Below, piece by piece: positions 1 through 63,404 of a DNA stretch of 63,404 nt. Source of the stretch: a gamma proteobacterium symbiont of Ctena orbiculata (GTDB lineage Bacteria; Pseudomonadota; Gammaproteobacteria; Chromatiales; Chromatiaceae); assembly GCA_003058525.1 (NCBI GenBank), contig QBVD01000026.1, forward strand, positions 1-63,404. Reading direction: 5' to 3'. The stretch's first letter is position 1. Every line of letters begins with the position of its first letter. The position numbers and the translations under genes were made by a program. The notes under the pieces are model-generated. The model did no database searches and was not told the DNA's origin. It saw only the letters and a list, made by a program, of their open reading frames with translations.

Positions 1-510
1 AGCATTTTGACATACCTAAATATGTCAATGATTAGATAAGCAAGTAAGAACCATCGCTTATCAACCAGGTATGCCCCACATGGAAGTGGGAGTCTGATGA
101 TCACTCAAGATATTTTCAATCATTCTTCTAATACGTGGAAGGTAGGTAGTGCCTCCTTCCATTTTAAACTATCCTGTTCCTCTATCTCTAAATATGTTGG
201 AAATTATGCATTTGTATTCGTTTAGCAGGACATAAAGGGATTGAACATTATATTTTTCTAGTTACTCATGAGGGATATGGAGATGAGGGGGACACTAAAT
301 CGAATCGAAAGGTTTTCTATATCATTGTCCCAACCCGTTCCATGGGAGTGGGGGGCAAATGAGATTGATATAGTGGGTTTATACAGATGGCATGTAGCTT
401 AGTATGTTAATTCACAAATCGTAAATCGCTTCTGCTTGACGCACCGTACACACACAGCCACAATGCCACGATCTTCAGCCGTCGCAAGGACCTCCAGTCA
501 GAAGGCTACA
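1..510. other. Left-edge stretch without a convincing gene
   Basis: I see no gene that I can support here. The sequence is AT-richer than the mla operon that follows, and short open frames show no recognisable protein. An inverted repeat at 7-28 (TTGACATA, six-base loop, TATGTCAA) could be an operator or the end of a feature outside the window. The mlaF promoter should lie in the right half but no clear -35/-10 pair stands out. Confidence 0.4.
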
Positions 511-1326
511 GTGAACAGCAACGAACCACTGGTCAAAATCCGCAATCTCCACTTTTCCCATGGCGACAGGGCTATCTTCAACGGGGTGGATATCGATATC
601 CCCCAGGACAGGGTGACCGCCATCATGGGGCCCAGCGGCACCGGCAAGACCACCCTGCTGAAACTGATCGGGGGGCAGTTGCGTCCCAGCCGGGGGACGA
701 TCGAAGTGGATGGTCAGGATGTGCACAAGCTCTCCCGCAGGGAGCTCTATCGGCTGCGCATGCGCATGGGGATGCTGTTTCAGAGCGGCGCCCTGCTGAC
801 CGATCTGAATGTCTATGACAATGTCGCCTATCCGCTACGTGAGCATACCGACCTGCCGGAGTCGATGATCCGGCGACTGGTGCTGATGAAGCTGGAGGCG
901 GTCGGTCTGAGAGGTGCTCGTGAATTGATGCCGTCCGAACTCTCCGGCGGCATGGCGCGCCGGGTGGCCCTCGCCCGGGCCATCGCTCTCGATCCGATGA
1001 TGGTGATGTACGACGAGCCCTTTACCGGCCAGGATCCAATCTCCATGGGGGTGCTGGCGCAGCTGGTGCGGCGCCTCAACGATGCGGCGCGGCTCACCAG
1101 CGTCCTGGTCTCCCACGACGTGGAGGAGACCGCCGGCATATCCGATATGATCTATGTCTTGTCCGGGGGCAAGGTGATCGAGTCCGGTACACCGCAGGCC
1201 CTCGGGGTGTCCCAATCGCCGGCGGTCAAGCAGTTCATGGGTGGGCTGCCCGACGGTCCGGTCCATTTCCACTATGCGGCACCCGCCCTGAACGATGATC
1301 TGCTGAGTATGCGGGGGGCGACATAG
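511..1326 (+). CDS. mlaF: Phospholipid ABC transporter ATP-binding protein MlaF
   Basis: This is the cytoplasmic ATPase of the Mla system, which moves phospholipids between the inner and outer membrane to keep outer-membrane asymmetry. The protein has a Walker A motif (GPSGTGKTT), the ABC signature ([14 protein letters not shown]), a Walker B followed by DEPFTGQDP, and a switch histidine in SHDVEE. A longer frame opens at 436, but its first 25 residues look unlike the family. I place the start at GTG 511, preceded by GAAGG, which gives 271 residues. The stop codon overlaps the mlaE start by one base, so the genes are translationally coupled. Confidence 0.93.
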
Positions 1327-2105
1327 TGCTCGATGCATTGGCCCGCTTCGGCCGCCTGGGACTGGCGGCGATGGAACGTCTCGGACGCGGGCATCTGTTG
1401 CTGATTCAAATCCTGGCGGGCATCACCAGTTTGCTGCCCCGGCTGGGATTGCTGATCACCCAGATCCACAGTATCGGCGTGCGAACCACCACCATCATCG
1501 TCGTCTCAGGTCTGTTTGTCGGCATGGTGCTCGGTCTGCAGGGCTATTATGTGCTGTCCCAATTCGCCGCCGAGGACAGTCTCGGGGTGATGGTCGCCGC
1601 TTCCCTGGTGCGGGAGCTCGGCCCGGTGGTCACCGCCCTGCTGTTTGCCGGACGCGCCGGTTCCGCCCTTACCGCGGAGATCGGTCTGATGAAGGCCACC
1701 GAGCAGCTCTCCGGCCTGGAGATGATGGCGGTCGATCCCATTCGCCGAATTCTGTCACCGCGGTTTTACGCCGGATTCATCTCGATGCCGTTGCTGGCCG
1801 CCTTGTTCAGCGCCGTGGGCATCATCGGCGGCTATTTTGTCAGTGTCGGGCTGCTGGGGGTCGACGAGGGCGCCTTCTGGAGCCAGATGCAGGCCAAGAT
1901 CGACTGGAACGAGGATATAATAAACGGAGTGATCAAAAGTCTGGTATTCGGCTTCGTCTGCACTTGGATCGCTCTTTTTCAGGGGTATGACACCATCCCC
2001 ACTTCAGCCGGTGTCAGTCAGTCGACCACCCGTACCGTGGTCCATTCCGCATTGGCGGTGCTGGTACTGGATTTCGTCCTGACGGCACTGATGTTCGGAG
2101 ATTAG
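1326..2105 (+). CDS. mlaE: Phospholipid ABC transporter permease MlaE
   Basis: This is the integral inner-membrane permease of the Mla lipid transporter (MlaE/YrbE family, 259 residues). Five or so hydrophobic segments are visible, with the family-typical stretch [23 protein letters not shown] split here as [12 protein letters not shown] followed by [11 protein letters not shown]. It starts with GTG overlapping the last base of mlaF and is followed two bases later by mlaD, so the operon is tight. MlaE normally dimerises and binds two MlaF, six MlaD and MlaB. Confidence 0.94.
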
Positions 2106-2107
2106 TC

Positions 2108-2587
2108 ATGAATACAAGAGGATTGGAGATAACCGTTGGCGCCTTCATGGCGGCTGGACTGGTAGCACTGTTTTTTCTCGCCATGCAGGTCAGCAATCTG
2201 GCCAGTATAACCGCCAGCGAAGGTTATGAAGTGAAGGCCAGGTTTGACAATATCGGCGGGCTCAAGGTGAGATCCCCTGTCTCCATGGCGGGGGTGCGCA
2301 TCGGCCGGGTGGTCGGCATCAGTTATGACCAGGAGAATTTCGAGGCGGTGGTTACCATGTCCATCGATCCGGCGTACAGTCAGATTCCGGATGACAGTAT
2401 CGCCAAGATCTATACCTCCGGACTGCTGGGTGAGCAATACGTCGGGCTCGATCCCGGGGGCAGTCTGGAGAGTCTGCAGGGCGGCAGTGAATTGATGATG
2501 ACCCAGTCCGCATTGGTGTTGGAAGAGATTATTGGTCAATTTCTGTTCAGCAAGGCGGAAGAAAACGCCATCAAGGATGAGCTTTAA
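2108..2587 (+). CDS. mlaD: Mla system substrate-binding MCE protein MlaD
   Basis: This 159-residue protein has one N-terminal membrane anchor (about residues 8-27) and a single MCE domain (about 39-117), as in MlaD. MlaD forms a hexameric periplasmic ring on the MlaFEB complex that accepts or donates phospholipid. The domain contains the family-typical run GGLKVRSPVSMAGVRIGRV near residue 50. The gene is three bases downstream of mlaE and three upstream of the STAS gene. A periplasmic MlaC carrier gene would usually come next, but it is absent. Confidence 0.94.
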   Translation: MNTRGLEITVGAFMAAGLVALFFLAMQVSNLASITASEGYEVKARFDNIGGLKVRSPVSMAGVRIGRVVGISYDQENFEAVVTMSIDPAYSQIPDDSIAKIYTSGLLGEQYVGLDPGGSLESLQGGSELMMTQSALVLEEIIGQFLFSKAEENAIKDEL

Positions 2588-2590
2588 CCT

Positions 2591-2893
2591 ATGACTATCA
2601 CTAAAGTTGAACGGGATGGAGCATTCCGGTTTCATGTCCAGGGTGAGATGACTTTTTCCAGCGTCAAAGATCTATTGCTGCACTCCAATAAACTCTTCTC
2701 CGCGGTCGAGGAGTTGGAGGTCGACCTCTCCCAGGTCGATCATGCCGATAGCGCAGGATTGGCACTGGTGCTGGAATGGATGGCACAGGCGGCCGAGCGA
2801 AATGCCAGAATTGTTTTCACCGGTGTACCGGAATCCATGGTCTCCATTGCCCGCCTGTGCCAGGTTGAGTCGTTGCTGGAAGAGTGCACTTGA
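2591..2893 (+). CDS. mlaB: STAS-domain protein MlaB
   Basis: A 100-residue single STAS domain protein. In the Mla complex MlaB binds MlaF on the cytoplasmic side and stabilises or activates the transporter. The conserved STAS loop is visible as DHADSAGLAL near residue 50, including the serine that is phosphorylated in anti-anti-sigma relatives. It closes the mlaFED operon with a three-base gap, which supports MlaB over an unrelated STAS regulator. Confidence 0.88.
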   Translation: MTITKVERDGAFRFHVQGEMTFSSVKDLLLHSNKLFSAVEELEVDLSQVDHADSAGLALVLEWMAQAAERNARIVFTGVPESMVSIARLCQVESLLEECT

Positions 2894-2894
2894 A

Positions 2895-2937
2895 GCGTAA
2901 AAAACGCGAATAGAGTGGAATGGCCGCCGTTTTTTTA
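2895..2937 (+). terminator. Possible terminator after mlaB
   Basis: An AAAAAACG stretch at 2899 can pair with CGTTTTTT at 2928, ending in a T run. The loop is long (about 21 bases), so this is a weak rho-independent candidate, placed where the mla operon should end. Confidence 0.35.
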
Positions 2938-3117
2938 TAATTAGGCCTTGAAATATGATCAATTTTGGGATTGAATAATCAGTCCTATCCAGATGCCCCC
3001 CTCGATTTGTCTTTAAAGCTTGTCTCACGGTGCCGTTCTGGATTCATAGCGAGAATTAATGAAGCGGGATGACTCCGCTCAGCAATCCCCGATCATTCAG
3101 TTGGAGATCCTCAATCT

Positions 3118-3444
3118 ATGAGTGAGCAGATTGTTCATGTAACAGATGATTCGTTTGAATCAGAAGTGCTTCAGTCGACGCAGCCGGTGCTGATCGACTA
3201 CTGGGCGGAATGGTGCGGTCCGTGCAAGATGATTGCGCCGGTGCTGGATGATATTGCCGATGAGTATGATGGCAAACTAAAAGTGGTCAAATTGAATATT
3301 GACGAAAATCCCAACACACCACCCCGCTACGGCATTCGTGGAATTCCTACGTTGATGCTGTTTAAAGATGGTGAAGTTGAGGCAACGAAAGTGGGCGCAG
3401 TCTCTAAATCGCAGCTCGTGGCATTTATCGATAGTAACCTTTAA
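3118..3444 (+). CDS. trxA: Thioredoxin 1
   Basis: A 108-residue cytoplasmic thioredoxin, the general protein disulfide reductase. The active site WCGPCK is at about residues 32-37 and the cis-proline is in [11 protein letters not shown] near residue 75. Length and motifs match TrxA closely. The gene lies upstream of rho on the same strand, an arrangement conserved in many Gammaproteobacteria. A gap of 175 bases separates the two; rho leaders are often autoregulatory, but I see no clear attenuator hairpin there. Confidence 0.96.
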
Positions 3445-3619
3445 AAAAATCTCAGGCGTCGGACGTGCCGTCGCTGTCTGCCAAACAGAGTTCTCTGTAG
3501 ACCACCTCGTTTCGTCCGGTAGCGCCTGATTAGTGAATCAACCAATAACCTCAAACTGCCCTGTGTGGCCAATCTCCCTTCCAACGGATTTCCCAGAATA
3601 GAACAACGCCTGAAAAATT

Positions 3620-4876
3620 ATGAATCTGACTGAACTCAAGAAAAAGCCGGTATCCGATCTGGCTAACCTCGCTACCGAGATGAAAATCGAGGGAATGGCA
3701 CGGACCCGTAAACAGGATCTGATATTTGCGATTCTCAAAGCCCATGCAAAGAAAGGCGAAAGTATTTTTGGCGACGGGGTATTGGAGATTCTGCAGGATG
3801 GGTTTGGTTTTCTGCGATCGGCGGATAGCTCCTATCTTGCGGGACCAGACGATATTTACGTCTCACCGAGTCAAATCCGGCGCTTCAGTCTGCGCACCGG
3901 TGATACCATTTCCGGCAAGATCCGCCCGCCAAAGGATGGTGAGCGTTACTTCGCACTGCTCAAGGTCGATGAGATCAACTACGACAAACCGGAAAATGCC
4001 AAAAGCAAGATTCTGTTCGAGAACTTCACCCCCCTGTTTGCCAACCAGCGTTTCCACCTGGAGATAGGCAACGGCAGTACAGAGGATATCACCGCGCGTA
4101 CCATCGATCTCTGCGCACCGATCGGTAAAGGACAGCGTGGTCTGATCGTATCGCCGCCGAAGGCGGGTAAAACCATGATGTTGCAGAACATCGCCCAGTC
4201 GATCACCCATAACCATCCCGAATGCTATGTCATGGTGCTACTCATCGACGAACGCCCGGAAGAGGTTACCGAAATGGCCCGTTCTGTGAGGGGCGAGGTG
4301 ATATCAAGTACCTTCGACGAGCCTGCTACGAGGCATGTGCAGGTCGCTGAAATGGTTATCGAAAAGGCCAAGCGGCTGGTTGAGCATAAACATGACGTGG
4401 TTATCCTGCTGGATTCGATCACGCGGCTTGCACGGGCCTACAATACCGTCGTCCCCTCATCCGGCAAGGTGCTGACCGGCGGTGTCGACGCCAATGCGCT
4501 GCACCGGCCGAAGCGTTTCTTTGGTGCCGCCCGTAATGTGGAGGAGGGGGGCTCCCTGACGATCCTTGCCACCGCCCTGGTGGATACCGGATCCCGGATG
4601 GATGACGTGATCTACGAAGAATTCAAGGGAACAGGCAATATGGAGGTCCACCTGGACCGGCGTATTGCCGAGAAACGTATCTTTCCCGCCATCAATATCA
4701 ACCGTTCCGGTACACGTCGCGAGGAGTTGCTGATGAAGCCGGATGAGTTGCAGAAGATGTGGATTCTGAGAAAGATTCTTCATCCCATGGATGAGCTTGC
4801 GGCCATGGAGTTTCTCTACGACAAGTTGAAGGTCAGCAAGACCAACGACGAGTTCTTCGAGGCGATGAAGGGTTAG
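3620..4876 (+). CDS. rho: Transcription termination factor Rho
   Basis: A 418-residue hexameric RNA-dependent ATPase that terminates transcription. The N-terminal helix bundle begins [14 protein letters not shown]. The cold-shock-like RNA-binding domain follows at about 50-125, with GFGFLRS. The P-loop (SPPKAGKTM) is near residue 178, Walker B is in [16 protein letters not shown], and the Q-loop and R-loop regions follow. Length is standard. It stands alone after trxA. Confidence 0.98.
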
Positions 4877-5490
4877 CGACTACCGGCGTCTATGGGTCTA
4901 TTGGCACATATTAAGTCATCACTTTGTCAATCTGTGTCTAATATCGATAAACCCCCTGTTGTCTCGTGTACAAGCCTTTGCCGCAACGCGTGGCTTGTAA
5001 AAAAGGCGAACTAAAGCCATTCACTGGTTTCAATACCCCATTTATCATCCAAGGAATGCGGGTTGATTTCCCGTCATACCGGGTTGTTGCGTGGACGATT
5101 TCCAGACTATTCGGTGCGGCAAGCCGCACCCTACACTTCCACTACCCCGTATTTCCTCGTTCCCACGCTCCAGCGTGGGAATGCAGACCTCAGCACAATA
5201 GGAAAACTAGGTATGGATTCCCACGGGGGACCGTGGGAACCAGAATATAGCTACTTGTGGGGGTAAGGGAGAGATGGTATCTACATTGGTTTAGTGGTAT
5301 CACCCGGATTGCGGCCCACCATCCTTTTGTGCCATTAATCTACCCTGCCGATCTACTATTTTTTAAGAACGGATTTTAGTCGTCATGTAGCCGCACTTGG
5401 ATCGCAGACACCTGTTCCCGCCACCCGGGGATGCGCATTTAACCAGAACCGGTTACATTGTTAGCAAGCTAACTAGCCACTGAAATAAAA
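4877..5490. other. Long non-coding gap between rho and murU
   Basis: No gene is supported in these 614 bases. The middle holds several strong inverted repeats, listed separately. No clear promoter for murU was identified; the last 100 bases are AT-rich in places. Confidence 0.6.
5113..5239. repeat. Cluster of palindromic hairpin repeats
   Basis: Three hairpins lie close together: GGTGCGGC-AA-GCCGCACC (5113-5130), TTCCCACGCT-CC-AGCGTGGGAA (5160-5181), and TTCCCACGG-GGGA-CCGTGGGAA (5218-5239). The second type recurs near 61204, 61263 and, decayed, 62136, so it is a dispersed intergenic repeat of the genome. It could act as an RNA end or be a REP-like mobile remnant. Confidence 0.75.
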
Positions 5491-6177
5491 ATGAAAGCCA
5501 TGATATTGGCCGCTGGTCGAGGCGAGCGTATGAGGCCCCTGACCGACAAACTGCCCAAACCGCTCGTGCCGATCGCCGGCAAGCCCCTGATCGTTCACCA
5601 TATCGAAAGGCTTGCCGAGGCGGGTTTTAACGAGCTGGTCATCAATCATGCCCACTTGGGGGAGATGATCGAAGCTGAACTCGGGGATGGCGCTGCCTGG
5701 GGGGTAGAGATACGCTATTCTCCTGAAGCCGTGGCATTGGAGACTGGAGGGGGGATCTACCATGCGCTTCCCCTGTTGGGAGAGGGACCTTTTTTAGTGT
5801 TGAACGGCGATATCTGGTGTGATTTCGATTTTTCAGGCATGAGCCTGAAACAGAAAGATGTGGCGCATCTGGTGTTGGTGCCCAATCCCGACCACCACTT
5901 GCAGGGGGATTTCCAGCTGAAACAAGGTCGGGTAAGTCAAGGCGGTGAGAGGCGCCTGACCTTCAGTGGGATTGGCGTCTATCATCCGCGACTGTTTGCA
6001 TCCTGCAGGCCTGAAGCATTCCCGCTGGCGCCGTTACTGAGAGTCGCCATGGACAGGGGACGGGTATCGGGTGAGTGCTTCAGCGGCCTGTGGATGGACA
6101 TCGGTACACCTCAAAGGCTAACTCGGTTGGAGCAATTGATCATGCAGGACAGGCCTGACGCCATCAGTGAATCGTGA
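5491..6177 (+). CDS. murU: N-acetylmuramate alpha-1-phosphate uridylyltransferase MurU
   Basis: This 228-residue nucleotidyltransferase is expected to join UTP and MurNAc-1-phosphate to give UDP-MurNAc in cell-wall recycling. The N-terminal signature is [20 protein letters not shown], with the pyrophosphorylase lysine in PKPL. The metal-binding segment is [10 protein letters not shown] near residue 108, and the C-terminal [10 protein letters not shown] is typical of sugar-nucleotide transferases. The short length and lack of a left-handed helix fit MurU rather than GlmU. MurU usually neighbours amgK, which is not present here, so I infer the exact substrate from similarity only. Confidence 0.85.
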
Positions 6178-6277
6178 TGTCGATGACAACAGGATTCGAA
6201 CGCATTAGCCTCAACCCCATCGATGGCACGCAAACGGCCGTTGTTCAGCACTGGCGTTTTGGGTCAATGGAGAAACC

Positions 6278-7699
6278 ATGGGACAGGAAATAGAATCGAG
6301 TGAATTCTCTGCGCACGATTTCGCCGAGTTTCAGCGCCGTCTCAAGCGAGAGACCGAACTGCTGGCCGAGTGGTTCGATGCGGGTGTTTTCACCTCGGAA
6401 GGGGCCGTCGGGGGATTTGAGCTCGAGGCCTGTCTGCTCGACCGGAGCGCGGGACCGGCACCACTCAATCAACCCTTGTTGGAAAAGCTGGATGAACCAT
6501 TGGTGGTCCCTGAACTGGCGACCTTCAACGTCGAAATAAACAGCACGGCCAGGCTGCTGCAGGGAGATGTGTTTGAAAGGATGGCCGAAGAGTTGCAGCG
6601 GGTCTGGGACAAGTGCAATCGTTTGGCGCAACCACTGGGCGCCAGGATGGGCATGATCGGTATTATGCCCAGTCTTCAGCAGCAGGCGCTCACGCTGCAT
6701 AACATGTCCCCCCTGAATCGCTACCAGGCCCTCAATGAACAGGTATTCAAGCTGCGACATGACAGACCCTTGTTGGTACATATTGAGGGTAGAGAGACCC
6801 TGGATCTGCAACATGATGATGTGATGCTTGAGTCGGCGACAACTTCGTTTCAGATCCATTTTCAGGTCGATGAAAAGAGCGCGGCGAAACTCTACAACCT
6901 TTCGAAAATAGCCTCAGCACCGATGGTGGCCGTGAGCGCCAACTCCCCCTATCTGTTCGGTTACGATCTGTGGGACGAAACCCGAATACCCTTGTTTGAA
7001 CAATCCATCGCAGTGGGGGCATCCGATTTGAGCAAAAGAGTCAGTTTCGGCATCCGCTATGTTTATGAGTCGATGATGGAGAATTTTCTGGCCAATCTGC
7101 AACGCTATCCCGTACTGCTGCCGTTGTTGATGGATGAACCGGCCGAGAAGCTTGCCCACCTGCGGCTGCATAACGGTACCATCTGGCGATGGAATCGCCC
7201 GTTGATCGGTTTTGACGACAGTGGCAGGCCCCATTTGCGGATTGAGCATCGCGTGGTACCCGCGGGGCCAAGTGTTAGCGACTGCATTGCCAACGCCGCC
7301 TTCTATTTCGGTCTTGTGAGCGGCCTGGCGAATCGCTACGAATCGCCGGAAAGCGACATGGGATTTATCCGTGCGCGAAGCAATTTCTACAATGCGGCGC
7401 GGGAAGGTCTGCAGGCGGAGCTCTTCTGGTTCAACTGGAAAACATGCCGCGCCGAAGAGTTGATCAGGGAACAATTGCTGGGTGTGGCAAGAGAGGGATT
7501 GACGAGCCTCGGTATTGAAACGGCCTCTATTAATTACTGGTTGGGCATTATTCAGCAACGGGTCGTTCGTGGCATCAATGGCGCCACATGGCAGCGGCAG
7601 TGGGTGTCGCGTCATGGTATGGCTTTTCAAGCATTGATGGAGGCCTATCTCGAACAGCAGGAGAGCGGCAAACCGGTACATGAGTGGTCGCTGGATTAG
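6278..7699 (+). CDS. Glutamate-cysteine ligase family 2 (GCS2-type) protein
   Basis: A 473-residue protein of the GCS2 / carboxylate-amine ligase family, related to the YbdK group. The N-terminal motif GGFELEACLLD (about 47-57) has the acidic metal ligands, and TFNVEINSTARLL plus LRIEHRVVPAGPS near 330 fit the ATP-grasp-like glutamine-synthetase fold. Members ligate glutamate to cysteine or a similar amine, but many have unproven substrates. A GGAG ribosome-binding site precedes the ATG. It sits 66 bases before a zinc amidohydrolase, with which it may form a two-gene unit. Confidence 0.75.
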   Translation: MGQEIESSEFSAHDFAEFQRRLKRETELLAEWFDAGVFTSEGAVGGFELEACLLDRSAGPAPLNQPLLEKLDEPLVVPELATFNVEINSTARLLQGDVFERMAEELQRVWDKCNRLAQPLGARMGMIGIMPSLQQQALTLHNMSPLNRYQALNEQVFKLRHDRPLLVHIEGRETLDLQHDDVMLESATTSFQIHFQVDEKSAAKLYNLSKIASAPMVAVSANSPYLFGYDLWDETRIPLFEQSIAVGASDLSKRVSFGIRYVYESMMENFLANLQRYPVLLPLLMDEPAEKLAHLRLHNGTIWRWNRPLIGFDDSGRPHLRIEHRVVPAGPSVSDCIANAAFYFGLVSGLANRYESPESDMGFIRARSNFYNAAREGLQAELFWFNWKTCRAEELIREQLLGVAREGLTSLGIETASINYWLGIIQQRVVRGINGATWQRQWVSRHGMAFQALMEAYLEQQESGKPVHEWSLD

Positions 7700-7765
7700 T
7701 CTTATCAGGCCGAGTGGTAGCCCGATATGAGAAACCCGGGCTAGTCTCATCGATTCAGGTAAACT

Positions 7766-8818
7766 ATGAGTATGCTGCAGGAATTCGATTATCTACCAGA
7801 CAATCTGTTGGCCCTGGAGGCAAATCAGCTCGCCGCTCACCTTAGCGGTCCAACCCTGATTCATCTGCCCGGTAGAAGAGCACAACCGTTATTCGTCTCT
7901 GTGCTGATGCACGGCAATGAAACAGTCGGCTGGGAGGCTATACGGACCCTGCTGGCCCGTTATCAGGGAGGGCAGGATCTGCCACGGGCCCTGAGCCTGT
8001 TCATCGGCAATGTCAATGCGGCGGCCCGGGGGTTGCGCCTGCTGCCCGGGCAGCCCGACTACAACAGAATTTGGTGCGGCAGTGAAGTGGCTGAGACGCC
8101 TGAACATAAGGTTATGGAGCAGGTTGTTGAACGCATGCGTGAACGCAAGCCGTTTGCCAGTGTTGATGTGCACAACAACACTGGTCTGAATCCCCATTAC
8201 GCCTGTATCAATCGATTGGATACCCGTTTTTTTCATTTGGCACTGCTGTTTTCCCGTACTGTGGTCTACTTTTTACGGCCGAAGGGGGTGCAGTCGATGG
8301 CCTTTGCCGATCTCTGCCCCTCGGTGACGCTGGAGTGCGGCAAGGTCGGCAGTGCCCACGGTGTCGAGCACGCAAGGGATTACCTCGAAGCCTGCCTGCA
8401 TCTGGCGGAACATCCTCAGCATGCCGTGAGTCACCTCGATATCGATCTGTTTCATACCGTGGCTCAGGTCAAGATATCGTCGCTTACCAGCTTTGGTTTT
8501 TCACCGGGGGAGAGTGATATCGTTCTGGCTCCCGATATCGATCATTTCAATTTTCGTGAATTACCTGCGGGAACGCTGTTTGGCTGGATAAATGGCGTAG
8601 GTCTGGATGCCCTGGATGTCAGGGATGAACAGGGCGAGGCGGTGGTTGGCGACTATTTCTCCATTGAGGATGATCAGCTCTGTCTGCACCGCTCAGTGAT
8701 GCCCTCCATGTTGACCAAGGACCTCAATGTCATTCGACAGGATTGTCTTTGCTATCTGATGGAGCGTTATGATTCCCACCTGGCGCAACCGGTTTCCAAT
8801 GCGTCAGGCTCTGGTTGA
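7766..8818 (+). CDS. Succinylglutamate desuccinylase / aspartoacylase family (M14-like) protein
   Basis: A 350-residue cytoplasmic zinc hydrolase. The zinc ligands are seen in LMHGNETVG (His and Glu, near residue 50) and DVHNNTG (His, near 135), the pattern of the AstE/ASPA family of M14 peptidases. These cleave N-acyl amino acids or amide bonds at small molecules. The substrate cannot be told. The position after the GCS2-type ligase gene suggests both act on the same gamma-glutamyl or amide compound, but that is inference. Confidence 0.75.
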   Translation: MSMLQEFDYLPDNLLALEANQLAAHLSGPTLIHLPGRRAQPLFVSVLMHGNETVGWEAIRTLLARYQGGQDLPRALSLFIGNVNAAARGLRLLPGQPDYNRIWCGSEVAETPEHKVMEQVVERMRERKPFASVDVHNNTGLNPHYACINRLDTRFFHLALLFSRTVVYFLRPKGVQSMAFADLCPSVTLECGKVGSAHGVEHARDYLEACLHLAEHPQHAVSHLDIDLFHTVAQVKISSLTSFGFSPGESDIVLAPDIDHFNFRELPAGTLFGWINGVGLDALDVRDEQGEAVVGDYFSIEDDQLCLHRSVMPSMLTKDLNVIRQDCLCYLMERYDSHLAQPVSNASGSG

Positions 8819-8834
8819 TTGTCGAACCTGGCAG

Positions 8835-9809
8835 CTACCCCTGGATCAAAGGATTCGCCTGCAGATCCGCATGATAGGAGGAGCGCACCATAGGGCCGCT
8901 GGCAACACTGGAAAAGCCCATCTCCTGCGCGATCTCGCCCAGTTGCCCGAACTCTTCCGGCGAGACGAAACGGTCGACAGGCAGATGGTCCTTGCTTGGT
9001 TGCAGGTATTGACCCAGGGTGAGCATCTCACAGCCGTGCTGGCGTAGTGCCTGCATGACTTCGAGTACCTCATCCCGCGTTTCCCCCAAACCCAACATCA
9101 GCCCTGACTTGGTGGGTAGATCCGGCTGACTCTGCCTGAAACGCTGTAACAGATTGAGTGAACCCTGATAGTCCGCTCCGGGGCGGGCTTTTTTATAGAG
9201 TCGTGGAACCGTCTCCAGATTATGGTTGAAGACGTCGGGCGGATGAGCTGACAATGCCTCAAGCGCCGGTTCGATGCGACCACGAAAGTCAGGCACCAGG
9301 ATCTCGATCCTGGTATTGGGTCGTCGTTGGCGCACTGCCGATATGCATTGCGCAAAATGATTTCCACCGCCATCGCGCAGGTCGTCACGGTCGACCGAGG
9401 TAATGACCACATAGCTGAGTTCCATCGCGGCAATCGCCTCAGCGAGTTGTACCGGTTCATGCGGATCGAGGGGTTTGGGTTTGCCGTGGGCGACGTCGCA
9501 GAAGGGGCAGCGGCGGGTACAGATGTCCCCCATGATCATGAATGTTGCCGTGCCGTGGTGGAAACATTCGCCGAGGTTGGGGCAGGCGGCCTCTTCACAG
9601 ACTGAACTCAATCCTCGTTCACGCAGAATGCGGCGAATGCGGCTGACCTCCTTGCCGAGCGGCGCCTTGGCACGGATCCACTTGGGTTTGCGCGGGAGGG
9701 TCTGCTGCGGTTCTACCTTGACCGGGATGCGCGCCAGCTTGGACTTGCCGCGTTGGTGACTTTCCGGTGTGGTGCGGGATGGCGGCAGGATGTCTTTGTC
9801 GAGGCTCAT
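8835..9809 (-). CDS. lipA: Lipoyl synthase
   Basis: A radical SAM enzyme that inserts two sulfur atoms into protein-bound octanoyl groups to make lipoate. The auxiliary cluster motif is [12 protein letters not shown], and the radical SAM motif is CTRRCPFCD. The C-terminal serine that ligates the auxiliary cluster lies in MVRSSYHA. A longer frame continues upstream into lipB, but homology and the ATGA overlap with the lipB stop set the start at 9809 (324 residues). The lipB-lipA pair is standard. Confidence 0.96.
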
Positions 9810-10453
9810 GGGTCTACTTCTGTATCGATGAAAGTCAGAGTGTAGCCTAAAGTTTGCGCCAGGTGGTGGGGCAATTTTCGGCCGAGTGTGGCCAGGTCCG
9901 CATCTATCTGTTGATCGACCAGCTGGGTTACCTTGAGTCCGTGGTAACCGCAGGGATTGATGCGCGTGAATGGGGCGAGATCCATGTCCACATTCAGGCT
10001 GAGTCCGTGAAAGCTGCAACCCCGTCTTATCCGCAGGCCCAGCGAAGCCACCTTGCTCTCAGCGATATAGACACCGGGGGCGTCTCGGCGTGCAACCGCC
10101 GCGATGCCATACTCGGCCAGGAGTGATATCACCGCCCCTTCCAGATGGCCGACCAGGGTGCGAACGCCTATGCGGGCGCGTCGCAGATCCAGTAAAAGAT
10201 AGGCGATAAGCTGTCCGGGACCGTGATAGGTGACCTGGCCGCCCCGATCTGTCTTGATCACAGGGATATTGCCGGGATCGAGGAGATGTTCTGTTTTGCC
10301 GGCCTGTCCCAGGGTGAATACAGGTGGATGTTCGACTAACCAGAGTTGATCCGGACTCGAGGCATCGCGTGCATTGGTGTAGTCCTGCATGGCCTGCCAA
10401 GTGGTTTGGTAGGGCTGCAGCCCGAGTTGCCGGACCAGGAGATGAGAGGACAC
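9806..10453 (-). CDS. lipB: Octanoyltransferase LipB
   Basis: This enzyme moves octanoate from acyl carrier protein to lipoyl domains, before LipA acts. Motifs include [12 protein letters not shown], the [12 protein letters not shown] segment with its catalytic-site lysine region, and [14 protein letters not shown] with the catalytic cysteine; INPCGYHG follows. I chose GTG 10453, which has GGAAG eight bases before it and matches the usual N-terminus (215 residues). GTG 10504, overlapping the ybeD stop, is an alternative. It overlaps lipA by four bases. Confidence 0.95.
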
Positions 10454-10503
10454 TTCAAGCGCTTCCGAGTGTATTGACGGATTATTGATTGGTGCGGTGG
10501 GCA

Positions 10504-10773
10504 CTACAGCGCCATGACCACTTTTTCGTGGGCGCTGAGATCGAGGTAGATGGCATCGAGCTGGGCCTTGCTCTCCGCACGCAGGGTGATGGTGACAGAA
10601 ACCCATTTCCCCCCTTTACTGAGCCGGCTGTTGACCGAGGTTTCCAGGAGCGCCTCCGTATGACGGCTTACCAGTTCCACAATCATCGCCTCAAATCCCG
10701 GCTCCGCCTTGCCCATCACCTTGATCGGGAAGTCACAGGGGAACTCCAGCAGTGTCTCTTCATCCTGGCTCAT
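10504..10773 (-). CDS. ybeD: DUF493 family protein YbeD
   Basis: An 89-residue DUF493 protein with ACT-like fold, similar to Escherichia coli YbeD in length and in its [14 protein letters not shown] start. Its biochemical role is not settled; the gene is conserved between dacA and lipB, as here. It lies 13 bases after dacA. Confidence 0.9.
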
Positions 10774-10786
10774 GATGATTTGGTCT

Positions 10787-11965
10787 TCACTCCAGCCACA
10801 ACAGTGCGCTGTCTTTGATCAGCTGCCAGATATTGCCGTCGGCAATACTCTTCAGCGCCACCAGGGGGGCTTCAGTAACCGGTTCTCCATTCAGGGTGAT
10901 GCTGACATGACCGAGTACCTCTCCCTGTTTGACAGGGGCCATGATTTTCGGTTCGATCTCCAAGCGGGCATCGAGATTTTGATACTGGTGACGCGGAATG
11001 GTCACATTCAGGTCCTGACCGAGGCCGAGAGGCAGTTTCTCTTTATCCCCCTTCCAGATGCGCGCCCGGTTGAGCACCTCTCCTGCTGTGTAGAGCTGGT
11101 GGGTTTCATAGAAACGAAATCCGTAATTGAGCAGGCTTTGACTAGCCTGGGCTCTGGCCTCCTCTCCCTTGGTGCCCATCACCACTGAGATGAGGCGCAT
11201 GCTTTCCCTCTGGGCGGATGCCACCAGGCAGTAACCCGCCGCCTCGGTGTGGCCTGTCTTGATACCGTCGACACTATTGTCCCGCCACAGAAGCTTGTTT
11301 CGATTGTGTTGGGTTATATCATTGAATACATAAGACCTGTCACTATACCAGGGGTAGTATTCAGGGAAATCGCGGATGGTGGCCGCCGCCACCTTGGCTA
11401 TATCCGCAGGCGTGGTGTAGTGGTCATCGTCGGGCAGTCCGGTACTGTTGATGAAATGGGTGTTCGTCATGCCGAGTTCCCGGGCGATGTTGTTCATCAG
11501 TTCCGCAAAGGTGGCTTCGCTGCCGGCGATATGCTCGGCCAGTGCAACGCAGGCATCGTTGCCGGATTGAATGATCATTCCCTTGACCAGATCGATGACT
11601 TTGACTTTTTTACCGACCTCGATGAACATCCGCGAACCCGGTGTACGCCAGGCCTTCTCGCTGATCAGTACACTGTCTTCCAGGTTGATATTGCCCTGTT
11701 TCAATTCGCGAAATACCGCGTAAGCCGTCATGATTTTGGTCAGGCTCGCAGGCTCAAGCCGATTGCTTGCACCTTTTTCGGCAAGCACCTTGCCACTGTG
11801 AAAATCGACCAATAGATAACCTGAGGCGGCGACATCCGGGGGTGCCGGTGTTGGAACGGCGGCATAGGTTGCAAACGTTATCAGGCAGGAGAGCCACAAC
11901 AGAGCGGTTTTTATGAATCTGGTCGGTGACAGTCGATGCATGGGTAGGGGTAATATCGTTGGCAT
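10787..11965 (-). CDS. dacA: D-alanyl-D-alanine carboxypeptidase (penicillin-binding protein 5/6 type)
   Basis: A 392-residue periplasmic peptidase S11 that trims the terminal D-Ala from peptidoglycan stem peptides. An N-terminal signal sequence (about residues 15-36) is followed by the active-site SLTK near residue 71, SGNDA near 134, and KTGHTEAAG near 237. A C-terminal PBP5-associated beta domain and an amphipathic end helix (IWQLIKDSALLW) that anchors it to the inner membrane are present. Its place between rlpA and ybeD is the usual one. Confidence 0.95.
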   Translation of the reverse strand: MPTILPLPMHRLSPTRFIKTALLWLSCLITFATYAAVPTPAPPDVAASGYLLVDFHSGKVLAEKGASNRLEPASLTKIMTAYAVFRELKQGNINLEDSVLISEKAWRTPGSRMFIEVGKKVKVIDLVKGMIIQSGNDACVALAEHIAGSEATFAELMNNIARELGMTNTHFINSTGLPDDDHYTTPADIAKVAAATIRDFPEYYPWYSDRSYVFNDITQHNRNKLLWRDNSVDGIKTGHTEAAGYCLVASAQRESMRLISVVMGTKGEEARAQASQSLLNYGFRFYETHQLYTAGEVLNRARIWKGDKEKLPLGLGQDLNVTIPRHQYQNLDARLEIEPKIMAPVKQGEVLGHVSITLNGEPVTEAPLVALKSIADGNIWQLIKDSALLWLE

Positions 11966-11990
11966 AGTGATGCGCTATTCTATTTATCCT

Positions 11991-12848
11991 TCAGCGAATG
12001 ACAACATGCGGGTTGGCAATTCCGAGTTTGCCGAGTTTTTGGCTCAGATGGTCAGCAAGCTCCACACTGGCAATCGGCCCCACCTGCACCCGATAGACCG
12101 GGCGTTCCGGGTGCGCGCTGTCTTCTATGAGTACACCCGCCTGTAAATGTTCCTCCAGCCTCTTTTTCAGGCGTTGTGCGTTCTCGGAACTGCCGAAGGC
12201 GCCAACCTGCAGGAAGAGCTCAGGCAGCATGTTGCCTTTTCTCAGTTTCACCGGTTTAGTCCTGACCGGTTCTATCTTGCTGCCGGGATCGAGACTGACC
12301 ACCTCGACCAGGCCTGTTCCCTCACCGGTAATACCCAGTTTCCAGGCTGCGGTATAGGAGAGGTCGATCAGGCGATTGTCATGAAATGGGCCGCGGTCGT
12401 TGACCTTGACCACCACACTGCGGTTGTTTTTCAAATTGGTGACGCGGACATAGCTTGGCAGGGGCAAGGTCTTGTGGGCTGCCGTCATGGCATACATATC
12501 GTAGGTTTCGCCGCTGCTGGTGCGCTGGCCGTGGAATTTACTGCCGTACCAGGAAGCGATTCCGCGGGCATTGTATCCCCGGCCGTTGGTCATTGTGTAG
12601 TAGCGCTTGCCGAATACCTCATAGCTCTCGGGATTGCCATACCGGCTTTTGGGTTCGTCCTTGGGTACCGCATCGGGAATGGTTGCCATATCGGCGGGAG
12701 GGGGGTGGCGGTGACTGATGCCATCCCGGGCTGGGCTGCGTCCAACCTTGCTGGTGCTGCATGCGCTGATCAAGATCATCCCGCAGAATGCGACTACAAT
12801 GGTCTTCGTCAAAACCCCGGCAGGCAATTGTATGCTCAAGCTTGTCAT
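11991..12848 (-). CDS. rlpA: Septal ring lytic transglycosylase / rare lipoprotein A
   Basis: A 285-residue outer-membrane lipoprotein. A signal peptide ends in a lipobox (ISAC near residue 30). The double-psi beta-barrel catalytic domain has GIASWYGSKFHGQRTSSGE with the acidic residue and NDRGPF near 170. A SPOR domain at about 209-283 binds denuded glycan at the septum. RlpA cleaves naked glycan strands. The start is four bases after the mltB stop, so expression is coupled. Confidence 0.94.
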   Translation of the reverse strand: MTSLSIQLPAGVLTKTIVVAFCGMILISACSTSKVGRSPARDGISHRHPPPADMATIPDAVPKDEPKSRYGNPESYEVFGKRYYTMTNGRGYNARGIASWYGSKFHGQRTSSGETYDMYAMTAAHKTLPLPSYVRVTNLKNNRSVVVKVNDRGPFHDNRLIDLSYTAAWKLGITGEGTGLVEVVSLDPGSKIEPVRTKPVKLRKGNMLPELFLQVGAFGSSENAQRLKKRLEEHLQAGVLIEDSAHPERPVYRVQVGPIASVELADHLSQKLGKLGIANPHVVIR

Positions 12849-12851
12849 TAT

Positions 12852-13856
12852 CTACTTGACTGCATCGGCCGCCTGTTTGGCGGCATTGATCTCCTGACTC
12901 AGTTGATAGACGGCCATGGCGTAGAGGTTGCTGTGATTGTAGCGTGTTATGACATAGAAGTTGTGCAGCCCCAGCCAAAACTCATGTTTCTCACCGGCAT
13001 CCAGCTTTATCAGGCTGGTCAGTGTCCCGGGTGCGGGTGATTTGCCGTTCACCGGGCGGACGCCTTTGGCCAGCAGTTTGCCTACCTGGATGCTGGGCTT
13101 CATCCCGGCTTCGACAAAGGATTGCAGATCCTCTCCGCCATCGGTGAGCAGGGTAACGGGTTGGTTGGGTTTCCAGCCATGGGTTTTGAAATAACTGGCA
13201 ACGCTGGCGATGATATCGGCATTGCTGTTCCACAGATCACGCCGGCCGTCGGCATCGTAGTCTACCGCGTATTCGCGATAGCTGCTGGAGATGAATTGGG
13301 GCTGGCCCATGGCGCCGGCATAGGATCCCATGGCGCTTTCGAGGTCGACTCGCTCTTCCCTGGCCAGCAGCAGGAACTCTTCCAGTTCGCGGCGAAAGAA
13401 TTTCGCCCGTTTCGGATAACCGAAAGCGAGTGTGGTCAGGGCGTCGATGACCCGGTAACGGCCAGTGTGTTTGCCGTAACGGGTCTCCACACCGATGATG
13501 GCGACGATAATCTCGGCCGGTACGCCATAGCGTTCGCTGACGGAGGTCAGCAGGGCCTCATTCTCCTGCCAGAATCTGACCCCGCCTGCAATCCGGTCCG
13601 GCTTGAGAAAGATGGGGCGGTATTCGTGCCATGCCTTGGATTCAGCGGGGCGGGTGATTGCCGCGATGATGTCATCCCGAAAGGTTGTGCTGTTCAACAA
13701 TTGCTCAACCCTTTCTGCGTTGAAGTTATGCTTGTTCGCCATCTCAAGGGCGAATTTTTTGAATTCTGTCGTTTGCCTCTGGGTGTGGGCGCATGCCTGT
13801 GTGGTCAGGATGAGGGTGAACAGGGGCAGAAGAAGGAGTCGGGTAATGAGTTGCAT
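12852..13856 (-). CDS. mltB: Membrane-bound lytic murein transglycosylase B
   Basis: A 334-residue periplasmic lytic transglycosylase of family GH103 that cuts peptidoglycan to 1,6-anhydro products. The catalytic glutamate is in GVETRYGKHTG near residue 122, followed by SYAGAMGQPQFISSSY and DADGRRDLW. A signal peptide ends near ACA at residue 23; the following His means it may be soluble rather than lipid anchored. It lies six bases from rodA in the cell-wall operon. Confidence 0.93.
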   Translation of the reverse strand: MQLITRLLLLPLFTLILTTQACAHTQRQTTEFKKFALEMANKHNFNAERVEQLLNSTTFRDDIIAAITRPAESKAWHEYRPIFLKPDRIAGGVRFWQENEALLTSVSERYGVPAEIIVAIIGVETRYGKHTGRYRVIDALTTLAFGYPKRAKFFRRELEEFLLLAREERVDLESAMGSYAGAMGQPQFISSSYREYAVDYDADGRRDLWNSNADIIASVASYFKTHGWKPNQPVTLLTDGGEDLQSFVEAGMKPSIQVGKLLAKGVRPVNGKSPAPGTLTSLIKLDAGEKHEFWLGLHNFYVITRYNHSNLYAMAVYQLSQEINAAKQAADAVK

Positions 13857-13862
13857 GATCGT

Positions 13863-14996
13863 TTAAGTCGGTAGTAGTTTTTTATGGGTATGAATAGACA
13901 TCAGCATACCGAAGCTGGCAAGAATGGTCACCAGGGATGTGCCTCCGTAACTGATCAGAGGTAAGGGTACACCTACTACCGGCAGTAATCCTGTGACCAT
14001 TCCGGCATTGACGAAAAGATAGACGAAAAAAACCAGTGACAGTGATCCGGCAAGGATTCTGCCGAAGGTGTCCTGGGCCTGAGTGGCGATATAGAGCCCG
14101 CGCATAATGATAAAGAGGTAGAGAGAGAGTAGTGCCAGCACGCCCACCAGTCCAAACTCCTCGGAGATGACCGCGAAGATGAAATCGGTATGCCGTTCAG
14201 GTAGAAACTCCAGGTGCGACTGGGTACCGTTCAGCCAGCCCTTGCCGCTGATGCCGCCGGAGCCGATGGCGATTTTCGACTGGATGATATGGTATCCGGT
14301 ACCCAATGGGTCGCTCTCCGGGTTGAGGAAGGTCAATACCCGTTGGCGCTGGTAATCGTGCATGAAGTACCAGGCGACTGGTCCGAGCGCAGCCATCAGC
14401 AAGCCTATGGCGCTAATCACGCGCCAGCTGATGCCGGCCAGAAAAAGGGCGAACGTACCAGCGGTTGCCACCAGGAGCGCGGTGCCCAGGTCGGGCTGTT
14501 TTGCGATCAGCAAAACAGGAATCAGGGTGAACAGGCCCGCAATTATCAATCGGGAAGGATTGGGCGGCAGACGATGTTCGGCCAGATACCAGGCGATCAG
14601 CATCGGCAGGGTGAGTTTGAACATTTCCGAGGGTTGAAAGCGGAGAAACCCGAGATCCAGCCATCGTTGGGCACCCTTTCCCTGCTCACCGTACAGGATC
14701 ACCAAAATCAACATGATGACCCCGGTAGCATACAAAAAGGGAGACCAGCGACGTAAATTGGCGGGATGGATCTGGGCAAGTGCGATCATGGCGGTAAAAC
14801 CGAATCCCAGGCGTATCAGCTGCTTTTGCAGCAGTATCATCTCTTTGTCGCCGGCGCTGTAGAGGATGCTCAAACCAACGCCTGACAGGATCAGTAAGCC
14901 GGTCAATAGCGGAAGATCGATATGCAACCAAGCCAGCAGGCCGCTGGCCTGTGCCGGCTGTGATTCGTAGAAGGTGGTGTAGTTCCTACCCCGCAT
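13863..14996 (-). CDS. rodA: Rod-shape peptidoglycan glycosyltransferase RodA
   Basis: A 377-residue SEDS-family polymerase with about ten membrane segments. It polymerises glycan strands during cell elongation together with PBP2. Typical motifs include RWLDLGFLRFQPSEMFKL near 100, LTFLNPESDPLGTGYH near 220, and GLLPVVGVPLPLISYGG near 335. It overlaps the end of mrdA by eleven bases. Confidence 0.96.
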   Translation of the reverse strand: MRGRNYTTFYESQPAQASGLLAWLHIDLPLLTGLLILSGVGLSILYSAGDKEMILLQKQLIRLGFGFTAMIALAQIHPANLRRWSPFLYATGVIMLILVILYGEQGKGAQRWLDLGFLRFQPSEMFKLTLPMLIAWYLAEHRLPPNPSRLIIAGLFTLIPVLLIAKQPDLGTALLVATAGTFALFLAGISWRVISAIGLLMAALGPVAWYFMHDYQRQRVLTFLNPESDPLGTGYHIIQSKIAIGSGGISGKGWLNGTQSHLEFLPERHTDFIFAVISEEFGLVGVLALLSLYLFIIMRGLYIATQAQDTFGRILAGSLSLVFFVYLFVNAGMVTGLLPVVGVPLPLISYGGTSLVTILASFGMLMSIHTHKKLLPT

Positions 14997-16830
14997 CAGG
15001 TGCTCCGATGAGATAACGATCCATCACTTTGCGCGCTATTGGCGCGGCAACTGAGCCGCCATGGCCGCCATTCTCGACAACCACAGCGATGGCGATACTG
15101 GGATCTTCAGCGGGTGCGAAGGCGATGAACAGGGCATGATCGCGTTTGCGTTTTGCAATCGTCTCTTCGTCATACTCCTCATCCTGTTTTACGCTGAATA
15201 CCTGAGCCGTTCCGGTTTTGCCGGCAATTCGATAATGGTCGGTATGGATTGAGCGGGCGGTACCCCGGACACCTTCGACGACCTGCGACATGGCATGAAT
15301 GACCTGATTCCAGTGCATCGGGTCGAGCTGATGAAGGTCGTCCACAATCTTCGGACTCTCTATCAGTGTACCATCGGGTTTTTCAATGCTATCAATGACT
15401 CTGGGGCGGATATGATGACCGCGATTCGCCAGGGTTGCAGTAGCGGAGGCGAGCTGCAGCGGGGTCGTCAGAAAATAGCCCTGACCGATACCGACGATCA
15501 GGGTCTCGCCGGGATACCAGGGTTCACGTTGTTTCTGCTGCTTCCATTCACGGCTCGGCATCAGGCCTGATAATTCGCCATCCAGGTCGATATTGGTGGG
15601 TTGGCCGAAGCCGAAACCGGTCAGGAATTCATAGAGTCTGTCGATGCCGAGTGTGCGCGCCAGCTCGTAATAGTAGACATCGCAGGACTCCACGATCGCC
15701 CGCTCCAGATCGACCTTGCCATGCCCCCATTTTTTCCAGTCACGATACTTGTGGTCTTTTCCCGGGAGCTGATAGTACCCGGGGCAGTAGTTCTCCTGAT
15801 GATAACCCACCACGTCATACTCCAGGCCGGCGAGACCGATGAAAGGTTTAACGGTGGAACCCGGTGGGTATTGGCCACGGATGGCGCGGTTGAATAGGGG
15901 ATTGTCGAGGGATTGCTCCAGCTCCCGGTAGGCCTTCGCACTGATACCCTCGACAAACAGGTTGGGATCGAATCCCGGTTTGCTGACCAGGGTCAGTACA
16001 CCGCCGGTTTTGATATCGATGGCGGCGACGGCGCCGTTGTAGTCGCCCAGCGCCTCCAGGGCCGTAGCCTGCATATCCATATCCAGGAAGAGCCGCAGAT
16101 TATCCCCGGGTCGCGGAGGTTGATTCTCCAGTACCCGCAATACCCTGCCCTTGGCGTTGACCTCTACCTGTTGCAGACCGACATTGCCATGCAACATGCT
16201 CTCATAACTTTTTTCGACACCATTCTTGCCGATGAAATTGGTGCCCCTGTAGTTGGAAGTGTCGATGATCTGGAGTTCTTGCTCGTTGATGCGACCGACA
16301 TATCCCAGTAGATGGGCGGTCTTCATGCCTTGCGGGTAGTCGCGCAACAGGCTTGCTTTGACATCGACACCTGGAAAACGGTGACGATTGACAGCGATAC
16401 GGGCAACCTCCTCATCCTCCAGGCGTACCCGAATCGGAATACTGTCGAACCGCCTGCGCTGTTTGCGCAACTGATGGAATCTGTTGATATCATCTTCATT
16501 TATGTCAATGATTTCACTCAGCTTTTGAATCGTATAATCAAGGTTTTCAGTCCTCTCCGGGGTGATCTCCAGACTGTAGGCGGGGAGGTTCTGCGCCAGA
16601 ATGGCGCCATTTCGATCATAGATCAGGCCGCGTGTCGGAGGGAGGGGTTCAAGTTTTACCCGGTTATCCTGGGACAGGGTGGTGTAGTGATCGTGGTTTT
16701 CCACCTGCAGGTAGAAGAGACGCCCAACCAGGATCAGCAGAACCAGAAGGACAAGAGTGCCTGAGGCGATGGCGCGCCCCAGAAACAACTGGCTCTCATG
16801 TAGATAGTCCTTGATCGAGGATTGGGGCAA
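14986..16830 (-). CDS. mrdA: Penicillin-binding protein 2 (PBP2) transpeptidase
   Basis: A 614-residue bitopic transpeptidase that crosslinks peptidoglycan during elongation with RodA and MreBCD. One membrane segment (about 21-42) precedes the dimerisation domain. The active-site serine is in YPPGSTVKPF near residue 325, SCD near 380, and KTGTAQ near 540. The start codon is TTG at 16830, with GGGAGG five bases upstream. An old MITE begins 13 bases upstream, so any promoter directly ahead of this gene must lie in MITE sequence. Confidence 0.96.
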   Translation of the reverse strand: MPQSSIKDYLHESQLFLGRAIASGTLVLLVLLILVGRLFYLQVENHDHYTTLSQDNRVKLEPLPPTRGLIYDRNGAILAQNLPAYSLEITPERTENLDYTIQKLSEIIDINEDDINRFHQLRKQRRRFDSIPIRVRLEDEEVARIAVNRHRFPGVDVKASLLRDYPQGMKTAHLLGYVGRINEQELQIIDTSNYRGTNFIGKNGVEKSYESMLHGNVGLQQVEVNAKGRVLRVLENQPPRPGDNLRLFLDMDMQATALEALGDYNGAVAAIDIKTGGVLTLVSKPGFDPNLFVEGISAKAYRELEQSLDNPLFNRAIRGQYPPGSTVKPFIGLAGLEYDVVGYHQENYCPGYYQLPGKDHKYRDWKKWGHGKVDLERAIVESCDVYYYELARTLGIDRLYEFLTGFGFGQPTNIDLDGELSGLMPSREWKQQKQREPWYPGETLIVGIGQGYFLTTPLQLASATATLANRGHHIRPRVIDSIEKPDGTLIESPKIVDDLHQLDPMHWNQVIHAMSQVVEGVRGTARSIHTDHYRIAGKTGTAQVFSVKQDEEYDEETIAKRKRDHALFIAFAPAEDPSIAIAVVVENGGHGGSVAAPIARKVMDRYLIGAPDAG

Positions 16831-16842
16831 TCGAACCTCCCA

Positions 16843-17109
16843 GGGTCTGTCAGTGTTGATTCAATCGGTTCTGCCGGGGCTGTTTTTTTACTTCCAGCAG
16901 GACTGAATGGGCGCTGTGTAGTTATTCTACTATGAGTGAATGATAATGCTGCTGGGCGCAAAAAACGCCCCAACCCCGCGGGTTTTATCTGAAAAAGCGA
17001 CACTCAGCGCTACACATCGTTCATTTAGTATCACCAAACCTCTCTCCTCACGCTTTGTCTGATCCTTTTTTAAGGCACAACAGAGCCGATTGGATCAGCT
17101 TTAAAAAAA
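16843..17109. mobile_element. Degenerate MITE between mreD and mrdA
   Basis: This 267-base stretch aligns end to end, with decay, to the intact MITE at 33166-33428 in reverse orientation. Shared landmarks are GGGTCTGTCAG at its left end against GGGCCTGTTAAC, the internal GTAGTTATTCTAC block, CTGAAAAAGCG, ACCAAACCTCTCTCCTC, and ATTGGATCAG near the right end. Its right side abuts CTAG, the target sequence duplicated at the other copy; here CTAG contains the mreD stop codon. It has no coding capacity. Confidence 0.8.
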
Positions 17110-17598
17110 CTAGCTGATGTGAAAACGGCGTCGCATGTCCCGAAGAATAATAAAAACCCAGGGCCATAGCAGGGTGCTGATCAAAGGTGTTATCCAGTAC
17201 CAGAGCGAGGGAGTCGGATAGCCTGCCGCTCCCGTTGACCACAAAGCCAGCAGACGTTCCACGAGTAGCAGGATAAAAATCGTGAAGACTTGCTGACGCA
17301 ACGGCATGACACGGACTCGCAGATGCAATTTCAACATAATATAGGCGATTACCGAGAATCCCAGGGCATGCTGGCCTAGCAGTGTACCGGTGAGTACATC
17401 CAGCAACAGGCCTGTTGTCCAGCTGATACCGACGCCAATGCGTTCAGGCACGGCCATGCACCAGTAGATCAGGATCAGGGCGACCCATTGCGGACGATAG
17501 GCGGTGGCCCACTCGGGCAACGGAATAATGGTCAGGATAAACCCGATCAGCAGGGTTAAGGTGATGATATAGTTGCGGGATTGCGCTTGATTGATCAC
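17110..17598 (-). CDS. mreD: Rod shape-determining protein MreD
   Basis: A 162-residue inner-membrane protein with five or six hydrophobic segments, part of the elongasome with MreB, MreC, RodA and PBP2. The segment WTTGLLLDVLTGTLLGQHALGF, quoted in part as LLLDVLTGTLLGQHALGF, is the family hallmark. I place the start at GTG 17598, which overlaps the mreC stop as GTGA; the longer frame upstream runs through mreC. The stop codon is at the edge of the neighbouring MITE. Confidence 0.92.
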   Translation of the reverse strand: MINQAQSRNYIITLTLLIGFILTIIPLPEWATAYRPQWVALILIYWCMAVPERIGVGISWTTGLLLDVLTGTLLGQHALGFSVIAYIMLKLHLRVRVMPLRQQVFTIFILLLVERLLALWSTGAAGYPTPSLWYWITPLISTLLWPWVFIILRDMRRRFHIS

Positions 17599-18500
17599 TC
17601 GCCCGCCTCCCCGGTCGGTGCAGTTGACGCCGGTAGCGCTTCGTCCTCCTCTATTGGCATGGAATCCGCAACGATGTCGGGATCCAGGGTCCATACCAGT
17701 AATACTTCGCGTATGCGATCCAGATGGGCGGTCGTTTGTGCGATAACCGAGGCGAAGGGCTGTCCAGGCTCGCGCCTCACATCAATCACTTCGGCCACGG
17801 GATAGCCGGGCGGAAAGCTGCCCCCCATACCTGAGGTGGTCAGCAGGTCGCCTACCTTGATATCGGCATTGTTAGGAAGATGGGGCAGTTCGAGACGGTT
17901 GATCAAGCCGGTACCCAGGGCGATGGTTCGCAGACCGTTGCGGCTGACCTGAACCGGGAGGGCATGGGCGGCATCGGTGATCAACAGCACACTGGCGCTG
18001 AACGGGTTGATATGGGTTACCTGTCCGACTACGGCATTTGCATCGACCACCGGCTGGCCTACGAACAACCCTGAGGTTTTCCCTTTGTTTATCAATACTT
18101 GTTGCCGGAATGGGTCCTGTTCCACGGCGACCAGCTCTGCGATCAAAACCCGGTCTCCAACCTTGAACGAAGAGTCCAAAAGGCCTCTCAGGCGCATGTT
18201 TTCCGCTTCCAGGGCTTCGAATTTCTGCTGTCTCGCACGCAGCAGCAGATTTTCCGCATGCAGCCTGTCGCGCTCTGCCTCGAGTTCGCTGCGACTATTG
18301 ATGGCGTCACTGGCGGACTCACTTAAAAGTAGGGGCAACGAGGCGAGATATTGCACCGGGAAGAGCAGTACCGAGAGTCCGGAGCGTAGTGACTCCAGAT
18401 GGTTGTAGCGATGATCCAGGACCATGATTGCGATAGACAGCAGCACGGCAGCCACCAGCCTGGTGGTGATCGAGGGACCCTGTGTAAAAATGAGTTTAAT
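17595..18500 (-). CDS. mreC: Rod shape-determining protein MreC with an apparent ATT start
   Basis: A bitopic periplasmic scaffold of the elongasome: a short cytoplasmic tail, one membrane segment (about 15-33), a coiled coil (about 70-110) and two beta-barrel domains. The family N-terminus, KPIFSRGPS in E. coli, is matched here by IKLIFTQGPS encoded from 18500, but the codon at the methionine position is ATT. An in-frame TGA lies seven codons upstream and no ATG, GTG or TTG lies between. GGAG is found ten bases before the ATT. The next standard start (GTG 18455) would remove 15 conserved residues. From ATT the product has 301 residues. Confidence 0.88.
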   Translation of the reverse strand: MKLIFTQGPSITTRLVAAVLLSIAIMVLDHRYNHLESLRSGLSVLLFPVQYLASLPLLLSESASDAINSRSELEAERDRLHAENLLLRARQQKFEALEAENMRLRGLLDSSFKVGDRVLIAELVAVEQDPFRQQVLINKGKTSGLFVGQPVVDANAVVGQVTHINPFSASVLLITDAAHALPVQVSRNGLRTIALGTGLINRLELPHLPNNADIKVGDLLTTSGMGGSFPPGYPVAEVIDVRREPGQPFASVIAQTTAHLDRIREVLLVWTLDPDIVADSMPIEEDEALPASTAPTGEAGE

Positions 18501-18605
18501 GGCTGAATGACTCCACTTTCAATTCACTGGCTCCCTGCATCGTGCTAATGGTGTCGTTATGGGATTCGGTCTCCATCCAGTTGCAGGGGGGCAGACGCTA
18601 AGGCT

Positions 18606-19802
<1,197 letters not shown>

Positions 19803-19895
19803 TCAATTGAGCACAATTGGCCAAATAAATGGTGACTGTAAATAAGGTCTCTACCCCGATCAGGCTCGCGTTCCCTTGCAGGCTGAATCACAGCA

Positions 19896-19920
19896 GGGGT
19901 GAGGCCTGAAGCCTCACCCT
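19896..19920. terminator. GC-rich hairpin after the DUF5666 gene
   Basis: A perfect nine-base stem GGGTGAGGC - CTGAA - GCCTCACCC lies 15 bases beyond the end of the minus-strand DUF5666 gene. There is no T run, so it may be a processing or rho-assisted end. Confidence 0.55.
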
Positions 19921-19934
19921 GCCACCGGAGCCGG

Positions 19935-21323
19935 TCAATCCTTCTCTTCAATGCTGGTAGCGATCAGCACACCGTTGTCAAAGTTACCTTTCACCTCAAT
20001 TTGTTGACTGGTGAAGCTGTTGTCATCCACGCCGGAGATATCAATGATGATACCGAAGATCTCGATTGTGGATGGACCAGCGGAATTGGGCGCGCCTTTG
20101 ACCTCTGCGTTGTGGTTGGGGGGCACGTTTTCCAATTCCAGTTTGCTCGCTACAAGCATACCGTTGTCGATATATACCTTTGCCTCCAGATAGTCGGAGG
20201 AGATCAGTTGTTCCAGGGTGAAGGAGGAGCTCTCACCGACGTCGCTCTCCATGATGGTGGAGCTATCGACCTTGATAGTCTGGCCCAGCAGGGTCACTGT
20301 GCCGGCGGCGGTATCGACGTTGCCGATCCCGAGGAGACCACCGATTTCTCCACGCTCTGATGATGTGGCCTTCAGCTCAATCTCTTCGGCGAGCAGAATA
20401 TCGCCGTTCATAACGCCTTCAACCTCTGCGATGCGCCCTAGCGCAAGTTGGCTGGCGGCCCCACTCAGAGAGGTGGCGGATGCGTCCACGATCTGTCCGT
20501 TGAGGGAGAAGAGATTATTAGCATCGAGCGCCTGTGTGATCTGGCCTTCAATCTCAACCTCTTCACCGTCTTCCGCCACCACAAGACTGCCGTCACCTTC
20601 GATTTCGATGGAATCGGCAACGAACAGGCCACCGCTAAAGCTGTTACCCTCAACCTCGACAAATGTACCCGCGGGCGGAATCGACGGGATGCTCGAAGCA
20701 TCGATGACCAGGCTGCCGATCTGAAATTGACTCCCGGAAACCGCACTGATTACTCCCGAGACCTCCAGTTCGCCACCTGCCCAGGCAAGCGACTTGACCT
20801 CTATACGGGTCGCCAACACGGTACCGGTACCATCGGTGAAACCGCTAACCTCCACTTCGCTATTGACCGGCAGGTTCTCCAGCGTTGTGGCATCGATCTG
20901 ATTGTCATAAACCGTATCCCCGTCCACGGTAATGGTTTGATCCATGACCTCGAGGGTGTTGTTATTGGTGATATCGTTGCTGCTGACTACACCCTCGATC
21001 AGGCTGTCGTAAGATACCGAGTCCGCAATACCGGATGCATTTGAAGCATCACTGCTGCCGCTGATGTTGACCACCATGCCGATCGCCAGGTCGTCCTGGG
21101 TCGCAGCCATATTGTTGACGGTAAAGCTGGCGTCGTCGGTATTGAATTCGATACCGTTGACAAAAATGGAACCGAAACTGGTTACTCTGCCCTGGGTGAT
21201 GCCGGTGCCGCCGATGCCGCCATCGGCGACTTGTGGACCACCGCCGCCACCGCAACTGGTGAGTCCTGCTACCGCAGCACCCATAACCGCCGAAATTAGG
21301 ATCTTACGAATAAGACTATTCAT
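19935..21323 (-). CDS. DUF5666-domain lipoprotein
   Basis: A 462-residue exported protein. The signal peptide ends in a lipobox (LTSC near residue 24) followed by a glycine run, so it is probably an anchored lipoprotein. The rest is built of repeated DUF5666-like beta modules: phrases such as VEVEGNSFSGGLFVADSIEI, EIEGQITQ and AEVEGVMNGDILLAEEIEL recur about every 70-80 residues. These resemble OB-like barrels found in surface proteins; function unknown. It overlaps the DUF6502 gene by eight bases, and the two commonly pair. Confidence 0.8.
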   Translation of the reverse strand: MNSLIRKILISAVMGAAVAGLTSCGGGGGPQVADGGIGGTGITQGRVTSFGSIFVNGIEFNTDDASFTVNNMAATQDDLAIGMVVNISGSSDASNASGIADSVSYDSLIEGVVSSNDITNNNTLEVMDQTITVDGDTVYDNQIDATTLENLPVNSEVEVSGFTDGTGTVLATRIEVKSLAWAGGELEVSGVISAVSGSQFQIGSLVIDASSIPSIPPAGTFVEVEGNSFSGGLFVADSIEIEGDGSLVVAEDGEEVEIEGQITQALDANNLFSLNGQIVDASATSLSGAASQLALGRIAEVEGVMNGDILLAEEIELKATSSERGEIGGLLGIGNVDTAAGTVTLLGQTIKVDSSTIMESDVGESSSFTLEQLISSDYLEAKVYIDNGMLVASKLELENVPPNHNAEVKGAPNSAGPSTIEIFGIIIDISGVDDNSFTSQQIEVKGNFDNGVLIATSIEEKD

Positions 21324-22137
21324 CCTTTATTACATCCTGTTCGAAATAGTAAATGCCGATTCCGGCCTGTTTACGGCCGGTGCCATCGACATCAGGGTTG
21401 AGATCTCGATCGTGTTGAGACAGATACTTGTCGCACTCCACCAACAGGGACTGCGACATTTCAGCACTCATATTGCGAAATTCGATAAGCGCCTCTATGG
21501 GGAGGTTATCGTACGCGACCTTGCGCTGAAAATAGGGAGTTCGCGAGCCTTGCTGTAAATTATGATCGATGGTGTCAATCAATAGTTGCACGTCCGTTCC
21601 CAGAATATGCAGTTTTCCTGTCTCGCCTGTACGCGGAACATAGCCATCGCTGAGGAGCGTGATTTTACCGCTCTCATCCTTGGCGATGGTGCCCACCCTG
21701 ATCAGTTCGTCGTAGATCGCACGGGGCGGTACATCACCGCTGTGTTCCTTGACCAGTTTACTGAAGCTCGCCTTCCCTTTGTCGAAGTAGAGCGGCGCCG
21801 GGGTGCCTTTCTTGGTTTGGAAGCGGGGATCACGCAGCCAACCTGAAATGACCCTGGCGGCGCGGTTATATTGATGCGCAATGGCGCTATCGTCGGGGGT
21901 GTCGATTTTTTGTAATCGGCTTACCTCTTTACGGGTTAGCCCTGTAATGACAGATACTCTGGAAACCGTCTGTTTTCGGCCGGGGATACCAAACTCCTTG
22001 GATGCCACGTCCATAAAGGTCCATTTGCTCAGATCGGCAAAATCTCCATAAGTAAAGCCGTTTCGCAGCATCAGCCTGACCAGCGGTCTGAGCAGCTTGA
22101 GAATGGATGCAGTAAGTGTTTTGCGAATCTCGTCCAT
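21316..22137 (-). CDS. DUF6502 family protein
   Basis: A 273-residue soluble protein matching the DUF6502 family as I recall it. Residues 30-80 (TYGDFADLSKWTFMDVASKE, then SRVSVITGLTRKEVSRL) look like a winged-helix or helix-turn-helix region, so a regulatory role is possible. It is upstream of, and overlaps, the DUF5666 lipoprotein gene. The pair sits between mreB and gatC, which in other Gammaproteobacteria are often direct divergent neighbours. Confidence 0.72.
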   Translation of the reverse strand: MDEIRKTLTASILKLLRPLVRLMLRNGFTYGDFADLSKWTFMDVASKEFGIPGRKQTVSRVSVITGLTRKEVSRLQKIDTPDDSAIAHQYNRAARVISGWLRDPRFQTKKGTPAPLYFDKGKASFSKLVKEHSGDVPPRAIYDELIRVGTIAKDESGKITLLSDGYVPRTGETGKLHILGTDVQLLIDTIDHNLQQGSRTPYFQRKVAYDNLPIEALIEFRNMSAEMSQSLLVECDKYLSQHDRDLNPDVDGTGRKQAGIGIYYFEQDVIKDE

Positions 22138-22649
22138 GGGCGTTAATTACCGGGTGATTCTGTTTATCAATTTATCTGACTACTCTATATCCCAGCTATG
22201 TCTGGATGTCGTTGATATTTATCGCCTGTCAGGCTGGTTTTTTTTGTTACTGTAGTTTCCATCCGAACCGTTCAGCTGAACGCCATGCTGCATTATCGCC
22301 AGCAGGGCAGTCAGTGCCTGGTGTTGGGAATTATATCCCAATGCCTTCCTGAATTGAATTGTAGACCTAGTTGTCACTTTTCAGAAGTTGAATTTGGATC
22401 ACACTTTAATGTGAAGCATTAACTTCCTGTTTTTTTAACATTTATAAGAATTCCACCTAAATTAATGTCCTGCTTGGCCCTGTGGATCTCAGGTATCAGC
22501 CAGGGAACGATGATCTGATTCTCAACGGGTATATGCTCGATCCGAAGACCCAACTACATCCTTTATTGGGCCATTTCCAGTTCAATCATCATGTATCGGC
22601 GCGGAGAATATGGTAGATTTGCCCATTTTTCAGAGCAGGTAGCAGGCGG
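22138..22649. other. Divergent intergenic region between DUF6502 gene and gatC
   Basis: No gene is supported in these 512 bases. It must hold promoters for both flanking operons. An inverted repeat TCACA-CTTTAA-TGTGA occurs near 22400; its half-site order is opposite to the CRP consensus, so I do not assign it. Confidence 0.5.
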
Positions 22650-22937
22650 ATGTCTCTAGATAAGTCCGATGTCGAAAAAATTGCCCATCTGGCACGGATG
22701 GCCCTCGATGAGTCGCAGATCGATGCCTATGTCGAGGATCTCAGCAATATTCTCGATCTGGTGGAGCAGTTGGAAGCGGCGAATACCGATGCCATCGAGC
22801 CGATGTCCCATCCGCTCCACATGGCCCAACGCATGCGGTCGGATGAGGTGACCGAAGGCGATTGCCGTGAGGCCAACCAGGCTGTAGCGCCCAAGACTGA
22901 AAACGGCCTCTATCTGGTACCAAAGGTCATCGAATAA
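22650..22937 (+). CDS. gatC: Asp-tRNA(Asn)/Glu-tRNA(Gln) amidotransferase subunit C
   Basis: A 95-residue subunit of the GatCAB amidotransferase, which converts misacylated Glu-tRNA(Gln) and Asp-tRNA(Asn) to the correct amides. GatC wraps around and stabilises GatA. The motif VEKIAHLARMALDE at residue 8 and EPMSHPLHMAQRMRSDEV near 60 are typical. It starts the gatCAB operon. Confidence 0.96.
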   Translation: MSLDKSDVEKIAHLARMALDESQIDAYVEDLSNILDLVEQLEAANTDAIEPMSHPLHMAQRMRSDEVTEGDCREANQAVAPKTENGLYLVPKVIE

Positions 22938-23003
22938 CGGGCCCCGAGAATATGACCGGTCTGACCGTAATCTCTCAGATATTGATTGGACACAAATCAT
23001 ACT

Positions 23004-24458
23004 ATGCATAGTAAAACCATTGCTGAACTGGGCGCCGCAATGCAAGCCGGAGAGTTCTCCAGCGTTGAACTGACACGCCATTTTATCGAGCGCATCGAGC
23101 GGTTGAACGGAGATCTCAATGCCCTGATCACCCCTACCCCGGATCAGGCGCTGGCGGAGGCCGAAGCCGCTGACAGGGTTATCAGGTCCGGGCAGGCCGG
23201 TCCCCTGACCGGGATTCCCCTGGTGCAGAAGGACATCTTCTGTACCAAAGGTGTGAAGACCAGCTGTGGTTCCAGGATGCTGGATAGTTTCGTCTCACCC
23301 TATGATGCGACGGTAGTGGAGAGGCTGAAACAGGCCGGCACGGTCACCCTGGGCAAGGCCAACATGGATGAGTTCGCCATGGGGTCTTCCAATGAAACCA
23401 GTTACTATGGGCCAGTACGCAATCCATGGGACCGGGACAGGGTGCCGGGAGGCTCGTCAGGGGGATCTGCTGCGGCAGTAGCCGCGAGGCTTGCAGTTGC
23501 CGGTACCGGTACCGATACCGGTGGTTCCATTCGCCAGCCGGCGGCACTGTGCGGTATTACGGGTCTCAAACCGACCTATGGACGGGTTTCCCGCTTTGGC
23601 ATGATCGCCTTTGCCTCAAGTCTCGATCAGGCGGGCCCGATGACCAGCAGCGCCGAGGATGCCGCTATGCTGCTGCAGGCGATGGCGGGATTCGATTCCA
23701 GGGATTCAACCTGTGCCGATCAACCCGTGCCTGACTATTCGGCTACGCTGAACGACTCTTTGCGGGGACTGAAAATCGGTCTCCCCCGAGAGTATTTCGA
23801 CGCGGGACTGGACAGCGCCGTTGCGGCATCCATCGATGGTGCGATCGATCTTTACAAACAGCTGGGCGCCGAAGTGGTCGACATCAGCCTGCCAAATACG
23901 GCCTTGGCGGTGCCGACCTACTACGTGGTTGCGCCGGCAGAGTGCTCATCCAATCTATCCCGTTTCGACGGCGTACGTTTCGGTTATCGCTGTGAAGACC
24001 CAAAGGATCTGGAAGATCTCTATAAGCGTTCCCGGGGAGAGGGCTTCGGCGCAGAGGTCAAGCGCCGTATCCTGATCGGCACCTACGCCCTTTCCGCCGG
24101 TTACTACGATGCCTACTATCTGAAAGCGCAGAAAACCAGACATCTCATATCCGACGATTTCAAGCGGGCCTTTGAAACGGTCGACGTAATCATGGGTCCG
24201 ACCACGCCGACGACCGCCTTTGCGCTGGGCGAAAAGACCGATGACCCGGTGACCATGTACCTGAACGATATCTACACCATCGCCACCAATCTGGCCGGGC
24301 TGCCGGGGATATCCATTCCGGTGCAGCCGGTCGGCGGATTGCCTGTCGGGTTGCAGATAATCGGCAACTATTTCACCGAAGGAAAACTACTGAATGTGGC
24401 TCACCGGCTTCAGGCGGAGACGAATTGGCACCTTCAGACGGCTGAAGGCTTTGCATGA
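23004..24458 (+). CDS. gatA: Asp-tRNA(Asn)/Glu-tRNA(Gln) amidotransferase subunit A
   Basis: The glutaminase subunit of GatCAB, amidase-signature family, 484 residues from ATG 23004. The Ser-cisSer-Lys triad is seen in VQKDIFC (Lys near 76) and [15 protein letters not shown] (near 150) with [12 protein letters not shown]. The ammonia released passes to GatB. A TTG at 22986 in the same frame is a less likely start, since the family begins near MHSKTIAEL. Confidence 0.97.
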
Positions 24459-24535
24459 GTTTGGGCCGATCGGATGAGTGCTATCGGTCCCTGACTGGTC
24501 AAAGGCATCAAATCAAACAGTTTTAGAGAAAAGAT

Positions 24536-25969
24536 ATGCAGTGGGAAACCGTTATCGGGCTTGAGATTCATACTCAACTGGCGACCAGGTCAAAGATCTT
24601 CTCCGGCGCCTCGACCGCCTATGGTGCGGATCCAAACACCCAGGCCTGTATCATCGATCTGGGTTTTCCCGGTGTACTGCCGGTGCTGAATGAGTCGGCG
24701 GTGGATATGGCGCTCAAGTTCGGTATTGCGGTGAATGCCGAGATTGCGCCTCGATCCATATTCGCGCGCAAGAATTACTTCTATCCCGATCTTCCCAAGG
24801 GTTACCAGATCAGCCAGTTTGAGCTGCCGATTGTCGGCAAGGGCTCCATCGGCATAGATCTGGAGGATGGCACGCATAAAGTGATCGGGATAACCCGTGC
24901 ACACCTTGAAGAGGATGCGGGAAAGTCATTGCACGAGGATTTCCATGGTATGAGCGGGATCGATCTCAACCGCACCGGTACTCCGCTGCTGGAGATCGTA
25001 TCAGAGCCTGACATGCGCTCCATCAGGGAGGCGGTGGCCTATGCCCGCAGGATCCATCAACTGGTGGTCTATCTCGGGATCTGTGACGGCAACATGCAGG
25101 AGGGCTCATTCAGGGTCGATGCCAATATCTCTATTCGGCCCTACGGCCAGGAGGTCTTCGGCACGCGTACCGAGCTTAAGAACATCAACTCGTTTCGCTT
25201 CATGGAGCGTGCCTTGAATTACGAACTGGAGCGCCAGATCGATCTGATCGAGGGTGGTGGCGAGGTTGTCCAGGAGACCCGGCTGTACGATGCCGATCGG
25301 GACGAAACCCGCTCCATGCGCAGCAAGGAGGAGGCCAACGACTACCGTTATTTTCCCGATCCCGATCTGCTGCCGGTCGAGATCGGCGAGGAGCGACTGC
25401 AACGGGCCAGGCAGGGTATGCCTGAATTGCCGGATCAGAAGCGGCAGCGCTTTGAATCAGAATACAAGCTGAGTGCAACGGATGCACTGACGCTGACCCA
25501 GAGTCGGGCATTGGCCGATTACTATGAGCAAGTGGTTGCAAGCGGCGGTGAGGCCAAGATGGCAGCCAACTGGGTTACCGTTGATTTAGCTGGCGCGCTG
25601 AACAAAGCGGGACTTGAGCTAGTGCAATCACCAGTCAGTCCGGATCAACTCGGTGGGTTAGTCAAACGCATTGCGGATAAAACGATTACCGGCAAGCTCG
25701 CGAAACAAGTATTCGAGGGAATCTGGAACGGTGAGGGCGATGCGGATGCCGTGATCGACGCAAGAGGACTCAAACCGATCACAGACAGTGGTCTAATTGA
25801 AAAGATTATCGATGAGGTGATCGCCGCCAATCCCAAGCAGGTGGAACAGTTCAAGGCGGGTAAGGAGAAACTGCTCGGTTTCTTCGTCGGGCAGGTGATG
25901 AAGCAGACCCAGGGCAAGGCCAATCCGGGGCAGGTCAACAAGATCTTGATGGCTAAGTTAAAAGATTGA
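24536..25969 (+). CDS. gatB: Asp-tRNA(Asn)/Glu-tRNA(Gln) amidotransferase subunit B
   Basis: The tRNA-binding kinase/transamidase subunit, 477 residues. The N-terminal [20 protein letters not shown] and the [18 protein letters not shown] segment are diagnostic, with a C-terminal YqeY-like tail domain ending in [17 protein letters not shown]. Third gene of gatCAB, 77 bases after gatA. Confidence 0.97.
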
Positions 25970-26034
25970 TCGGCGATGGGGCTGCCTGTCATCGATGAAA
26001 CACTGTGATGATATAAGGTGAAAAGGTATCCGTG

Positions 26035-28260
26035 ATGCAGGAATCTGTGGCAAGACGTATGAGATGGATTCTGGTGTCACTTATTTTACTTTCTCCCGTA
26101 ATCACAACCGCTGCAATCTGGCAGGACATGGATACATCTGAACTGGCGGCAAAAGGTCTCGACCCGTCATCCGTTTACTATCGCCGACTGGGGGCGGACA
26201 GCTCCGCGTTGAGGCAAAGGCTGCTGCAGGCGCCGTTGCAGGATACAAGTTCTTCCGGCATTGAACTTGAGCTGCCGCTGCCCTATGGATCGATGCAGCG
26301 CTACGCCGTTGAGGAGTCACCGGTGATGGCTGAATCGCTGGCTCACCGCTATCCGGAAATACGCACATACAGGGTGAGGGGAGTGGACGATGCCGCCAGT
26401 AGCGGGCGCCTGGATCTGACACCGCATGGCTTTCATGCCATGCTTACAACGCCGGCAGGGACTGTGTATATCGATCCGGACGGGGAAGGTGGCTATCGGA
26501 GTTATTACAAGCGGGATTATGCGGCTGTACAAGGTGATCGATTATCTCCCTTGGTCTGTATGCATCGCGATGGTCAACCGGAGAGTGATCATTTGGCCAC
26601 AGTGTTTTCGCAAACCCTGGCAAGCAGAACTGTCAGTGGCGCACATCGCCGGGTCTATCGCCTCGCCGTGGCGGCAACAGGTGAATACAGCGCTTTTTTT
26701 GGCGGTACTGTCAGTGCCGCCCTGGCGCAAATCGTCACCACGATCAATCGGGTGAACCAGATCTATGGCCGTGACCTGGCCGTACAGTTTCAACTGGTGG
26801 GGAATAACGACCGCATTATCTTTACCGATCCAAACTCGGATCCTTACACCCAGACTGCTGCCGGTATCGGTTTGATGCTGATCGAGAATCAGCAGCAACT
26901 CGATTTCATGCTGGGCGCGGACAGCTATGACATCGGCATTCTGTTCGGCACGGTCGGTGGCGGATTGGCCAGCGTGGGTTCCCTATGCACAATCTACAAA
27001 GCTCAGGCCTATACCGGTACACCAATGCCGGATAGCGACGGCTTCTATATCGACTTTGTCGCTCACGAACTGGGCCATCAATTGAATGCAACGCACTCAT
27101 TCAATGGCACTACGGCGAGTTGCGGTGGTGTCAACAGAGTGGCAAGTGCCGCAGTGGAACCGGGTAGTGGTTCAACCATCATGAGTTATGCCGGCATTTG
27201 TGCCGAGGAGAACCTGCAGGCCAATTCTGACGCCACCTTTCATGCCGTCAGCATTCAGCAGATGAACGATTTTATCACCCATGGCGAAGGCAATCAGTGC
27301 GGTCAGTTGACAGTCACGGGAAACAGCGCCCCGAGTGTCGATGCAGGCCAGGAAGGCGATGACGGCAGTCTCAGCATACCTGCCGCAACACCTTTCATGC
27401 TGAATGGCATGGCAAGTGACGTGGACGGGGACAACCTCTCCTATCAATGGGACGGGATGGATGCGGGGGGTGTTGCCGGTGCAACGGATGCATCAACCAT
27501 TGGCACCGATCTGCCCGACGGCAGCAATCCGTTGTTCAGATCATTTCTGCCTAAACAAACTGCAGTGCGCTATTTCCCACGATTGAGTCAATTACTGACA
27601 CGACAGGAGGATATCGGTGAGACCCTGCCTCAATCCGGTCGAACACTCAATTTCAGACTGACTGTGAGGGATGGTGAAAGTGGTGTCGCCAACGATGATA
27701 TCACTATTCAGGTGGATGGCGATCAAGGGCCCTTCAGGATAACCGGTGGGGATTTGAACCGTTCGTCTACCTATATGGGTGGTGGCTCGCATACCCTTGA
27801 ATGGTCAACCGCGGGCACCGAGGCAAGCTGCCCAACCGTACATGTCTCACTCCTTAGTCTGAGTTCAGGCAATCCACCTGCAACATTCTGCAATATGCAC
27901 GACAGCGGATTCGACCAGTTGTACCTGGGCGAGTTTTCCAATAGCGGTTCCGCCAACATCGTACTGCCGAATGTCTCTGTTGAGTATGCCCGTGTCATGC
28001 TCAGTTGCTCGGATAATATATTCTTCGCACTCTCCGATGCCACGCTAAGCATTGCAAGTGCAGAGGCAGCCCTTGGTAATGACTGTCAGCCGTTGGACGG
28101 AGAAGATCTGGAACATGGTGCGATCTTCAACGATGCTGACGGGGCGGAAAAGTTTGATAGCCCTGGTGGTGGCGGCCAACTGTTCTGGATACTTTTTGTT
28201 CTGACCTTTGGCGCTGTCTATCATTCGGCTCACTCAACGAGCAAGCCAGGCCGGACTTAG
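26035..28260 (+). CDS. Secreted reprolysin-like zinc metalloprotease with C-terminal sorting signal
   Basis: A protein of about 741 residues with an N-terminal signal sequence (about 8-27). The metzincin zinc motif HELGHQLNATH is at about 344-354, and a Met-turn IMSYAG follows near 382, as in reprolysin (M12B-like) proteases. Pre-catalytic residues fit a propeptide and the region after 420 looks like beta-sandwich domains. The C-terminus has a GGGG stretch, a hydrophobic helix (QLFWILFVLTFGAVYH) and basic residues, resembling a GlyGly-CTERM tag cleaved by rhombosortase. Start is GTG 26032 or ATG 26035; it lies alone after gatB. Confidence 0.82.
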   Translation: MQESVARRMRWILVSLILLSPVITTAAIWQDMDTSELAAKGLDPSSVYYRRLGADSSALRQRLLQAPLQDTSSSGIELELPLPYGSMQRYAVEESPVMAESLAHRYPEIRTYRVRGVDDAASSGRLDLTPHGFHAMLTTPAGTVYIDPDGEGGYRSYYKRDYAAVQGDRLSPLVCMHRDGQPESDHLATVFSQTLASRTVSGAHRRVYRLAVAATGEYSAFFGGTVSAALAQIVTTINRVNQIYGRDLAVQFQLVGNNDRIIFTDPNSDPYTQTAAGIGLMLIENQQQLDFMLGADSYDIGILFGTVGGGLASVGSLCTIYKAQAYTGTPMPDSDGFYIDFVAHELGHQLNATHSFNGTTASCGGVNRVASAAVEPGSGSTIMSYAGICAEENLQANSDATFHAVSIQQMNDFITHGEGNQCGQLTVTGNSAPSVDAGQEGDDGSLSIPAATPFMLNGMASDVDGDNLSYQWDGMDAGGVAGATDASTIGTDLPDGSNPLFRSFLPKQTAVRYFPRLSQLLTRQEDIGETLPQSGRTLNFRLTVRDGESGVANDDITIQVDGDQGPFRITGGDLNRSSTYMGGGSHTLEWSTAGTEASCPTVHVSLLSLSSGNPPATFCNMHDSGFDQLYLGEFSNSGSANIVLPNVSVEYARVMLSCSDNIFFALSDATLSIASAEAALGNDCQPLDGEDLEHGAIFNDADGAEKFDSPGGGGQLFWILFVLTFGAVYHSAHSTSKPGRT

Positions 28261-28386
28261 TGGAATCCATTGAAGTTTGCGGCTGTTTCCATCTTCCCCA
28301 TAAGCATTGACTATAGATTCAGTTAAGTCTTGCCTGCTTTGTCAGATCGACTGTCGAGCACTCCTCATTTCAACCCTGCACTTTGT

Positions 28387-28451
28387 ATAGTTGTCGCCTA
28401 TGGTTTCGATCAGAATTTGGTCTTGGACAAGATAGATTGCTTGGTGAATAG
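28387..28451 (+). promoter_or_regulatory. Regulon promoter module, copy A (porin)
   Basis: An ATAG-TTGTCGC-CTAT box (28387-28401) is followed by TTGGACAA at 28423 and TGGTGAATAG at 28442. The same elements at the same offsets (0, 36, 55) occur at 30675, 32751 and 36957. If the downstream blocks are the -35 and -10 regions, the box is centred near -65, the usual site of LysR-type activators. The porin start codon is 235 bases from the box start. Confidence 0.75.
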
Positions 28452-28621
28452 TTAAGCGCATGCGATGTCTGGGGTTGCCGGCGGAAAGTCAAAAGGAAAT
28501 GTGTTTTCTCTTCCGATGCTCCATGGGAGCCTGCAAGTAGCTCCCTCCTTAACGGTGGCACACAGGTCGATGTTGCTTGTGGTTGCCAGCCACATCCAAT
28601 CATAGTCAGAGGAGGAATTGC

Positions 28622-30085
28622 ATGTCTATTATCAAGCCTGCGTCAGGTCTATTTGCAGTCTCCATACTCATCTTTTCACAAGGCATTGGTGCGGTAGGAT
28701 TGCCGGCTGTTTCAAATGTTCATCAAGCAAAGGTGTTGCCTGAAACCGGTGAACTGTCCAGTGCCATTACGACTGGTAAACCTGATGTATGGTTGCGTTT
28801 GCGTTACGAGGAGGTGGAGGACGACATTCCCGCCGGCTCTCCACTTGCCGGTACAGAAGATGCCGACCTGTTGAGCCTGCGGGCGGCGCTTGGCTATACC
28901 TCAGCCCGTTTCCACGGCTTCTGGGCGCGGCTGGAGTTGGAACTCAATAGGCGACTGGGCAGCGATAGCGCACTAAACGTTGACGATGACCTAACCTTTC
29001 CCCCTGGCCCGGCGGGTTCGAGAATTGCCGAAGGTCATGCGCTGATACCGGATAATAATTTCGAGGAGATCAACGAGGCCTTCATCGGTTGGCGCAGTGC
29101 AACCGGTGGTTGCCCGAATGCACCTGGCGCCTGCAATGGCCACACCTCATTCAAACTGGGCCGGCAGTCGATCATTTACGATAATCACCGATGGGTGGGT
29201 AACATCGTATGGCGGCAAAATTTTCAGTCATTCGATGCATTTCGTTTTGACAACAGTTCAATCAACAACCTTACCTTTTCATATGCCTATGTTGATCGTG
29301 TAAACAGGCTGTTTGGCGATGACTCCCCGTTCAGGGAGTATGAGATGAATAACTCCCATCTCATAAATGTCGCGTATAAGTTGCCATTCGGAAAGTTGAG
29401 TGGATACGGTTATCTATTGGATTACGATGATAATTCGCGAACGCCTTTTCCTGAAGGTGTCGGTGTCGGACCCGGAATAACCAATTTCGACTCGGATACC
29501 TGGGGTTTGCGATTTACCGGGAAACATAGGCTACATGACAATTTAACCCTGTTGACGGAACTTGAGTGGGCAAATCAGGACCCGAGTGGTGATGCAGCTT
29601 CTAATCTCGATGATAACGATTACACCAATATCGAAATAGGAGGCGTTTTCGATGTGGCGGGTAAGCCGGTGGTGTTAAAGGTTGGGCAAGAGGTGCTGGA
29701 AGGAAATGGAGTCAATGCCTTGCAGACACCCCTTGCAACAGTACACGCCTTCAATGGTTGGACAGATAAATTTGTTGGCGCACCCGGAGGGTCGGCCACG
29801 CCGGCAGGGGGACTGGTGGATACCAGTGTCACCTTGGTCCTGAAAGGTTTGATGTCAAGCGTGATTGGTCCATCAAAGCTGGTTGTCCAATACCACAAAT
29901 TTGAAGCTGATAATGTTATCGGCGGAGTTGACGATTATGGCGATGAATGGGGGGTGTTGTTTGCCAAACCCTTTGATAAAAAGTGGTTGGGTCTTATCAA
30001 GTTTGCCAGTTTTGAGGATGGCGGAGATGGTTTCAGCTTTGACACCGATAAGATTTGGTTGATGGGGCAATACCGTATGAAATAG
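28622..30085 (+). CDS. Outer-membrane porin (alginate-export-like beta-barrel)
   Basis: A 487-residue exported protein. A signal peptide of about 23 residues is followed by alternating beta-strand sequence with many aromatic ends, and the chain closes with WLMGQYRMK, a beta-barrel end close to the C-terminus. Segments such as EINEAFIGWRS, FKLGRQSIIYDNHRWVGN and GWTDKF resemble the alginate-export/porin family. AGAGGAGG precedes ATG 28622. It carries promoter module A, which links it to the thiocyanate hydrolase regulon; I infer that it lets a small anion across the outer membrane. Confidence 0.75.
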   Translation: MSIIKPASGLFAVSILIFSQGIGAVGLPAVSNVHQAKVLPETGELSSAITTGKPDVWLRLRYEEVEDDIPAGSPLAGTEDADLLSLRAALGYTSARFHGFWARLELELNRRLGSDSALNVDDDLTFPPGPAGSRIAEGHALIPDNNFEEINEAFIGWRSATGGCPNAPGACNGHTSFKLGRQSIIYDNHRWVGNIVWRQNFQSFDAFRFDNSSINNLTFSYAYVDRVNRLFGDDSPFREYEMNNSHLINVAYKLPFGKLSGYGYLLDYDDNSRTPFPEGVGVGPGITNFDSDTWGLRFTGKHRLHDNLTLLTELEWANQDPSGDAASNLDDNDYTNIEIGGVFDVAGKPVVLKVGQEVLEGNGVNALQTPLATVHAFNGWTDKFVGAPGGSATPAGGLVDTSVTLVLKGLMSSVIGPSKLVVQYHKFEADNVIGGVDDYGDEWGVLFAKPFDKKWLGLIKFASFEDGGDGFSFDTDKIWLMGQYRMK

Positions 30086-30091
30086 ACAAAA

Positions 30092-30133
30092 GCGTTGTCA
30101 TCACCAACTGCTGGATGCAGTTGGTGACGCAAC
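30092..30133 (+). terminator. Strong hairpin after the porin gene
   Basis: A long stem (GCGTTG, TCACCAACTGC) pairs with (GCAGTTGGTGA, CAACGC-like end) around a TGGAT loop, seven bases after the porin stop. No T run follows, so it is either an imperfect terminator or an RNA-protecting end. Confidence 0.6.
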
Positions 30134-30674
30134 CATTTCTGATGATGGATTTCTATCGACGGTTTAGCGCCACCTTCGGCAGTTTCGCGGTCTTTGGCAT
30201 AGTAAATGCAAATAATCTCCTGGTTATCCGCCATTCTCAGCTATCTGCCCTCACCTGACCTCTTCCTCAAGGTGGGTGTTGTAAGTGAAAACCGCAAATA
30301 GACGCAAATTTAATAAGTCCGCAAATGAAGGCAGGTTTGGCTTTTTTTGACGGTCCTGTATGGAGACCTTAGGTAAGGGTTTATGTTACACCTTATACAT
30401 CTCACTATGGTCAGGTCACTGATTCAGTGGCTGGATACTGTGGGTAATCAGGGCTAAACGTTAGTGAAGCTGACCGCCCCCTGATTAATCCGCCATTTAC
30501 AGTATGGAATTACGATTATTGTCAGAAATAGCTGACTGATATTCGACTGCAAAAAGGCATATCTATTTTTACCGCTTAAGCGCCGTTGGTGCATTTCTGT
30601 AACGGATTTTCGTGATGGTGTATTTCCGTGGGATGCCAATAATGACAATGACTTGCGTAATCATGAGGCTTTCT

Positions 30675-30739
30675 ATAGCCAACTCCTATAGCGTTAATCA
30701 GATTTAGGTCTTGGACAAATAGTGATGCGTGGTAAATAG
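30675..30739 (+). promoter_or_regulatory. Regulon promoter module, copy B (cobalt permease)
   Basis: ATAG-CCAACTC-CTAT (30675-30689), TTGGACAA at 30711 and TGGTAAATAG at 30730. Spacing is identical to copies A, C and D. The box spacer CCAACTC is one base from the CCAACCC spacer of the box in front of the regulator gene. The cbiM-like start codon is 250 bases from the box start. Confidence 0.78.
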
Positions 30740-30924
30740 TTTCATTTAATGGTAGCTGTCTAGACATTATGAAAGATAGCGTCAAACCATATCGGCGCAT
30801 GGGAACGGTAATAATGACTAAGCGGCGATAACCTGAATTATTGAATGCGTATGGCAACGGGAATGGATGTTGCTAATAATCGTTTGACCAGTTGATCCAC
30901 TAAGCATGAGGAGAGGGGGTACAG

Positions 30925-31605
30925 ATGCATATTGAACCAGGCGTTGTCGAAGGCGCAAAAATAGCACTTAGCGTTGTAACGGCCGCAGGCGCGATCGGAT
31001 ATGCGGCCAAACTTGCGTTGAGTACCGTTAAGCAGGATGGTATCACTACGATTGCTATTCGCAGTGTGATCACGACTCTGCTCGTCTTTTGCTTTTTTGA
31101 GGTATTGCCGCATTATCCGGTTGGGGTGTCTGAAGTTCACTTCATCCTTGGCGCAACACTGTTTTTGATCTTTGGTGCAGGGCCTGCAGCGATAGGGTTG
31201 GCAACGGGACTGCTCATCCAAGGGCTTTTGCTGGCGCCGGCTGACTTGCCTCAATACGGTATGAATGTAACCTCTCTACTTGTACCGCTGTTGCTGGTTG
31301 ATGCCTTGGCGCGTCGTCTGATCCCGGCAAAGACCGCCTATAAAGATGTCAAGTATGGGCAGGCACTGGCTCTCTCAACCGCTTATCAGGGTGGTGTTAT
31401 CGCCTGGGTGGCATTCTGGGCATTCTACGGTAACGGTTTCGGTGCCGAGAACCTGATCCAGGTAGGGTCATTCAGTGTTGCATATTTGACGGTCATTGTA
31501 ATAGAACCGCTGCTGGACCTTGCGATTCTTGCAACTGCAAAGTCACTGCATCAACTCAAAGACAGCAAGCTATTTCACTCACGTCTCTATCGTGCAGCTG
31601 TATAA
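30925..31605 (+). CDS. CbiM-like cobalt permease, stand-alone
   Basis: A 226-residue membrane protein with about six hydrophobic segments, resembling the CbiM/NikM family of energy-coupling-factor transporters. It keeps the N-terminal MHI sequence, whose Met-His pair binds the metal in CbiM, and the central GVSEVHFILGATLFLIFGAG block. No CbiN, CbiQ or CbiO partner follows; a strong terminator does. Promoter module B ties it to the cobalt-dependent thiocyanate hydrolase, so I infer cobalt uptake for that enzyme. Nickel is an alternative. GGAGAGGGGG precedes the ATG. Confidence 0.8.
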   Translation: MHIEPGVVEGAKIALSVVTAAGAIGYAAKLALSTVKQDGITTIAIRSVITTLLVFCFFEVLPHYPVGVSEVHFILGATLFLIFGAGPAAIGLATGLLIQGLLLAPADLPQYGMNVTSLLVPLLLVDALARRLIPAKTAYKDVKYGQALALSTAYQGGVIAWVAFWAFYGNGFGAENLIQVGSFSVAYLTVIVIEPLLDLAILATAKSLHQLKDSKLFHSRLYRAAV

Positions 31606-31615
31606 CCTGTAGCAG

Positions 31616-31650
31616 TAAGAGGCCTCCTGACTGGAGGCCTCTTATTTTTG
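31616..31650 (+). terminator. Rho-independent terminator after the cobalt permease gene
   Basis: A perfect 12-base stem TAAGAGGCCTCC - TGACT - GGAGGCCTCTTA is followed by a T run. It lies 10 bases after the stop codon at 31605. Confidence 0.93.
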
Positions 31651-31699
31651 CGTGCCGGAAATCAACCTTGAGTAGTAATGTCAAGTCAGCTGTGTCGGG

Positions 31700-32533
31700 A
31701 TGAGAAACATGATGGCTGCCCGGGATCCCCACAGGTTTGTCAACGATCTTGGTGACGAGGCGGTCGAGCGCCTTATAGCCCGTTTGGAAAGTCGGGCAAA
31801 GGATAGTGTTTTTACAAGTCTCATTGATAAATACTCATCGCAGTTGATACTTACTGACCCTGCAAAGGTGTTGGAGGTTGGTTGTGGTACGGGGGCAATG
31901 ATTCGGTCTTTCGTGCGCAGTAAAGACTTCAATGGTCATGCTGTCGGCGTTGATCAAAGCGGTAGCTTCATTAATGCTGCAAAATCATTTGCCCGCTATG
32001 AGCATCTTGAGAATAGGCTGCAATTTCAGATTGGCGATGCGCATAATCTTGATTTTCCATCCGCCAGCTTCGACACCGTTATTGCCAATACCCTGATAAG
32101 CCATGTTTCCGATCCTGCACGTGTGCTGGAAGAGATGGCGAGAGTAGTATGGCCTGGCGGCATAATCGCTGTTTTTGATGGCGACTACGCTTCGCTGACC
32201 TATGCATTTCCTGACCACGATTTCGGCCGGCAAATGGATAGTGCGCTGGCAACTGCTTCGTTCAACAACCCCAGAGTCATGCGTGACTTGCCGAGAATGC
32301 TGGATACATATGATCTTCAACTTGTTAGTGCTTGGGGCGATGCGGTGGTTGAGATTGGAGAGGGAAGCTATTTCAAATCTTTTGCTGAAACCTATGCGCC
32401 TTATGTAACGAGTTCAGGGTTGATGGCCGAAGACGATGTCGATAGCTGGTTGTCTGTACAGCGTGAAGCCATGGAGTCAGGGACATTCTTTGCGTCATGT
32501 AACTATTACACATATCTTTTACGTCGCGTATAA
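31700..32533 (+). CDS. SAM-dependent methyltransferase (class I)
   Basis: A 277-residue soluble protein with a class I methyltransferase core. Motif I is LEVGCGTGAMIRSF near residue 54, an acidic motif II is GVDQSGSF, motif post-II is GDAHNLDFPSASFDTV near 114, and VWPGGIIAVFDGDY near 150 is motif III. The substrate cannot be told from sequence. It sits between two members of the thiocyanate regulon but behind a strong terminator and without the shared promoter module. The ATG at 31709 or 31712 could also be the start. Confidence 0.78.
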   Translation: MRNMMAARDPHRFVNDLGDEAVERLIARLESRAKDSVFTSLIDKYSSQLILTDPAKVLEVGCGTGAMIRSFVRSKDFNGHAVGVDQSGSFINAAKSFARYEHLENRLQFQIGDAHNLDFPSASFDTVIANTLISHVSDPARVLEEMARVVWPGGIIAVFDGDYASLTYAFPDHDFGRQMDSALATASFNNPRVMRDLPRMLDTYDLQLVSAWGDAVVEIGEGSYFKSFAETYAPYVTSSGLMAEDDVDSWLSVQREAMESGTFFASCNYYTYLLRRV

Positions 32534-32978
32534 GTTGCCACGACCGCATACTTTCTGCCGTTAATCATCACAAATCAATTGGTTATTCTTTGCTGCCTGA
32601 CAGGTAATAGGCAGTGCCTTAGTCCTTGGTTGTCTTGTGGTCGACTGTAATAGGGACATGAAAAATGATCAGATATATCTGACTGTCGTGAAGTATGTCT
32701 GAAATGGTTCCCTGCCAGGTAAGAACAAATGTCAAAACAGGAAATATACTATAGGGAAAAACTATAGATTCTATATAAATTAGCTCTTTGACAAATAGAA
32801 GTATCAGGTAAAAATTATTGTTACGGGCTATCCGTTTCTCTGTTGATTCAAGATTGTCGGGGTCCGGTTCTCATAAGTAAATTAGCATGTTATGCGGTTG
32901 TTCCTGTAACAGGAATTGCGCACAAGACAGCATGAAACATGCAGAACAATTCAGAGAAGTCAGCAAAAATAAAAAAAT
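32534..32978. other. Intergenic region upstream of the OprD-like gene
   Basis: No gene is supported. It holds regulon promoter module D at 32751 and a leader of about 160 bases of AT-rich sequence before the start codon at 32979. Confidence 0.6.
32751..32815 (+). promoter_or_regulatory. Regulon promoter module, copy D (OprD-like porin)
   Basis: ATAG-GGAAAAA-CTAT (32751-32765), TTTGACAA at 32787 and AGGTAAAAAT at 32806. It is the most diverged of four copies but keeps offsets 0, 36 and 55 exactly. TTTGACAA contains a consensus-like TTGACA -35 box. The start codon is 228 bases from the box start. Confidence 0.7.
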
Positions 32979-34322
32979 ATGAAGGTCAAAACTATACTAT
33001 CCGCTTTTTTTCTGGTATCGGATTTTATAACAATATCTGTTTTTGCTGATGAAGTGCCGGGTGTGAATGGTTATGTGAGAGTCGGTATTATCGAAACAAA
33101 GGATCAGGCAGGTGAAAGTGCGAGAGGTTCGGCGCTGGGTGGCAAGCTGGGCTATATCACGCTAGGGCCTGTTAACACTAATCCAATGCGCCCTGTTGTG
33201 TCTGAAAAAGCGCCAATCAAGGCGCGAGGAGAGAGGTTTGGTTATTCCAAATGAGCGACGAGCAACGCCGAGTGGCGCTTTTTCAGGCACAACCCGAAGG
33301 GCTGGGGCTGTTTTTGCCCCCAGCGGCGTTATCATTCGCTCATGTAGAATAACTACACTACGCTCATTCTGCCTTGCTGGGCACAAAAACAGCCCCAGCA
33401 GGGCGTATTGGATTAGTGTTAACAGGCCCTAGATTGGCGTGGCCTGAGTGCTGGCCTATCCATATACACTACACAGGAACTGGCGGATAATGAAAATGGA
33501 GATTTCTTTGCCACCGATAATAAGGGGTACACCCTGATAGGCGAAGCCTATGTAAAGGGTGCTTTGCACTATACGACACTCAAGTTGGGACGATTCGAGA
33601 TCGATACGCCTCATGCGGATACCGATGACATAAGAATGGTACCGAATACATTTCAGGGTGCGGTGATCAGCAATGAGGATATTGTTGATACTGCAGTTTC
33701 TATCGTCTTTCTGGATGAGAGGGCGGGTGTCGATGCGGATATACCGGAAAAATTTGAAGACATTAATGGTGACGACGGTTTATTTGCCTTAGGCATCGAG
33801 TACTATGGAATCGATGATGCTGCATTGCAGGCATGGTTCTATAAAGGCAGAGATCTTGCAAGCCTGATCTATGTCGAAGGCATATATGAAACAGAGCAGG
33901 TTTCCATCGGCTTTCAGTTTGGCTCGCAATCGGATGATACGATGGATGATAGCGGGCCGGACGGTGAAGTCTATGGCGTAATGGCGAGTTACACTGTGGA
34001 TGGCATTGTTTTGTCAGCTGCCTACAACGATGTCTCAGGCACTGTGATCGACGGTTTCGGCGGCGGTCCCTATTTTACATCCGCGGATGATCATACCATT
34101 GGTGAGGTTGAAGACCAGCAGGCGGTAACCTTGGGATTTGAATATGTCGGGATACAAGGATTAACCCTGGGGTTGATGTATGCGGATTTCGATAGCGGGT
34201 CAAATGAAACGGATTACTATGCCATCTATGAATCGGTTGAAGATCTTGCGTTTGAATTGATCTATACGGATCTGCATGAAGAGGGTCATTTCGTGCGCCT
34301 GATGGGCAATTACTATTTTTAG
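32979..34322 (+). pseudogene. OprD-like outer-membrane porin gene interrupted by a MITE
   Basis: The N-terminal part (32979-33165) encodes a signal peptide and mature start with GKLGYITL. The rest resumes at 33429-34322 with DWRGLSAGLSIYTTQELADN and ends in LMGNYYF, a porin-type C-terminus. ADTDDIRMVPNTFQGA is typical of the OprD/Opr porin family. A 263-base MITE with CTAG target copies lies between. Joining the flanks through one CTAG gives an uninterrupted frame of about 359 residues. The reading frame after the insertion is intact, so the event looks recent. Confidence 0.85.
33166..33428. mobile_element. MITE with long terminal inverted repeats, inserted in the OprD-like gene
   Basis: The ends GGCCTGTTAACACTAATCC and GGATTAGTGTTAACAGGCC are inverted copies extending about 28 bases with one mismatch. 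The element is flanked by CTAG on both sides (33162-33165 and 33429-33432), as for IS5-type YTAR targets; a two-base TA duplication with one more G/C pair in the ends is equally possible. Inside are several hairpins (for example GCTGGGGCTG with CCCCCAGC, and GCGCTTTTTCAG). No transposase is encoded. A decayed relative lies at 16843-17109. Confidence 0.9.
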
Positions 34323-34390
34323 CGGTTTACAAGCAGAGGTTTTCAGTAATCAGATTGCATGCTGGATTAGGGTTTTCTCGCTTTGATAAA

Positions 34391-34406
34391 GCACTCGTAC
34401 GAGTGC
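34391..34406. promoter_or_regulatory. Perfect 16-base palindrome before glcF-like gene
   Basis: GCACTCGTACGAGTGC ends 13 bases before the ATG at 34420, where a ribosome-binding site would normally start. It could be an operator or, as RNA, a hairpin that limits translation. Confidence 0.5.
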
Positions 34407-34419
34407 ATTGAATTGTCCT

Positions 34420-35721
34420 ATGCAAACTAAATTTACAGACCAGCAGTTATCAGTGCCTGCCATAGCCAGCTCGGATGTGGAATTGCGGGCCTGCCTGCAG
34501 TGTGACTACTGCACACCAAATTGTCCAACATTCAAATTGCTGGGTGATGAATACGACAGTTCGCGTGGACGTGTCTATCTGATAAAGGGGCTATTGGAGA
34601 ATGAGGATAAGCCTGACCAGAGGACGGTTGACTATATTGATCGTTGCCTTTCCTGTCTTGCCTGTATGTCCACATGCCCGTCAAGCGTCCACTATCAGCA
34701 TCTTATGGATCATGCAAGGGAGGTGATCGAACGGAAACATCACCGCAAGCCTGTGGACCGGCTTTCACGCTGGTTGTTGGCAAAGATACTACCCTATCCG
34801 CAACGCTTTCGTCTGGCGATGCGGGCGGCAAGAACGATCAAGCCTGTAGCCTCGGTGCTGCCCGGCCCGATTCGTGGCATGGTTGATTACACCCCAGACC
34901 GGCTTCCGCCACCGAGCCCGAATGATCAACCGCAAGTGTTTCCGGCACAAGGTGAGTGTATTCGACGTGTAGCATTGTTGAACGGTTGTGCGCAACAGGC
35001 TTTGAATACGGATATAAATGACGCGACTATTCGTATTCTTCGCAGGCACGGTTGCGAAGTTGTGATACCACGTGGTGCCGGCTGCTGCGGGGCATTGACG
35101 CACCATATGGGTAAGACGAATGAGAGTCTTGCGGCAGCTGCAAAAAACATACAGGCATGGATGAAAGAGCTGGAAGGCGACGGGCTGGATGCAATAGTCA
35201 TTAACACAAGTGGTTGCGGTACAGTTATCAAGGATTATGGTTTCATGTTTCGAAACGATCCTTTGGCGCAGCAGGCGGCAACTATCGCAGGTTTGGCAAA
35301 GGATGTGACTGAAGTGCTTTCAGAGATCGAATTAAACTATCTAATCAAACCTGGCCTGCGCATTTCCTATCATGCGACGTGCTCTCTGCAATTTGGTCAA
35401 AGAATAAGATTCACGCCAAGAAAGCTATTGAAATCGGCAGGTTTCACAGTACTTGAGCCAAGGGATTCACATACCTGCTGCGGTGCGGCCGGTACCTACA
35501 ATTTATTGCAACCGGAGATCTCCAGGCAGTTGAAAGAGAGCAAGCTAAAGGAGTTGGAAACAGGATCCCCTGCAGCGATCGCAGCTGGAAATGTCGGCTG
35601 TATGGTGCACCTGGCATCAAGTACAGGAATTCCTGTTGTACATACGGTGGAACTGCTCGACTGGGTGACAGGAGGGCCAGTGCCCCGATCCTTGAATGAT
35701 ATCTGTAGCGAAGCAGGTTAA
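34420..35721 (+). CDS. Glycolate oxidase iron-sulfur subunit-like (GlcF family) protein
   Basis: A 433-residue cytoplasmic or membrane-associated Fe-S protein. Two 4Fe-4S motifs are visible, CLQCDYCTPNCPTF near residue 26 and CLSCLACMSTCPSS near 76. Two cysteine-rich CCG domains follow, with GAGCCGALTHH near 220 and HTCCGAAGTYN near 350, as in GlcF and heterodisulfide-reductase subunit B/D proteins. In GlcDEF it passes electrons from glycolate oxidation to the quinone pool, but glcD and glcE are not here, so the electron donor is unknown. It lies 97 bases after the broken porin gene and has no clear ribosome-binding site. Confidence 0.82.
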   Translation: MQTKFTDQQLSVPAIASSDVELRACLQCDYCTPNCPTFKLLGDEYDSSRGRVYLIKGLLENEDKPDQRTVDYIDRCLSCLACMSTCPSSVHYQHLMDHAREVIERKHHRKPVDRLSRWLLAKILPYPQRFRLAMRAARTIKPVASVLPGPIRGMVDYTPDRLPPPSPNDQPQVFPAQGECIRRVALLNGCAQQALNTDINDATIRILRRHGCEVVIPRGAGCCGALTHHMGKTNESLAAAAKNIQAWMKELEGDGLDAIVINTSGCGTVIKDYGFMFRNDPLAQQAATIAGLAKDVTEVLSEIELNYLIKPGLRISYHATCSLQFGQRIRFTPRKLLKSAGFTVLEPRDSHTCCGAAGTYNLLQPEISRQLKESKLKELETGSPAAIAAGNVGCMVHLASSTGIPVVHTVELLDWVTGGPVPRSLNDICSEAG

Positions 35722-35803
35722 GCAGCTGCTTTGGTTTATCAATCAGGAAGTTGTTCCGGGCATTGGCAATCAGTTTGCACAGTGCGTGTATATGCGATGC
35801 TCG

Positions 35804-36772
35804 CTAATTGTGGCTGTTAGGTGTGCATACTTCTGACATCGGGCAAGGGCCGGTCCGTTTTACTGGCGTATCGTGACACCCTTCCACGCCCCATTCCGCA
35901 GCCAGTCCCTTGAACGCCAGAGAAGCAGGACTCTTGTACGAATCCTTACGGCTGATAAGCGTGATTGTGTGGTGCGGGAGTTCTGGAATCAGCATAACCG
36001 GAAATATCTCATTTTGTTGGCAGGCGATCGTGTTGGGGAGTATGGTCGCGAGCCGGCCTAATCGTAGAACCTCGATAATCGTACTTAGCGAGTTGGTCTC
36101 AATTGCAATCGAAGGTTTGATATCGTGTTCCAGGCAATACAGGTCGATGTGCCTGCGTAATGCAAAATCGCTATTGAGGAGTGCCAGCGGTTCCTGTTCA
36201 AGGGTGTGTTGATCCAAAGGAGTTTCTTGTCCGGCGTATTGGTGGGTCGATCCAACCGCCAAGTTGAGTGGTTCTATGAACAGATGTTGAGTCTCTATGT
36301 ATTCATAATTGGCGGCTACGGTAAGTGTATTCGTGAATGCTATGCCGATATCGATATTACCAGCCAGAACGCCGCTCTCAATATCATCTTGCGGCATCTC
36401 ATAAGTGCCTACGGAAATACCGGGATAACGTTTGTTGAATCGATCTATCAGTGGCGCCGCAAGATAATCCGTGATCGGTGTCATGCCAAGGCTCAGAGAT
36501 CCGCGGCTCAGGTCCTGCAGCTCCTGAATGGCCCGCTTCCCGGCATCCAGCTCACCTAGCGCTCGACGGGCATAGCTGATGTAAACCTCACCCGCATCAG
36601 TAAGGTGAACGGTACGACCTGTACGATCCAGCAGCTGTGTTTCGAGAGACTCCTCTAGTTGCTTGATTTGTTGCGACAGTGTGGGTTGAGAAACAAACAG
36701 TGTTTCTGCCGCACGGGTAAAACTGTGATGTTCTGCAACCGCCAAAAGATAGCGTAGCGAACGAGGGCACAT
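35804..36772 (-). CDS. CynR-like LysR-family transcriptional regulator
   Basis: A 322-residue LysR regulator, divergent from scnBAC. The winged helix is at residues 1-60 (SFTRAAETLFVSQPTLSQQI). The passage TGRTVHLTDAGEVYISYARR and GELDAGKRAIQEL match E. coli CynR, the cyanate-responsive activator, better than other LysR proteins I know. Frames open to 36793, but MCPRSLRYLLAVAEH at 36772 aligns with the CynR start. An ATAG-N7-CTAT box lies just upstream at 36786, suggesting autoregulation; the same box fronts four neighbouring promoters. The ligand may be thiocyanate or cyanate (inference). Confidence 0.85.
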   Translation of the reverse strand: MCPRSLRYLLAVAEHHSFTRAAETLFVSQPTLSQQIKQLEESLETQLLDRTGRTVHLTDAGEVYISYARRALGELDAGKRAIQELQDLSRGSLSLGMTPITDYLAAPLIDRFNKRYPGISVGTYEMPQDDIESGVLAGNIDIGIAFTNTLTVAANYEYIETQHLFIEPLNLAVGSTHQYAGQETPLDQHTLEQEPLALLNSDFALRRHIDLYCLEHDIKPSIAIETNSLSTIIEVLRLGRLATILPNTIACQQNEIFPVMLIPELPHHTITLISRKDSYKSPASLAFKGLAAEWGVEGCHDTPVKRTGPCPMSEVCTPNSHN

Positions 36773-36785
36773 GATATTTCTATCC

Positions 36786-36800
36786 ATAGCCAACCCCTAT
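36786..36800. promoter_or_regulatory. Operator-like ATAG-N7-CTAT box at the regulator start
   Basis: ATAG-CCAACCC-CTAT lies within the longer palindrome CCATAG-N7-CTATGG, 14 bases upstream of the regulator ATG. It is the symmetrical LysR-type box also found in the four promoter modules, here without the downstream TTGGACAA block, which fits negative autoregulation. Confidence 0.72.
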
Positions 36801-36956
36801 GGAAGTTATAAAAAAAGCGGATTTTGCTAATCACTCCATGATGAGTCCTAGTGTAGACCAATTTTAAATTTGTGGTGGGGATCAGCGAATAAATCTTTGC
36901 CTTGCGAAATTAAATTACTTTTTCCATGTAAATCAACGGGACAATTCGTGATGACC

Positions 36957-37021
36957 ATAGCCATCGCCTATAGAGCTAATCAGAATTAGGTCTTGGACAA
37001 TTATTGTGACCTGGTAAATAG
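36957..37021 (+). promoter_or_regulatory. Regulon promoter module, copy C (scnB)
   Basis: ATAG-CCATCGC-CTAT (36957-36971), TTGGACAA at 36993 and TGGTAAATAG at 37012. This is the scn operon promoter candidate, 259 bases ahead of the scnB start. The stretch ATCAGAATTAGGTCTTGGAC is almost identical to copy B. The leader between this and scnB is AT-rich with no gene. Confidence 0.8.
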
Positions 37022-37215
37022 TTTGACTTAACACGATTAGAGAATCGCGCACTTCGTGAATTATTAAGAACGACTTAAGTAAGGTGAATTTCCGCTGTGA
37101 AACAGATCATTCATCGATTGCTTAAGTATCAAAACAGTATATGCGAAATATGTAATTAAACATTAGGTAATAAATACAAGCTTTTAAAACCTAATCATAA
37201 GGAGGTCACGCGACC

Positions 37216-37647
37216 ATGTCATCAGCCATCAGACAAAAAGTGATGAAACATCTGGAGATCGTCAAACAACTCCAGCCGTCTCTACACCAGGAGACTCATG
37301 CGCCCTCTCCTGATCAGGTCGATAACGAACACTATCGGGCCTATACACGTATGTCGCATGATGTCGGTGGTGAACCGGACGTACCAATCACATGGGAAGA
37401 GAAAGAGGAAGAGGTATGGGAGCACAACACCTTCGTAACATGTGAGGTGTTGGCTTGGCGGGGTATTTGGAATGCCGAGGAGAGGCGCCGCAGGCAGAAT
37501 GTGGATGTGGGACAGACAATGTATCTGGGTTTGCCTTATTACGGCCGGTGGTTGTTGACCGCAGCAAGAATATTGGTCGACAAGCAATACATAACGCTCA
37601 CCGAATTGTCCGACAAGATTGATGAGGTCAAAAAACGCTATGAGTAA
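37216..37647 (+). CDS. scnB: Thiocyanate hydrolase beta subunit
   Basis: A 143-residue protein corresponding to the N-terminal half of nitrile hydratase beta. Thiocyanate hydrolase converts thiocyanate and water to carbonyl sulfide and ammonia. The segment SHDVGGEPDVPITWEEKEEEVW (quoted in part: DVGGEPDVPITWEEKEEE) and the helical end WLLTAARILVDKQYITLTEL resemble this family. Identification rests on this and on the scnB-scnA-scnC order known from Thiobacillus thioparus. AAGGAGG precedes the ATG. It overlaps scnA by eight bases. Confidence 0.9.
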   Translation: MSSAIRQKVMKHLEIVKQLQPSLHQETHAPSPDQVDNEHYRAYTRMSHDVGGEPDVPITWEEKEEEVWEHNTFVTCEVLAWRGIWNAEERRRRQNVDVGQTMYLGLPYYGRWLLTAARILVDKQYITLTELSDKIDEVKKRYE

Positions 37648-38008
37648 ACCACACTACGATCGAGAGCATCACGTCAAGAAGGCTACGGGTATCGGTGATC
37701 CCCAATGTTTTAAAGGCGAAGCCGGCGCGCCAAAGTTCAAGGTTGGCGACAAGGTAAGGATTCGGGATCTGCCCGATATATTTTATACCCGTACCCAGGT
37801 CTATACCCGCGGTGTACCTGCAACTGTCGCCGAACTGGTGTATGAAAGTCCCGCCCCGGAGGATGAAGCGTGGGACAACACCGACAAGGTGGTTTGGTTC
37901 TACAGTCTGGTGTTCAAGCAAAAGGATCTGTGGCCGGACTATCCGGATGCATTTGCAAATGACACTGTAGAGACCGAATTGCCTGAACGCTGGCTTGAGC
38001 CGCTGTAG
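37640..38008 (+). CDS. scnA: Thiocyanate hydrolase alpha subunit
   Basis: A 122-residue protein matching the C-terminal half of nitrile hydratase beta, an SH3-like barrel. KFKVGDKVRIRD near residue 31, HxTR-like YTRTQVYTRGVPATVAELVY and WFYSLVFKQKDLW near 90 are typical. The usual start in a longer frame at 37619 is unlikely: ATG 37640 matches the family start and overlaps the scnB end. Together with ScnB it forms the equivalent of the beta chain in the enzyme. Confidence 0.92.
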   Translation: MSKPHYDREHHVKKATGIGDPQCFKGEAGAPKFKVGDKVRIRDLPDIFYTRTQVYTRGVPATVAELVYESPAPEDEAWDNTDKVVWFYSLVFKQKDLWPDYPDAFANDTVETELPERWLEPL

Positions 38009-38069
38009 CCGTGCCTGCCGATTGAGCACAAGACGTTTGTTTGGATAAAGAATCAGAGAGGATAGACAA

Positions 38070-38765
38070 ATGGCGGAGAAACATAAACCTGCACCAATGG
38101 TTGATGAGGTCAGTGAATTTGAGGTGCTCGAAATCGCCGTTCGCGAACTCGCTATCGAAAAAGGCCTCTTCACCGCTGAGGACCATCAGCGTTGGACTGA
38201 ATATATGCATACACTCGGGCCGCTTCCGGCGGCACGCCTGGTTGCCAAGGCTTGGTTGGATCCGGAATTCAAGAAGCTGGCTGTAGAGGATGGGGTCAAG
38301 GCCAGCCTTGAAGTCGGAATTGACTGGGTCAACAGCATGCCGACCCATTTCGGCACACCCAGTGACTACTGCAATCTGCGTGTACTCGAAGACACGCCAA
38401 AGTTAAAACATGTGGTCGTATGTACGCTCTGTTCATGCTATCCACGTCCCATCCTCGGGCAATCGCCGGAGTGGTACCGGACACCGAACTATCGCCGACG
38501 CCTGGTGCGCTGGCCGCGACAGGTGCTCGCGGAGTTTGGGCTTCAAGTGCCCGAAGACGTAGAGGTTCGGGTAGAGGACTCGAATCAGAAATCACGATTT
38601 ATCGTGTTGCCCGTACGTCCCGAGGGAACCGAAGGGTGGAGCGAGGACCAGTTGGCAGAGATCGTGACACGGGACTGCCTGATCGGTGTGGCTGTGCCGA
38701 AGCCCGGCAAGACAGCCAATGATCCGCGACCTGTGCGTCCGGCCGTCAATCCATACCACCACTAG
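38070..38765 (+). CDS. scnC: Thiocyanate hydrolase gamma (cobalt-binding) subunit
   Basis: A 231-residue protein of the nitrile hydratase alpha family that holds the catalytic metal. The claw motif VCTLCSC is at residues 117-123, with Cys118, Cys121 and Cys123. Threonine in the CTLCSC form marks the cobalt type; the second and third cysteines are expected to be oxidised to sulfinate and sulfenate as in the T. thioparus enzyme. YRTPNYRRRLVRWPRQVL follows, as in family members. It lies 61 bases after scnA and eight before the P15K-like gene. Confidence 0.94.
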   Translation: MAEKHKPAPMVDEVSEFEVLEIAVRELAIEKGLFTAEDHQRWTEYMHTLGPLPAARLVAKAWLDPEFKKLAVEDGVKASLEVGIDWVNSMPTHFGTPSDYCNLRVLEDTPKLKHVVVCTLCSCYPRPILGQSPEWYRTPNYRRRLVRWPRQVLAEFGLQVPEDVEVRVEDSNQKSRFIVLPVRPEGTEGWSEDQLAEIVTRDCLIGVAVPKPGKTANDPRPVRPAVNPYHH

Positions 38766-38773
38766 GAAGTCCC

Positions 38774-39229
38774 ATGGCAGAGATCAATCCAAAATATTTC
38801 GAACTCGACAAAGAGATGCGCGACCGCAATCTGGATGAGTCGACGCCGGTTTCACTGCTGGAAGATGTCAAAGGCAAGGGGCGGGTCTGGGACGATCTGT
38901 GTGAGCAGTATGGTGTGGACAATCCCGATCCTCCATGGCGGATCACCCTGGAAGCCACATGCGATATGCTTGCCGGTGGTTATTGGGAAACCTTCAATGT
39001 CTGCAAGCCCAAGGAGGAACGCAATCCGGAGCAGGAACAGGAACACCTCGACGCCGTTGAAAGACGTTGGGAAGAGGATCAACTGGTCAACAAATACTAT
39101 GACGAAGTGCCTTTCCCGGAAAGACAGTTGCTGGCGCTGGCGCATACGATGATCCGGCGAGGACTGTTTAATGAGGAAGAGTTGGCGCGCCGCATGGAAG
39201 AGATCGATCGACGTTTGAACAGCGCCTGA
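38774..39229 (+). CDS. P15K-like activator for cobalt insertion into thiocyanate hydrolase
   Basis: A 151-residue protein. Its last third (FPERQLLALAHTMIRRGLFNEEELARRMEEID, quoted in part as RQLLALAHTMIRRGLF) resembles the N-terminal helical part of nitrile hydratase beta, the feature of P15K-type activators. In T. thioparus P15K, encoded downstream of scnC, is needed to load cobalt. Position eight bases after scnC and the similarity support the same role. A second copy of a hydrolase subunit is less likely. Confidence 0.8.
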   Translation: MAEINPKYFELDKEMRDRNLDESTPVSLLEDVKGKGRVWDDLCEQYGVDNPDPPWRITLEATCDMLAGGYWETFNVCKPKEERNPEQEQEHLDAVERRWEEDQLVNKYYDEVPFPERQLLALAHTMIRRGLFNEEELARRMEEIDRRLNSA

Positions 39230-39251
39230 TCGTGGAGATGCCGCTTTGCAG

Positions 39252-39272
39252 TCGAGCGACTGTTTCGCTCGA
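39252..39272 (+). terminator. Hairpin between the scn genes and the ABC transporter genes
   Basis: A perfect eight-base stem TCGAGCGA - CTGTT - TCGCTCGA lies 22 bases after the P15K-like gene. There is no T run; it may weaken but not stop transcription into the ABC transporter genes. Confidence 0.45.
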
Positions 39273-39457
39273 TTGTAGTTCACCCGTTCGACACAGAGGT
39301 GAAACGGGTGGGCTGGAGACAGCATCCAAACGCAACAGTCAATTAAACCATCGGGGTGGCGAGGAGAGATCGATGCAGATCCGCTTGCTGTTTGGAGTGT
39401 GCATGGCCCCGCTGCATATGCAGCAACTATCAACACTTGACACAGAGGATAGATTGA

Positions 39458-40285
39458 ATGTCTATACGCGGAGTCCGCATTAAGATTGAAGACCTTAGCC
39501 ATCGCTATACTTCAAAAAGCCCGATCACATTCGACAAGGTCAATCTGGAAGCGAAGCATGGTGAGATCATTGTCATTATCGGGCGTTCCGGTTGCGGTAA
39601 ATCGACCTTGTTGCATATTCTTGCAGGGTTGTTGAAACCGACGGATGGCTCTGTTCGTCTTGACGATACCTTGGTGACATCGCCATCGCCGCAATGGGTC
39701 ATGATGTTCCAGGCGCCCCATCTTTTTCCCTGGATGAAGGTGTCGCAAAATGTCGGCATCGGCCTGCACTTTGCGGGTTGGGATGAGCCCAGGATGCGTG
39801 AAAGGGTTGACGATGCACTCAGCCTTGTCGATCTTCAGGACTATGCCGATAACAACGTGCAGGACCTGTCGGGTGGTCAGCAGCAACGTGTGGCGCTGGC
39901 GCGCTCACTGGTTATGGAGCCCGAACTGTTGCTTCTGGATGAACCCTTCTCGGCGCTCGACGCCTTTACCCGCGCATCTCTGCAACATGATGTTCGATCG
40001 ATCGCAAAACGCCTCGGCTTCAATGTGGTGATCGTGACCCACGATATCGACGAGGCGGTCCTGATGGCGGATCGGGCACTGATCATGGCGGGCTCTCCCG
40101 GCAAGATCTACGACGAGCTCGAAGTCAATCTCCCCGATCCACGTGAGCGGCACGACCCGAATGTGCAGGCAATGCGGACACGCCTGATGGAGGCCTTCAA
40201 ACAAGCCGCTAATGAGTACCCAAGCGCTTCCGGCAAGGATGCTGGTGACGAATCAAGTCCACACAGCGTCACGCAGCATGCCTGA
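39458..40285 (+). CDS. NitT/TauT-type ABC transporter ATP-binding protein
   Basis: A 275-residue ABC ATPase of the nitrate/sulfonate/taurine group. Walker A (GRSGCGKST) is near residue 41, the signature LSGGQQQRVALARSL near 133, and Walker B LLLLDEPFSALD follows. FQAPHLFPWMKVSQNV is the typical Q-loop region of this group. It starts an operon with a binding protein and two permeases directly downstream of the thiocyanate hydrolase genes, so I infer thiocyanate, or possibly cyanate, as substrate. Confidence 0.88.
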   Translation: MSIRGVRIKIEDLSHRYTSKSPITFDKVNLEAKHGEIIVIIGRSGCGKSTLLHILAGLLKPTDGSVRLDDTLVTSPSPQWVMMFQAPHLFPWMKVSQNVGIGLHFAGWDEPRMRERVDDALSLVDLQDYADNNVQDLSGGQQQRVALARSLVMEPELLLLDEPFSALDAFTRASLQHDVRSIAKRLGFNVVIVTHDIDEAVLMADRALIMAGSPGKIYDELEVNLPDPRERHDPNVQAMRTRLMEAFKQAANEYPSASGKDAGDESSPHSVTQHA

Positions 40286-40332
40286 CCCTGCATAAGTCGG
40301 AATATCCGATTACCTAACGGAGGATATCGAAG

Positions 40333-41625
40333 ATGAATGAGCAGAAGCAGCTTATAGATAAGTACGGTGACGGAATCAACGATCCCGATCTCGTCCTGGA
40401 ATACGATCCCCTATTCAAGAACGTGTTAGGTAGTGGCGTTGATAGGCGTGATTTTCTGAAAATGGGTAGTCTTGCGGCGATGAGCAGCCTGATTCCTTCG
40501 GCAGCGACCTTTGCCCAGGAGAAGAAATGGGATCCGGTGGTTCGTATAGGATATATTCCGATCACCGATGCTGCGGCGCTCCTGGTGGCCCATGAGTTGG
40601 GTTATTTCAAGAAAGAGGGTATCGATTCCGTTCGCCCGACCCTGATACGTGGTTGGTCACCCCTGGTGGAGGCGTTTGCCTCGCACCGATTCAACCTCAC
40701 CCACATGTTGATTCCGATTCCGATCTGGATGCGTTACAACAACAAGTATCCGTTGAAGATCACTGCCTGGGATCATACCAATGGCTCCGCAATCATCGTG
40801 CACAAGGATAGCGGTATCAATACGCCAAAGGATTTCGGCGGTAAGCAGTTTGCCGTGCCCTATTGGTATTCAATTCATAATATCGTCTCGCAAAAGATCA
40901 TGAAGGAGGCCGGTATCAAACCTGTGATACGGCCGCAAACCGCAAAACTGGCCCCTGATGAGTGTAATTTCCTGGTGCTCAATCCACCTGAGATGCCGCC
41001 GGCCCTTGCGGCCAAGTCGATTGATGGTTACTGCGTGGCCGAACCCTTCAATGCCCTGGGCGAGATCAAGGCGGGTGGAAAGGTGTTGCGCTTCACGGGT
41101 GATGTCTGGAAAGGTCATCCATGCTGTGTCGTGGTCATGCATGAGGCCGATGCGATGGATCCTGATCGTGCAGCCTGGGCTCAGGGTGTCCACAACGCGA
41201 TTATCGCTGCGCAAATCCATCTCGGAGAAAACAGAGAGGAGATGGCGCACATGCTCTCCCGTAACGGCAAGAAATATCTGCCGTTCCCGAAGAAAGTCAT
41301 CGAACGGGCAATGCTGTTCTACGACCCCGCCTACTACAGCAACCCGGTGGCGATCAAACATCCGGAATGGGGTATGAACCGAATCAATTTTCAGAGTTGG
41401 CCCTACCGTTCCGCCACTGAACTCGTCGTTTCGGATCTGAAGAGTACTGTACTCACCGGCGACGCCAGTTTCCTTGACGGGCTCTCACCGGAGCATGTGG
41501 CTGATGATCTGGTCAATTACAAATACGTGAAGAACGCCCTCGAAGCCAATCCGAAATGGAAGAATGACCCGAGCGTGCCCAAAACGGGCGACCCCTACTC
41601 CAGAGTAGAGGTGGTTAAACTGTGA
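40333..41625 (+). CDS. Tat-exported ABC transporter substrate-binding protein (NrtA/CynA-like)
   Basis: A 430-residue periplasmic binding protein of the NrtA/SsuA superfamily. A cytoplasmic-looking stretch of about 36 residues precedes a twin-arginine signal (DRRDFLKMG) and hydrophobic segment, cleaved near TFAQ. The mature part begins VRIGYIPITDAAALLVAHEL, as in nitrate, bicarbonate and cyanate binders. GGAGG lies before the ATG. Position after the scn genes suggests thiocyanate binding. It overlaps the first permease gene by four bases. Confidence 0.85.
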   Translation: MNEQKQLIDKYGDGINDPDLVLEYDPLFKNVLGSGVDRRDFLKMGSLAAMSSLIPSAATFAQEKKWDPVVRIGYIPITDAAALLVAHELGYFKKEGIDSVRPTLIRGWSPLVEAFASHRFNLTHMLIPIPIWMRYNNKYPLKITAWDHTNGSAIIVHKDSGINTPKDFGGKQFAVPYWYSIHNIVSQKIMKEAGIKPVIRPQTAKLAPDECNFLVLNPPEMPPALAAKSIDGYCVAEPFNALGEIKAGGKVLRFTGDVWKGHPCCVVVMHEADAMDPDRAAWAQGVHNAIIAAQIHLGENREEMAHMLSRNGKKYLPFPKKVIERAMLFYDPAYYSNPVAIKHPEWGMNRINFQSWPYRSATELVVSDLKSTVLTGDASFLDGLSPEHVADDLVNYKYVKNALEANPKWKNDPSVPKTGDPYSRVEVVKL

Positions 41626-42452
41626 GTGAAGATGCCGCATCTTTCAAGGTGGGCGAATCCCGACCATACCGCGTCCTGAAATCATCAGGGCGCGGCTTAT
41701 ACAACTTCTTTGGTGGGTTGGCGATCCTGTTCGTCTTCTGGTGGATTGGCGGTTATTTCATATCCATCAATCCAACCACCGAACACTTCGCGGCATTCGG
41801 GCCGATTCCCACTTTTAAGGCATTTCCCGAATTATGGTCCTCCGGCACGATTCAGAGTGCGATTGCCGCAAGTGGATATCGTTTGGGTTTGGGCCTACTG
41901 ATTGCGATAGTGATCGGTGTGCCGATCGGAATTCTGATGGGCCGAAGCAAGCGCTTCCGCGAAATAAGCAATTCACCGTTTCAGCTGTTGCGCATGATCA
42001 GTCCGTTGGCTTGGATGCCGCTTGCGGTCATTGTTTTCGCAACCTGGAATCAATCGATCATTTTTCTGATTGCAATTGCATCGGTCTGGCCAGTGGCCTT
42101 TGCCACCGCCGCAGGTCTGGCGAAAATCGATCCGGCCTGGTTCAAAGTGGCGCGCAATCTGGGCGCTACGCCCATACACATGATGACCAAAATCATTCTG
42201 CCGGCCATCAGTTTCGATGTGTTTACTGGTATCCGGCTGGCGCTGGGTGTGGCGTGGATTGTATTGGTGCCGGCGGAATATCTGGGAGTCACCTCCGGTC
42301 TCGGCTACTCAATAGAAGACGCCAGGGAAACATTGTCATACCACCACCTTACAGCCATCGTGCTGGTGATCGGTGCTCTCGGTTACATCCTCGACAGTAC
42401 CTGTGTGTTACTGATCAAACATTTCAGTTGGCACCGTGGAGATGAATCGTGA
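41622..42452 (+). CDS. ABC transporter permease 1 (NitT/TauT type)
   Basis: A 276-residue inner-membrane permease with about six helices. The EAA loop is NLGATPIHMMTKIILPA near residue 187. It starts at GTG in a GTGA overlap with the binding-protein gene. The next gene encodes a near-duplicate permease, so the two may form a heterodimer, or one may be redundant. Confidence 0.88.
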   Translation: MSEDAASFKVGESRPYRVLKSSGRGLYNFFGGLAILFVFWWIGGYFISINPTTEHFAAFGPIPTFKAFPELWSSGTIQSAIAASGYRLGLGLLIAIVIGVPIGILMGRSKRFREISNSPFQLLRMISPLAWMPLAVIVFATWNQSIIFLIAIASVWPVAFATAAGLAKIDPAWFKVARNLGATPIHMMTKIILPAISFDVFTGIRLALGVAWIVLVPAEYLGVTSGLGYSIEDARETLSYHHLTAIVLVIGALGYILDSTCVLLIKHFSWHRGDES

Positions 42453-42510
42453 GCCATCAAAGCAAGGAGATAAAAAAAGCGTGTTCACCCGTTGGAGAGG
42501 TTTTTAAGCA

Positions 42511-43359
42511 ATGAGTAATGATACCGCACCTGCCGGGTTGAATATCATCAACAGCATGATGGGTGCAAACGCATCGCAACGCCTATTAAAATCGTCCTGG
42601 CGGGGATTGTTGAATTTCATTGGCGGGCTCGCGATCCTGTTTGTGGTCTGGTGGATTGGCATCTACCTGATATCTTCAAATTCATCTACTGAACATTTCG
42701 CTGACTTTGGGCCGATACCTGCAATTCAGGCGATCCCCATATTATGGGAAGAGAACACGATACAGAGTGCGATTACATCCAGCGGCTACCGTTTGGGTAG
42801 TGGATTGTTGATTGCCATATGCATCGGGGTGCCCATCGGCATTTTGATGGGACGCAGTAAGCGGTTCCGTGAATTGAGCAACTCACCCTTTCAGTTGCTG
42901 CGCATGATCAGTCCTCTCTCTTGGGAACCCATCGCGGTTATAGTTTTCGCAACATGGAATCAGGCGATCATATTCCTGATAGCCATTGCATCGGTTTGGC
43001 CTATTGCGTTTGCAACCGCAGCCGGTCTGGCCAAGGTCGATCCTGCCTGGTTTAAGGTGGCGCGAAATCTTGGCGCCAAACCCTGGCATATCGTGACACA
43101 GATTATCATACCGGCGATTACATTCGATGTGCTTACAGGTGTACGTCTTGCGCTCGGTGTGGCATGGATCGTTCTCGTTCCTGCAGAATTCCTTGGTGTT
43201 ACTTCCGGTCTTGGCTACTCGATTCAAGATGCGCGTGAGGGTCTTTCGTACGACCATCTCATGGCGTGGGTGCTTATCATAGGTGCTATCGGTTACATCC
43301 TAGATAGCTCCTGTGTGATGCTAATCAAGCGCTTCAGTTGGCATCGTGGAGATCAGTGA
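42511..43359 (+). CDS. ABC transporter permease 2, near-duplicate of permease 1
   Basis: A 282-residue permease very similar to the previous gene along its whole length. Both share GVPIGILMGRSKRFRE, NSPFQLLRMISPL, and VAWIVLVPAE followed by LGVTSGLGYSI. The N-termini differ: this one has about 12 extra residues. Conserved protein with divergent third codon positions argues for an old duplication kept by selection rather than a recent copy. Confidence 0.88.
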   Translation: MSNDTAPAGLNIINSMMGANASQRLLKSSWRGLLNFIGGLAILFVVWWIGIYLISSNSSTEHFADFGPIPAIQAIPILWEENTIQSAITSSGYRLGSGLLIAICIGVPIGILMGRSKRFRELSNSPFQLLRMISPLSWEPIAVIVFATWNQAIIFLIAIASVWPIAFATAAGLAKVDPAWFKVARNLGAKPWHIVTQIIIPAITFDVLTGVRLALGVAWIVLVPAEFLGVTSGLGYSIQDAREGLSYDHLMAWVLIIGAIGYILDSSCVMLIKRFSWHRGDQ

Positions 43360-43447
43360 CATCTCGTAGTCTATGACGCGATAACAGCAACCTGAAAGGC
43401 TTGGTATCAAGCATATGTTGTGTGCTGGCGGATGCGAGGTAAATGTG

Positions 43448-43717
43448 ATGAGCAGATCGAGATTCAGCGAAGAAAAGATCTTGGCTGTATTGAAGGAAGC
43501 AGAGGAGTCGGATGAGAAGATCACTGAAATATGCAGCAAGCATGGGATCTCCGATGCCACATTTTACAAATGGCGGTCGAAGTATGGAGACCAGTCAGTC
43601 AACGACTCAAGGCGCTTGAAGCAGCTCGAGGAGGAGAATAAGCGACTTCGAGCGCTCGTTGCCGATCTCGCCTTACGTAATCAGGCGTTAAAGCGCGTGG
43701 TATCGAAGAAGTGGTGA
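43448..43717 (+). pseudogene. IS3-family OrfA remnant without OrfB
   Basis: An 89-residue frame that encodes a typical IS3 OrfA: a helix-turn-helix (RFSEEKILAVLKEAEES, HGISDATFYKWRSKYG) and a leucine-zipper region (LKQLEEENKRLRALVADLAL) ending in VVSKKW. In IS3 elements the long OrfB integrase with its DDE residues follows by frameshifting, but here only about 80 non-coding bases remain before the next gene. No inverted ends were recognised. It marks the border between the transporter genes and the sulfur genes. Confidence 0.8.
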
Positions 43718-43795
43718 ACACCAAAGAGATGAATGTGGCAGGCATATTGTTTGGTTTTGCAGTGACAATGCATTAGAGAGAGAGGCGACAACTTC

Positions 43796-44188
43796 ATGTC
43801 ACAGAATTATCACATCGTTTGCTTGACTGGAACACGCGAAAAGTTACAGATGGCTGCAATGTTCGCATCGGTGGCGGCTGCCACGGGTGATCAGGTTACT
43901 GTCTTTTTTTCAATGAATGCATTGCCCTTCTTTATCAAGAATTCGGTACAGGATCCACCGGTGGAAGGCCGGTTTGGTGAATTGATGAATAACGAAGTGG
44001 GTGTGCCGCCGTTCAAGCAATTGTTTAAAAGTGCGGCGGAATTGGGCGATGCCAAGCTTTTGCCCTGTTCCATGGCCCTTGATCTGTTGAAGATTACCAA
44101 AGAGGCTCTTGATCCCGAGTTTGGTCCGCCGACAGGGCTGACCCGCTTTCTTAACGATGCGGAAGGCGGGCAGCTGCTCACATTTTGA
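43796..44188 (+). CDS. DsrE-family sulfur-handling protein
   Basis: A 130-residue protein of the DsrE/DsrF-like group (the type often called DsrE2). The N-terminal IVCLTGTREKLQMAAMFASV and TVFFSMNALPFF segments and a single cysteine region LLPCSMALDLL near residue 94 fit. In sulfur oxidisers such proteins pass sulfane sulfur together with TusA. It precedes tusA by 42 bases. Confidence 0.83.
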   Translation: MSQNYHIVCLTGTREKLQMAAMFASVAAATGDQVTVFFSMNALPFFIKNSVQDPPVEGRFGELMNNEVGVPPFKQLFKSAAELGDAKLLPCSMALDLLKITKEALDPEFGPPTGLTRFLNDAEGGQLLTF

Positions 44189-44230
44189 TTCGATAGCGGC
44201 TCAAACTATTTCAGCAAGAGGATATTGTGA

Positions 44231-44461
44231 ATGAGTGAATTTAAAACCATCGATGCTCGAGACACTTTTTGTCCCGGGCCGCTAATGGAGCTTATTACCT
44301 ATATGAAGCAGGCGGCAGTGGGCGATACCCTCGAACTGTTATCGACCGATAATGGAACGGCATCCGATGTTCCCGAGTGGATCGACAAGGTCGGACACGA
44401 AATGATCAGTAGTGAGAAGGTCGGGGAGGTCTGGCACCTGAAGGTTCGCAAGCTCAAATAG
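44231..44461 (+). CDS. tusA: TusA-family sulfurtransferase
   Basis: A 76-residue single-domain sulfur carrier. The CPxP motif is present as FCPGPL with Cys14, and the two-layer fold shows in the DTLELLSTDNGTASDVPEW segment. TusA carries persulfide sulfur to oxidation or biosynthesis. Its neighbours dsrE-like and SQR-like point to sulfur oxidation rather than tRNA thiolation. Confidence 0.9.
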   Translation: MSEFKTIDARDTFCPGPLMELITYMKQAAVGDTLELLSTDNGTASDVPEWIDKVGHEMISSEKVGEVWHLKVRKLK

Positions 44462-44580
44462 CGGTAGGTGAAGAGGAGTGGATTGGTTACTTGTTAATCA
44501 ACGGCTCAGCTGGTTTAACAAATGAGATTTGTCTGACCAAGGGTCAGAGATCTCCTGTAATAGTGGATTAGGAGAGTGCA

Positions 44581-45714
44581 ATGAGAATCTTAGTCGTCGG
44601 TGGTGGCTGCGGTGGTACCATATTGGCCAACAACCTTGCGCGGCGGCTGGCCAGCGAGATCCGCAGTCGGAAGGTCAGAATCACACTGCTTTCGGCCTCG
44701 GATAAACACATGTATCAGCCGGGTCTGCTGTATGTGGCGTTTGGACAGATGATGCCTGACGAACTGTATCGCGATCAGGAGAGTCTGCTTGAGCCCTCGA
44801 TTGAGTTTCATGTGGATCCGGTCGAGGCGTTCCATCTTGATCAGAACAAGGTCACAACAAAAAGCGGTAAGATACATGAGTATGACGTGATGGTTATCGC
44901 AACCGGTTCACGTATCGTGCCTGAAGAAGTGCCGGGTCTGGTAGAGGGTTCTGAAACCTTCTATTCCGAGGAGGCTGCCGTGAAGATGTTCAAGCGTCTC
45001 CGTGAGTTTGAGGGCGGCAAGGTTGCGATTGTCGTCGGTGTCCCGCACAAATGTCCGATCGCCCCGGTGGAGGTGACTTTCTCCCTACACGACTATTTCA
45101 AGACGCGCGGTATCCGCGACAAGGTGCACATCAAGTACCACTATCCGATCGGTCGTATCCACACCATTGAAAATGTCGCCAAATGGGCAAAGCCGGAATT
45201 CGACCGTATTGGCGTCGAATATGAAACCCTGTTCAACGTCAAGGAAGTGGATGTGGAGAATCAGGTGGTAAAGAGCGAAGAGGGTACCGAGACCGCGTAT
45301 GATCTGCTTATCTCCATACCGCCGCATAGAGGAATGCCGGTGATCGAACGGGATCAGATGGGCGATGGCGGCTGGATACCCACTGATCGGTACAAACTCA
45401 CCATGGAGGGACATGACAATGTCTATGTATTGGGGGATACCACCAACCTGCCGGTCAGCAAGACCGGTTCTGCGGCGCATTTCGAAGCCGAAGTGGTGGC
45501 CGAGAATATCGCTTCGATTATCAAGATCGGTACACCCGTACGTGATTATGACGGTAAGGTCTACTGTTTTATCGAGGCAGGTCATGATAGGGCCACCTAT
45601 GCCATGTTCAACTATGAGAATCCACCCGACCTGAAGGCGCCCAATAAATCGATGCACTGGTTTAAAATGAGCTATAACAAAATGTATTGGACCAGCGTCC
45701 GCGGTCTACTTTGA
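44581..45714 (+). CDS. Sulfide:quinone oxidoreductase-like flavoprotein
   Basis: A 377-residue FAD-dependent oxidoreductase. The dinucleotide-binding motif VVGGGCGGTILANNLA is at the N-terminus, a second FAD motif with VYVLGDTTNLP is near residue 280. Cysteines in VPHKCPIAP near 160 and KVYCFIEAG near 325 correspond to the redox pair of sulfide:quinone oxidoreductases. These enzymes oxidise sulfide to sulfane sulfur and reduce quinone at the membrane. The following DUF1641 gene is a known partner of this group. Sulfide could come from thiocyanate through carbonyl sulfide. Confidence 0.82.
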   Translation: MRILVVGGGCGGTILANNLARRLASEIRSRKVRITLLSASDKHMYQPGLLYVAFGQMMPDELYRDQESLLEPSIEFHVDPVEAFHLDQNKVTTKSGKIHEYDVMVIATGSRIVPEEVPGLVEGSETFYSEEAAVKMFKRLREFEGGKVAIVVGVPHKCPIAPVEVTFSLHDYFKTRGIRDKVHIKYHYPIGRIHTIENVAKWAKPEFDRIGVEYETLFNVKEVDVENQVVKSEEGTETAYDLLISIPPHRGMPVIERDQMGDGGWIPTDRYKLTMEGHDNVYVLGDTTNLPVSKTGSAAHFEAEVVAENIASIIKIGTPVRDYDGKVYCFIEAGHDRATYAMFNYENPPDLKAPNKSMHWFKMSYNKMYWTSVRGLL

Positions 45715-45726
45715 GGAGGCGTGGTT

Positions 45727-46170
45727 ATGACTGCTCAGACTGAATCACCTCAACCCGCAAACACCGTTGATCGTGAGGAGCTTGCCCAGGAACTGGAGCA
45801 GCTATCAGAACTTGCGACACTGGTTTTGTCGGCGCGGGATGCCTTGTCGGACGATATAGTTTCCCGTGTCGCTTCGGCATTGAGTGAAGGTATCACACTA
45901 CTTGACCGCCTTACCCGCAATGAGGGTCTTATGCGCTTGTTGCAGGTGCTCGATAAGCCGGAGACTCAGCATCTGCTGCTTGGACTCTCCACTGCGCTCT
46001 CACAAATGAGTCGGGAAATCGCAATCTCACCGCCCGCCAAAGGTGGTCTCGGGGGGGTTGTCAAACTGGCGATGGAACCTGGCACGCAAGAGGGCTTGCG
46101 ATCGCTTTCGCTGCTGGGTAAGTATTGGAGTGACAGCATGCGTGAACTACACCGTAAGGGCGGTAATTGA
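45727..46170 (+). CDS. DUF1641 family protein
   Basis: A 147-residue, mostly helical protein with a DUF1641 core (LLDRLTRNEGLMRLLQVLDKP then PPAKGGLGGVVKLAMEPGTQ). Genes of this family often follow sulfide:quinone oxidoreductase or related flavoprotein genes, and a membrane-association role is suspected but not shown. ATG 45727 is favoured over GTG 45721 because GAGGAGG ends at 45720. Confidence 0.8.
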   Translation: MTAQTESPQPANTVDREELAQELEQLSELATLVLSARDALSDDIVSRVASALSEGITLLDRLTRNEGLMRLLQVLDKPETQHLLLGLSTALSQMSREIAISPPAKGGLGGVVKLAMEPGTQEGLRSLSLLGKYWSDSMRELHRKGGN

Positions 46171-46225
46171 ACGAAAAAAGCTACTGATTGTGATGGGCTG
46201 CCGGATGGTGCTGTCAACGGACGGT

Positions 46226-46669
46226 TTATTCGATAAGCAGCTTGAGAGGCTGCATCTCTTTATACATGATAACGAGAGGCTTTCTGCTGGCAAAGGTGAG
46301 AATACGGGTGCGCGATGGATAAAACAGATGGCTGCACAGGAACATGTGCATCTCCTCTCCACGCAGTAGAAACTCCTTAAGGCGAAGGATGTTCCTCATA
46401 TCCACATCATCCTGCAGTGGGTGCTTGTAATAGTTCAATACCAAGCTATCATCATACAGCGCCAGTTGCGGGATCTCATCGTGATGTCCCAGCAGCTCGT
46501 GTTGTGCCTGTTTGCGCAGGCGGGTGGAGAGGATCAACCCGACACGGTCTTCTCCGAATAGCCAGCTGATATCCCTCTCTTCATCGTAGTCGGCACTGTG
46601 TTCGCCAAAGGCGAGGCACCAGCCCCTGTAGTAGGCGTTGTATCGCTTGACGATCCGTGAATCATTCAT
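46226..46669 (-). CDS. Hypothetical protein
   Basis: A 147-residue protein I do not recognise. It has no signal peptide or membrane segment, is rich in aromatic and charged residues, and has three cysteines or fewer with no metal motif. It is convergent with the DUF1641 gene and stands alone. Codon use looks ordinary for the window, which supports it being real, but I can offer no function. Confidence 0.5.
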   Translation of the reverse strand: MNDSRIVKRYNAYYRGWCLAFGEHSADYDEERDISWLFGEDRVGLILSTRLRKQAQHELLGHHDEIPQLALYDDSLVLNYYKHPLQDDVDMRNILRLKEFLLRGEEMHMFLCSHLFYPSRTRILTFASRKPLVIMYKEMQPLKLLIE

Positions 46670-46886
46670 TGTATGATCAGGGTGTTGTTACCGTGCCTTG
46701 CATTACCAGGTGGGTTGGGAAGCAAAAAGATATAAAAACAATGAGTAATCTTCGGCTGGCCTTTATAGGTGGAGCAATCTGGCCAGCTCCTCATTATGCA
46801 ATGGATCGATCCTCATACTACTTAAAACGCTCTCTGCATACAATCTTCAAAGAGTGGGCTTACTGCGGCTGCACGCTGAATGTCAT

Positions 46887-48872
46887 CTAAAACACCAGGT
46901 TCATCACCAGCATCATGACGGACAGAAACAGTAGAGTCATGATGCCGCCCGCCCGCATAAAATCAGATACGCGATACCCTGCAGGCCCCATGATCAGTGC
47001 ATTCACCTGGTGAGTGGGGATCAGGAAGGAGTTGGATGTGGCGATGGCAACGGTGAGCGCGAAAACGGCTGGGTTGCCGCCGGCGCCAATGGCGATATTC
47101 ACTGCCAGCGGAACCAGTAGAACCGTCGCGCCCACATTGGACATGACCAGGGTGAAAAAGGTGGCGAGTACCGCAACCGACAACTGGATAATCCAGATCG
47201 GCATGTCTCCCACTACCCAAAGCACCTGATCCGCAATCCATTTTGCCGTGCCGGTGGTCTCCACTGCGAGACCAAGCGGTATCAGGGAGGCAAGTAAAAA
47301 GACCGTCTTCCAGCTGACCGCTTCATACGCCTCATCGATATTGAGGACGCCGGACAGCACCATCCCAATGGCGCCGGTGAGCAGTGCAACCGAAAGACGG
47401 ATGTCGGTAAACAGTACCATTGAGAGCGCGATGCTGAAAAACAGCATTGCCCATCCCACCTTGTGTGGGCGCAAATCCTCATGGGGGTATTCAGTGGTAA
47501 CGACGACGAAATTATTATCTTTTTCGATCCTCGGGAGAACATCCCATGGGGTGTGCACCACCAGGGTATCTCCCGCCATAAAGGGCATGTTACGGATATC
47601 CTCCCCCTCACGCAGGGTTTCTCCGTTGCGGTGTAATCCGATCATGGCAAGGCCATAGGTCTTCCGCATCCACACATCACGTGCGCTCTTGCCGATGAGT
47701 GATGAGCCGGGCGGTATGACCACTTCGGCAATACCGGCCTTGTTGGCAGAAAGGTCATTGGAGAATGTACGCAGGGTAGGGCGTCTTTTAAGCTTGAATA
47801 CCTCGGCGAAGCTGGCCAGGGAATCCGGATCGGCAACCACTCCCAACACCATGCCGGCTTCAAGATCGACATCCCGGGCCAGGGCTCCCGGACCGATTCG
47901 GTTCGCCTCGCCCGACAGCTTTGTCGCGATCACCCTGACCCGATAAGCGGTCTCGATATCATCCAACTGCTTGCCGATCAGGCCGCTCTCATCGGTGACA
48001 ACCACCTCTGACAGGCTGTAGCGCAAGCCGTAGACATCCTGGAAATACTGCATCGGATCGGTACCGCTGGTGCTGCTTTCACTCTTGGTTTTCGGCAGCA
48101 CGAAACGTCCGGCCAGTAGGAAGTAGATGATCCCGCTGACAATCAGGGCAATCCCGATCGGCGTGACAGAAAAGAGTCCCCAGGTCTCCATCTGTTGATC
48201 GGCGGGCAACGCCTTGTTTGAGGTGAGGATCAGGTCGTTGAGCAGAATCAGCGGGCTGGAGCCGACCATAGTCATGGTGCCGCCGAGAATAGCGGTAAAG
48301 CCCATCGGCATCAGCAGGCGGGACATGGGCAGGCCGGAGCGGGCGGAGATGCGCGATACTACAGGAAGAAACAGCGCAGCCGCGCCCACGTTCTGCATGA
48401 AAGAAGAGATGAATCCCACAGTGGCGGATATGATCGGGATAATCCTGCCCTCAGTGGTGCCGCCGGCCTTGAGTATGAATGAAGCGACACTGCCCATGAT
48501 GCCGGTTTTATCCAGGCCGGCGCCGATGATCATGACTGCGATGATGGAGATGACGGCGTTGGATGAAAAGCCATCGAACAGATGCCTGTTATCGACCAGC
48601 CCCTGATCGAGTCCCATCAGCGGTGCCAGCAGGGACGAGAGGCCCAACAACACCATGATACTGGCGGCGGCAACATCCACCCCGACGACTTCGAAGGCAA
48701 ACAGGTAGATGGTCAGCATCAGGATGGCCCCTACCCAGGCGATCTCGACAGTGGGGGATAGATTGGCCAGCAACAGTGCTGCGATGAGGAAGATGGCGCT
48801 TGCAATGAGCTGTTGAAGTGAGAGGAGTCTGCCTTGGCTGGGCATCGATTGCTGGTTGTTTGCTGGTGTCAT
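46887..48872 (-). CDS. SLC13-family anion transporter with TrkA-C domains
   Basis: A 661-residue membrane protein. About 11 hydrophobic segments of the divalent anion:Na+ symporter family are split by two TrkA-C (RCK_C) domains in the middle (about 215-375 region, with VVTDESGLIGKQLDDIE and VVIPPGSSLIGKSARDVW). Such proteins carry sulfate, thiosulfate or dicarboxylates. ATG 48872 is the best start; ATG 48845 is possible. It lies back to back with a LysR gene. Next to sulfur genes, sulfate or sulfite transport is a fair guess. Confidence 0.82.
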   Translation of the reverse strand: MTPANNQQSMPSQGRLLSLQQLIASAIFLIAALLLANLSPTVEIAWVGAILMLTIYLFAFEVVGVDVAAASIMVLLGLSSLLAPLMGLDQGLVDNRHLFDGFSSNAVISIIAVMIIGAGLDKTGIMGSVASFILKAGGTTEGRIIPIISATVGFISSFMQNVGAAALFLPVVSRISARSGLPMSRLLMPMGFTAILGGTMTMVGSSPLILLNDLILTSNKALPADQQMETWGLFSVTPIGIALIVSGIIYFLLAGRFVLPKTKSESSTSGTDPMQYFQDVYGLRYSLSEVVVTDESGLIGKQLDDIETAYRVRVIATKLSGEANRIGPGALARDVDLEAGMVLGVVADPDSLASFAEVFKLKRRPTLRTFSNDLSANKAGIAEVVIPPGSSLIGKSARDVWMRKTYGLAMIGLHRNGETLREGEDIRNMPFMAGDTLVVHTPWDVLPRIEKDNNFVVVTTEYPHEDLRPHKVGWAMLFFSIALSMVLFTDIRLSVALLTGAIGMVLSGVLNIDEAYEAVSWKTVFLLASLIPLGLAVETTGTAKWIADQVLWVVGDMPIWIIQLSVAVLATFFTLVMSNVGATVLLVPLAVNIAIGAGGNPAVFALTVAIATSNSFLIPTHQVNALIMGPAGYRVSDFMRAGGIMTLLFLSVMMLVMNLVF

Positions 48873-49097
48873 GCGTTTACTGCTTAAAAAACTAGGATTC
48901 GTGGGTGCTCGAACTGTCACCATCCCTGTGACGCAAATGCAAAAAGTGCTGCACTGCACATTCCGATATGGAAATGCATTCGGGTTAGAATGGTGCGATA
49001 TCTTGCAATTTCGGCCGATAGATGGCCTGAGAATCAGGGTATCCTGCCTAATGATTCAGATATTTTCAAATAAATAATAATGTCTTAATATTCCTTT

Positions 49098-50006
49098 ATG
49101 GAATATTCAAATCTACCTGACCTGAAACATCTGGCGACATTGAGAGCGGTCGTCGAACAGGGTGGCGTTTCGGAGGCCGCCCGACTACTGCACATCGGCC
49201 AGCCTGCGGTGACCAAACGGTTGCGTACCCTTGACGGTTGTTATGCAGCGAGTTTGATGCAGCGGCAAGGGCGTAATCTACAGCTTACCCCGGCAGGAGA
49301 GCGGGTCTATGCCTTTGCGCGACTGGTGCTCGACCATCAGGCCTCCCTTTTGGATGATCTGGAGTATCTGCGGTCGGGTCTGAACAGACTGCGCCTCGAA
49401 GTCACCTTCGCAATCGGCGAACATCTACTGCCGAGCCTGCTGCTGAATTTCTCCGATAATTTTCCTCAGTACAGGATAGAGAGCCGCATGGGTTACAGTC
49501 GGCATATTCAGCGCCGACTCGCTACAGGGCTCTCCGATTTGGCATTACTTGAGCAGGCCCCTGACCATCCCGAGGTCTTGGTGCAGAAGTGGCTGGACGA
49601 TGAACTTGTACTGGTTTGCGGCCTGGGGCACCCACTTTGGGGCAGTGGACTGTTGCCGGTAACAGAGTTGGGAGATTTACGCTATGTGCTGCGCGAGTCC
49701 CAGTCGTCCATGCGGATCACCCTGGATAAGGCGCTCAGGGATATCGGCATCGATCAGTTGCCCATTGCCATGGAAGTGGGATCGACGGACACCATCGTGG
49801 AGATGCTGCAACATGGGGGGCATGTGAGTTTCCTGCCCCGTTTTACAGTCGACGATGCCCTGAATGCCGGCACCCTCTACCATATAAAAATACAGGGACT
49901 TCGTATCAACCGTACCCTGTGGATTGCCAGAACCCGTTCGAATTTAAAAAATGCCGTGGCTGAAGCGTTTATCCAGTTGTTGCGTAAGAAATCATGGAAC
50001 GGATAG
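49098..50006 (+). CDS. LysR-family transcriptional regulator
   Basis: A 302-residue regulator with winged helix at the N-terminus (VSEAARLLHIGQPAVTKRLR) and a periplasmic-binding-like effector domain. It is divergent from the SLC13 transporter gene, with 225 bases between them, and probably controls it. No obvious ATAG-N7-CTAT box is present there, so it should belong to a different circuit from the CynR-like protein. Confidence 0.87.
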   Translation: MEYSNLPDLKHLATLRAVVEQGGVSEAARLLHIGQPAVTKRLRTLDGCYAASLMQRQGRNLQLTPAGERVYAFARLVLDHQASLLDDLEYLRSGLNRLRLEVTFAIGEHLLPSLLLNFSDNFPQYRIESRMGYSRHIQRRLATGLSDLALLEQAPDHPEVLVQKWLDDELVLVCGLGHPLWGSGLLPVTELGDLRYVLRESQSSMRITLDKALRDIGIDQLPIAMEVGSTDTIVEMLQHGGHVSFLPRFTVDDALNAGTLYHIKIQGLRINRTLWIARTRSNLKNAVAEAFIQLLRKKSWNG

Positions 50007-50151
50007 ACCGGTGTTTGGTTTCACCGGCCCTGCAAGGCGCAGATGACCATGACATGAACTTCTACGCCTCCAGGCCGGTCTCTATTTCGATGTTCGACTG
50101 CTCTGTAATGCGCAAAATCTGCAATAGCACCGGTTGTTTCAGAGCGACGCC

Positions 50152-50625
50152 TCAATCTCTAAGTTGACTGAATGTGTAGTCCTGCCCTTTCTGCGGTTGA
50201 TGGCAGGCAAAGCAGGCCGATGCGGCTTTATCGCCGACAACGCGATTTGTTGGGTCGCCACCGCCAAACCCCTCGAAGCCCCATCCGCCGGTTGCTGCGA
50301 ATTTAGCGGAATCTTTATGCATCACACCCAACACCTTGCGTCTGCTCTCGGTGACGGCATTGTCGGTACGCACCGTATCCAGAAGGTCGAAGATGATGAC
50401 GGCCCCATCAGGGAAGAGTCCTTTCCGATAGCCCTCAAGCGCCTTGTCGTTGGCATAGATGTGATGAATGCCGCCAAATGCATTGAACAACGGATGGCCT
50501 TCTTCGATCACCATGCTCTTGACGTGATGCCAGTTACGATAATCTGTCGGGTAGGGGACATTGGATTCTGTCGCCAATGCAACGGATGCCGTTACCCATA
50601 ATGCAGTCAATAAGTGTGCTTTCAT
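50152..50625 (-). CDS. Cytochrome P460 family protein
   Basis: A 157-residue periplasmic c-type cytochrome. A signal peptide ends near ALAT at residue 19. The heme motif CFACH is at residues 138-142, close to the C-terminus as in cytochrome P460, and YRNWHHVKSMVI and GIHHIYAN match the family. P460 proteins oxidise hydroxylamine or detoxify nitric oxide and related molecules; some homologues have other peroxidase-like roles. AAGGAGG lies eight bases before ATG 50625. A MarR-type gene lies upstream. Confidence 0.88.
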   Translation of the reverse strand: MKAHLLTALWVTASVALATESNVPYPTDYRNWHHVKSMVIEEGHPLFNAFGGIHHIYANDKALEGYRKGLFPDGAVIIFDLLDTVRTDNAVTESRRKVLGVMHKDSAKFAATGGWGFEGFGGGDPTNRVVGDKAASACFACHQPQKGQDYTFSQLRD

Positions 50626-50704
50626 CAATCTATCCTCCTTATGGAGTTGGCGGTTAGCGTAAACGGAACAGCAGATATGGCGAAAATGCGGTATTTTTTA
50701 TAAA

Positions 50705-50719
50705 GTAAGTAGTCCTAAC
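50705..50719. promoter_or_regulatory. Operator-like site before cytochrome P460 gene
   Basis: GTAAGTA-G-TCCTAAC matches the perfect palindrome GTTAGGA-A-TCCTAAC in front of the MarR gene at 13 of 14 arm positions on one side and five of seven on the other arm. It lies in the 146-base gap upstream of the P460 gene, where a MarR-family repressor could act. Confidence 0.55.
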
Positions 50720-50771
50720 TAATGAGGTTAATACAAACCCTGTCTGTGTTTAGCGCGCATTTAAGCCGTCA

Positions 50772-51365
50772 TCATGCGGCAGCTTCATGCTCCGGGCAGT
50801 CTACACGCAGATGCCGTTCCGCCATGGGTGCATCGACGAAGGCACAGAAGTGCGGGGTCTTGGTCCCGGGGGCAACGTTCCTACGGAAGTGGCGACAGCT
50901 TACACAGGTCCGTTGTGGTGCGATCAGCTCGCGCTGCTGAAGCTGGCTGATCATTTTGATGACCAGTCCCAACAGTTCTTGCTGCTCGTTCTGGGTAAGA
51001 CCCAGAATGATGGGCTCGAAGCTTGCCGGCCACTTCTGTGCGGCCTTTCTGCCTTTGGCTGTGACCTTAAGCGTGATCGCCCTGCCATCCGCAGTGTCTG
51101 CGTATTTCCGTACCAGCGCCTTTCTTTCCAGAGCACTGACGGCATCGCTGGCGGTAGCCTTACGAATTCCGGAATGGGCAGCCGCCGCGGTGAGTCGTGT
51201 GCCCTGCGGCCGGCTGACGACAAAGCGAAGTAGATCGGCCTGGGTCGGAGACAAGCCAGCCGCCTCGGCTGCTTGCCAGTCTAATTGGCGCGCCACTGAT
51301 GCCAGTCTTGTGAGCCCGTCGGCGATTCGGCGGGCGAGTGGTTCTGTGATCTCATCGAAGTTCAT
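50772..51365 (-). CDS. MarR-family regulator with a cysteine-rich C-terminal tail
   Basis: A 197-residue protein. Residues about 20-140 form a MarR winged-helix domain (PTQADLLRFVVSRPQGTRL, then GIRKATASDAVSALERKALV). The tail has four cysteines in CVSCRHFRRN and HFCAF, then VDCPEH, a possible metal or Fe-S/redox sensor. The start is ATG 51365; a frame from TTG 51383 would run through the operator. It lies upstream of cytochrome P460 and probably controls it and itself. Confidence 0.85.
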   Translation of the reverse strand: MNFDEITEPLARRIADGLTRLASVARQLDWQAAEAAGLSPTQADLLRFVVSRPQGTRLTAAAAHSGIRKATASDAVSALERKALVRKYADTADGRAITLKVTAKGRKAAQKWPASFEPIILGLTQNEQQELLGLVIKMISQLQQRELIAPQRTCVSCRHFRRNVAPGTKTPHFCAFVDAPMAERHLRVDCPEHEAAA

Positions 51366-51366
51366 A

Positions 51367-51381
51367 GTTAGGAATCCTAAC
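51367..51381. promoter_or_regulatory. Perfect palindromic operator before the MarR-family gene
   Basis: GTTAGGA-A-TCCTAAC is a 15-base perfect palindrome ending one base before the MarR start codon on the minus strand. Size and symmetry fit a MarR dimer site and the position would block translation start or early transcription, so autorepression is likely. Confidence 0.7.
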
Positions 51382-51866
51382 AAAATAACCGGGCTGTGTC
51401 AATCTCATATTGCGGTTCCTGCAGTTGGGTGCCCTGTGGCATTGTCATACCTCAACGGTATCAACTGGAAGAGGATAACCACTACCAGGCAGGCGTAAGA
51501 TAAATTGATGGTTACCGTGACATTCTGTCATTTAGCTATGACTATTTGTCATTATTGCTCCATATTTTCCCGTATTTTTAAGTTGCCGATTTTTTTAACC
51601 GAATAATTTGATCTATAAAAATTTCCCAACTAACCTTGCATTGTGCGCCCACTGTTTTTCGTTCAAATAGCGGAACCCTCAGTGGGTGATCAAACATCTT
51701 CTACGCCAATTCGACTCGCCCAAACAGCCTTGGTATCCGATTACCGAGGAGGTGATCATTCGTACCAAGAATAATTACAGCGTCTGTGTTGCCGGGTTAG
51801 TGGTCAGATCCAAGTTTAAGTAAAAAATATTTCTAAAACTTAATGTAAGTTGGGAAGGAGAACAAT
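51382..51866. other. Intergenic region upstream of the AOR operon, with a short open frame
   Basis: No complete gene is supported. A frame at 51686-51823 encodes about 45 residues including HLLRQFDSPKQPWYPITEE, which looks protein-like but is not one I recognise; it may be a leftover of a gene. GGGAAGGAGAAC lies just before the first AOR-operon gene. The AOR promoter must be here. Confidence 0.5.
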
Positions 51867-52346
51867 ATGCTCAGGTCCCTTTTGATAGATGCGGAAAAGT
51901 GTACGGGATGCGTGCAATGTGAATTGGCGTGTTCCTATGAAAATGAAGGTGAATTTAATCCTGCCAAATCACGAATCAGGGTTTTTACATTCCACCATGA
52001 AGGGCGTTTTGTTCCCTATACATGCACACAATGCGCTGAAGCCTGGTGTATGCAGGCCTGTCCTGTTGACGCCATTACGCTGGATGCTGGTACTGGAGCG
52101 AAGGTTGTCAATGCCTCCGTCTGTGTCGGCTGCAAGGTCTGCACCATCGCCTGCCCCTTTGGCACCGTCAACTACAGCAGTGGCAGTGGAAAGGTGGTCA
52201 AGTGTGATCTCTGTGGCGGAGATCCCGCGTGTGCCAAGGCCTGTCCGACGGCTGCGATCACCTATGTGGACGCGGATCAGACGGGATTTGAAAAGATGCG
52301 TGCCTGGGCGGGTAAAACCGATGCCGGCAATGCTGCAAGTGCGTAA
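51867..52346 (+). CDS. Four-cluster ferredoxin-like subunit of aldehyde oxidoreductase
   Basis: A 159-residue Fe-S protein with 16 cysteines in four 4Fe-4S motifs: CTGCVQCELAC, CTQCAEAWCMQACP, CVGCKVCTIACP and CDLCGGDPACAKACP. It resembles HycB-type electron-transfer subunits and AorA of the Aromatoleum-type aldehyde oxidoreductase complex. It probably passes electrons between the tungsten subunit and the FAD subunit encoded next. The gene is 18 bases before the AOR gene. Confidence 0.88.
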   Translation: MLRSLLIDAEKCTGCVQCELACSYENEGEFNPAKSRIRVFTFHHEGRFVPYTCTQCAEAWCMQACPVDAITLDAGTGAKVVNASVCVGCKVCTIACPFGTVNYSSGSGKVVKCDLCGGDPACAKACPTAAITYVDADQTGFEKMRAWAGKTDAGNAASA

Positions 52347-52364
52347 TTCTGGAGGTAAATAGCT

Positions 52365-54218
52365 ATGTCATGGGCTGGAAAAATTCTTCGCGTCAACCTG
52401 ACTCAAAGTACCTGCACCACCGAGGCGCTCAATCGTCAATGGGCACAGGAGTATCTCGGCCAACGCGGCCTGGCATCCAAGTATCTGGTTGAAGAGATTG
52501 ACCCGCAAGTCGATCCCCTGAGTCCCGAAAACAAGATGATTATGACCACCGGACCCCTGACCGGGACCATGGCTGCAACCAGCGGCCGCTACTCGGTGGT
52601 TACCAAAGGGCCGCTTACCAACTGTATAGCCTGTTCCAATTCCGGGGGATTAATCGGTGCAGAGATGCACTTTGCCGGTTGGGACATGATCATCTTTGAG
52701 GGTAAGTCGCCAAAACCGGTCTACCTCTATGTGGTCAACGACAAGGCGGAATTGCTTTCCGCTGAAGAGATCTGGGGGACCAGTGTCTGGCATACCGATG
52801 AGTGGTTGCACGCCAAACATCAGGATCCGATGCTGCGTATCGCCGCTGTCGGACGTTCCGCCGAGGCGGGTTGCCTCTATGCGGCGATCGTCAACGACCT
52901 GCACCGGGCGGCCGGACGATCCGGTGTCGGTACCGTGATGGCCTCCAAGAATCTCAAGGCGGTGGCCATCCGTGGCACCAATGGGATCAGTAACATCAAG
53001 GATTTTGGAAAATTCATGCAGGCTGTCAATAATGGGAAAAAGGTGCTTGCCGACAACGCGGTTACCGGACAGGGATTGCCTACCTACGGTACCCAGGTGC
53101 TGATGAACGTGATCAACGAGCTGGGTGCCCTTCCCACACGCAATATGCGTGAAGTGCAGTTCGAGGGGGCGAACAAGGTTTCTGGTGAGGCGATGCACGA
53201 AAAACGTGCCTCGGATGGCAAGCCCAACCTGACAACCAATGCCGGTTGTTTCGGTTGCACCATCGCCTGCGGGCGTATTTCCACCATCGACAAGGGTCAC
53301 TTTTCCATTGAAAACAAACCCGAATACTGGGGCAGTTCCGGTGGCCTTGAATATGAAGCCGCCTGGGCATTGGGGCCGGATACCGGCGTCGATGACCTGG
53401 ATGCGTTGACCTATGTCAACTTCCTCTGCAACGAGGACGGATTCGATCCGATCACATTCGGCGGTACCCTCGCGGCGGCGATCGAACTCTTCAAGATCGG
53501 CGCCATCACCACCGAGCACACAGGCGGGCAGGAGCTCGCATTCGGTTCTGCCGAGAACCTGGTTTGGGGTGCGGAGACGTTGGTCAAGGGTGAGGGCTTC
53601 GGCAGGGACCTGGGGCTGGGCTCCAAGCGTCTGTGTGAGAAGTATGGGCACCCCGAACTATCCATGACGGTCAAGGGGCAGGAGTTCCCCGCCTACGATC
53701 CTCGTGGCATACAGGGTATGGGGCTTGCTTATGCCACCTCGAACCGCGGTGCGTGCCATCTCAGGGGCTACACGGTGGCTTCCGAGATTCTGGGAATCCC
53801 GGAGAAAACCGATCCGTTGGAGACCGATGGGAAGGCCGGACTAGTGAAGGCCTTTCAGGACGCTACCGCCGCGGTGGATTCCAGTGGACTCTGTCTGTTT
53901 ACCACTTTTGCCTGGTCGCTGGAGGATATCGCGCCCCAGGTGAATGGTGCCTGCGAAGGTGACTGGACCGCGGAGCGCATGCTGGAGCTGGGAGAACGGG
54001 TATGGAATATGGAGCGGGACTTCAATCTGCGGGCCGGCCTGACCGCTGCGGATGACACTCTGCCGCAGCGTCTGCTGAAAGAGGCGGCCAAAACCGGGCC
54101 TGCAGAGGGTCGAGTCAACGACCTGGACAAGATGCTGCCAGAGTATTACGAATTGCGTGGCTGGACGGCGGACGGTGTGCCCACTGATGCTACCCGTCAG
54201 CGGCTTGGCCTGACCTGA
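52365..54218 (+). CDS. Aldehyde:ferredoxin oxidoreductase (tungsten/molybdenum enzyme)
   Basis: A 617-residue enzyme of the AOR family, which oxidises aldehydes to acids using a tungstobispterin cofactor and one 4Fe-4S cluster. The family start (MSWAGKILRVNLTQ) and TGPLTGTMAATSGRYSV, the GGLIGAEMHFAGWDMIIFEG segment quoted in part as GGLIGAEMHFAGWD, and the cluster motif CFGCTIACGR near 305 are present. It sits between ferredoxin-like and FAD subunits. The substrate aldehyde cannot be told; the reverse acid reduction is also known for the family. Confidence 0.92.
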   Translation: MSWAGKILRVNLTQSTCTTEALNRQWAQEYLGQRGLASKYLVEEIDPQVDPLSPENKMIMTTGPLTGTMAATSGRYSVVTKGPLTNCIACSNSGGLIGAEMHFAGWDMIIFEGKSPKPVYLYVVNDKAELLSAEEIWGTSVWHTDEWLHAKHQDPMLRIAAVGRSAEAGCLYAAIVNDLHRAAGRSGVGTVMASKNLKAVAIRGTNGISNIKDFGKFMQAVNNGKKVLADNAVTGQGLPTYGTQVLMNVINELGALPTRNMREVQFEGANKVSGEAMHEKRASDGKPNLTTNAGCFGCTIACGRISTIDKGHFSIENKPEYWGSSGGLEYEAAWALGPDTGVDDLDALTYVNFLCNEDGFDPITFGGTLAAAIELFKIGAITTEHTGGQELAFGSAENLVWGAETLVKGEGFGRDLGLGSKRLCEKYGHPELSMTVKGQEFPAYDPRGIQGMGLAYATSNRGACHLRGYTVASEILGIPEKTDPLETDGKAGLVKAFQDATAAVDSSGLCLFTTFAWSLEDIAPQVNGACEGDWTAERMLELGERVWNMERDFNLRAGLTAADDTLPQRLLKEAAKTGPAEGRVNDLDKMLPEYYELRGWTADGVPTDATRQRLGLT

Positions 54219-54236
54219 CATGGCAGGAGATGTCAG

Positions 54237-55484
54237 ATGCAATATATCGTAATCGGTGCCGGCCCGGCCGGTGTTACGGCCTGTGAAACCCTGAGGAGCC
54301 AGGACCCCGCCGGTCAAATCACTTTGATCGGCGGGGAGCCGGAACCACCCTATTCACGCATGGCCATACCCTACCTGTTGGTGGAACAGATTGATGAACG
54401 GGGTACCTACCTGCGAAAGAGCGAGGACCACTATAGCCAAAATCGGATTGAACATATCAGGATGGCGGTGACTCAGGTGCATCCTGAACAGCATCGTGTC
54501 ACCCTGGCCGATGGGAGCAGCCTGGAATACGATCGCCTGCTGATCGCCACCGGCGCCACGCCATTGAAACCGCCGATCCCCGGTATCGACCTGGATGGTA
54601 TTCATAACTGCTGGACCCTGGAGGACGCCCGCGCCATCGTGGCACGCGCCAAGCCGGGATCGCCTGTGGTGCTGATAGGCGCGGGTTTCATTGGCTGCAT
54701 TATTCTCGAAGCCCTGGTTGAGCGCGACGTGAAGCTTACGGTGGTGGAGAAAGGCGACCGGATGGTTCCCCGCATGATGGATAACGTGGCCGGGAATCTG
54801 TTGAAAAACTGGTGCGAGAAGAAAGGGGTGCGTATCCTGACCAGCAGCGGAGTTGTCGGTTTCTCTGAATCAGGCAGTGGTTTGAGTGTCGATCTGGACA
54901 GTGGCGAGAGTCTGGCCGCGGACCTGGTGATAACGGCAATGGGGGTACGCGCGAATATCGACTTCCTGGCCGGATCGGGTATAGAAACCGACCAGGGTAT
55001 CCTGGTGAATGACCATCTGCAGACCAGTTGGGAGGATATTTTCGCTGCCGGGGATGTTGCCCAGGGGCGTGATTTTTCCACCGGAGCTGATAGCGTCCAG
55101 GCGATTCAGCCCACCTCGGTTGAACACGGTCGTATCGCGGCAATCAACATGGTCAAGGACCAGGCGATCAAGCATCAGGGCAGCCTGAACATGAATGTCC
55201 TGGATACCCTGGGCCTGATCTCCAGCTCTTTCGGTCAATGGATGGGCGTCGAAGGCGGTGACCAGGCAACCCTGTTGGATGAGGGTGAGTTTCGTTATCT
55301 GCAACTGCAGTTCGACGGAGACTACCTTGTCGGCGCCAGCAGTCTTGGGCATACCCAGCACATCGGTGTGCTCAGGGGACTGATTCGGAGTCGTGTCCCG
55401 TTGGGGGAATGGAAGGATCGCCTGATGAAGGATCCAACCCGCTTGATGGAGGCCTATCTCGGTTCCGTACAGGGTGCAAGTTGA
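54237..55484 (+). CDS. FAD/NAD(P)-dependent oxidoreductase, AOR partner
   Basis: A 415-residue pyridine-nucleotide disulfide oxidoreductase-type flavoprotein. FAD motif IVIGAGPAGVTACE is at the N-terminus, an NAD-binding GxGxxG (LIGAGFIGCIILEAL) near 145, and the second FAD motif DIFAAGDVAQ near 270. By position it should be the NAD(P)H-linked subunit of the aldehyde oxidoreductase complex, as in AorC. It lies 19 bases after the AOR gene. Confidence 0.86.
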   Translation: MQYIVIGAGPAGVTACETLRSQDPAGQITLIGGEPEPPYSRMAIPYLLVEQIDERGTYLRKSEDHYSQNRIEHIRMAVTQVHPEQHRVTLADGSSLEYDRLLIATGATPLKPPIPGIDLDGIHNCWTLEDARAIVARAKPGSPVVLIGAGFIGCIILEALVERDVKLTVVEKGDRMVPRMMDNVAGNLLKNWCEKKGVRILTSSGVVGFSESGSGLSVDLDSGESLAADLVITAMGVRANIDFLAGSGIETDQGILVNDHLQTSWEDIFAAGDVAQGRDFSTGADSVQAIQPTSVEHGRIAAINMVKDQAIKHQGSLNMNVLDTLGLISSSFGQWMGVEGGDQATLLDEGEFRYLQLQFDGDYLVGASSLGHTQHIGVLRGLIRSRVPLGEWKDRLMKDPTRLMEAYLGSVQGAS

Positions 55485-55488
55485 TTGG

Positions 55489-55749
55489 ATGTCCGAGGTG
55501 AACGTCGAATTCAAACTCTATGCAAGCTTAATGACGTACCTGCCGTCTGGTGCGACCGATCATGCTGTCAATGTCACGCTATCCGAAGGCGCAACCATCT
55601 TTGATTTGATGGAGCGCTACCAGGTCCCCCGCGAACAGGCCCACTTGGTTGTATGTAACGGCCTGTTCGTGCCACCCTCGCAACGTGAGACCTATCGGTT
55701 ACAGGATGGAGATGTCATCGCTCTCTGGCCGCCAGTCGCTGGTGGATAA
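55489..55749 (+). CDS. MoaD/ThiS-family sulfur carrier in the AOR operon
   Basis: An 86-residue ubiquitin-like protein ending in the GG needed for thiocarboxylate activation (WPPVAGG). MoaD/ThiS carriers give sulfur to the pterin dithiolene of the molybdenum or tungsten cofactor. Its place four bases after the FAD subunit suggests a tungsten-dedicated MoaD. GTG 55474, overlapping the FAD gene, is a possible alternative start. Confidence 0.85.
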   Translation: MSEVNVEFKLYASLMTYLPSGATDHAVNVTLSEGATIFDLMERYQVPREQAHLVVCNGLFVPPSQRETYRLQDGDVIALWPPVAGG

Positions 55750-55809
55750 TCCCGACCAGTCCCGCTGACTGGTGCAGAATCCATGGTCAGCCGCACCAGC
55801 TGCCGGACG

Positions 55810-56079
55810 ATGACAATTGCCCACGCAGAGTTTCTGCGCAGCCTGTCACCACTCAAGCAACACTACCAGATCGAGATCGATGAAGCCCGAAGAGAAGTTG
55901 AGATCTCCTGCCGGGGGCTAAGGGCTGTTCTACAATTGCATGAAATGGGGTCGGTCAAACTGGGTTCGCTCACCATGCCATCACTGAAAGTTTTTTTTAG
56001 ATTTGAAGATTCGGCCGTTGACGAAATATCACAGTTTTGGGCGCGCTTTGACCTTTGTTTCAGGAGAGGAGGAGGTTGA
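55810..56079 (+). CDS. Small conserved hypothetical protein of the AOR operon
   Basis: An 89-residue protein without membrane segments. Its C-terminus (ISQFWARFDLCFRRGGG) recalls a small family of uncharacterised proteins seen next to redox operons, from memory only. It follows the MoaD-like gene by 60 bases and precedes a GDSL gene. ATG 55810 matches the domain start better than ATG 55783; neither has a strong ribosome-binding site. Confidence 0.6.
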   Translation: MTIAHAEFLRSLSPLKQHYQIEIDEARREVEISCRGLRAVLQLHEMGSVKLGSLTMPSLKVFFRFEDSAVDEISQFWARFDLCFRRGGG

Positions 56080-56135
56080 ACTGGATTAGAATCTGTTTCG
56101 ACAAAAAAATTCCTACTAACCAAGGAGGATATAAC

Positions 56136-57194
56136 ATGACAAGAGAACAACAACGCTACGGAATATCGGGCATCTTAATCGCCCTGTTACTGATCCCCTG
56201 CCTGGTCCTTGCAGGGGATAAACCCTATGAACGTGTGGTCGTATTCGGCGACAGTCTTTCCGATCCCGGCAATGCTTTTTTTCTATCCGGGATCAACCTC
56301 AAACCACCTTATTCGTCCCTGGATGAATTATTGGTACCGGATGCGCCCTATGCACGAGGCGGTAATCACTTCAGTAACGGCCCCACATGGATTGAGCGGC
56401 TGGCAAAAAAACTCGATGTGGGAGGCAGTGCGAAACCTGCCTTCAAGGGCAAGAATGGCAAAAAACTGAAAATGACCAACTATGCCGTCGGTGGTGCCCG
56501 TGCTCGGGATAACGGTATCGATATCAACCTCAATACACAATTGAGCGCCTTTCTCAGTGATTCCCAGGGAGTGGCATCGATGGGTGCGCTTTATGTTATC
56601 GCACTGGGCGGTAACGATGTAAGGGACGCCGTTGCTGCCCTTTCCGTCGATCCCACAGGCCAGGCCAGTAATGATATTCTGCAGGATGCACTGATCGCGC
56701 TATCCGATTCGATCATCGCACTGCATGGGGCTGGCGCGACAAAGCTGTTGATTGTCAACTCGCCTGATCTCTCTCTGACCCCGGCGATAAAACGCCTTGA
56801 TAGCCTGTTCCCGGGTACCGCACTGGGGGCGGCCGTGGCATCGCTGCAATTCAACCTGAATCTGGCCGCGTTACTCGATGATCTCAGCTTGGTTTTTCCC
56901 GCATTGGAGATTGCGCAACTGAATGTTTTTCAGACACTGCAAGAGATCGTGGACGATCCCGATGCATTTGGGTTGAAGAATGTAATTGATGCGTGCGTGA
57001 TGCCTAATCTACCCCCTTTCGCCTGTAAAAAACCGAAGCGTTACCTGTTTTGGGATGGCATCCATCCAACCCGGGCCACTCACCGGATCTTTGCCAGGGA
57101 GGCTGCCGAGGTCCTCAATCTGGGCGGGGATGAGGATCGAGACTCCTTCGAGAATCAGGATGGTAAAGAAAGGGGGATGAGAGGCAGAAAATGA
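56136..57194 (+). CDS. Secreted GDSL (SGNH) esterase/lipase
   Basis: A 352-residue exported hydrolase. The signal peptide (about 1-24) is followed by the catalytic block VVFGDSLSDPGN with the nucleophile serine, then ALGGNDVRDA near 168, and DGIHPTRATH near 308 carrying the Asp and His. The start at ATG 56136 has AAGGAGG; a frame opens earlier at 56055 without support. Substrate lipid or ester is unknown. The C-terminus is rich in charged residues. Confidence 0.88.
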   Translation: MTREQQRYGISGILIALLLIPCLVLAGDKPYERVVVFGDSLSDPGNAFFLSGINLKPPYSSLDELLVPDAPYARGGNHFSNGPTWIERLAKKLDVGGSAKPAFKGKNGKKLKMTNYAVGGARARDNGIDINLNTQLSAFLSDSQGVASMGALYVIALGGNDVRDAVAALSVDPTGQASNDILQDALIALSDSIIALHGAGATKLLIVNSPDLSLTPAIKRLDSLFPGTALGAAVASLQFNLNLAALLDDLSLVFPALEIAQLNVFQTLQEIVDDPDAFGLKNVIDACVMPNLPPFACKKPKRYLFWDGIHPTRATHRIFAREAAEVLNLGGDEDRDSFENQDGKERGMRGRK

Positions 57195-57460
57195 TCGCCA
57201 ATTAGCGCGGGAATATACCTATCAGAAAGTAGCTGTACTGAAAATGAAATAATAGCCCGTGGCCATCCCTAATCTGGACGGAACCCTTTTTGCTGCCTGT
57301 CCGATGAGTCGGTCCCATCAACTGGAATGGCGTGGCAACACACGAGTGTCATCTCATCAGATTGGAATTGGATTCATTTGGGGTTATATTTTTTTGTTGT
57401 TCAATAGGATCATGTTGATCGATCTAATATCGCAATGCATGAAAACCCGGCAAACATATT

Positions 57461-57946
57461 GTGTTGAAGATCGTATCAGGAGCACAGACGGGAGTGGATA
57501 GAGCGGCATTGGATGCCGCCATAGCGTATGGCGTCGAGGCTGGCGGATGGTGCCCCCATGGCCGCCTGGCTGAAGATGGTGTCATACCCGAATGCTATCC
57601 GGTTACGGAACTGGCCAATGCAGGATATACGGAACGCACCCTGCAAAATGTCATCGATAGCGATGCTACACTGATTATCTATTTCGGTTATCTCTCAGGC
57701 GGTACGGAGCAAACGCTCGCCTTCTGCATTGCGCAGAGGAAACCCTATCTGTTGATCGATGCCGGGGAGCTGAACAGGCGGCGTGCGGCAGAACGGATTC
57801 AGCAATTCATTACTGATAAAGGGATTGCTGTCTTAAATGTTGCCGGGCCGCGGGCAAGTGGAGAAACCTCGGCATATGACTATGCAAGAGCAGTTCTGGA
57901 GTCAGTGTTGAGAACCCGCTCCATAAATCCTGCGGACCGATGTTAA
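57461..57946 (+). CDS. YpsA/SLOG-type putative molybdenum carrier family protein
   Basis: A 161-residue protein with a Rossmann-like SLOG fold: ISGAQTGVDRAALD-type start (here VSGAQTGVDRAALDAAI), GWCPHGRLAEDG near 29, and TLIIYFGYLSGGTEQTL near 70. The family is annotated as putative molybdenum carrier (cytoplasmic YpsA-like), but a nucleotide-binding role is more likely from fold. The start is GTG 57461; TTG 57464 is equivalent. It stands alone, 266 bases after the GDSL gene. Confidence 0.8.
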   Translation: MLKIVSGAQTGVDRAALDAAIAYGVEAGGWCPHGRLAEDGVIPECYPVTELANAGYTERTLQNVIDSDATLIIYFGYLSGGTEQTLAFCIAQRKPYLLIDAGELNRRRAAERIQQFITDKGIAVLNVAGPRASGETSAYDYARAVLESVLRTRSINPADRC

Positions 57947-58000
57947 GTACCACTCCAGCCGTGATTGGTGCAAGGATGATGTGGATATTGCGGATTCGGT

Positions 58001-58756
58001 ATGGATAAGAAAAATGCCTTGATTACAGGTAACAGCAGTGGTCTTGGATTGGGGCTCAGCAAAGTGTTGCTGGCCCGTGGTTACAGGATTTTCGGTTGCA
58101 GCCGGCGGGGTTGCGATCTGCCGGGTGAGATCGTCGATGTTCATTGTGACCTTACCGAATTTGACGCCATTGCACAGAAGCTTAAGCAGCTGCTGCAAGG
58201 GATTGAGACGCTGGAGTTGGTGGTGCTCAATGCCGGTATATTGGGTGAGATCAAGTATATCAGCAAGACTTCATTGGATGAGTTGCAACAGATCATGGAC
58301 ATCAATCTTTGGCCGAATAAGATAATCCTGGATTGGTTGTTGCAATCGCATATCAAAGTCGATCAGATCCTGCTGCTATCATCCGGTGCAGCCATTTTGG
58401 GCAATAAGGGATGGGGTGGGTATGCGTTATCGAAATGCGCGCTGAACATGCTGGGACGCCTGTATGCGCACGAATTCCCGACGACCCACATTGCTTCCAT
58501 TGCGCCGGGCCTGATCGAATCGGATATGATGGATTATCTGTGTAACCAGGCGGACAGCGAGGAGTATCCCGCATTGCAGCGACTTCAGCAGGCTAGAAGA
58601 GATGGCGCAGTGCTTTCGCCGGTCCAGGGTGCTGAACGGATCCTGGAAACCCTGTCACGCCTGAAGGAATTTGAAAGCGGTAGTTATATCGATCTCAGGC
58701 AGATTCTGGCCCCGGATGAGTATCAGGCACTGATCGAGGCGAGAAACAGGGTATGA
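58001..58756 (+). CDS. Short-chain dehydrogenase/reductase
   Basis: A 251-residue SDR enzyme with cofactor motif TGNSSGLGLGL near residue 9, NAG near 78, the catalytic SSG...YALSK (Ser and Tyr near 128-143) and PG motif in IAPGLIESD. R/S at the acidic positions after beta-2 (CSRRG) suggests NADP preference. Substrate unknown. It overlaps the hydrolase gene by four bases (ATGA), so the two are translationally coupled with pyk. Confidence 0.85.
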   Translation: MDKKNALITGNSSGLGLGLSKVLLARGYRIFGCSRRGCDLPGEIVDVHCDLTEFDAIAQKLKQLLQGIETLELVVLNAGILGEIKYISKTSLDELQQIMDINLWPNKIILDWLLQSHIKVDQILLLSSGAAILGNKGWGGYALSKCALNMLGRLYAHEFPTTHIASIAPGLIESDMMDYLCNQADSEEYPALQRLQQARRDGAVLSPVQGAERILETLSRLKEFESGSYIDLRQILAPDEYQALIEARNRV

Positions 58757-59607
58757 CTTTGCCGACCTTTTTGAGGGAGATATTGCTGCTGGCATCCCTG
58801 GTGCTGCTGTTGTTTCTGGCAATCGCACTCTACCTCTATCTTAACCAGACCAACCTGATTCATCTGCCCGATCTCCCTTCGAGGCGTGTGGCTACCACGC
58901 CGCATCAGGTGGGGTTGGGTTTTGAGTCGGTAGACCTGATGACCGCGGATAACGTGAAGCTGCACGGTTGGTTTATTCCCCATGAGAAACCTCGCGCAAC
59001 ACTGCTGTTTTTTCACGGCAATGCAGGCAATATCTCCCATCGCATGGAGTCCCTGGCACTCTTCAACGCATTGGGGCTGGCGATATTGATCATCGATTAT
59101 CGCGGTTATGGCAACAGTGAAGGGAAGCCGTCGGAAAAAGGGCTGTATCGGGATGCGGAGGCGGCATGGCGTTATCTGACTGAGATAAGAGCGCTGCCCG
59201 AGAAAAAGATCCTGCTCTTTGGTCGCTCACTTGGCGGTGCGGTTGCCGCCTACCTTGCGACTCATAATGAACCAATGGGTGTAGTCCTGGAGTCGACCTT
59301 CACTTCCGTCCCGGACATGGCCGCTGAACTCTATCCCTGGTTGCCTGCCCGCTGGCTGGCGCGCTATCACTACAATACCCTAGAGCGAATGGCGGCCATC
59401 GACAGCCCGGTGATGATTATTCATAGCCGCCATGATGAGATCATACCTTTCGATCATGGTCGCCTGCTGTTTGAACGCGCCCATCAGCCGAGACGTTTTC
59501 TTGAACTGAGCGGTGACCACAATTACGGTTTCATGCAGGATCTTGATCGATATCGGGATCACTGGGATGATTTTATACGCTTGGCAAGTAAAGAGCAGAC
59601 CGGATGA
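58753..59607 (+). CDS. Membrane-anchored alpha/beta hydrolase (BEM46-like)
   Basis: A 284-residue protein with one N-terminal membrane helix (about 8-28) and an alpha/beta hydrolase domain. The oxyanion motif FFHGNAGN is near residue 77, the nucleophile GRSLGG near 157, and the catalytic Asp and His lie in HSRHDEIIPF and SGDHNYGF. It resembles the BEM46/ABHD13-type family of lipid or thioester hydrolases. It overlaps both neighbours by four bases. Confidence 0.85.
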   Translation: MTLPTFLREILLLASLVLLLFLAIALYLYLNQTNLIHLPDLPSRRVATTPHQVGLGFESVDLMTADNVKLHGWFIPHEKPRATLLFFHGNAGNISHRMESLALFNALGLAILIIDYRGYGNSEGKPSEKGLYRDAEAAWRYLTEIRALPEKKILLFGRSLGGAVAAYLATHNEPMGVVLESTFTSVPDMAAELYPWLPARWLARYHYNTLERMAAIDSPVMIIHSRHDEIIPFDHGRLLFERAHQPRRFLELSGDHNYGFMQDLDRYRDHWDDFIRLASKEQTG

Positions 59608-61052
59608 AGACAATACCAATACGAAAAACCAAAATCGTAGCCACTATCGGCCCTGCCTCCGATTCGGTGAAAATCCTCGAAGAGATGATTGTGGCCGGCA
59701 TGAGTGTCGCCCGGCTCAATCTATCCCACGGCAGTTATGCTGAACACAGCCAGCGTATCGGGCGTATCCGTCAGGCATCGGATAATCTGCGGATACCGGT
59801 TGCAATCATGATCGATACACGGGGCGTTGAGATCCGTACCGGAAAGATTCGCCAGGGAAGCGTTGAATTGACTTCGGGTGATACCTTTTCCATCTTCACC
59901 GACGGCCGTGCCGGTGATCAGCAAGGGGTTTCAGTCACCTACCAGCGTTTGCATCAGGAGGTGAATCCCGGCGATGTGATTCTACTCGATGATGGAGCGA
60001 TGGAACTCACCGTGAAATCGATCCTTGATCGGGAGGTTCGCTGCAGGGTTGTATTGGGCGGTGTGCTGAAAGAGAACAAGGGCGTCAATCTGCCCAATAC
60101 CCAGCTTTCCATGACGGCTGTGGAGCCGGAGCATCGTGACGATATCCTTCAGGAGCTATCCTTCGCGGCGGAGAACGACGTCGACTATATCGCCGCTTCG
60201 TTTATTCAGGATGCCGATGAAGTCAACCGGATGCGGAAAATCCTGATCGAGAAAGGGGTGGATATCCCGATCATCGCCAAGATCGAAAACCGCGCCGGAA
60301 TAAACAATCTCGAGGCTATCGTGGCGGCGTCGGACGGGATTATGGTGGCGCGGGGCGATATGGGGGTGGAACTGCCGATGGCGGATGTGCCGAGTATGCA
60401 GAAGAAGATCATCCGCATCACAGTGAGTAACGGCAAGCCGGTGATCACCGCAACCCAGATGTTGGCTTCGATGGAGCACAATCCAAAGCCGACCCGTGCC
60501 GAGGCGAGTGATGTGGCAAATGCCATTCTGGATGGTTCCTCCGCAGTGATGTTGTCCGGCGAATCGGCTATGGGCGACTATCCGGTGCAGTCGGTCAGGA
60601 CCATGGAGATGTTGGCGATCCGTACCGAGGCATCGCTGCGTGAGTATGGCTATCTGCAGCATATCATTCCCCACCATTCCAACGTGGTGACCGAAGCGGT
60701 CAGTCATTCGGCCGTCAATATGGCTGATCGATTGAAGGCGGCTGCCATCATCAGTCTGACCGAGACGGGTTTCACCTCGAGGCTGATCTCCAAGCATCGG
60801 CCCGAGTGCCCCATACTGGCAGTCACCCAATCACCGAGAGTGACCCGGCGGCTGTGCATGAACTGGGGGGTAGTACCCATTCTTTTTCAGGAGGAGAGCA
60901 CGGATGAGGCGAAGATCGCCTTTTGCATCGAACAAGCCAGAAAGCGTGGCCTGCTGAACAGCGGCGATATCGCCATTGCCACCAGTGGCTACAGTCAAAC
61001 CACCGGTGGTACGGATCTGATCCGGGTGTTGACTGTCGACGGGCCTGAGTAG
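59604..61052 (+). CDS. pyk: Pyruvate kinase
   Basis: A 482-residue glycolytic enzyme that forms pyruvate and ATP from phosphoenolpyruvate and ADP. The N-terminal KTKIVATIGPAS, the active-site helix IIAKIENRAGINNLEAIV with its catalytic lysine (quoted in part: IIAKIENRAGI), GIMVARGDMGVELP and TATQMLASM are all present. It overlaps the upstream hydrolase gene by four bases. A repeat-bearing element lies 45 bases after the stop. Confidence 0.97.
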   Translation: MKTIPIRKTKIVATIGPASDSVKILEEMIVAGMSVARLNLSHGSYAEHSQRIGRIRQASDNLRIPVAIMIDTRGVEIRTGKIRQGSVELTSGDTFSIFTDGRAGDQQGVSVTYQRLHQEVNPGDVILLDDGAMELTVKSILDREVRCRVVLGGVLKENKGVNLPNTQLSMTAVEPEHRDDILQELSFAAENDVDYIAASFIQDADEVNRMRKILIEKGVDIPIIAKIENRAGINNLEAIVAASDGIMVARGDMGVELPMADVPSMQKKIIRITVSNGKPVITATQMLASMEHNPKPTRAEASDVANAILDGSSAVMLSGESAMGDYPVQSVRTMEMLAIRTEASLREYGYLQHIIPHHSNVVTEAVSHSAVNMADRLKAAAIISLTETGFTSRLISKHRPECPILAVTQSPRVTRRLCMNWGVVPILFQEESTDEAKIAFCIEQARKRGLLNSGDIAIATSGYSQTTGGTDLIRVLTVDGPE

Positions 61053-61096
61053 CGGTAGAGGCAAACTAGAACTCTGAATAGCTGGATAAAAGACAG

Positions 61097-61331
61097 GCCG
61101 CAAATGGACGCCAATCACCGCAAATTCATGCAAATAGTTTGGTATTAAACCGTGTGTAATCACCATCATGCTGTGTTAATGGATCATTTGTGATTTTCCC
61201 CTAGTTCCCACGCTCCTGCGTGGGAACTCATATCTTGCCCTGATGCCCTGCCTACTTATGCATTCCCACGTTGGAGCGTGGGAACGATATAAAATTGCGT
61301 GAATTTGCGGTGATTGGCGTCCATTTGCGGC
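61097..61331. mobile_element. 235-base element with perfect 32-base inverted ends
   Basis: The left end starts GCCGCAAATGGACGCC (61097-61128) and is the exact reverse complement of 61300-61331. Inside are two hairpins of the TTCCCACG family: GTTCCCACGC-TCCT-GCGTGGGAAC at 61204-61227 and TTCCCACG-TTGGAG-CGTGGGAA near 61263-61284. There is no coding capacity. The structure suggests a MITE or a nested repeat; no target duplication is clear. Confidence 0.8.
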
Positions 61332-61408
61332 TGAATCAATGGCCTGATTTAAGGGATCATCAACCAGGAAGCGCAGACTTACCCATGACTTTTATTCCGG
61401 CACTGGCT

Positions 61409-61999
61409 CTAATAGATTCTGTATTGCGGCTGTACCTGGTCATCCTGCCAGATGTCGTCAGGACTCACGTATTCGTCACGCAGATTGAAGGGTACCCCTA
61501 CACTGTCGAAACAGTCGTAAACAAGCTCTGAACAGATATATTTCCGGTCTCGGGTGCGGCGGCTGATCTTGAACAGGATGCGAATTCCAATGCGAATGAT
61601 CTCGAAATTGTCATAGGGCTTGGTGAGTTCGTCCATCCCATAGCTGATAGCCTGGTTGAGCTTTTGTTTGTCAACCGGTGGGTCCACCCTTGCAATCACG
61701 ATGTTGCCTTTATAGGGACGGTTTCTGCCGTGGTAGTCTCGCAGATACTTGGACAGCGGCGCCAGACGCACGCCTATCATCGTCTCGCTCTCCAGGACGA
61801 AGACCCGCTCCAGGGTCGGATCCTTATAGATCATGCCGACATGGCTCCAGACGGATTTGGTGAATTTCTGTACTGCCTGTGAAAAAAAATATGATCCTGA
61901 ACAGAAGACCAAGTCGCCTGTCTGCAATTCATCTCGCATTACACTGTAGGGTTGTACCTGGAGGTGCTCAATCTCTTTTTTTGATATCGTCTCAGCCAT
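61409..61999 (-). CDS. YiiX/YebB-like permuted papain-fold peptidase
   Basis: A 196-residue protein of the NlpC/P60-like YiiX family. The circularly permuted catalytic order is seen: His53 in WSHVGMI comes before Cys156 in YICSELVYDCF. LQTGDLVFCSG near residue 26 is the usual start of the domain. There is no signal peptide. These enzymes are thought to cut amide or ester bonds in peptides or lipids; the exact substrate is not known. Confidence 0.82.
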   Translation of the reverse strand: MAETISKKEIEHLQVQPYSVMRDELQTGDLVFCSGSYFFSQAVQKFTKSVWSHVGMIYKDPTLERVFVLESETMIGVRLAPLSKYLRDYHGRNRPYKGNIVIARVDPPVDKQKLNQAISYGMDELTKPYDNFEIIRIGIRILFKISRRTRDRKYICSELVYDCFDSVGVPFNLRDEYVSPDDIWQDDQVQPQYRIY

Positions 62000-62345
62000 A
62001 GAGTGCCTCCCTGATTACTTGGGGCAAGTGTCCGATAAGCCGCGCAGTCGGTGTTGAAAGGAACTTTATTGGTTCTATATCGTAATATAGATATGGCATC
62101 AATAAACGGATTGTTTTTTTACAAAATCATCCCCTAGTTCACACACTCCTGTGTGGGAACGATATGAAAGATACACTCTGTGATGAATGTGGTTTTGGCT
62201 AAGCATGCTTACTCAAAGCCGCCTATATTTTATCAATGAGAGTTTGGTTTAGAGCGTTGCGACGATACTGGATGATGGAGTGGGGCGAGGATATCGGTGA
62301 TCAAGCCCCGCCAGTATGTATCCATACCGGCGGGTGATAGGGCGC
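62000..62345. other. Non-coding gap with repeat and terminator-like hairpin
   Basis: No gene is supported. A decayed copy of the TTCCCAC-family hairpin (CACAC-TCCT-GTGTG then GGAACGATA) is at 62136-62163. A GC-rich stem, CCCGCC with GGCGGG, at about 62306-62335 lies just beyond the sodB stop and may end its transcript. Confidence 0.55.
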
Positions 62346-62927
62346 TTAGCTCATGTTGCTTGCGACAAAGTCCCAGTTGACCACCTTCCAGAACGCCTCC
62401 AGATAGGCGGGGCGAGCATTACGATAGTCGATGTAGTAGGCGTGTTCCCAGACATCGGCTGTCAGCAAGGCCTTTTTGCCTGAGGTCATGGGTGTGCCCG
62501 CATTCGATGTGTTGAAGATTTCCAGGCTGCCGTCTTCGTTCTGCACCAGCCAGGTCCAGCCGGAACCGAAGTTGGTTGCCCCGGAGGTGGCGAACTGTTT
62601 CTTGAACTCGCCAAAGGAGCCGAAGGCCGCATTGATGGCATCCGCCAGGGCGCCGCCGGGCGCATTGTCATCGTTCGGGCTGCGCAGACAGTTCCAATAG
62701 AAGGTGTGATTCCAGATCTGTGCCGCGTTGTTGAATACGCCGCCGGATGATTTCATGATGGTATCTTCCAGGGAGGCGTTCTCAAACTCAGTGCCGGGTA
62801 TCAGGTTGTTGAGATTGGTCACATAGGTGTTGTGGTGCTTGCCGTGATGAAACTCCAGAGTCTCTTTGGAAATGACGGGTTCCAGTGCGTCGATTGCATA
62901 GGGCAGGGCGGGTAGTTCATGTGCCAT
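62346..62927 (-). CDS. sodB: Iron superoxide dismutase
   Basis: A 193-residue cytoplasmic enzyme that converts superoxide to oxygen and hydrogen peroxide. The metal ligands are in [10 protein letters not shown] (His near 27), WNHTFYWN (His near 74), and [11 protein letters not shown] (Asp and His near 157-161). [12 protein letters not shown] with the upstream Gln-type features fits the iron form rather than manganese. I place the start at 62927, which follows AAGGAG; the frame extends further upstream without homology. Confidence 0.95.
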
Positions 62928-63236
62928 GGCATGGTGCTCCTTCTTTAGATATGAATTCTTGTTGTGATCCCCGTAATCGAGAGATCCGGTTAATAACCAA
63001 GTAGAATGGTCAGCTATTTTAGCGGTGCTGATCCCGGGATGCAACAGGGGGTGTTGTGGGGGAAAATAATACCACTCTTATTGGGTTTGAGCAGCCGGGT
63101 TTGGTGTGGCACAGCGTTTTTATTGGCTCGGTAATATGGCTGACATATAAAATGTTACCTGATTACTCATGAAGCTCAGCTATTGAGCCTGTGGTGCAAG
63201 CATAATGGAACCTACTGAATAAAAGAGGATTTCATC
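62928..63236. other. Intergenic region between sodB and IS1595-type transposase
   Basis: About 309 bases with no gene. It includes the sodB promoter and presumably the left end of the insertion sequence, but I could not define its terminal repeat without the other end. Confidence 0.45.
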
Positions 63237-63404
63237 ATGCCGAGAAATACCATTCAATTTCAAAAAGGCCTTGGTTTGCACGATTTTCTTGAACAATATG
63301 GGACCGAGGATCAGTGTCGCCAGGCATTGTATGATTTGCGCTGGCCGACGGGCTACGTCTGCCCTGAGTGCGGCAACACAACAGGCTGTGAACTCAAAAA
63401 GCGT
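63237..63404 (+). CDS. IS1595-family transposase, N-terminal part, cut by window end
   Basis: The first 56 residues of a transposase. DFLEQYGTEDQCRQALYDLRW, quoted in part as FLEQYGTEDQCRQALYDLRW, followed by PTGYVCPECGN is the typical N-terminal region of IS1595 transposases, with the first half (CPECG) of a zinc ribbon. AAAGAGGA precedes the ATG. The gene runs off the right edge, so intactness cannot be judged. Confidence 0.85.
   Translation, partial: MPRNTIQFQKGLGLHDFLEQYGTEDQCRQALYDLRWPTGYVCPECGNTTGCELKKR

Follow-up and report, generated by a model that had tools for sequence, protein, structure and literature searches.

The window, a stretch of 63,404 nucleotides, came from the 4.74 Mb genome of a member of Candidatus Thiodiazotropha, a genus of symbionts of lucinid clams. 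The genes considered here lay on the forward strand, apart from that of the regulator. The gene porinA (28622..30085) encoded an outer-membrane porin of 487 residues that resembled the Alginate_exp family (23.5 bits, under the Pfam cut-off of 25.2). The product of the cbiM-like metal permease gene (30925..31605) belonged to the Pfam CbiM family (PF01891, 63.1 bits, cut-off 23.1); the cut-offs of the NCBIfam cobalt CbiM models were not reached (29.7 bits against 200, 30.1 against 173 and 26.5 against 172), so cobalt is its presumed metal. A SAM methyltransferase gene (31700..32533), a neighbor of scn conserved in many loci, probably shares the cbiM transcript. The OprD-like porin gene (32979..34322) was interrupted by a palindromic insert at about 33162-33432, and the intact gene behind the third promoter module was therefore that of a GlcF-like Fe-S/CCG protein (34408..35721; NF008434, 409 bits, cut-off 333). 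The cynR-like LysR regulator gene (35804..36775, reverse strand) was divergent from scnB (37216..37647, NHase_beta_N), scnA (37640..38008, NHase_beta_C) and scnC (38070..38765). The match of ScnC to the thiocyanate hydrolase gamma equivalog (TIGR03887, 393 bits, cut-off 291) and the division of the two NHase_beta halves between ScnB and ScnA identified the enzyme as thiocyanate hydrolase, and ScnC carried a VCTLCSC motif, which we take to be of the cobalt type. A 151-residue protein encoded 3' of scnC (38774..39229) had no family match in profile searches and presumably occupies the position of the P15K activator. The genes that followed were read from sequence as those of an ABC transporter (ATPase, substrate-binding protein and two permeases; 39458..43359), with conserved synteny, and as DsrE-like and sulfide:quinone-oxidoreductase-like genes (43796..45714).

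The window contained eight ATAG-N7-CTAT boxes where 0.49 would be expected, a count that none of 100 shuffles reached; the 61 matches in the whole genome correspond to a density that predicts 0.8. Boxes at 28387, 30675, 32751 and 36957 were followed by two blocks exactly at offsets 36 and 55, as the first-pass annotation had described, with the variants TTTGACAA and AGGTAAAAAT found only in the 32751 copy of the four modules. The box matches at 11964, 18972 and 33537 had no downstream blocks. The four modules aligned without gaps over 69 columns, 31 of which were invariant, and the 23 invariant columns outside the box had P = 8e-24 or 2e-19 under two independent-column models. Each lay on the same strand as the gene it precedes, and 156-187 nt separated the predicted transcription start from the start codon. 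Our analysis thus confirmed that the repeated promoter module is real. It was located before porinA (module 1, 28387..28453), cbiM (module 2, 30675..30740), the OprD-like and glcF-like genes (module 3, 32751..32817) and scnB (module 4, 36957..37022), in agreement with the targets annotated earlier, although the OprD-like gene is broken.

The make-up of the module was more extensive than first annotated. The claimed blocks were present, but the stretch from the box to TTGGACAA had been missed, yet it was conserved (AATCAGAWTTAGGTC in three copies) and corresponded to a second CynR site. The assignment of the lower blocks as -35 and -10, with the box near -65, held except for the phase of the -10 element: since CATAGT is the conserved sequence at the corresponding offsets in loci of the Thiobacillus type, the TGGTRAATAG block was re-phased to AATAGT (offsets 60-65), which fits better. 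With TGGACA at offsets 37-42, the spacer was 17 bp and the box lay at about -65 of the predicted start. In module 1, the two inverted repeats and the promoter elements were IR1 28387-28401, IR2 28409-28423, -35 28424-28429 and -10 28447-28452; in module 4, they were IR1 36957-36971, IR2 36979-36993, TGGACA 36994-36999 and AATAGT 37017-37022, and a start at about 37029 (offset 72) was predicted from the -10 element only. A sigma-54 reading of TTGGACAA was rejected, as inspection of the four copies by eye showed no conserved element 12 bp further on, and so was an RNA element, as the window had no Rfam match at gathering thresholds.

The regulator belonged to the CynR family. It passed the CynR equivalog (NF008416, 370.1 bits, cut-off 277), its best PDB match was CynR (2hxr/3hfu, 4.9e-40), and it was 45% identical to E. 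coli CynR over 289 aa. The fifth ATAG-N7-CTAT box that had been annotated before this gene was found at 36786..36800, 11-25 nt upstream of the probable cynR start (36775); it consisted of IR1 only, the -35 and -10 blocks being absent in the window. In 60 of 69 cynR starts, the box had one constant position relative to the gene, and this pattern suggests that it is probably an autoregulatory site. The modules also had the form of a CynR operator, namely a 15-bp inverted repeat ATAR-n7-YTAT and a second repeat centered 22 bp on. In excerpts of the E. coli study, the CynR sites were given as ATAA-n7-TTAT repeats centered at -66, -44 and -34 (PMC5002191); the box corresponded to IR1 and the middle block, 22 bp on, to IR2. 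A promoter model (R2), trained on 48 scnB promoters from loci outside the genus and containing no Thiodiazotropha sequence, matched the E. coli cynR-cynT region in register, beginning at the start of IR1. The link to CynR was therefore stronger than first claimed, since the model matched the E. coli operator and the layout in those excerpts agreed with it (PMC5002191).

Whole-genome searches with the R1 and R2 models scored, in each genome, the best candidates of a first look, 150 at most, and the following counts refer to these. In the 4.74 Mb genome, the top five R2 matches were all window sites (E 4.0e-12, 6.5e-11, 2.5e-9, 0.0022 and 0.12, for modules 4, 2 and 1, the fifth box and module 3, respectively), and the next match had an E of 1.2. 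Module 3 was the most diverged copy, with an E of 0.123 in the whole genome and 0.0017 in the window. No R2 match at E<=0.05 was found among the candidates of any of 30 genomes lacking scn. Within 22 genomes of the genus, the module, cynR and scn occurred together in all 11 with scn, and a convincing module was found in none of the 11 without. The module was thus not widespread, nor did it mostly precede unrelated genes in the scn loci described below; a wide occurrence before unrelated genes would have spoken against the first-pass annotation. It is hardly credible that a dispersed repeat or a recent duplication, devoid of regulatory meaning, accounts for the four copies. Similarity among the Thiodiazotropha copies extended into parts of the spacer between -35 and -10, and at the cynR box some relatives had an additional, partial module, so the copies probably arose by duplication; but R1 had just four matches at E<=10 among the candidates of the genome, each on the same strand as the gene that follows it, orthologous copies were conserved across species while their flanks diverged, and other genera carried the same module before the same kinds of gene.

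Conservation was strongest at the cbiM and scnB promoters, where the cross-species identity of the box, IR2, -35 and -10 was 0.89-1.00 and that of the flanks 0.35-0.52 (a value that ungapped anchoring understates); the boxes and linkers of modules 1 and 3 were less conserved (0.40-0.73). A strict box was present within 350 bp upstream of scnB in 65 of 77 loci, leaving 12 scnB genes with none, of cynR in 64/69 and of cbiM in 20/25, and in no case before scnC (0/79), scnA (0/87), the substrate-binding protein gene (0/65) or the methyltransferase gene (0/34). A mirror control pattern preceded scnB in 2/77. These counts omit rows lacking 200 bp upstream or a match to the first 15 residues of the protein (scnB 3, glcF 22, porinA 6, cynR 3, cbiM 0). 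The loose pattern was found at gatB in two of three loci, and the box alone is therefore not proof. Some strict matches before scnB looked like chance (e.g. L134). In a distant group (L127, L129, L130, L131 and L133), neither the box nor a cynR homologue was found upstream of scnB, with less than 4 kb of upstream sequence in L129 and L131. In four purple sulfur bacteria (L140, L142, L144 and L146), the R2 match at scnB had an E of 0.016 at best, and the sole match at E<=0.05 among the candidates of the L144 genome preceded a GlcF-like gene. Behind hand-picked matches other than scnB promoters in 80 scn loci were 76 genes, including 22 for CbiM, five for HupE, two for CbtA, one for NicO, nine for porinA, four for cyanase and 14 for GlcF-like proteins. 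The four kinds of cobalt/nickel permease are unrelated to one another. Homologues of porinA and GlcF-like genes followed a module in other genera, too. No module and no oprD were found ahead of the glcF-like gene in L072 and L078, and this gene is therefore not always in the regulon.

Taken together, it is very likely that a CynR-family activator, probably with thiocyanate as its effector, switches on thiocyanate hydrolase together with metal uptake and entry through the outer membrane. From the modules, their specificity and conservation, their co-occurrence with scn and cynR and the layout of the E. coli operator, we infer binding by the cynR-like protein, the identity of the effector, activation, the transcription start and the metal specificity. 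The four modules would be LysR-type activator promoters of the CynR kind, in which the regulator would hold the ATAG-N7-CTAT box (IR1, about -65). On binding its effector, most likely thiocyanate itself as a linear analogue of cyanate, it would additionally occupy ATCAGAATTAGGTCT, a degenerate repeat that abuts the -35 element (IR2, about -43), and recruit RNA polymerase to the weak TGGACA-17-AATAGT promoter. The thiocyanate hydrolase operon, the CbiM-like cobalt/nickel permease, the porin and the glcF-like unit would thus be co-induced, and the fifth box would serve autorepression. CynR activates in a cyanate-dependent manner and represses its own gene independently of cyanate. T-N11-A boxes near -65 are typical sites of many LysR proteins, and binding by the cynR-like protein is deduced from sequence, so that another LysR protein might bind the modules, or these might answer to sulfur or nitrogen status with the neighboring cynR-like gene incidental; this is improbable given that the layout equals the E. 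coli CynR operator, that 60 of 69 cynR genes have the box at one constant position before the start and that none of the 22 genomes of the genus breaks the association of cynR, scn and strong modules. More serious, though still doubtful, is the possibility that the regulator senses cyanate as in E. coli, and that scn is induced only through cyanate or a general cyanate/nitrogen response. The regulator passed the CynR equivalog cut-off, cyanase lay behind the same module in four loci, and the genome itself encoded a cyanase, on another contig than scn; however, its cyanase cluster (G000:C19) had no R2 match among the scored candidates, so the regulon here holds scn and apparently not cyanase. 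In addition, excerpts of an E. coli study reported that thiocyanate treatment induced cynT, with cyanate contamination considered possible by its authors (PMC12096828). A second CbiM paralogue adjoined that cyanase, likewise outside any R2 match, and CbiM is therefore not tied to the cobalt enzyme only.

The first-pass annotation knew of no description of such a circuit, and in the literature searched we found none of a thiocyanate-cobalt circuit, nor of how thiocyanate hydrolase is switched on. The regulator and operator are of a known kind, and the proposed regulon itself is new. Its parts have precedents in CynR operators and, as excerpted in PMC5328954, in the genes for cyanase and a cobalt permease that adjoin scn in Thiobacillus thioparus. 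With moderate confidence, we suggest that a putative CynR clade of beta- and gammaproteobacteria and some alphaproteobacteria (per the genome records) has become the thiocyanate sensor of a regulon that links substrate entry to a cobalt enzyme and to the supply of its metal, in which the permease slot was refilled repeatedly by unrelated proteins (CbiM, HupE/UreJ, CbtA and NicO). One operator would then have taken in transporters that are not homologous but meet the same need. The module offers a ready DNA probe, names a candidate regulator, predicts the effector and lists the genes expected to be co-induced, including the metal importer needed by the cobalt enzyme. Thiocyanate is a possible source of nitrogen, sulfur and energy in 11 of the 22 genomes examined in the symbiont genus, and these findings point to a shared thiocyanate-sensing control circuit in sulfur-oxidising bacteria, clam symbionts included.

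In both this locus and the E. coli cyn system, the regulator gene is divergent from the enzyme operon, a 15-bp repeat lies at about -65 (in the window, relative to the predicted start), and the first repeat precedes the cynR start by a similar distance (10-24 nt in E. coli, 11-25 nt in the window). The box differs at the inner base (ATAA-TTAT against ATAG-CTAT), and the second repeat ATCATAAATGAGACT of E. coli equals ATCAGAATTAGGTCT of the window at 10 of 15 positions. The target is cyanase in E. coli and thiocyanate hydrolase in the window: carbonic anhydrase and cyanase genes divergent from the regulator were not found here, the divergent operon being scnBAC, and unlike in E. coli, several separate promoters were present, including those of a metal permease and porins. 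The Thiobacillus thioparus locus (L082) has the scn operon, ABC transporter, DsrE, sulfide:quinone oxidoreductase, CbiM-type permease, methyltransferase and cynR together, and the module recurs there upstream of scnB and where cynR meets cbiM. An R2 match on another contig of this species (L191, E 1.4e-5) had no clear target, and a weaker match (L193, E 0.0045) preceded a gene reading as a TonB-dependent receptor. Excerpts of the published account of its scn genes had cyanase, a methylase and a single subunit of a cobalt permease upstream of scn and mentioned no scn regulator (PMC5328954). In the window, unlike in T. thioparus, the cyanase is elsewhere, and cbiM and the porins have their own promoters. 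The thiocyanate dehydrogenase clusters of Thioalkalivibrio and Thiohalobacter, which excerpts of two studies place under sigma-54 control (PMC5328954, PMC6504805), differ in enzyme, metal and regulator class, but there, too, as far as those excerpts go, a regulator adjoins the thiocyanate-degrading enzyme and its metal supply, in that case copper.

The thiocyanate hydrolase island lay at about 28-46 kb of the window, in a genome of 4.74 Mb (contig C33) from the genus Candidatus Thiodiazotropha, and consisted, in order, of porinA, cbiM, a methyltransferase gene, an interrupted oprD, a glcF-like gene, a divergent cynR-like LysR gene (35804..36775, reverse strand), scnB-scnA-scnC and the genes for a 151-aa protein, an ABC transporter, DsrE and an SQR-like protein. 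ScnC scored above the cut-off of TIGR03887 and the LysR protein above that of NF008416 (CynR). A Thiodiazotropha symbiont has been reported to transcribe its thiocyanate hydrolase genes (PMC11171427), and a cobalt permease adjoining scn has been published (PMC5328954). The OprD-like porin gene was broken at 33162-33432 by a highly palindromic insert, whose arms (33162-33295 and 33299-33432) were 70% complementary and contained inner hairpins; in the related loci L074 and L075, a 382-aa open frame was found behind the module at the oprD place.

The motif ATAG-N7-CTAT occurred eight times in the window, against 0.49 expected. The first-pass annotation had described four copies, upstream of porinA, cbiM, oprD and scnB, as followed by further blocks at fixed offsets, and these blocks were indeed present. 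Gap-free alignment of the four modules showed 31 of 69 columns shared. A -35 element (TGGACA) at offset 37-42 and a -10 element ((A/C)ATAGT) at 60-65 are separated by a 17-bp spacer. This placement predicts a transcription start near offset 72 and thus a box centre at -65. The four predicted leaders (28459-28622, 30747-30925, 32823-32979 and 37029-37216 for modules 1-4) were long and similar in length, the start codon lying 156-187 nt beyond the predicted transcription start, and none had an Rfam match at gathering thresholds. CATAGT was kept at the -10 offsets in Thiobacillus-type loci; it was absent from other gammaproteobacterial loci, where TAGACT one base earlier may be the -10 element.

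A model of the four modules (R1) retrieved these four from the symbiont's own genome and no other match at E<=10 (best 150 of 780 candidates scored). Among 22 Thiodiazotropha genomes, R1 matches below 1e-5 were found in 11, and the best match in the remaining 11 had an E of 0.0265. The same 11 genomes carried ScnB and a cynR orthologue (E<=1e-60), which was split over contigs in one draft genome. Thus scn, cynR and modules were present as a block in 11 of the 22 genomes and missing as a block from 11, a patchy distribution that indicated gains or losses among the clam symbionts.

The box was also searched, as ATA[AG]N7[CT]TAT within 350 bp upstream of genes, in the best 80 of 299 named ScnB-relative loci, mostly from assembled metagenome genomes, with the mirror-image pattern as control. 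It was found upstream of scnB in 65/77, cynR in 64/69, cbiM in 20/25, porinA in 5/8 and the glcF-like gene in 6/14 cases, and of gatB in 2/3, there within the preceding gene. It was rare before abcA (1/64) and dsrE (2/58) and was not found within this distance of scnC (0/79), scnA (0/87), sbp (0/65), mtase (0/34) or sqr (0/50). The control matched 2/77 times before scnB and 3/69 before cynR. Four of the five box-less cbiM genes (L082, L083, L084 and L146) had a module slightly further up, at the start of divergent cynR, as located by R2, a model trained on 48 aligned scnB promoters with Thiodiazotropha excluded; the fifth (L107), a 30% relative, lay downstream of a module-led DUF4198 gene. In the symbiont's whole genome, the top five R2 matches were scnB (4.0e-12), cbiM (6.5e-11), porinA (2.5e-9), the cynR box (0.0022) and oprD (0.12), and the sixth had an E of 1.2 (best 150 of 794 candidates scored). 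A further 12 genomes with scn gave 35 matches at E<=0.05, of which 32 were no more than about 15 kb from scnB and the other three were elsewhere. No match at this threshold was found in 30 genus or family genomes, all outside the 18 ScnB-positive ones among 210 genomes of the order. A weak R2 site (E 0.0045) preceded an apparent TonB-dependent receptor gene in a Thiobacillus thioparus genome (L193, ~6063), which may add another outer-membrane protein to the regulon.

R2 gave 165 matches in the 80 loci, from which 79 were picked by hand, leaving aside the main promoters of scnB and the boxes at cynR starts in Thiodiazotropha; only the 76 with an open frame of >=110 aa starting within 800 bp were classified. 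Behind these were metal permeases (cbiM 22, HupE/UreJ 5, CbtA 2, NicO 1), GlcF-like genes (14), porinA (9), scnB-like genes (6: two true scnB and four second nitrile-hydratase-like genes), cyanase (4), formate/nitrite-type transporters (4), oprD (2), one each of DUF4198, methyltransferase, alpha/beta hydrolase and a protein at the P15K place, and three unrecognised frames. Pfam confirmed HupE_UreJ, CbtA, NicO, Cyanate_lyase and Form_Nir_trans in one representative per class; the NicO and CbtA frames began 430-504 nt past the module, beyond most others. This gene pool is biased because the loci were chosen by closeness to scnB; genes such as scnC and scnA, before which the box was never found, served as the internal control for this bias. 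The formate/nitrite-transporter-family genes (L115 2000, L121 2236, L122 7049 and L126 5587), accompanied in 3/4 loci by a second nitrile-hydratase-beta-like gene, encode a candidate thiocyanate or cyanate channel. Such second genes near scn, 52-57% identical to ScnB, had their own R2 match at L094 5666, L115 7990, L119 816 and L121 8111.

Across Thiodiazotropha, the cbiM (n=8) and scnB (n=9) promoters showed ungapped identities of 0.89-1.00 in the box, IR2 (the second repeat), -35 and -10, against 0.35-0.52 in the flanks. The porinA (n=4) and oprD (n=6) copies were less conserved (box 0.73 and 0.69). The module still preceded the glcF-like gene in L071, L076 and L077, which had no oprD match, and stood immediately upstream of a GlcF-like gene (34-39% identity) in Thiobacillus-type loci; the third target is therefore probably oprD plus glcF, though not in all species, since L072 and L078 had neither an oprD match nor a module before the glcF-like gene. 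In several other genera a single box was common to cynR and scnB, and remnants of the downstream blocks persisted at the cynR box in L073, L074, L075 and L078, which points to duplication of a single ancestral operator as the source of the Thiodiazotropha modules.

E. coli cynT was induced by thiocyanate treatment, with cyanate contamination left open by the authors (PMC12096828). Thiocyanate is the more likely signal in the symbiont because its own cyanase cluster had no R2 match. This cyanase cluster, a second pseudohalide cluster of the genome (contig C19; L159 6400-11889), encoded an ABC permease and ATPase, a CobW-like GTPase and a WD-repeat protein (roles read from sequence), cyanase and a second CbiM. 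Thiocyanate hydrolase contains cobalt (PMC6504805), and from the enzyme and permease families we infer cobalt as the metal of the regulon. A nickel-related or other role for CbiM is conceivable, since the window's CbiM fell far under the NCBIfam cobalt-CbiM cut-offs and its paralogue adjoins cyanase.

In the literature covered (titles, abstracts and partial texts, mostly of non-subscription papers), neither LysR/CynR control of thiocyanate hydrolase nor an operator common to this enzyme and metal uptake was found described. The region between cynR and cynT of E. coli K-12 aligned with the module in register, and the R2 match there (9.8 bits, E 0.059 for 66 kb) fell at the start of IR1, the first repeat. 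According to PMC5002191, the E. coli CynR sites are three 15-bp ATAA-n7-TTAT repeats, with centres at -66, -44 and -34 relative to the start of cynTSX, and CynR exerts negative autoregulation and cyanate-dependent activation. No counterpart of the third repeat was identified in the window module. The step from IR1 (offset 0-14) to IR2 (22-36) was 22 bp, as in E. coli, and IR1 lay 11-25 nt upstream of the cynR start in the window and 10-24 nt in E. coli; a box at about this place was found for 60/69 cynR genes. Judged by sequence, the module is a CynR operator.
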